IMG/VR virus record: IMGVR_UViG_3300042882_000911
Span: 1-23,284 of that record
Length of the DNA: 23,284 bases
Source: a virus
Reading direction: 5' to 3' (one strand)
Below the pieces are notes generated by a model. It was not told the origin of the DNA and searched no databases. It was given only the letters and a program-made list of their open reading frames with translations. The position numbers and the translations under genes were made by a program. Within the stretch, counting starts at the first letter, position 1. Each line of letters starts with the position of its first letter. Of the stretch, positions 1 to 23,284 are shown one piece after another.

Positions 1-1212
1 GCGCTCAAAATTATTATCCAAATCCCCGTCCCAGACCAAAGCAGGCAAGACCCGGCGGGCAAAGATCCTTCCAGCGGCAGCAGGATCAGTCACCGAGACC
101 GGCAGCGTGTAGCTGAACTCGGTGTCGCTCACTTTGGTCACTACCCAATCCCCATTGAATCCGAGAGTTTCCGAGTCACTGATCCGCACCACCTCGCCCG
201 TCTTGTAGCCATGCGCGGCATTCATGGTCACCAGCGCCGTGCCGCTGGTGTTGGAGATGGATTGCACTCGGTGCGAGATATCCGACGGCCTGGTGCGTAG
301 CAGGTAGAGCTTGTCAAACGCCTGCACGATCTCGACATCATCCCCGTTCTCCATTGTGTCGCCAAGCGGGTAGGCCACCGACTCCACCGTGGCCGCGTCG
401 TGGCGCCACAGATAAGCCTCCGACGGCGCGGCCAGCACGATGTATTCCCGCGCATTGTCAAATCGCGGCGAGGAGTAGATGCCGCTCTGAATGATGTCGC
501 CGCCATAGGTCGTTTTAACGACAGGACCGTTGTTTGCGACAAAAGAAGAACCCGCAACCGTCAGAAGCCCGCTTGCCAAGCTCGTCACCGTGTAAGAACC
601 GCCTGATGAAATGTTGATTTTAGTGACTCCAGGCGTGATCCACGAATTGCTCACACTGATTGAATTTCCATTCATATCAGAAAGGTAAAGTGTCGTGCTT
701 GACGGGGTGGCCGAAATCAAATAGGTCGTTGTGAATCCTGACCCGGCTGGCAAGTTAGAAAATGTGACTTGATTCCCAACAACCAACCCCTGCGATGTAG
801 CATTTGCACCTGGGTCGGAGGCCATGGTGTAGGTGAATTCTGTTGGCGAGGTCACAGAGATTTGAAAATCGCCATTGTATTCACTTGGCGACGCTCCGCT
901 GATATTGACCCAGCTTAAATTCGAGAGGTTATGCGGTGCGCCAAAGGTCGCTGTTGCCAGCCCGCCGACTTGAGTCAGCGTGGCAATCGAGCGGTTTGTC
1001 CCGAGCGTAAAATCCAACAGCAAAATATCGGTCGAGGGATTGATGTTCTCCGCCACCCGCTTGGCGCCTTTGCGCGTTTGGGCAACGCCTCGGTCGAGGC
1101 GCATGTTTTCGGCGTATTGGACCATGCCCGGTTGCAGTTGCAGCGGGTTAAGGCGCGAGGCCATGCCGAGGAATCCGGCGTCGCCTTCTACGATTGTTTG
1201 GTCATCGGGCAT
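1..1212 (-). CDS. Large virion (tail-associated) protein, 3' end beyond window
   Basis: An open frame of 404 codons runs from an ATG at 1212 to the left edge without a stop, so the C-terminus is missing. The N-terminus (GFLGMASRLNPLQLQPG, then MRLDRGVAQTRKGAKR) is of a type I associate with phage structural proteins that start a long tail-associated chain. The rest is rich in Ser, Thr and Gly and looks beta-stranded. Two related modules are visible, each with an (F/Y)NGD motif followed about 15-20 residues later by TEFTYT or TEFSYT. The start codon directly abuts the TAG of the upstream gene (1213-1215), with no overlap. Position after the lysis and phosphoesterase genes suggests a late virion component, perhaps a tail or adsorption protein. 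The exact function is not recognised. Confidence 0.75.
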   Translation of the reverse strand, partial: MPDDQTIVEGDAGFLGMASRLNPLQLQPGMVQYAENMRLDRGVAQTRKGAKRVAENINPSTDILLLDFTLGTNRSIATLTQVGGLATATFGAPHNLSNLSWVNISGASPSEYNGDFQISVTSPTEFTYTMASDPGANATSQGLVVGNQVTFSNLPAGSGFTTTYLISATPSSTTLYLSDMNGNSISVSNSWITPGVTKINISSGGSYTVTSLASGLLTVAGSSFVANNGPVVKTTYGGDIIQSGIYSSPRFDNAREYIVLAAPSEAYLWRHDAATVESVAYPLGDTMENGDDVEIVQAFDKLYLLRTRPSDISHRVQSISNTSGTALVTMNAAHGYKTGEVVRISDSETLGFNGDWVVTKVSDTEFSYTLPVSVTDPAAAGRIFARRVLPALVWDGDLDNNFER

Positions 1213-1241
1213 CTACTTTCTATTGTGCGGGGGCTTGTCAA
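1213..1241 (-). promoter_or_regulatory. TTGACA-N9-ACAATA element before the left-edge gene
   Basis: On the minus strand TTGACA (1241-1236) is followed by nine C-rich bases, then ACAATA (1226-1221), with the ATG of the next gene 8 bases on. Two other gene starts (7779 and 14385) have the same layout. It lies in the coding end of the upstream 142-aa gene, so chance is possible. The 9-base spacing is too short for a normal sigma-70 promoter. Confidence 0.25.
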
Positions 1242-1641
1242 GTAGGCTGCGGATGGCGGCAACGCTCAGGCGCATTCGGTTGTTTGTGGAAAACAAGTCC
1301 TTGATGGCGCTGGCGGTTTTGTGCGGGTGGGAGAGGATTTTCTGGCGAACCTTTGGCAACAAGTCTGCGGGGATGCCGGGGATTGTCTGCGCGGCGGCGG
1401 GCGCTTTGCTCTCGGTCGGTTTGCCGGCCGTCTGCCGGTAGCCGGTCTGGTAGAGGAGTTGACGGCTGCCAGGGGTCCAGCACGGGAAATTCTGTTTCTC
1501 AACCTGGCCGTCGCGGATCGAGGCGGCGAGGATTTTGGGGACTTCGCTGATTTCGCAGTCGAGGTCGGCGGCGATTTCGTCGGTGGTGCTCCAGCCTTCG
1601 GGGAGGCTGTTGGTGCGCTTGGCGAGGGATTTCCAGCTCAT
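1213..1641 (-). CDS. Small protein with probable winged-helix domain
   Basis: A 142-aa protein. Residues about 15-68 read as a winged helix: WSTTDEIAADL, then a likely recognition helix, then a basic segment ending QLLYQTGYRQ. A linker rich in Ala and Pro follows, then a second helical basic block (about 97-135). This suggests nucleic-acid binding, but no specific family was recognised. Its ATG overlaps the TGA of the metallophosphoesterase gene by ATGA, so the two are probably translationally coupled. It sits among late genes, so it could be a late regulator or a packaged DNA-binding protein. Both roles are inference. Confidence 0.7.
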   Translation of the reverse strand: MSWKSLAKRTNSLPEGWSTTDEIAADLDCEISEVPKILAASIRDGQVEKQNFPCWTPGSRQLLYQTGYRQTAGKPTESKAPAAAQTIPGIPADLLPKVRQKILSHPHKTASAIKDLFSTNNRMRLSVAAIRSLLDKPPHNRK

Positions 1642-2645
1642 AGGTAGATGGGGGAGGTCATGGTGCGGCCGCGTTTCTTATCCAACAGGAAGTAAGTTTG
1701 CGTCGGTGGCTCGAAACTCGCCTTGATGGAGAGGGCGTAGGCGTTGTAGCCGATGAGGCTTCCGTTGCAGAGCCAGTGGCGGTTCTGCTGGTATTGGTGC
1801 CAGTGGCCGAAGAGATCAAGGTCGGCTCGGTTCGGCGACTTATTCCATGAAGCTATTGCTTTTTCGGTAGGGATCGTGAGGCCCCCGATGCCGCCTTGAA
1901 ATTTGAGTCCATCGCCGTGGTGGAAGCGCAGGCGGCGGTCATAGACCGTCATGAAGTTGAAGTAGGAATCCGCAATCTGCCATTCGATCTGCTGGTCGCC
2001 GTGAAAGCGGCCTTCGAGAATTTTGTAGAGGAGCCATTCGTAAGAGTGCGCGGCACCTGTGGCGTGGCGGGGCTTGACGGTGGTGCGTCCGTGGTTCCCG
2101 TAAGAGGTCGGGATCAGGATGCGTTTGAAGTGGGGCTTGAGCGTGGCGAGTCCGTCTGCGAGGCGGTCTTGCAGCCAGAGGATGACTTGCGTGGGCGTCT
2201 TGGAATTACTCTCGGCGAGCTCTTCGTGAATCATGCCGGTCATGAGGTCGCCGCCGAGCCAGAGGATGAGGTCGTCGATCTTGGCCCCGCCGCGCTCGAT
2301 TTCGGTGAGGCGGCAAATGGTGCTAAAAAATTTCTCAATGCGAGTCTTGGCGATGGGCAGGCGGTATTCGTTGAGGCCGTTTACCGATGCCGCTTCCACC
2401 GTCTCTTCCACATGCCAATCGCTGGCCAGCGCGATGGCGACGGCCTCGGCTTTGTCGTTCATCGAGACGGTGAGGGGCTGCGGGCGGATGCGTGTCTTGC
2501 CGAGCGATAGCGCGATGCCGAGTTGCTTTTCTAGGCTTTCGACGCTGGCTTGGTATTGAGCGAGCTTGGCTTTGAGCGCATCGACTTCGGTCTTGTGGGC
2601 TTTGTCCGCTTGCTCGCGGGCTATGGAACTCCAGGATGTTTTCAT
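1638..2645 (-). CDS. Calcineurin-like metallophosphoesterase
   Basis: A 335-aa protein with the metal-binding motifs of the calcineurin-like phosphoesterase superfamily in order: SDWH (75-78), GGD (131-133), GNHG (183-186), HHGD (242-245) and GHWH (280-283). These coordinate a two-metal centre that hydrolyses phosphomono- or diesters. Residues about 15-45 form a probable coiled coil ahead of the catalytic domain. The ATG at 2645 overlaps the stop of the preceding acidic-protein gene by ATGA, which favours it over upstream in-frame starts. The substrate is unknown; nuclease or phosphatase activity on nucleic acid or nucleotides are both possible. Its place between the lysis genes and a large virion protein, rather than near replication, is unusual. 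Confidence 0.9.
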   Translation of the reverse strand: MKTSWSSIAREQADKAHKTEVDALKAKLAQYQASVESLEKQLGIALSLGKTRIRPQPLTVSMNDKAEAVAIALASDWHVEETVEAASVNGLNEYRLPIAKTRIEKFFSTICRLTEIERGGAKIDDLILWLGGDLMTGMIHEELAESNSKTPTQVILWLQDRLADGLATLKPHFKRILIPTSYGNHGRTTVKPRHATGAAHSYEWLLYKILEGRFHGDQQIEWQIADSYFNFMTVYDRRLRFHHGDGLKFQGGIGGLTIPTEKAIASWNKSPNRADLDLFGHWHQYQQNRHWLCNGSLIGYNAYALSIKASFEPPTQTYFLLDKKRGRTMTSPIYL

Positions 2646-2878
2646 ACTTCTTCTTCCTCCTCTTCTTCGTCGTCTTCCATCGGGAACAAAATGTCGCTGG
2701 TCCGCTCGGCGAGCTTTTCGACCGCGTATTCGTTGCCGAATTTCAAATCCATGTGGTAAGTCGTGCCTCCTTCTTCCCAAGAGACCACTGCCAGGCCGAC
2801 ATCAAATTGCTCGACGAGTTCCTTGCGAATGCGCTCCAGCACGGCTTTGCGGGTGGCGGGCTTGCGTTTGGCGCTCAT
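2642..2878 (-). CDS. Small protein with polyacidic C-terminus
   Basis: A 78-aa protein of unknown function. The N-terminus is basic (SAKRKPATRKAVLERIRKEL), the middle contains GGTTYHMDLKFGNEYAVEKL, and the last twelve residues are almost all Asp or Glu. The start at 2878 overlaps the lysin stop by ATGA and its own stop overlaps the metallophosphoesterase start by ATGA, so the three genes are probably coupled. The acidic tail could bind a basic partner or mimic DNA; neither is shown. A longer form from an upstream start would run deep into the lysin gene and is less likely. Confidence 0.75.
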   Translation of the reverse strand: MSAKRKPATRKAVLERIRKELVEQFDVGLAVVSWEEGGTTYHMDLKFGNEYAVEKLAERTSDILFPMEDDEEEEEEEV

Positions 2879-3420
2879 GCTTCCTCCTCGACGAGCAGGT
2901 AAGGGATTGTCTTCTGCCCGGCGCGGTCCATTTCGGAATAGACGAGGGAAATGAAAGACTCCCACTGGCTGGGGTAAATGGTTTGGCAGCCTTCGCTGCT
3001 GGTGGTGCGATAGCCGCCTTTGTGGATGTTGATGGCGATGCCCATGCTGTCGCCTTGGCCGTCACGGGTCACGGGGAGTTGTTCGCCAGGCGTGGCGGGG
3101 CGGAGGGCGGGGTAGCCGCCGCCAGGCTTGCTGAGGCCGTGTTTGCCTTTGCGGTAGCGATGCACGCCAGGCTTCAGCACAGCGATGCCTTTGCGGCGGA
3201 TCGAGGGATCGGTGTTGGCGTTGAAGGTGGCGTAGGCGTTTGGCGAGACGAGGAAAATGGCGTCGTCGTAGATGCCTCGGTCGTTCTTACCGACTTCGCC
3301 CATGCTGTCGCGGTAGTAGCCGCGAATGCCCACCAGCGCCACGGCATCATCCACGCGGGCCTTGGTGAGCAGGGCTTGCGTCTTGGATTTCGCTTGCTGT
3401 GGGCGGCTCGGGGGGAGCAT
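2875..3420 (-). CDS. Probable endolysin with L,D-transpeptidase (YkuD)-like motifs
   Basis: A 181-aa protein whose C-terminal half has INIHKGG (H133) followed by TSSEGCQT (C145). This matches the His and Ser-x-Gly-Cys catalytic pattern of YkuD-fold L,D-transpeptidases and their phage relatives. The N-terminal part (GIRGYYRDSMGEVGKNDRGI) resembles the leading segment of such phage proteins. No signal peptide is visible, so export would depend on the holin. It follows a two-TM holin candidate, a membrane protein and a lipoprotein, which makes a lysis role likely. Whether it cleaves or remodels peptidoglycan cross-links cannot be told from sequence. The ATG at 3420 lies 22 bases after the preceding stop and has no clear Shine-Dalgarno. 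Confidence 0.75.
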   Translation of the reverse strand: MLPPSRPQQAKSKTQALLTKARVDDAVALVGIRGYYRDSMGEVGKNDRGIYDDAIFLVSPNAYATFNANTDPSIRRKGIAVLKPGVHRYRKGKHGLSKPGGGYPALRPATPGEQLPVTRDGQGDSMGIAINIHKGGYRTTSSEGCQTIYPSQWESFISLVYSEMDRAGQKTIPYLLVEEEA

Positions 3421-3442
3421 CGGGAAGATTAAAATTTATGGG

Positions 3443-3610
3443 TCATTTGCTGGATGTAGGCTTGGGCATCTCAGGCAGCGTGTAGCTGAATTGCCCGTAG
3501 TCGGTCTGGAGCGAGATGCCCAGCGTGCTGCATCCACCGAGGAGCAGGAGGGCTCCTACGGCAAACGCGGTCGCCAGGAGGCCGGTGACGATCTGGGCGG
3601 GAGGGATCAT
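3443..3610 (-). CDS. Small lipoprotein, possible outer-membrane spanin
   Basis: A 55-aa protein with a hydrophobic signal segment (about 5-24) ending in a lipobox LGGC, giving a lipidated Cys27 and a mature peptide of 29 residues rich in Pro, Thr and Ser. This is the form of a phage outer-membrane spanin (o-spanin), which disrupts the outer membrane at lysis. The gene is between a small membrane-protein gene and the lysin gene, as expected for a lysis cassette. The start at 3610 overlaps the upstream stop by ATGA. The preceding 55-aa membrane protein could be the inner-membrane partner but lacks the long periplasmic coiled coil usual for one. A superinfection-exclusion lipoprotein is an alternative. 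A lipobox and spanin role would imply a Gram-negative host. Confidence 0.65.
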   Translation of the reverse strand: MIPPAQIVTGLLATAFAVGALLLLGGCSTLGISLQTDYGQFSYTLPEMPKPTSSK

Positions 3611-3774
3611 TTCTTCTCGTTGCGGAAAATCTCGATGAGGGCTATGACCGCCGCCACGGCGCTGCCAATACTTTCCCAATGCTGGGGAGAAAGGCTCAAA
3701 CCAGCGAGGCCGCCGAGCACGGCCAAACCGCGAAAGGTGGACGGTTGTTTTAGGTGCGAGAGGAATTTATTCAT
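3607..3774 (-). CDS. Small membrane protein of the lysis cassette
   Basis: A 55-aa protein with a short basic N-terminus (NKFLSHLKQPSTFR), one or two hydrophobic stretches (about 18-30 and 36-50) and a charged C-terminus (FRNEKK). The ATG at 3774 overlaps the last bases of the holin-like gene by 8 bases, and its stop overlaps the lipoprotein start by ATGA. It may be a second holin, an antiholin or an inner-membrane spanin subunit. Similar ends (LRNKKHPHE upstream, FRNEKK here) hint that the two membrane proteins could be paired, but this is only suggestive. Confidence 0.65.
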   Translation of the reverse strand: MNKFLSHLKQPSTFRGLAVLGGLAGLSLSPQHWESIGSAVAAVIALIEIFRNEKK

Positions 3775-3949
3775 GGGGGTGCTTTTTGTTGCGTAGGATT
3801 GCGTAGAGGGAAGCGAGACCGACGAGGCAGCCGATGACGAGCGAAGCCACACGCAGCCACGCCTCCAGCTCCGGCAGCATGGAGAGCGTGATACCGCTCG
3901 CCGTAGCAAGCAGCCCGGTGAACGAGGCGGTGGCTTGGTGCGTGTCCAT
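3767..3949 (-). CDS. Holin candidate, two transmembrane segments
   Basis: A 60-aa protein with two hydrophobic segments (about 9-25 and 33-51) separated by a short loop containing PELEAW, and a basic C-terminus (RNKKHPHE). Small size, two membrane spans, a charged tail and position first in the block before the lipoprotein and lysin genes fit a class II-type holin. It starts 2 bases after the stop of the stalk-protein gene. There is no sequence family I can name, so the call rests on topology and context. Confidence 0.65.
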   Translation of the reverse strand: MDTHQATASFTGLLATASGITLSMLPELEAWLRVASLVIGCLVGLASLYAILRNKKHPHE

Positions 3950-3951
3950 TG

Positions 3952-5637
3952 TTAGCTGAGGGCGGCTGCGAGTTGAGCGCCAGTAATTGCTACCGTGCTT
4001 TGTTGCTTTGCGCGTTCACCGATGGAGTCTGCCACCGTCAATTCATTTGCCGGTTTGGACCAGACGGCGGTGGCGTTCTGCGCGGCTGTAGGAATGTCTC
4101 CGGTCGCTGCTGGCGAGGCGGGGAGATTGTCTGTCTTTGCCTTGATGGCTGCGAGCTGTGTGCTGTTGCTGTCGATTTCAGCACGGATTGAAGCGGCGCT
4201 TGGGACGGTTGGCGCGTTGGTCAAAGTATCGACCGTGCCGCCAGTGATCGTGCGGGTGGCGTGGCTCCAGATGTCGCTCGGCGTTACGGAGGTCGGCGCG
4301 TTGGTCAATGTCGTGACCGTGGCGAGCGTTCCTGATGGCGAAAGCCTGCTGGATATGGTCGTGTCGATTCGGGCCAACTCGGTGGCAAGCTCGGTGCGGA
4401 TCGCAGCGGCGGTTAGCACTGCCGATCCGACGGTCGCATCGACGGGGACTCCGCTTGCCACACTTGACGCCGATGGGATAAATGCCGATCCCGTCAACGC
4501 CCCGCTCGCGTAGCTCACGCCGTTGCGCACATCGCTGGCGGCGGGCATGGCTGCGTTTTGGGTTGCGTCGATGAGCGTCTTAGCGCCTGCGGTGTCGCAG
4601 TAGTTAAATATGGCGACATTACTGCCGAGCTTTTTGAGGCGGATGCCTGTGCCGCTGGTTGGCGATTGGCCAAATGTGCCGTATTCAAGCTGTTGAATTT
4701 CTATGACGCCGAGGCCAGCATTGCTTGCCCCGACCACGGCGGCGAGGCCAGAGGTATTTCCGGGGCCGTAGGCGTTTCCAACAACGCGAGTCGCCGTGAT
4801 TACGCCCGTCGATGAGTTTAGACAACCAGGTTGCAATGATCCGCCGGTTACCGTGCCGTTGATGGCCACGGTGCCGCCGACGCTATTGGCCACGCCGCAC
4901 CCGCCAGCGCCACCTGTCACGCTTCCATTGATTGTGAGCGTGTTGATGCCTGCGTGGAAGATGGCGTGCGCTGTTGTTGTGGTTATCTGCGTTGGTCCAG
5001 TGACCGTGCCATTGTAGGTCACTGATCCTCCAGAGACATAGAGTCCATAGACACTATTCACCGTGCCGCCTGTGACTGTGCCGGACAACACATTGAGAGT
5101 GCCGCCAGAGACGACAAATCCTGAACTGGCTGGAACGCCACCGCTACCTGCGCTGCCGCCAACGATATTGCCTGTAAAATTAGTGATCCCTGCGGAGATG
5201 GTGACTCCATGTTGGAGTGCGGTGGTTCCTCCTGTGATGTTGCCAGTGAGCGTGAGAGTGCCAGTCGATGATTTGGAAATCCCGTGGCCACCATTGTTGC
5301 TGGTTCCTCCGCGTGAATTTCCGACAATGGCTCCAGAGGCTGTTCCTGTTTGTGATAGGCAAGCTGTTGCTGTGCTGCCTGCAAAAATGTTGGCGGTTAG
5401 TGTAACTCCATCGGCCAGAGTAAATGATCCGCCTGCCGTGGCGGAGGCGGTGTTATCATTCCGCACCTCGCCTGTCGCGCCGAGGTCGGTCGAGACATTG
5501 ACGGTGATGGTGAAGGAATTGGCCATGAGGACATCGCCGCTGGCAAATGTGACGGCTGCGGCTGTGCCGCTTGGCGTGGTTGCCCACACATCGGCGGCGT
5601 TTATGTTTCCCGCTTTACGCGCAAAATAGGTAGCCAT
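3952..5637 (-). CDS. Stalk/fibre-like virion protein with beta-repeat region
   Basis: A 561-aa protein. After an N-terminal cap (MATYFARKAGNINAADVWAT), residues about 60-330 are imperfect Gly/Thr/Ser/Val repeats with recurring TVTGGT, NGTVTGG and TGNITGG motifs. These suggest a beta-helix or stacked beta-strand shaft. The C-terminal third is different, with IRTELATELARIDTTISSRL and two related segments (IWSHATRTITGG, then AVWSKPANELTVADSIGE), of a kind seen in phage tail and baseplate stalks. The product is probably a virion surface fibre or adhesin. It follows two fibre-type genes and a 93-aa unknown and precedes the holin. The start at 5637 comes 2 bases after the preceding stop, with an AAGGA-like sequence upstream. 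Confidence 0.75.
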   Translation of the reverse strand: MATYFARKAGNINAADVWATTPSGTAAAVTFASGDVLMANSFTITVNVSTDLGATGEVRNDNTASATAGGSFTLADGVTLTANIFAGSTATACLSQTGTASGAIVGNSRGGTSNNGGHGISKSSTGTLTLTGNITGGTTALQHGVTISAGITNFTGNIVGGSAGSGGVPASSGFVVSGGTLNVLSGTVTGGTVNSVYGLYVSGGSVTYNGTVTGPTQITTTTAHAIFHAGINTLTINGSVTGGAGGCGVANSVGGTVAINGTVTGGSLQPGCLNSSTGVITATRVVGNAYGPGNTSGLAAVVGASNAGLGVIEIQQLEYGTFGQSPTSGTGIRLKKLGSNVAIFNYCDTAGAKTLIDATQNAAMPAASDVRNGVSYASGALTGSAFIPSASSVASGVPVDATVGSAVLTAAAIRTELATELARIDTTISSRLSPSGTLATVTTLTNAPTSVTPSDIWSHATRTITGGTVDTLTNAPTVPSAASIRAEIDSNSTQLAAIKAKTDNLPASPAATGDIPTAAQNATAVWSKPANELTVADSIGERAKQQSTVAITGAQLAAALS

Positions 5638-5639
5638 GA

Positions 5640-5921
5640 TTAGAGTCCTTTCGCGGCGATGTAGGCTTGGAGGGCGGCTTGGATCGCGCCGACGGCTTGC
5701 TGGGTTGCCTCGTCTGCACCTGTGAGTGATCCGAGCGCGATGCCGATGGCGGCTTCGTCTGCGGTGATTACCTCGCCGTTTTCAATGCAAGTGGGGACCA
5801 AACGCATGGCGACATTGGCGTCTGAAGAACCATCGCCCAGATACCGGCCCGATATGGCCAAATTGAGCGAGAAGCGGTCGTAGGATTTTCCGTTGATTTC
5901 GATGGGGTTGCTTGCGTTCAT
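5640..5921 (-). CDS. Unknown 93-aa protein of the fibre region
   Basis: Starting at the ATG at 5921 it has 93 aa; a longer frame exists but would overlap the upstream fibre gene extensively. The N-terminal part (IEINGKSYDRFSLNLAISGRYLGDG) looks beta-rich, and the end (ATQQAVGAIQAALQAYIAAKGL) is a probable amphipathic helix. There is no catalytic motif. It lies between two fibre-related genes, so it may be a small virion protein or a fibre assembly factor. The leader is A- and C-rich without a Shine-Dalgarno. Confidence 0.7.
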   Translation of the reverse strand: MNASNPIEINGKSYDRFSLNLAISGRYLGDGSSDANVAMRLVPTCIENGEVITADEAAIGIALGSLTGADEATQQAVGAIQAALQAYIAAKGL

Positions 5922-5940
5922 GGTGTTTGGATTTTTGGGT

Positions 5941-6309
5941 TTAAGAAAATTGGAGTTGGGTTTTGTTCGACCACGCGCCGGTGGCGGATTGCTCCGCGAC
6001 GACATCGCCGGCGGAATTGGTCGTGATTTTGTAGATGGTCCAGGCTGTGGAGTCGTCTGGTTCGCCAGTGGCGGGGTAGTCTGCCCAAGCGAGGCGGCCG
6101 AGGTAGAGATCGTCGCCGTCTGCGGCGTGGAGGAGCTGGTAGTCGGAGGGGTCGCGGGGGCGGGCGAGGCGGAAAACTTCGTTGGTGTGGTCCTTGGAAT
6201 ACAAGCGCCGGTCGGCGAGGTTGAGGGCGAGTTGACCCTGGGCCACTTGCGCGGCGGTGGGGACTCGGCCGGGAACCGTGGAGCGGAGGAGCTGGATGAC
6301 CGTGGCCAT
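5941..6309 (-). CDS. Small fibre-type protein with Mtd-like N-terminus
   Basis: A 122-aa protein that opens with MATVIQLLRSTVPGRVPTA, then QGQLALNLADRRLYSKD. This follows the pattern (xR-x-Pro, GEL-A-N-x-D-x-x-L-Y) of the N-terminal domain of phage fibre proteins related to the major tropism determinant. The remainder contains WTIYKITTNSAGDVV and may be a small beta domain. It probably attaches or extends a fibre. The following gene starts 20 bases after its stop and the preceding gene has a similar N-terminal type, so this is a fibre gene cluster. Confidence 0.65.
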   Translation of the reverse strand: MATVIQLLRSTVPGRVPTAAQVAQGQLALNLADRRLYSKDHTNEVFRLARPRDPSDYQLLHAADGDDLYLGRLAWADYPATGEPDDSTAWTIYKITTNSAGDVVAEQSATGAWSNKTQLQFS

Positions 6310-6407
6310 GGAGAAGTTTTAAGTTTTAAGGATTAAGTTTTAAGCAGGGGCCCCGTGGAGCGATGGCGCGGGCTGGAACCGCGCCACCGCTGTGGGGAGG
6401 GAGGAGC
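6310..6407 (-). terminator. Hairpin and AAGTTTTAA repeats between fibre genes
   Basis: This 98-bp gap holds a perfect 8-bp stem (TGGCGCGG at 6364-6371 with CCGCGCCA at 6379-6386, loop 7), a GGGGCCCC palindrome near 6348-6355, and three copies of AAGTTTTAA between about 6313 and 6345. Transcription meets the hairpin first and the AT-rich repeats later. It could be a weak or Rho-dependent terminator or an RNA processing site; no uridine run directly follows the stem. Confidence 0.4.
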
Positions 6408-7181
6408 TTAGAAGCTGCCGCCGTCGAAGCTGATGCCGTCGATGCTGCCGCCGGTGATGGCGACATTGTTGGCATTCTGCGTGGACATCGTGCCGAGTCC
6501 TGCTGCGGTGGTCTCCAAAGTGGAGACTCGGCCTGTGAGGGCTGTCGCTGCGGATTCGATGGAGTTGATGTCACCTTCGGCAGTTGACACACGGCCTGCA
6601 AGGGCTGTGGCTGCTGACTCGATGGCGTCGATGTCGCCTTCGGCTGTGGTGACGCGAGCGGCCAGAGCGGAGGCGTCGCCTTCGATGGTCGTGGCGCGGC
6701 TCTCAAGCGCGTTGATGTCGCTCTCTGCGGTGTCGAGGCGTCCGTCGAGGGCGCTGTCGGCTGCTTCGAGTGTCGCCACGGCCGAACTCAGAGCGCTGGA
6801 GGCGGAGTTGGCGAGGGTGGTTATCGCTCCGTTGAGGCTGGAGTCTGCGCTCTGGAAGGCGCTCACGACCTCCGTCAACGAATCAAGCGATCCTTGAGTC
6901 GTGTTCGATAGGACCGAATCAATTCGTGATCCGAGGGCTTGCTCCGCTGCGACTGCGCGGGAGTTTTCGGAGCTGATGCTGGAGTTCAGCGTCGAGACTT
7001 CGGAGGCGAGGTTTGCGTTGGTGGCATAGTGGCCACTGCCTGCTATGACAACTGAGGTCGAGCCATTGCCGATCCAAAGTTTGTCGTCTACGAAGCTATG
7101 GGCCAACTCGCCGAGAGCGAGGCCGGTAGGGGCACCGGAGGCACCTGTCAATCTGCGTTTAATTCTGAGGGTATTAGCCAT
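6408..7181 (-). CDS. Tail fibre protein, Mtd-type N-terminus with coiled-coil shaft
   Basis: A 257-aa protein in three parts. Residues 1-45 (TLRIKRRLTGASGAPTG, GELAHSFVDDKLWIGNG) match the N-terminal domain of major-tropism-determinant-like fibres. Residues about 58-228 form a long coiled coil with 21-residue repeats (three heptads each), clearest as RVTTAEGDIDAIESAATALAG-like units at 176-196 and 197-217. The last 28 residues (TMSTQNANNVAITGGSIDGI) match a short C-terminal module common in phage fibres. It is likely a trimeric fibre or a fibre-trimerising linker. No C-type-lectin variable domain is present. The leader is AACCCCC followed by A-rich sequence, without a Shine-Dalgarno. Confidence 0.8.
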   Translation of the reverse strand: MANTLRIKRRLTGASGAPTGLALGELAHSFVDDKLWIGNGSTSVVIAGSGHYATNANLASEVSTLNSSISSENSRAVAAEQALGSRIDSVLSNTTQGSLDSLTEVVSAFQSADSSLNGAITTLANSASSALSSAVATLEAADSALDGRLDTAESDINALESRATTIEGDASALAARVTTAEGDIDAIESAATALAGRVSTAEGDINSIESAATALTGRVSTLETTAAGLGTMSTQNANNVAITGGSIDGISFDGGSF

Positions 7182-7219
7182 GATTTTTTGGGGGTTGGGT
7201 TGTTACTGCGGGGTTAGTC

Positions 7220-7492
7220 CTAAAACTCACCGCCGTCGGAATCGGCGACGATGGGTAGATAGGAAAGGGTTTCGACATCCCATCGGTGCGGGACATTATT
7301 GTCGGCGGAAAAATAGATGCGGGCGACGACGCCTTCGGCGGGGAAATCGGCGAGGGTCGGGAACCGCTGCACATCGTCGAAGTCGTCCGGGATCATCGAG
7401 CTGGAAACTTGGCCCGAGGAGTCGAGCTGCGCGACCTGAGCGGTGGTGCTGACCATATTTCCGGTTAGGGGATCGAACGAAATTTGCGACAT
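7220..7492 (-). CDS. Small fibre or head-fibre-like protein
   Basis: A 90-aa protein whose second half has FPAEGVVARIYFSADNNVPHRWD. This is close to the pattern LP-x-G-x-x-G-x-IY-x-x-x-D-T-N-x-x-YRW found in many phage fibre and appendage proteins. The first half contains QVAQLDSSGQVSSSMIP, another common fibre linker pattern (LDSxGxVPxxxLP). It probably forms a virion appendage module. The ATG shares one base with the TAA of the gene upstream (TAATG). Confidence 0.7.
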   Translation of the reverse strand: MSQISFDPLTGNMVSTTAQVAQLDSSGQVSSSMIPDDFDDVQRFPTLADFPAEGVVARIYFSADNNVPHRWDVETLSYLPIVADSDGGEF

Positions 7493-7779
7493 TACGCGAA
7501 GGGAGGATACTGGATGAACGAGGTTTGAACCTGGGCATTGTCGGTCGCGGGAACGCCACCGAAATAGGTCATTCTGATGCGGGCGACTGCGGTTCCGGTA
7601 AAACTGTATTCGGTGTAATCGGTGTTGTTGGTGGCCCCGACTTTGAAGACTTCAAATTTGTCGTAGAGAGGAAGCGCAAATCCGGTGGTGACTCGCAGAG
7701 CCCCATCTGGGGTGGCTTGCACGGGCTGCACGATGCCCGAGGAGGAACGGGCGGCGATCTGGACGGTGGGGTTGCTCAT
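7492..7779 (-). CDS. Unknown 95-aa protein after the adaptor gene
   Basis: A 95-aa, mostly beta-predicted protein (SNPTVQIAARSSSGIVQPVQ, then FTGTAVARIRMTYFGG) without catalytic motifs. It follows the adaptor gene and precedes the fibre-type genes, so a small structural role such as capsid decoration, neck or fibre attachment is plausible but unproven. Unlike its neighbours, its start is not coupled to the upstream gene: a 38-bp gap with a TTGACA-containing element precedes it. Confidence 0.7.
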   Translation of the reverse strand: MSNPTVQIAARSSSGIVQPVQATPDGALRVTTGFALPLYDKFEVFKVGATNNTDYTEYSFTGTAVARIRMTYFGGVPATDNAQVQTSFIQYPPFA

Positions 7780-7811
7780 GTCGTTAATTTAATTATGGGG
7801 AAGGTTGTCAA
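7780..7811 (-). promoter_or_regulatory. TTGACA-N9-ATAATT element before the 95-aa gene
   Basis: On the minus strand TTGACA (7811-7806), nine C-rich bases, then ATAATT (7796-7791), with the ATG 11 bases later. It is intergenic. The same arrangement precedes the gene starting at 14385, with six of nine spacer bases identical. The 9-base spacing does not fit an ordinary sigma-70 promoter. Confidence 0.35.
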
Positions 7812-7817
7812 TGGTGG

Positions 7818-8765
7818 TTATTGGAAGCGGGCGGAGTAGGTGCGGACTTGGCCTCGGCGCAACCAGGCGTCGTCCATGCGTTGCATCAGGACGCCCTCGG
7901 CGCGGACAAATTGGAATTGGCTTTTGTCGTATTGGCCGTCCTCGGCGAGCGTCTCGGCGATGCTGTAGAATTTGATGTAGTCCGCAAGGAAGGTGGGGAT
8001 GCGGTGGCGGAGCCAGAAATCGGCAGACGTTGGGAGGTTGCTGGTCGTGGCTTGAAGGGCCTCGTAGCAGTCGCCGGTTGTGTTGTAGTAAACCAAGTCG
8101 CCCTTGCTGTAGCTGGTGCTCGCGTTAAATGCGGAGCTGGTGAAGGACGGCACAGGAAGAGCAAACTCCACATAGACAGGACCGCTGGTGTAAGCCTCGT
8201 CGATGATGACGATATTGTCGTCCGTGGTGACAAACTGGAGCTTCTGCGAAATGCCGTATCCGCTCGGGTTATTGGCATACACTGCCGAGACAGCGCCAAT
8301 GGGTGTGGCCCCGGATTGGTAAAAAGGAATGTAGGGCAAGGCATCGCCTGCCGCCTCGTTGCCAGAGTCCTCCACATAAGCGGCCGAGGTGCGGTTATCC
8401 CATGCCGCATCGGTGGCGGTGTCAATATTTGTGACCTCGCCCGAAGCGGTCGTGAGCACGCGCTTGATACGCCAGACGTCCTCAGAAAAAAGCGCCCCCT
8501 GCACAGCGCGGCCAATGTAGGAAGTCGTCCCTTGGTAGTCGGCCTCGTAAGTGTAGCCACCCTCGGCAAAACCCGCGCCAAGCACGATCCGCTGCTCTGT
8601 GTGCGTGATCTCTGGCCAATCAAAAAAGCCCCAAGCCAGCGACGCAGCAGTCGTCGCATACTCGGCAACCGCCGCCGCCTGCGAAGGCAGCAAACTCTGC
8701 TCGGGATCAATGCCCATGCGCTGAATCACACCATCACGAATCGTGCGGTAGGGAGTGGTCTTCAT
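7818..8765 (-). CDS. Head-to-tail adaptor-like protein with CBM5/12-like insert
   Basis: A 315-aa protein encoded directly after the portal gene, coupled by ATGA. The helical N-terminus (about 1-50) and C-terminus (about 255-315, including FLADYIKFYSIAETLAEDGQYD) with a beta-rich middle suit a neck or adaptor protein that docks beneath the portal. Residues about 212-253 (YSKGDLVYYNTTGDCYEAL, then a Pro and DFWLRH) match the spacing of chitin-binding CBM5/12-type modules: Y-x-x-GD-x-V-x-Y, Y-x-AL, W. Such modules occur in phage structural proteins and may bind polysaccharide. The adaptor role is inferred mainly from position. Confidence 0.7.
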   Translation of the reverse strand: MKTTPYRTIRDGVIQRMGIDPEQSLLPSQAAAVAEYATTAASLAWGFFDWPEITHTEQRIVLGAGFAEGGYTYEADYQGTTSYIGRAVQGALFSEDVWRIKRVLTTASGEVTNIDTATDAAWDNRTSAAYVEDSGNEAAGDALPYIPFYQSGATPIGAVSAVYANNPSGYGISQKLQFVTTDDNIVIIDEAYTSGPVYVEFALPVPSFTSSAFNASTSYSKGDLVYYNTTGDCYEALQATTSNLPTSADFWLRHRIPTFLADYIKFYSIAETLAEDGQYDKSQFQFVRAEGVLMQRMDDAWLRRGQVRTYSARFQ

Positions 8766-10858
8766 TGCTGCGGGCCGGATTGTTGCAACGCTGGCAGGGT
8801 GCCTTGACGGCCGATCTGGGCGTTTTGTTGTTGCTGCATTTGGAAGTTGAAGCCCTTCATGCGGGCCTCGATCATCGAGCGGAATATCTCATCTTGCTGG
8901 AGGCGTTGTTGCAGGGCGGGGTTGGCTTGGATGATGCCTTGCAGGACTTGGGCGCGGAGTTGGTGGTTTTGGCCTTCGCCTGGTAATTCCGGCTCGGTGC
9001 CTGCTGCGATCTTTGTGAAGGCGAGTTGTTCTTCGTTGGACTCGGCGGCGGCGGCGGGGCCGGGGTCGCGGACGAGGAGCTCGGCGAGGTTTGGATCCAC
9101 TGCGGCCATCACAAATTTGACGAGCCCGGCGCGGTCGATGACACCGGCGACATCCATAGGGACGATGGCTTGGGAGATATAGTTAAGCTTCACGCCGAGG
9201 GCTACGGCGTCGAGGTTCTTGGCGTCCCAATCAATGATGAGGTCGAACTTGCCTTGGATGCTTTCGCGGTCGGCTTGGAAAGGGAGAGCCTGCCCGCCGG
9301 AGACGCGGAGGATTTGCACGGGCAGCATGTATTGCTGCATGAGCTGGTAGGTCTGGGTGATGATGGCTTTGAAATCGCGGAGCCAGCGGTCCACCGTGTG
9401 CTGGGTGACGAGGGCAACATAGTTGGGATCGACCCCCTCGCCCGACATTCCAAAGTATTCGTTCACATCGCGGCGCACGGCGCGTTCGATCTCGACGGTG
9501 CCCTGGTCAAAGGGCGGAGGCTGCATCCAGCCAAACTCATTTGGTCGGCGCTCGGGGATTTGCGCGGCTGGGCCGAGGATGATGTCGAGCTTGCCGCGAT
9601 TGGCTGGCACGCGCATGGGGGGCAGGATGGCGATTCCGGCGCGGTCGGTGCGGTAGTCGCGCTGGGTTTTGATCTCAGCCTGCATGGTCGAAACAATCTC
9701 GGGGATGCCACGGGCTTCGAGGATGCAACGGCTCACGCGCTCGCGGGGCAGCTCGATGAAGGGATATTCGCCGTGCGTGTAGGGGGAGAGTTCTTCCTTG
9801 GCGAAGATGTCCACATTCGGGTGCATGACGCGGCACATGACCTTTGTCGCGCCGGTCTTCTCGTCGGTCTCCTTTGAGTAAACATGCCAAATCTCGATGA
9901 GGTCGCGGTGGTCTTGCCAGAGAATGCTGTCGCGGCGGTTGTGGTTCTGCTGCGAATAGACGGGCCAGAGGCTTGCGCCTTTGAATTGCTCGGCCTTCTC
10001 GTAAAATTCCTCTGGGTAGCCTTCGGTAAGTGTGCGCTCTTCGAGCTCCTCGCAAGTCACCATTTCGCGGCGGGCGATCCATGGGGCGCGTTGGAGGTCG
10101 TAGGTTGCGGTGGGGAAGATGATGTCGTTGAATGGCTCGAGCGCCGTCCACTCGGGCTTGCTCTCAAAGATGTATGGCACCGAGTATTCTACCGTGCCGC
10201 CTTCGCGGAGCTTGCGGATATTGGCGGCGGTGCCGGTGCCGGGGGCATATTGCTCGGCAAGCTCGATGGCGACTTCCTCTTGGAGCGGATCGAGGATGGC
10301 CCCGATGAGCATGGCGAGCGGCGAGTTTGGGTCGCCTTGCTCTTGGGCCATGACGATGATGTCTTCGAGGCTGACGGACTTCTCCTCAATGCGGGTCGTG
10401 GTTTTCCAAAACACGCCCATCACAGCAAGGCCGTAGGTGGCGCGGATGTTGAGGGCGAGCTCGAGCTCGCGCCGGAGGTCGGAGGAGCAGTGCGTGAAGA
10501 GCATCCACTTCAGCACGCTCTCGGCGGCCGTGCGCGACATGGCGTCGGTGGACTCCACCGGCATCATCTGCAAGCGGGCGGCGAAGGTGGAGGTGAGGCA
10601 AAGCTGTGTCTCGCGGTTGCAAACAAGGTCGGCGAGGCGGATACGGGCATCTGATGCGCCTTCCCAGGGGAAAACATTTTTGCCCAGGTTGCTGGCCCAC
10701 TTGCGGCCATCCGAGGACTGGCCGTCCCACAGCGTCATGCGGGTGTCGTAGTTCCGGCTGCGGACTGCGGAGAACCAGCTACCATCCATGGCGGCTTGGG
10801 TGAGCTCGCCGATCCAATACTTCGTATTGCGTGAGGGCTCTTCGTCGTAGGACTTCAT
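8762..10858 (-). CDS. Portal protein
   Basis: A 698-aa protein of a size typical of large portal proteins from podovirus- and SU10-type phages. It forms the dodecameric ring at one vertex through which DNA enters and leaves. The N-terminal part (MKSYDEEPSRNTKYWIGELT, NVFPWEGASDARIRLADLV) and the segment around PYTHGEYPFIELPRERV to GIPEIVSTMQAEIKTQRDYR are characteristic of portal proteins. The C-terminal 70 residues are rich in Gln and Ala and probably helical (barrel or crown). It is coupled by ATGA to a 41-aa membrane protein upstream and to the adaptor downstream. Here the portal follows the capsid gene, whereas many phages place it between terminase and scaffold. Confidence 0.88.
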   Translation of the reverse strand: MKSYDEEPSRNTKYWIGELTQAAMDGSWFSAVRSRNYDTRMTLWDGQSSDGRKWASNLGKNVFPWEGASDARIRLADLVCNRETQLCLTSTFAARLQMMPVESTDAMSRTAAESVLKWMLFTHCSSDLRRELELALNIRATYGLAVMGVFWKTTTRIEEKSVSLEDIIVMAQEQGDPNSPLAMLIGAILDPLQEEVAIELAEQYAPGTGTAANIRKLREGGTVEYSVPYIFESKPEWTALEPFNDIIFPTATYDLQRAPWIARREMVTCEELEERTLTEGYPEEFYEKAEQFKGASLWPVYSQQNHNRRDSILWQDHRDLIEIWHVYSKETDEKTGATKVMCRVMHPNVDIFAKEELSPYTHGEYPFIELPRERVSRCILEARGIPEIVSTMQAEIKTQRDYRTDRAGIAILPPMRVPANRGKLDIILGPAAQIPERRPNEFGWMQPPPFDQGTVEIERAVRRDVNEYFGMSGEGVDPNYVALVTQHTVDRWLRDFKAIITQTYQLMQQYMLPVQILRVSGGQALPFQADRESIQGKFDLIIDWDAKNLDAVALGVKLNYISQAIVPMDVAGVIDRAGLVKFVMAAVDPNLAELLVRDPGPAAAAESNEEQLAFTKIAAGTEPELPGEGQNHQLRAQVLQGIIQANPALQQRLQQDEIFRSMIEARMKGFNFQMQQQQNAQIGRQGTLPALQQSGPQQ

Positions 10859-10980
10859 GCGAGGAAGGAGTTGCCAGAGGCCGCTTTTAATGCGGTTACG
10901 GCCAGCGCGTATGAAATGACCAGGGAAACAAGCCCCGCCGCAATGCGTGGACTGGCAAAAGTTGGGAAAATATCCATCAT
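10855..10980 (-). CDS. 41-aa single-span membrane protein
   Basis: A short gene joined by ATGA overlaps to the genes on both sides, which argues that it is real. The product has a hydrophobic segment (about 13-32, IAAGLVSLVISYALAVTALK) between a short N-terminus (MMDIFPTFASPR) and a polar tail. An alternative start 3 bases later would remove one Met. The function is unknown. A membrane microprotein between the capsid and portal genes could anchor procapsid assembly at the membrane, or it may only be co-expressed late. Confidence 0.6.
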   Translation of the reverse strand: MMDIFPTFASPRIAAGLVSLVISYALAVTALKAASGNSFLA

Positions 10981-11324
10981 GCTGCTTTGAGGCCCGGCAT
11001 GAGGAGCATGGTCTTGCCTGTGCCGCCGCACTTGACGACGCACTGGGGGTAGTTCCGCTTGAACCATGGGATAAAGTCTGGGTCGTTCCAGCAACCGGGG
11101 AGTTGCCAGTTCCAGAAATGATAAATCTGAGGGTCGATGGAGAGAGTCAAAGCGCCTACGCCTTCGATGGAGCGGAGGTCTTGCTTGGCGTGATCGGCGG
11201 CGATGAGGTGTTGGCGGGCGTCGGCCTGCACAGCCTTGGAGTTCCACTGGGCGAGGAGCTCGTTCTTTACGCCCTCGGCCACTTCGCCGGGGATATCGCT
11301 TAACGCTTCTTTGAGTATTTCCAT
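10977..11324 (-). CDS. Unknown 115-aa protein of the head region
   Basis: A 115-aa protein with an acidic helical N-terminus (MEILKEALSDIPGEVAEGVK) and a C-terminal part rich in Trp and Pro (YHFWNWQLPGCWND, FIPWFKRNYPQCVVKCGGTGKT). Despite the GGTGKT string it lacks the rest of a P-loop fold, so I do not call it an ATPase. It follows the terminator-like hairpin after the capsid gene and precedes the membrane microprotein, to which it is coupled by ATGA. It may be a minor head protein. Confidence 0.7.
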   Translation of the reverse strand: MEILKEALSDIPGEVAEGVKNELLAQWNSKAVQADARQHLIAADHAKQDLRSIEGVGALTLSIDPQIYHFWNWQLPGCWNDPDFIPWFKRNYPQCVVKCGGTGKTMLLMPGLKAA

Positions 11325-11390
11325 GTTAAAAAAGGGGAGCCCCGAGGCCGGTAGCCTGACACATGCAATGACCAGGCTACCGGCAGGGCT
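11325..11390 (-). terminator. Terminator after the major capsid gene
   Basis: A perfect 12-bp inverted repeat, GCCGGTAGCCTG (11347-11358) and CAGGCTACCGGC (11373-11384), with a 14-base loop. It is flanked by a further AGCCC/GGGCT pairing, and on the minus strand a CCCC then TTTTTT run (11335-11326) follows. It lies 11 bases after the capsid stop. It probably terminates part of the transcription so that capsid mRNA is more abundant than that of downstream genes. Confidence 0.8.
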
Positions 11391-11401
11391 GGGGGGCGGG
11401 A

Positions 11402-12412
11402 TTACGCAGTGGCTGCGAATTTTCCAAGAACCTGCGGGTTGCTCACTGCTACGCCGAAGATGGCGTCGCAGAAGCCACGGCGGCCACCGCCACGGTCTTC
11501 AAGCTCTTCCATCCGAGGTTTGCGATTGAAGCCGATGGAGAGGAGGTCCATGTCGAGCACATAACCACGGGCGGCCGAGACGGCTGCTGCCGCGCCGTGC
11601 GCGAGGTAGGTGGACACATGCAGTGACAGGATGCCGAAGTCGCCTTCGTAGATGTCGATGGTGTTCACGATTTTCTTCTCCGAGACGTTGGAGTTGAATG
11701 TGCGCACGCTGGACATGACGTTGGTCGATGCGCTCTGGGTTCGGATGAAGTTTGTGAACGCACGCTTGAGCGCGACGCCGCAAACGAGGTCGTAGTTTCG
11801 GCGAGCGCGGCGCACGCCGTAGATGGACTGAAGAACGTCGATGACGTTGTTCTCTGTGAGAGAAGTGGTGGCAGTCGTGTTGATCGAAGCGGCTGGGGTG
11901 CGGAAGTTGACATCCACTGCGGTAGCCAAATCAGACTGCGCGGTGGAGCTGATCCATGAGCCGACGCCACGGGTCTTGTAGGGGGCTGCGCCGGATTGCA
12001 CCTGGCTGTCGTTGTCGGAGCCCATGATGGCTTCGATGTCGATCTTCAGCTCAACAAGGGCCTTGGCAGCGGACTTGTTGAACGCTTGCTTTTTGCCAAC
12101 TCCTGCTAAATCAGAGACTTGCTCCACAAGGTCATCCACCTGGAACGCGCGTCTTACTTTCTGAATTCGGCCGCTGAGGAGGACGCGGTTGGCGTGCTGG
12201 TCGTCGAAGCTGGAAACGTCATCGTTAGCGAGGACACCTGCTGTCTGCGGGTCGTTGTAGCGGTCGGCTGGCCACTGAAAAAGAACATTTTGAGGCTCCT
12301 TTGCCTTCTTGCACATTGAAAACAAGGGGGTGTCGCCGGGTTCGATGAGGACCATTGCGTCGGAGAGATCTTCGCGTTGGCCTTTGACTGTAGTGATGGG
12401 GGTTGCTGCCAT
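11402..12412 (-). CDS. Major capsid protein, SU10-type
   Basis: A 336-aa protein of HK97-fold capsid size. The N-terminal segment VKGQREDLSDAMVLIEPGDTPLFSM, then a tryptophan-containing strand and SGRIQKVRRAFQVDDLVEQV, matches the pattern of the SU10-type major head protein family (DUF5309). That family forms the icosahedral shell. Unlike many HK97-fold proteins there is no N-terminal delta domain to cleave; the separate acidic protein encoded just upstream serves as the likely scaffold. A strong terminator follows. The leader (TTAACACCCCCAAAAC) lacks a Shine-Dalgarno, notable for what should be the most highly expressed gene. Confidence 0.88.
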   Translation of the reverse strand: MAATPITTVKGQREDLSDAMVLIEPGDTPLFSMCKKAKEPQNVLFQWPADRYNDPQTAGVLANDDVSSFDDQHANRVLLSGRIQKVRRAFQVDDLVEQVSDLAGVGKKQAFNKSAAKALVELKIDIEAIMGSDNDSQVQSGAAPYKTRGVGSWISSTAQSDLATAVDVNFRTPAASINTTATTSLTENNVIDVLQSIYGVRRARRNYDLVCGVALKRAFTNFIRTQSASTNVMSSVRTFNSNVSEKKIVNTIDIYEGDFGILSLHVSTYLAHGAAAAVSAARGYVLDMDLLSIGFNRKPRMEELEDRGGGRRGFCDAIFGVAVSNPQVLGKFAATA

Positions 12413-12448
12413 AATAGTGTTTTGGGGGTGTTAAGTTTTTTGGGTTGG

Positions 12449-13555
12449 TTAGTTGAAAAGTGAGGCGACGAAGTTTTCGGCGGCATCACGGTTTCCAGAT
12501 TTTTTAAGGGCTTCGAGCGGGTCGGATTGAGATTTGGTTTTGGGTGCGGCTGAGGGACTGACAACCTTGGGGGCCATGGCGGGCTTGGCTGCTGCGGTGG
12601 CGGCAGGTTTTGCCTTGGCTGTGGCGGCTTTCTTTTGGATGGCCTCGGCTTGCTGGAAGCGGAGGGCTTGGCCGCGTATGGCGTCGCCTATGACGAGTTC
12701 GAGGTTCGGCAGCTTGGCGATGCCGGGATACGCTTGCAGCGTAGCCATCATCATCTGCCGGGCTTGGGATTCTTCCTGGAACAACTCGGGGTAAACCTGC
12801 CGGGCTTCGTGCTGGAAACTCTCGCGCTGGGCGAGGTAGTTGCGGCGGGCGGGCTCTGCCTTGAGAATCTGGCGGGCTACTCGCAGGCGTTCTTGAAGCT
12901 CTTGCTTCGTGAACTTGCGCGTGCTGCCGTCTCCCATGGGCACTTCCACTTCGCCACCTTCGTAATCCGCCTTCGCAATGAGATCAGGCACATTGTCGAG
13001 CACGGTATTCGCTGCGGCGAGTCGGCTTTCGAGGGCTTCGGGCGTGGTGACATCCGCCAATGGGTCGGCGGCATCTTGCACCACGATAGGCTGGGCTCGG
13101 GTGAGCGCATCCTTGGCGGCGGCGAGTTCGGCTTGCAGGCTGGTGGCTTGCTCCTCGGCGCTTTTGGCACGGGCGGTGAGCTTGTCCACTCGCTTGGCGA
13201 GCTTCTTGACGGCGGGCGCTTCGGCAGACTCGGGGTCTTCCTCGGCGGGCTCCTCGTCGGCGTCTTCCTCGGCGGGGTCTTCGGGTTGTTCAGAATCTTC
13301 CGTGGAGTCGTCGGCATCCGTTTCCGGCGCGGCGGTTTCCTCGGGCTGATCCTCGGGGTTTATGTCAGTGGTGGTCTCATCCGCGTCTGTTTCCGGTATG
13401 GCCTCTGCGGCTTCCGGTGTCTCATCGATAGTCGGGAGTGTGATTCCCAAAGTTTCGATAACGTCGCCGATGCTTAGTGCTGTATCTTCCATGGTTTGTT
13501 GTGCGTCCAAGTCGCGGGTATGTGTCAGAACTGAGTCTGCGTGCGGGTCCGACAT
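12449..13555 (-). CDS. Capsid scaffolding protein
   Basis: A 368-aa protein placed immediately before the capsid gene. Residues about 45-114 are extremely acidic with repeated ETDAD and EDP-type motifs. Residues about 117-155 form a coiled coil (VKKLAKRVDKLTARAKSAEE). The C-terminal 80 residues include an Ala/Lys-rich hinge and end with DPLEALKKSGNRDAAENFVA and a short hydrophobic tip. This is the usual build of a phage scaffold, which directs capsid assembly and then leaves. The start is uncertain: an in-frame ATG at 13492 is also possible, and neither has a Shine-Dalgarno. Confidence 0.8.
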   Translation of the reverse strand: MSDPHADSVLTHTRDLDAQQTMEDTALSIGDVIETLGITLPTIDETPEAAEAIPETDADETTTDINPEDQPEETAAPETDADDSTEDSEQPEDPAEEDADEEPAEEDPESAEAPAVKKLAKRVDKLTARAKSAEEQATSLQAELAAAKDALTRAQPIVVQDAADPLADVTTPEALESRLAAANTVLDNVPDLIAKADYEGGEVEVPMGDGSTRKFTKQELQERLRVARQILKAEPARRNYLAQRESFQHEARQVYPELFQEESQARQMMMATLQAYPGIAKLPNLELVIGDAIRGQALRFQQAEAIQKKAATAKAKPAATAAAKPAMAPKVVSPSAAPKTKSQSDPLEALKKSGNRDAAENFVASLFN

Positions 13556-13644
13556 TTTCACGGACTCGCGGCGAGCAGTTCAGCACTCGCCTTTGAGTCG
13601 GAATCTGCCTGCCGATTTTTCAGAAGGGAATAGGCTGCTGGCGT

Positions 13645-13684
13645 AACGGGGCCAAACGGGCACTAACGGGACGAAACGGGCGCT
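13645..13684. repeat. Four 10-bp repeats with AACGGG core
   Basis: AACGGG occurs at 13645, 13655, 13665 and 13675, exactly 10 bp apart, each followed by four variable bases (GGCCA-, CACT-, ACGA- and CGCT-type). Ten-bp spacing puts each core on the same face of the helix, as expected for cooperative protein binding (operator array or iterons). Confidence 0.8.
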
Positions 13685-13698
13685 AAAAAGATTGCACT

Positions 13699-13725
13699 AC
13701 GGAGGACACGGAGCGCACGGAGGGA
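13699..13725. repeat. Three 9-bp ACGGAG repeats
   Basis: ACGGAGGAC, ACGGAGCGC and ACGGAGGGA follow one another without gaps. Similar GGAGGACACGGAG-type strings recur between genes in many bacterial genomes, so it could be a host-type extragenic repeat carried into the phage. It lies 15 bp from the 10-bp array. Confidence 0.7.
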
Positions 13726-13730
13726 GGGAA

Positions 13731-13967
13731 TTATTTCTTGGACTCGAATGCCTCGGCGCGTGTGCGCTCGATCTCTTCGCGCAAGGTGCGAAGGGCTTCC
13801 AAGCCGCCTGCGCTGTGGGCGAGCAGGCCGGGGTTCTGTGCCGTTTGCGGCATGCAGGTGATCTCGGCGGCGTCTTCGATGGCGTCGGTTATTTTTGCCA
13901 TGACCGTGCGGAACCAGAGTTCCTCGGGCGGCACACACCATGCGGCTTGTAGGTCTTCGGCACTCAT
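13731..13967 (-). CDS. Unknown 78-aa protein before the scaffold region
   Basis: A 78-aa protein, mainly helical, starting MSAEDLQAAWCVPPEELWFR and ending with a charged helix (LEALRTLREEIERTRAEAFE). The ATG shares one base with the TGA of the gene upstream (TGATG). An alternative TTG one codon earlier is less likely. There is no catalytic motif. It is the last gene of the small block between terminase and scaffold. Confidence 0.7.
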   Translation of the reverse strand: MSAEDLQAAWCVPPEELWFRTVMAKITDAIEDAAEITCMPQTAQNPGLLAHSAGGLEALRTLREEIERTRAEAFESKK

Positions 13968-14236
13968 CAAAAAGGAATGTCAGGAGACTCGGAGAGAGGC
14001 ACGGCGACTGGCTCTGCGGCGGGAGCGGCCTCGGTTGCCGCTTCGGTTTTCTTTGGCTCAAAGTAGAGTTTAAAATACTTTTCGCCGATGACCTCACGGC
14101 TTTCGTTCACATACGCGCTGATCCAGTAGGGAACGCCCTCGATGGTGCAGGAGCCTTTATGCGAAGGCTGCGTTGGTTTTTCCTGTTTTTTGTTTCGGCT
14201 CAGAGAGCCATCAAATCTGATGCGTTTCTCGTTCAT
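13967..14236 (-). CDS. Small protein with SSB-like C-terminal tip
   Basis: An 89-aa protein. Residues about 28-62 (CTIEGVPYWISAYVNESREV, then EKYFKLYFEPKK) look like a small beta domain. A linker rich in Ala, Glu and Pro follows, and the last residues are SPDIPF. This resembles the acidic DDDIPF tip of bacterial single-stranded DNA-binding proteins, which recruits partner enzymes. It is too short for a full SSB OB fold, so it may be a reduced SSB-like or partner-binding protein. The start overlaps the stop of the small HTH gene by ATGA. Its location among late genes is unexpected. Confidence 0.65.
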   Translation of the reverse strand: MNEKRIRFDGSLSRNKKQEKPTQPSHKGSCTIEGVPYWISAYVNESREVIGEKYFKLYFEPKKTEAATEAAPAAEPVAVPLSESPDIPF

Positions 14237-14385
14237 GCGAGTTTTTCCAGATCAGCGGCACGATACCAGGCGCGGCAGCCACGCTTGCGAAGTGGGCGCA
14301 GGATGCCTGCATCGATGAGTTTGGTGACTTGCTTTGCGCTGACCCCCAGGCGGGCCATGACATCGCGGCGACGGAGAAGTTTCAT
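14233..14385 (-). CDS. Small excisionase/AlpA-type HTH protein
   Basis: A 50-aa protein: KLLRRRDVMARLGVSAKQVT, then KLIDAGILRPLRKRG and WYRAADLEKL. This is the layout of the MerR-like helix-turn-helix of excisionases and AlpA-type activators: helix-turn-helix followed by a short wing. It encodes little beyond the DNA-binding unit. Placed just after the large terminase and before the structural genes, it may be a late-gene regulator or stand in for a missing small terminase. It is coupled by ATGA to the gene downstream. Confidence 0.75.
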   Translation of the reverse strand: MKLLRRRDVMARLGVSAKQVTKLIDAGILRPLRKRGCRAWYRAADLEKLA

Positions 14386-14415
14386 GCGACTTTTATTATA
14401 GGGGGCGGGTGTCAA
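14386..14415 (-). promoter_or_regulatory. TTGACA-N9-TATAAT element before the small HTH gene
   Basis: On the minus strand TTGACA (14415-14410), nine bases CCCGCCCCC, then TATAAT (14400-14395), with the ATG 9 bases later. It includes the terminase stop codon. Both hexamers are perfect but the spacing is far below 17. TATAAT alone could serve as a -10 box with a nearly leaderless transcript. Confidence 0.4.
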
Positions 14416-16115
14416 TAGCAGCCTCCTGGGCGGGCTCGCAGCATGGCGGGGTCTTCGTAGCCTACGCCGGAGAGCGTGATGTAGCGGAGGATGTCGATCC
14501 AATCTTTTGTCGCACCGCGTTTGCCGTCGGCACCGGTCCATGTCTTGAGCGCGTAGATGAGGTTTTTGCAGCGTTCGGAGATGTAGAGGCGCGGCGAGTT
14601 GAGGGCATCGACCGGCGCTTCCTCGTTGTAGGCAAGCCAATCGTTGATGAGCGTGACACCTTCCACGATGGCTTGCCCGCTGGTGGCGCGGAAGTCGAGC
14701 CCGATGCGGTCGCTGCATTGCTCGATGAGGGTTCGCACGCCTTCCTGCGTCATCGTCGGCGTATTGCCGTAGCGGCTATCCATCCAACGCTCGGCGGGCT
14801 CGGCGGAGTCGGCTTTCTCGGCGGCATCGATGATGCGCTTGTAATCCTCGAAGCCAAAACCGGCGCAGGCTTTTTGTGCTGGCCCAGGGCGGCCGTCTTG
14901 CAGCTTGCCATCCGCCTCGGCCCACGCGCCGGGATAGCCCACGCCCTCGATGTATTCGAGCTGGTCTGGCCACTCGCGGTAAATCCAGCACCGGCCATCC
15001 GGCGTGTAGCGGATCCAAAGCATGGCCCATGTCTTCCCCTCGCCAGGATCGACAAAGTGAAAGACCGTGCCATCCCCCGGCACCTTGTCGGCAGGCACCA
15101 CATGCACCGTGTCGCGGAATTTTGGGAACATGGACATCCTCGCCTTGGTCGGCACGCCGTAGGCACGCATGAGGATGCGCTCGCGGTTGCTGCCGCGCAG
15201 CTCGGTTTCCATGGCCTCGGGGTTGCCGTAGGGGTTGTCGGAGGTGTGGAAATAAACGACGCGGGCTTTCTCGCGGGTGCATTGCTGGCTGCGCGGCACT
15301 TGCTCCAAGCCGATCAAGTTGCCATCGCGGTAGCGCGGCAGGAGCGGGGCATCGACTTCCTCAAGCGTCTTCGCGCCGTCGAGGTATTCTTTGACGGTCG
15401 TTGTGTAGCCTTCAATCGGCGTAAAGCCAATACCCAGCTCGCCGTCGCGGGTGAGCAAACGGAAGCGCAGCGCCTCGATCCAATCCGGCGTCACCAATTC
15501 ATCGGCCCATACGAAATCCAACTCCGAGCCTTCGATAGAAGTGACATCCATGCTGTAAAATTTGAACCAACACTGCGAGCCATTCGGCAGCACCAGCGAG
15601 TTTTCGGTGAAGCCGCCTTTCTGCGAGTAGGTGATGTTTGCCACGCTGCCTTTTTTGAGTTTGCCACTTCCGGCCGGCCGCCATTCCTGCGGCAGATACT
15701 CCCAAATGTAGGGTTGCTGACTCTGGATTGACGCGGCCTCTGTGCTTTGCAGGCACCACACCTTTGCGCCGGGTTTGTTGACCAGGTGCTGCATGGCCCG
15801 CCGCGCATAGTAGCGCGACTTGCCCGAGCGGTTGCCGCCGAGGATGAGAAGCTCCGTGACGCCTTTGGGGAATTTTTCCCGCAGCTCCGAGAATGCGGCA
15901 TCCGCCCGCGCCCAAGCGGGATTCTCCCACCCGTAGCGCCAAGGGTCTTCGACCATGCGGGCAATCTGCTCCTCGCGCTCGCGGTGGATGGCGAGCAACT
16001 GCGCCTCGGTGGCTCCCAGGCGTTGCCCCCGATACTGCACGACAAAGGTGCCGTCGGGTCGGCGGCCCTCGATGACGATCTCTAAAATGACTGGGCTTTT
16101 GGTTTGAGGAATCAT
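14412..16115 (-). CDS. terL: Large terminase subunit
   Basis: A 567-aa packaging motor. The ATPase domain has Walker A GGNRSGKS (93-100) and Walker B DFVWADE (200-206, catalytic Glu206), with the coupling segment GIGFTPIEG near 229-236. The C-terminal nuclease domain has FVDPGEG (Asp356), a possible second acid at Asp446 (WMDSR) and a final WIDILRY (Asp541). This is the RNase H-like nuclease that cuts concatemers. The size is usual for the family. The ATG at 16115 overlaps the preceding stop by ATGA, so a longer upstream start is rejected. No recognisable small terminase gene is adjacent. Nearby packaging partners might be one of the small HTH proteins. Confidence 0.93.
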   Translation of the reverse strand: MIPQTKSPVILEIVIEGRRPDGTFVVQYRGQRLGATEAQLLAIHREREEQIARMVEDPWRYGWENPAWARADAAFSELREKFPKGVTELLILGGNRSGKSRYYARRAMQHLVNKPGAKVWCLQSTEAASIQSQQPYIWEYLPQEWRPAGSGKLKKGSVANITYSQKGGFTENSLVLPNGSQCWFKFYSMDVTSIEGSELDFVWADELVTPDWIEALRFRLLTRDGELGIGFTPIEGYTTTVKEYLDGAKTLEEVDAPLLPRYRDGNLIGLEQVPRSQQCTREKARVVYFHTSDNPYGNPEAMETELRGSNRERILMRAYGVPTKARMSMFPKFRDTVHVVPADKVPGDGTVFHFVDPGEGKTWAMLWIRYTPDGRCWIYREWPDQLEYIEGVGYPGAWAEADGKLQDGRPGPAQKACAGFGFEDYKRIIDAAEKADSAEPAERWMDSRYGNTPTMTQEGVRTLIEQCSDRIGLDFRATSGQAIVEGVTLINDWLAYNEEAPVDALNSPRLYISERCKNLIYALKTWTGADGKRGATKDWIDILRYITLSGVGYEDPAMLRARPGGCY

Positions 16116-16294
16116 GGCCGCCTCAGAAGGGGTTGCAAAATTTTCGCCTTTGTTTTGTAGCCAAGCCGCACGCAAGTTTCGTGAGCTTCGCGCAAAACAG
16201 CACTCTCAGGATAAACGCCCGTGATGCGGAAATACTTGGTTTGAACCCGCAAATCATCAGCGGATGTATGCACCAGACAATCTACCTCTTTCAT
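16112..16294 (-). CDS. Unknown 60-aa protein upstream of terL
   Basis: A 60-aa protein (MKEVDCLVHTSADDLRVQTK, then a basic end KTKAKILQPLLRRP). It has ATGA overlaps at both ends and so lies firmly in the reading chain into terL. No family was recognised. It is too short and lacks an HTH pattern to be called a small terminase. Confidence 0.7.
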   Translation of the reverse strand: MKEVDCLVHTSADDLRVQTKYFRITGVYPESAVLREAHETCVRLGYKTKAKILQPLLRRP

Positions 16295-16473
16295 TTTGTA
16301 GCCCTTTTCAGTTCATCCTCATGCATGCTCAACCAGGCGACGGCTTTGCCAGCATCGCCGACATCATCGACCGTCACGCACAGGTCGGAGATGACTCCGG
16401 CGTCTTGGAGAAGGTTGAGCGCATGGGTGGCATCGATGCGGCGGTGGGCAATGTAGTCGCGGAGGGAGTTCAT
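16291..16473 (-). CDS. Unknown 60-aa helical protein
   Basis: A 60-aa protein with NSLRDYIAHRRIDATHALNL, then LQDAGVISDLCVTVDDVG and AWLSMHEDELKRATK. It is predicted to be mostly helical. ATGA overlaps at both ends place it in the same coupled block. No family was recognised. Confidence 0.7.
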   Translation of the reverse strand: MNSLRDYIAHRRIDATHALNLLQDAGVISDLCVTVDDVGDAGKAVAWLSMHEDELKRATK

Positions 16474-16763
16474 TGGGATTTCTTCCAGCGCTTCAGTGCA
16501 GCGGCAATTTTTATGGCAGCGTCAGGACATTCGTGGTCATGCCGCCCAAGGCAGTGCGCAGCGACACTGGCCAGCCCGTCGGCAACGGCCCGCGCCTCAG
16601 TGTAGTTGTCGAAATGTATCTTCTCCTGCTCCCTCGCCTCGTCTCGCTCGCGTTCCAACTCTTCAGCAAACTCAACCGGAACAACGTGCGTCGGAACTGC
16701 ATTTCCTCGAATGAGTCCTTCCCGTCGTTCTGCATCCGTCTCTGGCGTTAGTTGTCGGCTCAT
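16470..16763 (-). CDS. Unknown 97-aa protein with central charged helix
   Basis: A 97-aa protein. An N-terminal TPETDAERREGL segment and a segment VPVEFAEELERERDEAREQE forming a charged helix recall a common class of small phage proteins of unknown function. The C-terminal part has CLGRHDHECPDAAIKIAAAL with Cys and His residues that could bind metal. It is coupled by ATGA on both sides. Confidence 0.75.
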   Translation of the reverse strand: MSRQLTPETDAERREGLIRGNAVPTHVVPVEFAEELERERDEAREQEKIHFDNYTEARAVADGLASVAAHCLGRHDHECPDAAIKIAAALKRWKKSQ

Positions 16764-17005
16764 AGCTCGCTTTCAAAAGTCCGCGCCTTCACGATCAAGC
16801 GCCTGGCGTTTTCCATGAGGTCGAAGAAAATTTCCTGCTCCCCGATCTCGCGGCTGTATTCCGGCGGTCGCGCATAGGTGAGGACGGCGCGGAGGTTGGC
16901 GGCCAGGTCGGTGGCGAGCTTGCAACAATGTGCGGCTCCAGGGTGGTCCTGCCACTCGCGGTGGCAGGCAGGGCAGGATATGGCTGAATCTGAGATGATT
17001 GACAT
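16760..17005 (-). CDS. Unknown 81-aa protein with Cys motif
   Basis: An 81-aa protein. CPAC (11-14) and HCC (26-28) near the N-terminus could form a small zinc site; the rest is a long helix ending in VKARTFESEL. The ATG at 17005 has a leader of C-runs then A-rich bases (CCCACCCATAAAACAA) and no Shine-Dalgarno. A longer in-frame start at 17170 would overlap two possible small genes and is less likely. The stop overlaps the next start by ATGA. Confidence 0.65.
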   Translation of the reverse strand: MSIISDSAISCPACHREWQDHPGAAHCCKLATDLAANLRAVLTYARPPEYSREIGEQEIFFDLMENARRLIVKARTFESEL

Positions 17006-17010
17006 TTGTT

Positions 17011-17115
17011 TTATGGGTGGGTTGAAGGTTGTTGTGCGCGTATCCGCCGCGCCCCGGCTCTTTGTCCGTGGTTTGTGGAGACCTGAAAGAGGGAGGTCAT
17101 AATGATTTGAGCCAT
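17011..17115 (-). CDS. Possible 34-aa microprotein
   Basis: A short frame with ATG at 17115 and stop 5 bases before the next gene's start. The product begins MAQIIMTSLFQVSTNHGQ and is basic in the middle (RAGARRIRAQQ). No family. It fills an otherwise unexplained gap in a region where genes are packed edge to edge, but there is no overlap to confirm it. The DNA may instead be a leader or regulatory stretch. Confidence 0.3.
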   Translation of the reverse strand: MAQIIMTSLFQVSTNHGQRAGARRIRAQQPSTHP

Positions 17116-17130
17116 CCGCAAATTTTCCGT

Positions 17131-17193
17131 TCAGACTCGGCCTCCTCGCGTGACTCTCACCGACTGGCACTCACGGCTTACCGATCCTCTCAT
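17131..17193 (-). CDS. Possible 20-aa leader peptide
   Basis: A 20-codon frame whose ATG overlaps the stop of the 78-aa gene by ATGA, the junction type used throughout this window. The product is basic (MRGSVSRECQSVRVTRGGRV). It may be only a chance frame after the stop. Confidence 0.3.
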   Translation of the reverse strand: MRGSVSRECQSVRVTRGGRV

Positions 17194-17426
17194 CGCAAAA
17201 GACTGAGCTCGATGCGGTGAATCTCGTTCTCGATCTCCGCCAGCATCGCCCACTGCTCGCGGGTGTAGATGCCGCAAAATGGGAAAAAGCACTTGAAAAA
17301 TTTGCCGTTCTCAAAGAAAATCACCACTTTACCCAAAGTGTCCGGACACTTTGGGGACGGCGTGTTCGCGGCAAGATCGAAGTGATATTCGGTAATATTG
17401 CGGGTGGATGTGTGGTGAATGGTCAT
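17190..17426 (-). CDS. Unknown 78-aa protein after the helicase
   Basis: A 78-aa protein beginning 3 bases after the helicase stop. It has an aromatic segment VVIFFENGKFFKCFFPFCGI and a C-terminal acidic helix (AMLAEIENEIHRIELSLL). No family was recognised. Its close spacing to dnaB suggests co-translation and a possible early role. Confidence 0.7.
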   Translation of the reverse strand: MTIHHTSTRNITEYHFDLAANTPSPKCPDTLGKVVIFFENGKFFKCFFPFCGIYTREQWAMLAEIENEIHRIELSLLR

Positions 17427-17429
17427 GTG

Positions 17430-18794
17430 TTATTTCTGCCTCTCGTTCTGGTTGTTGCTATAGAGTTTCTTTGTGACATTGCGGAATATGGTTTGTTGGC
17501 CTACGAAGTTGAGTTCTATCTCGGGCGTGGGGCCGTTTCGTTGCTTGGCGACGAGCAGCAAGGTGTTGTGCTCCATGGGCTCTTCGTCCTCGCCGCGTTT
17601 CTTGTTTTTGTCCAACCTGTGAATTAAGAGAACCGTATCAGCGTCTTGCTCGATGCTGCCCGATTCGCGGAGGTTGGAGAGCTTGGGCTTGGAGCCTTCG
17701 TCGGCGTCGCGGTTTAGCTGCGCCAGGGCGATGATCGGGACGTTGAGTTCCTTGGCTGTGGTCTTGAGCGCCTTGGAAATCTCGCTGACTTCCAGCGCCC
17801 GGCTCTCGCCTGCCCGCTTGGAGGATCCGTGCATGAATTGCAGGTAATCGACGACGATGAGGCCGAGTCCGTGGGCGGTCTTTGCCCGGCGGGCGCGGCT
17901 GCGGAACTGCGCGACGGTGAGGCCGGGCGTGTCGTCGAGGTAGAGCGGAGCCTTGGTGAGCTTCTGTGCGGCCATGCTGACGGTGTTCAAATCCTGCTGT
18001 TTGAAAAAACCGCTTCGAACGAGCTGAAGATCAAGGCCAGCCTCGGAACAAATGGCACGGACCATGAGTTCCGTGCTGGGCATTTCGACGGAGAAAACAA
18101 GCGTGGGCACATTGCTGGTATGGGCTGCGTGCAAAGCGATTTGCATCCCAAGAGCCGACTTGCCGCACGCGGGGCGGGCGGCGATGACGATCATTTGCCC
18201 GCCAAGAAATCCCCCTGTCGAGCGATCCAGATCATGGATGCCTGTGGCCAAACCAACGGTCTCGCCTCGGTTTGCATACACTTTTTCGATATGGTCAACG
18301 GCGGCCATTACAGCCGTCTTGCAGTGCGAGACGGGGTTTTCCCTTGTCGAGGTGTCTCGGAGGGCGTAGAGGGCCTGCTCGCAGCGTTCTTGGGCATCCT
18401 CTGTGGTGAGTGCAAAGTCGTTTGCCGCCTCGGCCATGGCGAGGGCCGCTTGGCGCATGGCCCGGCGTTTCCACACATCGAGCACCTCGGCAGCGTAGTG
18501 CCGCCAGTTCATCGTGATGGCGAGTTCCTGCACAAGCTCAGTGAGATAGGCGTAGCCGCCGCACTCCTCAAGCTGGCCAGCCTTCTCCAACTCGGTCGTG
18601 ACCAGGATGACATCCACCGGCCGGGCGCCCTGCCGCATGGCGGCGACAATGCCCATGATGCACTGGTGCGCGGGCAAGACAAATTGCTCAGGCGTGAGCG
18701 CTTCGAGCACGCTATCGGCCGTGCGGCCATCGCTCACCGCTGCGCCGACGACGGCCTTTTCGGCGATTTGATTTTCGGGAAGGGGGTTTCTCAT
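17430..18794 (-). CDS. dnaB: Replicative DNA helicase, DnaB type
   Basis: A 454-aa protein with the two domains of DnaB. The N-terminal helical domain spans about 5-105 (PENQIAEKAVVGAAV, then YLTELVQELAITMNWRHYAA). The C-terminal RecA-like domain has Walker A ARPACGKS (206-213), Walker B LIVVDYLQ (312-319), the AQLNR motif (358-362) and an arginine-finger region KQRNGPT (418-424). It unwinds DNA 5' to 3' at the fork. The ATG at 18794 overlaps the upstream stop by ATGA. A replication initiator is two genes upstream and could load it; no separate AAA+ loader is seen. Confidence 0.93.
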   Translation of the reverse strand: MRNPLPENQIAEKAVVGAAVSDGRTADSVLEALTPEQFVLPAHQCIMGIVAAMRQGARPVDVILVTTELEKAGQLEECGGYAYLTELVQELAITMNWRHYAAEVLDVWKRRAMRQAALAMAEAANDFALTTEDAQERCEQALYALRDTSTRENPVSHCKTAVMAAVDHIEKVYANRGETVGLATGIHDLDRSTGGFLGGQMIVIAARPACGKSALGMQIALHAAHTSNVPTLVFSVEMPSTELMVRAICSEAGLDLQLVRSGFFKQQDLNTVSMAAQKLTKAPLYLDDTPGLTVAQFRSRARRAKTAHGLGLIVVDYLQFMHGSSKRAGESRALEVSEISKALKTTAKELNVPIIALAQLNRDADEGSKPKLSNLRESGSIEQDADTVLLIHRLDKNKKRGEDEEPMEHNTLLLVAKQRNGPTPEIELNFVGQQTIFRNVTKKLYSNNQNERQK

Positions 18795-19117
18795 TTTTTG
18801 ATTCGGGCTGCGGCCATGGCGGTGGCCTTCCGGAGGTTCGATCCAAAGCCGAGAAGGTGGAAAACCTTGCAGCACACGGTCGGGTTCACCTCATGCCCGA
18901 GGAGGCGAAACATCTCCGTGCCGTCCGCGTTCACCATGGGCGAGCCATCGGGGTGCGTCATGGGGGCGTAGATGGGGTCATCCATGGGGCGGCTCTCATA
19001 GGTGCCGACCTGCCAGCAAAGGAAGTCATTGACACACTCCGCATTGTGCCGCGTCACGACACAGAATGCCTCCGTGTCGGTGGATTTAAGTTCAATCGTT
19101 TCGATTACGTTTATCAT
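18791..19117 (-). CDS. Unknown 108-aa protein between initiator and helicase
   Basis: A 108-aa protein from the ATG at 19117 (MINVIETIELKSTDTEAFCV). The middle, PIYAPMTHPDGSPMVNADGTEMF, looks like a beta-hairpin region, and the end is basic and helical. A start at 19165 would overlap the upstream gene and is rejected. The leader is A-rich without a Shine-Dalgarno. The function is unknown; its position between initiator and helicase, with ATGA coupling to the helicase, suggests a replication accessory role. Confidence 0.7.
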   Translation of the reverse strand: MINVIETIELKSTDTEAFCVVTRHNAECVNDFLCWQVGTYESRPMDDPIYAPMTHPDGSPMVNADGTEMFRLLGHEVNPTVCCKVFHLLGFGSNLRKATAMAAARIKK

Positions 19118-19133
19118 GTTGGTTTTTTTGTTT

Positions 19134-20036
19134 TTATGCTGCGGCTTGAGTGCGATGTTTTTCACGCACCCAAGCTTTCATGGAGTCAGGGAGAAGCGAC
19201 CAGGTGGAGAGGTTGCATTCGGGAAATTCAGAGGTCACAAGGTCTTGCCAGCCTTCCGGTTCAGCGGAGACTGCGGGTGCTGCCGAGAGGCTCATGCCCG
19301 AGCGGCCTGCCCAATCGCGGGCACGGGTCACCTCGGCGAGGATGTTGTTGAGAAGCGTGGATAAATCCTTGCGGCGGAACTGCGCGGCCGCGCCTTCTTT
19401 TTGCCGGTAGGCCCACTCCAGGAAGCGCCAATCCTCTTCGCTCACGTCCGCCGCCGCCTTTTTATTTTTCTCCCAAGCACGGGTGGCGGATGAGTCGAGA
19501 GGTGTCTCGGCTCGAATGTGGAAGAGGTTTCGGAAGCGGGTGAGGACAGGATGCGGTGGTGCCGGTGTCGGTTCGCATTCCATGACCAACTCGATGTCCC
19601 CTTGGGGACTTATAGGGGTATTATCTATTCTATTCTTATTTAGGTCATCGCCCCGTGATATGGCCGTCATATCGGTTGTATGACGGTCTGATGACGAGCC
19701 TCTATATTTTGATGACGCTTTAGCCATCACTGCGCGTCTTTTTGCAGACGCTCCATTATGCTCATCGAAGCGTGCAATCTCCACGCCATCTTCATCTTCC
19801 AAAATCCAACCGACTTTTACCAAGGCGGCTCCAAGTCCTTTCAAGCCCGTCTTGCGGTCGATAGCTCCGAGGGAGAGCCCTTCCAGCCGTCCATCCGTGC
19901 TCTGCTCGTCGGCCATTGACCATATCCAATACAGCCCGCCGATGACCTCGCGCTCGGGCTTGTTTGTGATGTCGCAAATCTTGGCGATCCGAGGATCGTC
20001 CCAAAGGTTACTGCGCATTTTTATCCAGTTTGACAT
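19134..20036 (-). CDS. Phage replication initiator with winged-helix N-terminus
   Basis: A 300-aa protein. The N-terminus (SNWIKMRSNLWDDPRIAKIC, then REVIGGLYWIWSMADEQS and LVKVGWILEDEDGVEIARFD) is the winged-helix domain typical of phage replication proteins that bind the origin or help load DnaB. A flexible linker (about 100-170) follows, then a helical C-terminal domain (RAWEKNKKAAADVSEEDWRF, STLLNNILAEVTRARDW). The ATG at 20036 is preceded by an A-rich leader. It is encoded two genes ahead of the helicase, which supports the role. The origin itself was not identified with confidence. Confidence 0.8.
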   Translation of the reverse strand: MSNWIKMRSNLWDDPRIAKICDITNKPEREVIGGLYWIWSMADEQSTDGRLEGLSLGAIDRKTGLKGLGAALVKVGWILEDEDGVEIARFDEHNGASAKRRAVMAKASSKYRGSSSDRHTTDMTAISRGDDLNKNRIDNTPISPQGDIELVMECEPTPAPPHPVLTRFRNLFHIRAETPLDSSATRAWEKNKKAAADVSEEDWRFLEWAYRQKEGAAAQFRRKDLSTLLNNILAEVTRARDWAGRSGMSLSAAPAVSAEPEGWQDLVTSEFPECNLSTWSLLPDSMKAWVREKHRTQAAA

Positions 20037-20038
20037 AC

Positions 20039-20251
20039 TTATTTTTTCTTTCTTTTTTGAAGCTGCGAATCCCACCAAACGCTCCGAGTGCGGACGCCTC
20101 GACTTTCCAACCAACGGTCGCAAGCAGCCGAGATCGCCCGGCTGTCGCGCACAGAGAGCCAACCCACCCGCGCATCGTCAGGCCCGAGGGCTTGCTCCGA
20201 TTTATCTTGGCGGGGGTGTTGCTGGTGTAGGTCCAATTCAATGCCTCTCAT
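20039..20251 (-). CDS. Unknown 70-aa basic protein
   Basis: A 70-aa protein whose ATG overlaps the exonuclease stop by ATGA. A competing frame (20008-20241) lacks any such link, so this one is preferred. The product contains WLSVRDSRAISAACDRWLES and ends in Gln-Lys-Arg-Lys-rich residues. It is basic and may bind nucleic acid. The stop is 2 bases before the initiator start. Confidence 0.65.
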   Translation of the reverse strand: MRGIELDLHQQHPRQDKSEQALGPDDARVGWLSVRDSRAISAACDRWLESRGVRTRSVWWDSQLQKRKKK

Positions 20252-20826
20252 GCAGTCACATTCTTAGGGGCCATCTCGACCAGCCGATGCAGGCGGTGGA
20301 AGCACGCCAGCGTCATCAGCGCATCCTCCAGCGCATTGTGCGTCTTCCCCGAGCGGGAGAAGCCCAGCGACGCCGCGATATGGTCCAGGTTTAACCGAGG
20401 CTGCCCATCCTTGCCCACCGGCAGGGGAAGCGCGTCCGCCTCGTAGGCCAGCCACGCAGCCGCTTGCAGGTCCACCATCTTGCCCATGGGCCATGTCAGC
20501 TCATTCCGCGCAAACGCCGTGCGAAGGAAGTCACGGTCGAAAGCCACATTGCAGCCAGCCAGCACCGAGAACCGGCGCGTGCCCAGCCAGAGAGCCAAGT
20601 CCTGCATCACATCCCGCTCCGGCCGCCCGTTTTTTTCCAGAAAATCCAGCGTAAAGCCATTCTTCGCCAGCGCCTCGGGCTCGCAAATCCACTCAGGGTT
20701 CGGCTTGATAATTGCAGTAAATGCCTCTCCATCCATGGAATCCACTGCCGCCACGCTCAAGAGCGCGTTTGTCGAGGGGTCGAAGCCCCCCGTTTCCGTG
20801 TCGATGACAATCAATCGTGTTTTCAT
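20248..20826 (-). CDS. DEDDh 3'-5' exonuclease (DnaQ/RNase T type)
   Basis: A 192-aa protein with all five DEDDh residues: D9 and E11 in VIDTETGGFDP, D97 in NVAFDRDF, H163 and D168 in HNALEDAL. The two-metal-ion family includes DnaQ proofreading subunits, RNase T and oligoribonuclease. It could edit or trim DNA or RNA ends during phage replication. The start at 20826 overlaps the stop of a 31-aa gene by ATGA and is followed by KTRLIVIDT, the normal first strand; upstream in-frame starts are rejected. There is no polymerase gene in the window. Confidence 0.9.
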   Translation of the reverse strand: MKTRLIVIDTETGGFDPSTNALLSVAAVDSMDGEAFTAIIKPNPEWICEPEALAKNGFTLDFLEKNGRPERDVMQDLALWLGTRRFSVLAGCNVAFDRDFLRTAFARNELTWPMGKMVDLQAAAWLAYEADALPLPVGKDGQPRLNLDHIAASLGFSRSGKTHNALEDALMTLACFHRLHRLVEMAPKNVTA

Positions 20827-20918
20827 TTTTTCGGGGCTGTTTTTTTTTGCTCCAAGAAACGGCGGTAAAGCGCAACGCTCACGACCGCATCTTGATACAG
20901 GGTTTTTGTTTTTTTCAT
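20823..20918 (-). CDS. 31-aa microprotein coupled on both sides
   Basis: A 31-codon gene with an ATGA overlap at each end, joining the 95-aa gene and the exonuclease gene. The product is basic at both ends, with MKKTKTLYQDAVVSVALYRR and a Lys-rich tail, and is probably one helix. No family. The double coupling is the reason to call it. It may exist mainly to carry ribosomes to the exonuclease start. Confidence 0.55.
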   Translation of the reverse strand: MKKTKTLYQDAVVSVALYRRFLEQKKTAPKK

Positions 20919-21202
20919 AAAGATCCAATAGCAGGGGCAAAGCGTTGTTTGAGCGGCATCCAGATGTCCTGCTCCCCAGGCATCGCCGGAACCATCTCGC
21001 CGGGGCGGTAAAACCGGCTGTCCTTCACCCGCATCAACGCCACACGCATCGTGCCCGCCTCGCCCGTAGGAATTTGCACCTGCATCAGGTAGCGGTTAGG
21101 AGTCGGGCGATACACCTTCACCTTCACCGGTTGATCAGGCACCGCCTCCGGTGTCACAGCAGCGCCCAGCGCCGCGTTTTTTTTATTTTTTGAGTCAGAC
21201 AT
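20915..21202 (-). CDS. Unknown 95-aa early protein
   Basis: A 95-aa protein with a polar N-terminus (SDSKNKKNAALGAAVTPEAV) and a beta-rich remainder (KVKVYRPTPNRYLMQVQIP, RVALMRVKDSRFYRPGEMV). No family was recognised. It starts 3 bases after the larger HTH gene and is coupled by ATGA to the microprotein downstream. Confidence 0.7.
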   Translation of the reverse strand: MSDSKNKKNAALGAAVTPEAVPDQPVKVKVYRPTPNRYLMQVQIPTGEAGTMRVALMRVKDSRFYRPGEMVPAMPGEQDIWMPLKQRFAPAIGSL

Positions 21203-21205
21203 ATG

Positions 21206-22042
21206 TTAGTTAGTGGAAAGCTCCTCAGCGGCCTCCTGCGATACAGAGGCCCCTTTGCATAAAATTTTCTGCTCACCCAAATCAGTGCTATGTAATGGGG
21301 GGGTGTCCGAAAATCCGACCCCCTCCCCCCCCTCTTGATCGACCGCCACGGCCTCGACCTCGACCGGCTCGACGGCGCAAGTGGTGTCTAAAGTGGTGTC
21401 CCGCCTGCCGTCTGCGTAGGCAAAGCCTTCTGATTCGGTATCAGAGACCATGTCAACCAGGCATCCCGAGACGGTTTCGGCGCCCGATCCGTCCGACCCC
21501 TTTTGTCCCGACCCGCTCCCGTGTGGACCGGTTACCGGGACAACTTCGGCCTCGAGGAGCGGCAGGCTGGCCAGCATCTCGCTTAGTTTGTCCTGGGAAA
21601 CCTCAACCTTCTCCACCCGGCTTGTCGCCTCACCCGATAACAACTGCAGCTTGTCCACCATCACAGCGGCCACGATGGCCGCGTCCTTGGCGTTGTTGAT
21701 AGTCGGCACCAACTCAACGACCCGCTCCACCGAAAGCCGCGCCGCAGTCCGCACATTCCGCAGCAACTCCTTTTTATGCTGCTCTATAGAAATTCCTTCC
21801 CGCTCTTGGACAGCCGCCACCGTGTTGCGGCTGACTCCCAGGGCTCGAGCCATTGCCGACATACTCAGCCCCTCGGCGCTCATGCGGCAGATCGCCCGGT
21901 AAACCTCCGGCCGGCGGGCAAGCAACCGCTCACCGCTAAACTCTCCAGTAGCCTCGAGCTTCTCAGCCCCGATTTCCGCCTCCGCAAAAAGAAAAGGCGC
22001 GGCAGACTCCAAGGCGTCGGCTTTCATCAAAGGGGATTCCAT
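21206..22042 (-). CDS. HTH DNA-binding protein with acidic low-complexity tail
   Basis: A 278-aa protein from the ATG at 22042. Residues about 44-82 contain a helix-turn-helix (AICRMSAEGLSMSAMARALG, then VSRNTVAAVQEREG). A helical domain follows (about 88-165). The last 110 residues are acidic and rich in Gly and Ser, probably disordered. The fold could serve as an early regulator, or as a small-terminase-like protein, since no other small terminase is evident. The coding DNA has an 8-base G run (plus strand 21325-21332) and nearby 5- and 7-base C/G runs. A TTG start 13 codons upstream is possible but less likely. Confidence 0.7.
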   Translation of the reverse strand: MESPLMKADALESAAPFLFAEAEIGAEKLEATGEFSGERLLARRPEVYRAICRMSAEGLSMSAMARALGVSRNTVAAVQEREGISIEQHKKELLRNVRTAARLSVERVVELVPTINNAKDAAIVAAVMVDKLQLLSGEATSRVEKVEVSQDKLSEMLASLPLLEAEVVPVTGPHGSGSGQKGSDGSGAETVSGCLVDMVSDTESEGFAYADGRRDTTLDTTCAVEPVEVEAVAVDQEGGEGVGFSDTPPLHSTDLGEQKILCKGASVSQEAAEELSTN

Positions 22043-22064
22043 AAAAAACAAAAAACGGCGGCGG

Positions 22065-22289
22065 CTATGTGATCGAAGCAACCCAAGGCTTCCGGCCCGG
22101 CCTCAAATACACAGAGCCCCCAATGCGGCCCTCCTCGAGCACCCGCTTGATGCTGGATTCCGGAATTAAAATGCGATCCCCGAGGCGGACATGCGGGAAT
22201 GTCCCATCGTAGAGGCGCGACTGAACTGCCGATCTCGACAGGCTCAGGAGCTTGACGAGCTGCGCCGGTGAATAATGCTGCTCGATCAT
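22065..22289 (-). CDS. Excisionase/AlpA-type HTH protein
   Basis: A 74-aa protein: MIEQHYSPAQLVKLLSLSRS, then AVQSRLYDGTFPHVRLGDRI and LIPESSIKRVLEEGR. This is the MerR-like HTH plus wing (helix-17 type) seen in excisionases and small phage activators. The ATG at 22289 overlaps the upstream stop by ATGA, so a longer upstream start is rejected. Without an integrase in view it is better treated as a regulator than as an excisionase. Confidence 0.8.
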   Translation of the reverse strand: MIEQHYSPAQLVKLLSLSRSAVQSRLYDGTFPHVRLGDRILIPESSIKRVLEEGRIGGSVYLRPGRKPWVASIT

Positions 22290-22393
22290 TCCCCGATCCT
22301 CCAGGCTACGAGAGCCAAAAAAGCCGCAGGCCCGAGGGCGCAAAACGCCTCCCAGGTCCAAGTAATGTAGTGGATGGCATCAGGGGTGATCAT
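22286..22393 (-). CDS. 35-aa single-span membrane microprotein
   Basis: A 35-codon gene with ATGA overlaps at both ends. The product has a polar N-terminus and a hydrophobic segment (about 15-32, AFCALGPAAFLALVAWRI), one probable membrane span. No family. It is in the first coupled block after the regulator, so an early membrane role such as superinfection exclusion is possible, though unproven. Confidence 0.55.
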   Translation of the reverse strand: MITPDAIHYITWTWEAFCALGPAAFLALVAWRIGE

Positions 22394-22536
22394 TTGTCCA
22401 CCTCCACGGAAAACGGCCGCAATCCGAAAATTTCAAAAAAACGCGCCTGCGCAGCCTCCCGGCTCGAGGCGTCCACGTAGTCGCCAAACGGACCCCGAAA
22501 CGGATCCACAGCCCGGCAATAAAAGCGACGGCTCAT
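22390..22536 (-). CDS. 48-aa microprotein
   Basis: A 48-codon gene with ATGA overlaps at both ends. The product contains RRFYCRAVDPFRGPFGDYVD and SREAAQARFFEIFG, a pattern like small phage proteins with a beta-hairpin and one helix. No function is known. Confidence 0.6.
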   Translation of the reverse strand: MSRRFYCRAVDPFRGPFGDYVDASSREAAQARFFEIFGLRPFSVEVDK

Positions 22537-22724
22537 AGTTGACCTCCATGATTCCCGACAACATCAGACTTTGTCTGACCGTCAGGGCGCAAAAAACGCA
22601 GCAACGCTAAACGCACCACATCAGAATTGCTGCACAAACGCCGCTTGGCTTCGTCGGCCAGCAGCCCACCGAGCGTCTCAGGGAGTCGCGCAGAGAGTTT
22701 TATTTCTTTATTTGATGTTTTCAT
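22533..22724 (-). CDS. Ribbon-helix-helix regulator, leftward gene
   Basis: A 63-aa protein with the ribbon-helix-helix pattern: KEIKLSARLPETLGGLLADE (beta strand and helix A), then SNSDVVRLALLRFL (helix B). It is a dimeric DNA-binding fold of the Arc/CopG/MetJ type. It is the first gene of the long leftward operon and is transcribed away from another RHH gene. One of the two 13-bp palindromes lies 15 bp upstream of its ATG, suggesting self-repression or cross-repression. The C-terminal tail (DGQTKSDVVGNHGGQL) is encoded by DNA holding a third, weaker palindrome. Confidence 0.8.
   Translation of the reverse strand: MKTSNKEIKLSARLPETLGGLLADEAKRRLCSNSDVVRLALLRFLRPDGQTKSDVVGNHGGQL
22564..22578. 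promoter_or_regulatory. Possible third, degenerate operator
   Basis: TCAGACTTTGTCTGA is an inverted repeat with 6-base arms and a 3-base centre, inside the leftward RHH gene. Its 13-bp core matches the intergenic palindromes at 9 of 13 positions. Confidence 0.3.
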
Positions 22725-22739
22725 CTTTGCCGACCTTGT

Positions 22740-22752
22740 CCGACAATGTCGG
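22740..22752. promoter_or_regulatory. Operator palindrome, left copy
   Basis: CCGACAATGTCGG, a perfect palindrome around one central A, 15 bp upstream of the leftward RHH start. A direct repeat of CCGAC begins 10 bp away at 22730, giving an extra half-site on the same helical face. Confidence 0.75.
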
Positions 22753-22800
22753 GTATGTCAAGTAGGGAATAATACTTATTTGCAACCCGCCCTTTTGTGT

Positions 22801-22813
22801 CCGACACTGTCGG
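22801..22813. promoter_or_regulatory. Operator palindrome, right copy
   Basis: CCGACACTGTCGG, identical to the left copy except at the central base. It ends 7 bp before the ATG of the rightward RHH gene and would cover that gene's leader. Confidence 0.75.
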
Positions 22814-22820
22814 GGTGAAA

Positions 22821-23132
22821 ATGCTAAAAACTAAAAAAATCGATGTTCGTTTAGATCAAGAGCTTTTCGATTTGGTTGACAATTACGCAAAATCTTCGCG
22901 CCTCAGCCGTGCTCAAGTAGTAGAGCGGGCCTTATTACAATTATTTGGACGGCCTGTAATGGATAACCCAATTACCCAGGGAAACGCCGCGCCCCTCAAA
23001 TCTTCGCAAAAATCATCAAGCAAACCGTCCAATGTCTCCCCTCCTGTTGGTGCCGAAATAGCGACTATCAACGAACCTTTAGACTCTGGGTCCGCGCCAG
23101 CGAGACGCCCGAGCTCCCGCCAGGCTGGTTAG
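22821..23132 (+). CDS. Ribbon-helix-helix regulator, rightward gene
   Basis: A 103-aa protein from the ATG at 22821, the only plus-strand gene. KKIDVRLDQELFDLVDNYAK and SSRLSRAQVVERALLQLFG form the RHH domain (about 4-45). The remainder is a Ser/Pro-rich, probably disordered tail. A GTG at 22797 would begin inside the right palindrome and is rejected. The coding DNA is visibly more AT-rich at its start than the leftward operon and uses more A/T-ending codons, suggesting a separate history. Divergence from the other RHH gene and shared operators suggest a repressor or switch protein. An antitoxin is possible, but no toxin gene is next to it. Confidence 0.8.
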   Translation: MLKTKKIDVRLDQELFDLVDNYAKSSRLSRAQVVERALLQLFGRPVMDNPITQGNAAPLKSSQKSSSKPSNVSPPVGAEIATINEPLDSGSAPARRPSSRQAG

Positions 23133-23150
23133 CCGAGGTAATCCACATCG

Positions 23151-23284
23151 CCAGCCACCAGCCACCAGCCACCAGCCACCAGCCACCAGCCACCAGCCAC
23201 CAGCCACCAGCCACCAGCCACCAGCCACCAGCCACCAGCCACCAGCCACCAGCCACCAGCCACCAGCCACCAGCCACCAGCCAC
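23151..23284. repeat. 7-bp tandem array, GCTGGTGG on the minus strand
   Basis: The unit CCACCAG is repeated without error: 18 complete copies (23155-23280) plus partial units at each end, running off the right edge. Each unit with the next base reads GCTGGTGG on the minus strand, the E. coli Chi octamer, so there are 18 overlapping copies. It is the last feature and could continue outside the window. Heptad-coded frames in it are not genes. Confidence 0.95.

Follow-up and report, generated by a model that had tools for sequence, protein, structure and literature searches.

The nearest described fold to the protein considered here is that of BldC of Streptomyces, a 68-residue MerR-like protein (PDB entries 6AMA and 6AMK). 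On direct repeats with the element AATTnnnnC, BldC molecules line up head to tail, and Arg30 reads the C-G pair of this element (PMC5859096). The repeats are spaced 9 bp apart at whiI (PMC5859096) and one helical turn apart at smeA-sffA. BldC is mainly a repressor, acting at whiI from positions -50 to -80 (PMC5859096). On a 40-bp segment of attP, four RdfS molecules are bound, one for every 10 bp (PMC11963761). Both RdfS and Xis (of phage lambda, and of Pukovnik, 4J2N) form head-to-tail filaments with about one protomer per 10 bp, and their main role is excision at attP. Apl, a small protein of coliphage 186, binds cooperatively to direct repeats 10-11 bp apart and represses promoters (PMC7498355); it acts at attP and at the early pR-pL region, on seven sites and with low specificity. 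In the TerS/pac systems of SPP1 and SF6, an HTH DNA-binding domain (winged in some, 7LW0) is encoded beside the terminase large subunit (TerL) and its target contains repeats (PMC4737164). The binding of pac by known TerS proteins is typically weak and largely sequence-independent (PMC4737164, PMC9611059).

The window analysed here is the whole stretch of 23,284 nucleotides. The hexamer AACGGG is located on its plus strand at 13645, 13655, 13665 and 13675, in steps of exactly 10 bp, as originally predicted. All genes in this region are on the minus strand, and in the coding direction the unit of the array is CCCGTTnnnn, repeated four times from 13680 down to 13641:

13641..13680, minus strand: the array in decamer register on the coding strand, four decamers
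13680-13671, minus strand: array decamer 1, CCCGTTTCGT
13670-13661, minus strand: array decamer 2, CCCGTTAGTG
13660-13651, minus strand: array decamer 3, CCCGTTTGGC
13650-13641, minus strand: array decamer 4, CCCGTTACGC

In a scan of spacings from 7 to 30 bp, with the heptamer satellite at the end of the window excluded, AACGGG is the only hexamer of the window having four copies at one constant spacing. None of 1500 dinucleotide-preserving shuffles produced a four-copy hexamer of this kind, and 126 produced three copies. The array is real, far beyond chance. The excluded satellite is a perfect repeat of CCAGCCA (23151-23284), within which the contig ends. It is also found in a complete genome (G001, rotated), as 133 bp at about 31.6 kb, and as short runs in two further genomes (G008 and G013).

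The gap holding the array (13493-13730) had been described as the only real one in the structural module, which is roughly correct, though the region 3421-3951 is also thinly coding. The order of the genes on the minus strand is TerL, HTH50, SSB-like, p79, the gap, the scaffold-position gene and the capsid gene:

14412..16175, minus strand: terminase large subunit, directly upstream of HTH50 (phrog_2, PF03237)
14233..14385, minus strand: HTH50, a 50-residue winged-helix protein and the predicted binding partner of the array (concordance of recognition helix and array, tree, fold)
13967..14236, minus strand: SSB-like protein between HTH50 and p79 (phrog_18154, single-strand DNA binding, 1.4e-7)
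13731..13970, minus strand: p79, a conserved 79-residue protein, last gene before the gap (same place in relatives)
12449..13492, minus strand: scaffold-position gene, 347 residues, first after the array (start ATG at 13492, from the alignment of relatives)
11402..12412, minus strand: SU10-type major capsid protein (PF17236, 8.6e-38; phrog_1328)

The genes downstream of the array had been named as scaffold and capsid. The capsid assignment is supported by PF17236, while the scaffold is putative, named so for its acidic composition and for lying before the SU10-like capsid gene; family searches with this gene gave no match, nor did those with p79. Judging from the alignment, ATG 13492, about 150 bp past the array, is almost certainly the start of the scaffold-position gene. 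A longer version starting from GTG 13561 is rejected, as relatives have frame-shifting indels between the GTG and the ATG. The SSB-like protein is very short, has a DIPF tail and is located away from the other replication genes. The replication-initiation gene (19134-20162) is about 6 kb from the array. The early region contains a second Xis-like gene (22065-22361), and a conserved protein with an HTH and a helical hairpin (21206-22081) heads the early operon. The latter may be a TerS or a regulator; its model is poor (pLDDT 56) and its PDB matches are uninformative.

The AF2 model of HTH50 (pLDDT 84) is a MerR-like winged helix. Its top matches in the PDB are the BldC-DNA complexes (6amk and 6ama), with a TM score of 0.80, 32-33% sequence identity and a Z score of 7.9 that is middling on the program's own scale; Pukovnik Xis (4j2n) is also among the best matches. 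The Pfam HTH_17 score of the protein is under the curated cut-off, and PF13338 scores higher. A PDB sequence search returned repeat-protein artefacts and weak GlnR matches only, so that the likeness to BldC is carried by the fold match. HTH50 is a lone winged helix like BldC, 50 residues in all, with no dimerisation or effector domain. Residues 9-58 of BldC can be aligned without gaps on residues 1-50 of the HTH50 model, which places Arg30 on residue 22. This residue is thus predicted to read a base from the same helix position. The specificity residues 17, 18, 21 and 22 are Ala, Lys, Thr and Lys in the window.

The array also resembles the BldC sites in being made of directional direct repeats, and may share in part their pattern of an AT element, four bases and then a C. 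There are clear differences, however, between the two systems. HTH50 is encoded by a phage, and it falls into sharp specificity classes that are switched together with the operator. The array consists of exactly four 10-bp repeats at one site, whereas BldC uses 9-bp repeats in varied number at many promoters.

The capsid, TerL and HTH50 proteins served as queries against viral contigs and brought up many relatives. Among the non-redundant loci, 70 have an intact gap, and each of these bears four decamers, neither more nor fewer, in exact steps of 10 bp, in keeping with the predicted binding array phased to one helical turn. Relatives that keep the flanking genes without the array were looked for, and none occurred. 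The distance from the last array core to the scaffold-position ATG is 145-152 bp in the relatives. The spacer between p79 and the array, in comparison, varies freely from 14 to 326 bp, and reaches about 2.6 kb in one locus (L112), where it carries two ORFs, one transposase-like and one methyltransferase-like, and the array itself is left intact. This spacer is a hot spot for insertions. It contains TCCGTG-type tandem repeats (CTCCGTGTCCTCCGTGG) in 50 of the 70 loci, at 13684-13730 in the window.

A pattern search of 17 near-complete genome records (37.8-43.2 kb) found one array in each, 16 with the type A pattern and one with the type B pattern (see below), and no additional arrays elsewhere in them. 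An apparent second copy in IMGVR_3300010334_000008, considered as a cos site, was rejected as an assembly overlap at the contig ends: overlaps of 93-283 bp are present in six genomes, and their length is 127 bp in three of these, the size of a k-mer.

The family bearing the array infects Verrucomicrobia bacteria. One relative (L280) is integrated in a Chthoniobacter flavus MAG, on contig CAMCXK010000004.1 at about 44.5-76 kb, with host genes up to about 44 kb and phage genes from there to the end of the contig. The only near cultured relative is Phage C75C1, with 33% identity in TerL and 32% in MCP; in its annotated gene order, the portal and other larger genes follow TerL.

Three types of array core are observed, CCCRTT (type A), TCGGTT with variants (type B), and a third (type C) in a single locus, L038. 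The residues at positions 17, 18, 21 and 22 of HTH50 are AKTK, SKTK, TKTK or TKDK with type A arrays, ERRT with type B and EWRQ with type C. The core type matches the recognition helix in 64 of 64 loci, with no exception. CCCGTT is still paired with type A HTH50 proteins only 61-69% identical to that of the window, and the agreement is therefore not mere relatedness. A separate scan recovered the Chthoniobacter chromosomal copy, which has Lys18 and Lys22 together with CCCGTT repeats, three of them intact and the fourth decamer degenerate.

The trees separate HTH50 from its neighbours. The array labels can be placed on the HTH50 tree with two changes, as few as three states allow, while 5-7 are needed on the trees of ssb, p79, terl, scaffold, mcp and the leader. 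For p79, ssb, terl and the leader, trees that unite type B in one clade are rejected by AU tests, and the leader tree by itself requires three or more changes of type B on account of its starred branches. On the TerL tree, six of six independent pairs are concordant (sign test, p 0.03), with fewer pairs available on the p79 and ssb trees. The exonuclease tree also fits one switch (30 loci holding the gene, five of them type B), and linkage to other early genes is therefore possible in those 30 loci. On this comparison of trees, the array and HTH50 appear to have switched together several separate times, while the intervening and flanking genes have other histories. The original prediction had named the protein at 14233-14385 as a natural candidate for the binding partner, and both the concordance and the joint switching, in which the genes lying between do not take part, argue for it.

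A type B locus (L067) and a type A locus (L176) are the clearest illustration of such a switch. They are 96% identical in TerL, 94% in SSB, 96% in p79, 100% in the leader and 98% in the scaffold, and 88% identical directly after the array, against 46% in codons 15-30 of HTH50 and 42% in the array. Essentially all of the difference between the two loci lies in the recognition helix and in the array.

The residue and the base that switch are also those that the BldC structure would predict. Position 1 of the core is C in all 256 type A decamers with Lys22, T or G in type B (Thr22), and T in type C (Gln22). All types retain the TT at positions 5-6 of the core, with four bases between it and position 1 of the next decamer. 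Type A thus has the TT-N4-C portion of the BldC element AATTnnnnC, while the first AA of that element is not conserved. In types B and C the base and the residue both depart from the BldC pattern, as a BldC-based model predicts, and the model places residue 22 opposite position 1 of the core. The co-variation as a whole strongly suggests that HTH50, as a row of four on the array, would control the switch to head production.

The segment between the array and the scaffold-position gene contains two further elements:

13601..13640, minus strand: block between the array and the leader, candidate activator-dependent promoter (ungapped in 70 sequences)
13528..13590, minus strand: pseudoknotted leader RNA (pair counts with controls, loop complementarity, RNAalifold)
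13590-13586/13575-13571, minus strand: leader helix P1 (RNAalifold)
13569-13567/13545-13543 and 13565-13561/13551-13547, minus strand: leader helix P2 (pair counts)
13581-13576/13533-13528, minus strand: leader pseudoknot, P1 loop with a downstream segment (complementarity in five versions)

The first 40 bp past the array core are ungapped in 70 of 70 loci, with columns 51 and 73-75 invariant on weighting. The conserved positions of the block are T at 13630 and GCA at 13608-13606, and the two hexamers in which they lie are separated by 17 bp; we infer a promoter role for the block. A promoter scan of the window gap found no sigma-70 -35/-10 hexamers, which is weakly consistent with a promoter that depends on an activator. 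No terminator was found on the coding strand of the gap, and across the relatives one is located upstream in 5 of 70. On these two results, transcription may begin further upstream, with the leader as part of a longer transcript.

The leader structure is paired in 89.8% of cells in the alignment of relatives, compared to 33-46% when it is slid along the alignment. The pair count is too low for the L018 group, where MAFFT misplaces a gap in P2, and for L196, L200 and L280, where it does so in the pseudoknot. All three helices show compensatory changes on both sides, and their G-U pairs indicate an RNA rather than a DNA cruciform. The pseudoknot exists in five versions (GAACTG/CAGTTC, GAACTA/TAGTTC, GAACGG/CCGTTC, ACCGG/CCGGT and CCCAG/CTGGG), which were checked independently of the MAFFT alignment. 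A search with the Rfam covariance models gave no match to the leader; the one hit, to a miRNA on the opposite strand, is at the level of chance (E 2.6). The leader is a candidate for a new, previously undescribed RNA family.

In the best explanation, a dedicated transcription switch controls the head-gene operon and has the array as its operator, bound by HTH50 in a row of four and most likely activating; to this we assign a probability of roughly 0.6. Four HTH50 protomers on the array are a natural model in view of how BldC, RdfS and Apl bind their repeats. Each of the four decamers, one helical turn long, would take one HTH50 protomer, and the protomers would be arranged head to tail, in the manner of BldC, phage Xis, RdfS and Apl on their repeats. 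The wing would lie over the invariant TT, and the recognition helix would read the variable core, with residue 22 reading position 1. The row of four would be located directly upstream of a non-canonical promoter, most likely activating it, and the transcript would start with the pseudoknotted leader, followed by the scaffold-position gene, the capsid gene and further virion genes. We infer the binding itself, the four protomers, the position of the promoter and activation over repression. The fixed geometry to the head genes, the free variation upstream and the structured leader together favour an operator linked to a promoter.

In the alternative that survives best, HTH50 would use this array to keep the head operon repressed, either in a lysogen or in the early stage of infection. 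BldC and Apl act mainly as repressors, and a tyrosine integrase is encoded in all six complete genomes examined, which together with the integrated copy means that late genes must stay silent in the lysogen. Repression is nonetheless an unlikely reading. The array is located upstream of the candidate promoter block and not over it (yet BldC represses whiI from -50 to -80), the HTH50 gene lies among the replication and terminase genes and not with a lysogeny repressor, and no canonical promoter needing repression was found. Activation is tentatively preferred because the array is upstream of the conserved block.

The array may instead be a pac site, with HTH50 being TerS or working with it to mark the genome for the adjacent large subunit. 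As in TerS/pac systems, an HTH protein is encoded beside TerL and the target contains repeats. HTH50 has a weak match to phrog_57 (TerS, 9e-4), its structural matches include DNA-binding domains of the TerS type (7lw0, 7lwr, 7lxs and 6hn7), and no TerS was found elsewhere in the genome. There is one array per genome, and the complete contigs begin at varied places, as permuted genomes would. However, the HTH50 chain ends at residue 50 and has neither an oligomerisation nor a TerL-binding domain, its strong, co-selected specificity is unlike the binding of known TerS proteins, and a pac site has no need of a fixed spacing to a leader RNA and an ATG. On balance we regard this role as improbable. 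A combined function as a minimal switch for packaging or particle assembly, in which the row of four HTH50 molecules, arranged head to tail and not as a ring, marks the DNA for the adjacent terminase and also governs the head genes through the leader, is more doubtful still.

The original prediction had left open whether the array is a late-gene control site or an origin. Its geometry best supports the former, and replication iterons bound by the phage initiator are very improbable. Direct repeats in a gap and a nearby SSB-like gene would suit an origin, but the initiator gene is located elsewhere and is not co-inherited with the array (an initiator tree uniting type B in one clade fails the AU test, p 3e-10, 20 loci), and the array type tracks HTH50. 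The GC skew turns most clearly near the integrase, about 28 kb away from the array, and this turn is indistinguishable from an effect of gene orientation. Finally, a role of the array in attP, with HTH50 as a recombination directionality factor, has the fold and repeat geometry of Xis, RdfS and Apl and the integrase of the family members in its favour, but is less likely still. Of the six complete genomes, five have the integrase about 27-28 kb downstream of the array (about 13 kb in the opposite direction) and one has it 23.5 kb downstream; the array is interior, at 56.2 kb, in the Chthoniobacter chromosomal copy; and the early region has its second Xis-like gene. An integrase query gave no match in that copy, which runs to the end of its contig.

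An operator for the head genes would work like the BldC, Xis and Apl systems. HTH50 shares the winged-helix fold with Xis and RdfS, and like them is predicted to form a head-to-tail filament, though on an array that is not near an attachment site. The likeness to Apl includes the small size of the phage protein and the repeat spacing, and for HTH50 the cooperative binding and the regulation of a phage promoter are predicted; unlike the sites of Apl, there is a single four-site array, before the head operon and away from the integrase. The placement before the head operon, the strict copy number, the single array per genome and the repeated paired switches appear to be new. Within the limits of the open-access literature searched, no phage late operon controlled by such a row was found.

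The locus provides a natural series of matched pairs of winged helix and operator, with specificity apparently switched jointly several times within one phage group, the changes being limited to a small number of residues in the recognition helix and of bases in each decamer. Recognition by filaments of the BldC/Xis type, usually called low in specificity, thereby becomes directly testable by partner swaps. If true, the marking of DNA for the terminase would couple capsid synthesis to genome selection. For the temperate phages of Verrucomicrobia, for which no studied late-gene control was found, the array and HTH50, with a candidate undescribed pseudoknotted leader RNA beside the switch, suggest how capsid production may be timed.

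What the first reader, a model, noticed from the sequence alone, without database searches (positions are those of the whole stretch)
22533..23132. Two divergent RHH regulators sharing mirrored 13-bp operators
Two different ribbon-helix-helix proteins are transcribed away from each other across a 96-bp spacer. The spacer has two palindromes, CCGACAATGTCGG and CCGACACTGTCGG, identical but for the centre and one near each start codon. A third, weaker copy lies in the leftward gene. This has the layout of a lambda cI/cro-type switch, but built from RHH proteins on both sides. Seen: proteins, sites and geometry. Inferred: mutual or self-repression controlling the leftward lytic operon.
Basis: partly seen in the sequence, partly recalled or inferred. 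Interest (0 to 1): 0.72.

Follow-up and report, generated by a model that had tools for sequence, protein, structure and literature searches.

The report
Paired RHH regulators sharing phage operators
A group of apparently temperate phages, probably of Verrucomicrobiota, carries two small back-to-back ribbon-helix-helix regulator genes with the same short DNA sites in front of each, which looks like a lysis-or-lysogeny switch built without the usual lambda-type repressors.

Summary
Two CCGACA-N-TGTCGG palindromes (22740-22752, 22801-22813) lie between two divergent small genes; 0 of 20000 spacer shuffles gave a repeated palindrome. All 11 related viral contigs found keep the pair. In 9 distinct records the left operator is a double site, two GACAnnGTC units 10 bp apart, with 14 of 14 key bases invariant. 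The right operator is one unit plus a half-site and has lost a palindrome arm in 3 of 9. A core between them is 24/27 invariant, the rest of the spacer 9/42. The start shared by all nine rightward genes is GTG 22815 (90-bp spacer), but 7 of 9 also have an in-frame start 18 nt upstream. In three long relatives a weakly scoring integrase lies downstream on the rightward side; leftward lie excisionase-like, replication and terminase genes. HTH_3 over cut-off, S24 and ParA-type families were not found there. Best reading: a lysis/lysogeny switch of two RHH proteins reading the same units. It works like lambda cI/cro and resembles P22 Mnt/Arc, but fits neither. Binding, promoters and site occupancy are inferred.

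The parts
22533..22724 (-). Leftward RHH-like gene (63 aa), first gene before the replication/terminase genes; strand KLSARLPE with invariant K9, S11, R13
   Evidence: invariant in 9 aligned records; hhalign to rightward family; AF2 coil-helix-helix, Foldseek/VIA hits all RHH entries but weak
22815..23132 (+). Rightward RHH_1 (CopG-type) gene, 105 aa from the shared GTG start; strand KIDVRL with invariant K, D, R; variable tail. An alternative in-frame start is GTG 22797
   Evidence: PF01402 over cut-off (relatives); GTG at 90/91 bp from the leftward ATG in 9 of 9 distinct records, another in-frame start 18 nt upstream in 7 of 9
22730..22752 (.). O_L: double site CCGACCTTGTCCGACAATGTCGG, two GACAnnGTC-type units 10 bp apart, just upstream of the leftward start codon
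   Evidence: 14 of 14 GACA/GTC positions invariant in 9 distinct records; 0 mismatches to GACANNGTCNGACANNGTC on the leftward strand
22797..22813 (.). O_R: single unit CCGACACTGTCGG (22801-22813) plus outer half-site GTGTC; ends 1 bp before GTG 22815
   Evidence: 5 of 7 unit positions invariant; palindrome arm lost in L013, L021, L022; outer NTGTC kept in 7 of 9, lost in L009 and L012
22756..22782 (.). Conserved AT-rich core TGTCAAGTAGGGAATAATACTTATTTG between the two sites; may hold the promoter elements
   Evidence: 24 of 27 columns invariant against 9 of 42 in the rest of the spacer; the core was delimited by eye after seeing the alignment
22756..22761 (-). Candidate -35 (TTGACA) of the leftward promoter; a -10 17 bp on would lie inside O_L
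   Evidence: TTGACA 31-32 nt before ATG in 9 of 9; inferred, the -10 is poor and the sigma-70 scan found no promoter
22780..22785 (+). Candidate -35 (TTGCAA) of the rightward promoter; a -10 17 bp on would lie inside O_R
   Evidence: 28-30 nt before GTG 22815 in 9 of 9, TTTGAA instead of TTGCAA in one; inferred, no promoter in the scan
22555..22579 (.). O3: third, weaker array CCGACAACATCAGACTTTGTCTGAC in the 3' end of the leftward gene; possible only
   Evidence: wobble positions rank 13 of 166 windows but overall conservation only 53 of 166
22065..22361 (-). HTH_17 / excisionase-like DNA-binding protein on the leftward side
   Evidence: PF12728 over cut-off; TIGR01764 below cut-off; phrog_66 E 8.7e-4
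19134..20162 (-). Replication initiator (phrog_2509); further left DnaB (17430-18875) and terminase large subunit (14412-16175), same strand

Best explanation
This is the immunity/lysis-lysogeny control region of a temperate tailed phage. SHOWN: two divergent genes (one RHH_1, one RHH-like), an operator-like array at each start, and opposite gene sets (excisionase-like, replication and packaging genes leftward; integrase downstream on the rightward side in relatives). INFERRED: each dimer of an RHH protein recognises one 10-bp unit GACAnnGTC with its antiparallel beta-ribbon. O_L, with two helically phased units, is filled cooperatively and shuts off the leftward lytic operon. O_R, with one unit and a half-site, is weaker and shuts off the rightward lysogeny operon. 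The rightward protein, made with the integrase, is the likely lysogenic repressor (cI-like) and tunes its own gene through O_R. The leftward protein, first made in lytic growth, is the likely Cro/CopG-like partner that limits its own operon and blocks the rightward one. O3 inside the leftward gene may add a roadblock or looping site.
For: All 11 related contigs found keep the pair, and both family profiles return the same 11 (partly circular, see full report). CNGACANTGTCNG occurs exactly twice per record in 10 of 10 records scanned, including three of 41-43 kb, always in this spacer; reversed control pattern 0 (the other 2 contigs were not scanned and depart by single bases). O_L 14/14 and core 24/27 invariant against 9/42 for the rest. 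Integrase downstream on the rightward side in G002, G003 and G006; excisionase-like, replication and terminase genes leftward. No HTH_3 over cut-off, no S24, no AAA_31 in 3 of 3. PHROG matches of the rightward protein include repressors (phrog_876 E 1.2e-5). The DNA-contact strand is invariant in both families. One natural hybrid (L011) joins the rightward gene of one lineage to the leftward gene of another (L gene 95% to L012, R gene 57%).
Against: No binding or expression data. The O_R palindrome has lost an arm in 3 of 9 records and its outer half-site in 2 of 9. In 7 of 9 an upstream in-frame start would place O_R inside the rightward gene. The two proteins have different central contact residues (S against D) and may not read the same sequence. 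No sigma-70-type promoter passes the scan. The leftward protein has no family hit and its fold matches are individually insignificant. Integrase scores are weak (only G002 just over Pfam's cut-off). No integrated copy of this phage group was found.
Confidence: 0.58

Rival explanations
1. One-master version: only one of the two RHH proteins (most likely the leftward one, as a CopG-like autorepressor of the replication operon) binds the GACAnnGTC units; the other acts elsewhere or on the core.
For: O_L is the most constrained site. CopG represses the copG-repB operon of pMV158-family plasmids (PMC6607859, passages), and here too an RHH gene heads a gene set with a replication initiator. O_R decays in 3 of 9 while both genes stay.
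Against: O_R lies 1 bp before GTG 22815 and keeps one GTC half in 9 of 9; both families keep a K-x-R contact strand; the integrase sits on the rightward side.
Confidence: 0.27
2. Partition/centromere or toxin-antitoxin function: the RHH proteins are a centromere binder or antitoxins, and the repeats a small centromere or an autoregulatory TA operator.
For: RHH proteins commonly do this; PMC9658697 reads a phage RHH protein as part of a segregation system (passage). Many of the 50 listed PDB fold neighbours of the rightward model are antitoxins.
Against: No ParA-type AAA_31 in 3 of 3 long records (ParM/TubZ not searched); no toxin family named among the neighbouring ORFs scanned (PADLOC not run); an integrase is present.
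Confidence: 0.08
3. Chance or composition: the palindromes are incidental.
For: Loose matches (up to 3 mismatches) are scattered over the window, 27 in all, though that too exceeds 100 of 100 shuffles. Identical-arm pairs within 100 bp arise in 2 of 300 whole-window shuffles.
Against: 0 of 20000 spacer shuffles; conservation in relatives.
Confidence: 0.02

Closest known systems
Salmonella phage P22 immI (Mnt and Arc)
   Same: Two RHH repressors in one phage: Mnt represses arc and ant, Arc inhibits mnt (PMC11016777, passages). Divergent orientation with operators between is recalled.
   Different: immI is a secondary region that governs the antirepressor ant, discussed as an 'ant moron' of the late operon (PMC2629481, passages). 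Here the pair heads the replication genes and faces the integrase side, with the same site at both starts; Mnt and Arc use different operators (recalled).
Lambda cI/cro switch (recalled)
   Same: Divergent regulators between lysogenic and lytic operons, shared palindromic operators near both promoters.
   Different: Lambda proteins are HTH with a self-cleaving cI; here the regulators are RHH-type and no S24 match was found in 3 of 3 long relatives.
CopG of pMV158-family plasmids
   Same: Small RHH protein at the head of a replication operon (PMC6607859, passages); CopG chains are among the fold neighbours of both models.
   Different: CopG has no divergent RHH partner (recalled) and serves plasmid copy control.
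MetJ with tandem met boxes (recalled)
   Same: Adjacent palindromic boxes, one dimer each, cooperative loading.
   Different: MetJ boxes are 8 bp apart and need a corepressor; here units are 10 bp apart.

Membership tests
Ribbon-helix-helix superfamily (rightward protein) | strand-helix-helix domain matching RHH_1 | tested here: met
   PF01402 21.9 bits, cut-off 20.5; of 3 relatives scanned 2 over it (23.4, 23.9) and 1 below (16.7); H15-28, H32-44 in AF2, mean pLDDT 62.1
Ribbon-helix-helix superfamily (leftward protein) | strand-helix-helix domain | tested here: inconclusive
   No Pfam/NCBIfam hit; hhalign to rightward family E 5.8e-5, probability 66%; 19 of 19 Foldseek hits RHH entries but E 2.3-9.4; VIA Z up to 4.2. 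Leans to yes.
Lambda-type cI/cro switch | divergent regulators between lytic and integrase-bearing sides with shared sites | tested here: met
   integrase side seen in 3 relatives, not in the window, which ends in a repeat array
Lambda-type cI/cro switch | HTH-type repressors, cI with S24 self-cleavage domain | tested here: not met
   HTH_3 over cut-off 0 of 3 (sub-threshold in 2 of 3, within another early gene); S24 0 of 3
P22 immI module | two divergent RHH regulators | tested here: inconclusive
   Divergent pair shown; RHH shown for the rightward protein, leaning for the leftward
P22 immI module | location in the late region | tested here: not met
   The pair heads the replication genes
P22 immI module | linked antirepressor gene ant | tested here: inconclusive
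   None named among the neighbouring ORFs scanned; not every ORF was scanned and no Ant family was searched for
RHH operator of MetJ/Arc/CopG type | protein dimers bind the palindromic units | not testable with these tools
   needs EMSA or footprinting
ParA-type plasmid partition | ParA-type motor in the genome | tested here: not met
   AAA_31 0 of 3 long records

The most novel reading that the evidence does not exclude
A complete lysis/lysogeny master switch made only of two RHH proteins that compete for the same 10-bp GACAnnGTC units (double site on the lytic side, one and a half on the lysogenic side), with both transcripts starting at or next to the start codon, and with halves exchangeable between phages by recombination through the conserved promoter core. 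It would be the primary immunity system of a temperate phage group of Verrucomicrobiota, with no SOS-cleavable repressor.
Probability: 0.33. Interest if true: 0.7.

Novelty: new variant of a known kind. Interest (0 to 1): 0.5.

Why it matters
If true, it shows that the divergent-repressor logic of lambda can be rebuilt with beta-ribbon DNA binders as the main immunity system, in a little-studied host phylum. Both proteins are small, the intergenic region is about 90 bp, and natural variants and one natural hybrid exist. That makes a compact model for how two repressors that read the same sites set a bistable decision, and for how such a phage is induced without a self-cleaving repressor.

Tried and rejected
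Chance palindromes: rejected for O_L/O_R, not firmly for O3. Leaderless transcripts from lack of Shine-Dalgarno: both genes lack an SD-like 4-mer in 9 of 9 records, while the next small gene (22390-22536) has one in 9 of 9; but 12 of 15 other window ORFs that I picked (mechanical starts) lack it too, so it says little. Consensus sigma-70 promoters: 0 found. Relatives in annotated phages: rightward protein none at E 0.1; leftward protein one hit at E 0.8, taken as noise; spacer DNA none. Single-sequence search with the rightward protein reached only 2 contigs, with the leftward 9. Bacterial genomes: leftward profile none in genome contigs, 0 of 387 genomes of G010's phylum at E 1e-6 (no positive control, so it shows little). 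A loose hit in G010 (E 0.0024) is in a 71-aa ORF followed by a 134-aa ORF, which reads to me like an antitoxin-toxin pair, not this pair. Rightward profile in 5 genomes with a related capsid: 1 of 5, two loose hits, not followed. The more distant prophage-like region in G138 has another arrangement. Sequence search of solved structures: leftward best E 0.48 (a designed protein), rightward best E 0.034 (an antitoxin). Phage C75C1 has a distantly similar terminase and capsid; its regulators were not compared. Literature: in the listings of six searches (three of them capped, 15 of 20, 25 of 217 and 20 of 38 listed) I saw no other divergent RHH pair proposed as a main lysogeny switch; apart from six papers seen as passages I saw titles and abstract starts only.

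Full report
WHAT IS THERE. The window is a 23,284-base virus record. At its right end two small genes point away from each other. The leftward one (22533-22724, minus strand, 63 aa) and the rightward one (to 23132) are separated by a spacer holding CCGACAATGTCGG (22740-22752) and CCGACACTGTCGG (22801-22813). These are the only matches with at most one mismatch in the window. They are the only repeated pair among the 15 palindromes of 6-bp arms (centre 0-2) in the window. A repeated palindrome appeared in 0 of 20000 dinucleotide shuffles of the spacer (at least one palindrome in 1049 of them), and within 100 bp in 2 of 300 shuffles of the whole window.

THE PROTEINS. The rightward protein is RHH_1 (PF01402, 21.9 bits, cut-off 20.5) and matches phage repressor PHROGs (phrog_876 E 1.2e-5). 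The leftward one has no Pfam or NCBIfam hit. Its family profile aligns with the rightward family over 42 columns with the strand in register, KLSARL against KIDVRL (hhalign E 5.8e-5, probability 66%). Its AlphaFold model (mean pLDDT 66.6) is coil-helix-helix, and 19 of 19 Foldseek hits are entries I know as RHH proteins (Arc, CopG, CdbA, MatP, VapB, ORF56, AmrZ), each weak on its own (E 2.3-9.4; VIA Z at most 4.2). The rightward model shows the same layout. I take both as RHH; for the leftward one no single test is significant by fold.

RELATIVES. The leftward profile and the rightward profile each return the same 11 viral contigs. This is partly circular, because the rightward profile was built from contigs found with the leftward gene; what it does show is that neither gene turned up without the other. 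Single sequences reached fewer (2 and 9). All 11 keep the divergent pair. Two contigs are identical to the window here and two are identical to each other, which leaves 9 distinct records for counting (dropped: L005, L006, L010). In the 10 records first scanned, window included, CNGACANTGTCNG occurs exactly twice per record, always in this spacer, and the reversed control pattern never. In one of them (G009/L013) both matches are the two overlapping units of the left site. L021 and L022 were found later, were not in that scan, and depart by single bases.

ANATOMY OF THE SITES. Over 9 distinct records the left site is two GACAnnGTC units 10 bp apart, 14 of 14 key positions invariant. A 27-bp core, delimited by eye after seeing the alignment, is 24 of 27 invariant. 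The right unit is 5 of 7 invariant and the remaining spacer 9 of 42. In L013, L021 and L022 the right palindrome has lost an arm but keeps TGTCGGACA (leftward strand); in L009 and L012 the palindrome is whole but the outer half-site is gone. So the left operator is a double site under strong constraint and the right one a weaker site. The third site, in the 3' end of the leftward gene, has wobble positions more conserved than most (rank 13 of 166 windows) but ordinary overall conservation (53 of 166). I hold it as possible only.

START CODON AND PROMOTERS. In 7 of 9 another in-frame start codon lies 18 nt upstream of that GTG (window GTG 22797; ATG in three, TTG in three), where it overlaps the outer half-site NTGTC; from there the right site would lie inside the gene. 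I prefer GTG 22815 because it is the one start common to all, but the other is not excluded. TTGACA lies 31-32 nt before the leftward ATG in 9 of 9, and TTGCAA (TTTGAA in one) 28-30 nt before GTG 22815. If these are -35 elements, each -10 falls inside an operator and the transcripts start at or near the start codons. This is geometry, not proof: a consensus scan found no promoter, and lack of Shine-Dalgarno is common in this window (12 of 15 other ORFs picked).

CONTEXT. Leftward lie an HTH_17/excisionase-like gene, an exonuclease, a phrog_2509 replication initiator, DnaB and terminase. The window stops in a 7-bp repeat array after the rightward gene, so longer relatives were used. G003 and G006 have direct end repeats (123 and 127/283 bp) and look complete; G002 ends just past the rightward gene, and its first bases carry the genes that follow that gene in G003, so I read it as a circle cut at the repeat (inferred). 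In all three a tyrosine recombinase lies about 4-5 kb downstream on the rightward strand, convergent with the end of the late genes (PF00589 E 3.1e-6, 6.1e-5, 7.9e-5, only the first, G002, just over cut-off). That it is in one operon with the rightward gene is inferred. HTH_3 over cut-off, S24 and ParA-type AAA_31 were not found in these three. Host: the capsid protein has an 86% identical relative in a MAG labelled Verrucomicrobia bacterium REEB449, and weaker ones in 4 further of 387 genomes of that phylum. The MAG contig is 3,155 bp, so binning error is possible; the same genome holds a second capsid relative.

A NATURAL HYBRID. L011 has a leftward gene 95% identical to L012 but a rightward gene only 57% identical to it, against 87% to the window and L007. 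The exchange point lies in or near the spacer, so either rightward type is found with that leftward type and its site.

INTERPRETATION AND NOVELTY. The best reading is a lysis/lysogeny switch made of two RHH proteins, with a stronger double operator on the lytic side. It works like lambda cI/cro but is not filed as a member (no HTH/S24 repressor found). It shares with P22 immI two RHH repressors, which there repress each other's genes (PMC11016777, passages), but differs in position and role, since immI is described as a late-operon module that controls an antirepressor (PMC2629481, passages). In six literature searches (listings, some capped, plus passages of six papers) I saw no other such pair proposed as a main immunity switch; the library lacks most subscription journals. 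The contacts K-S-R and K-D-R are inferred from RHH architecture as recalled.

Noticed in passing
window 23151-23284: Perfect 19-copy array of the 7-mer CCAGCCA right after the rightward RHH gene; the two near-identical contigs also end close to this point, probably assembly breaks.
   Followed up: partly
G003 27207-28301, G002 4334-5458, G006 27952-29148: Tyrosine recombinases with weak PF00589 scores; the alignment suggests Tyr in place of the usual His of the HxxR motif (motif recalled).
   Followed up: partly
G002 5522-12565, G003 20868-27143, G006 29145-35912: Giant ORFs of 2091-2347 aa at the end of the late genes, convergent with the integrase, unassigned.
   Followed up: no
L010 2936-3880 (minus): DUF932 protein downstream of the rightward gene in one relative, where G003 carries a RadC-like JAB protein.
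   Followed up: no
G138:C1 about 3061500-3094600: Distantly related prophage-like region (terminase, portal, capsid, integrase relatives) in a genome of G010's phylum, with an RHH-like ORF nearby in a differently arranged early region.
   Followed up: partly
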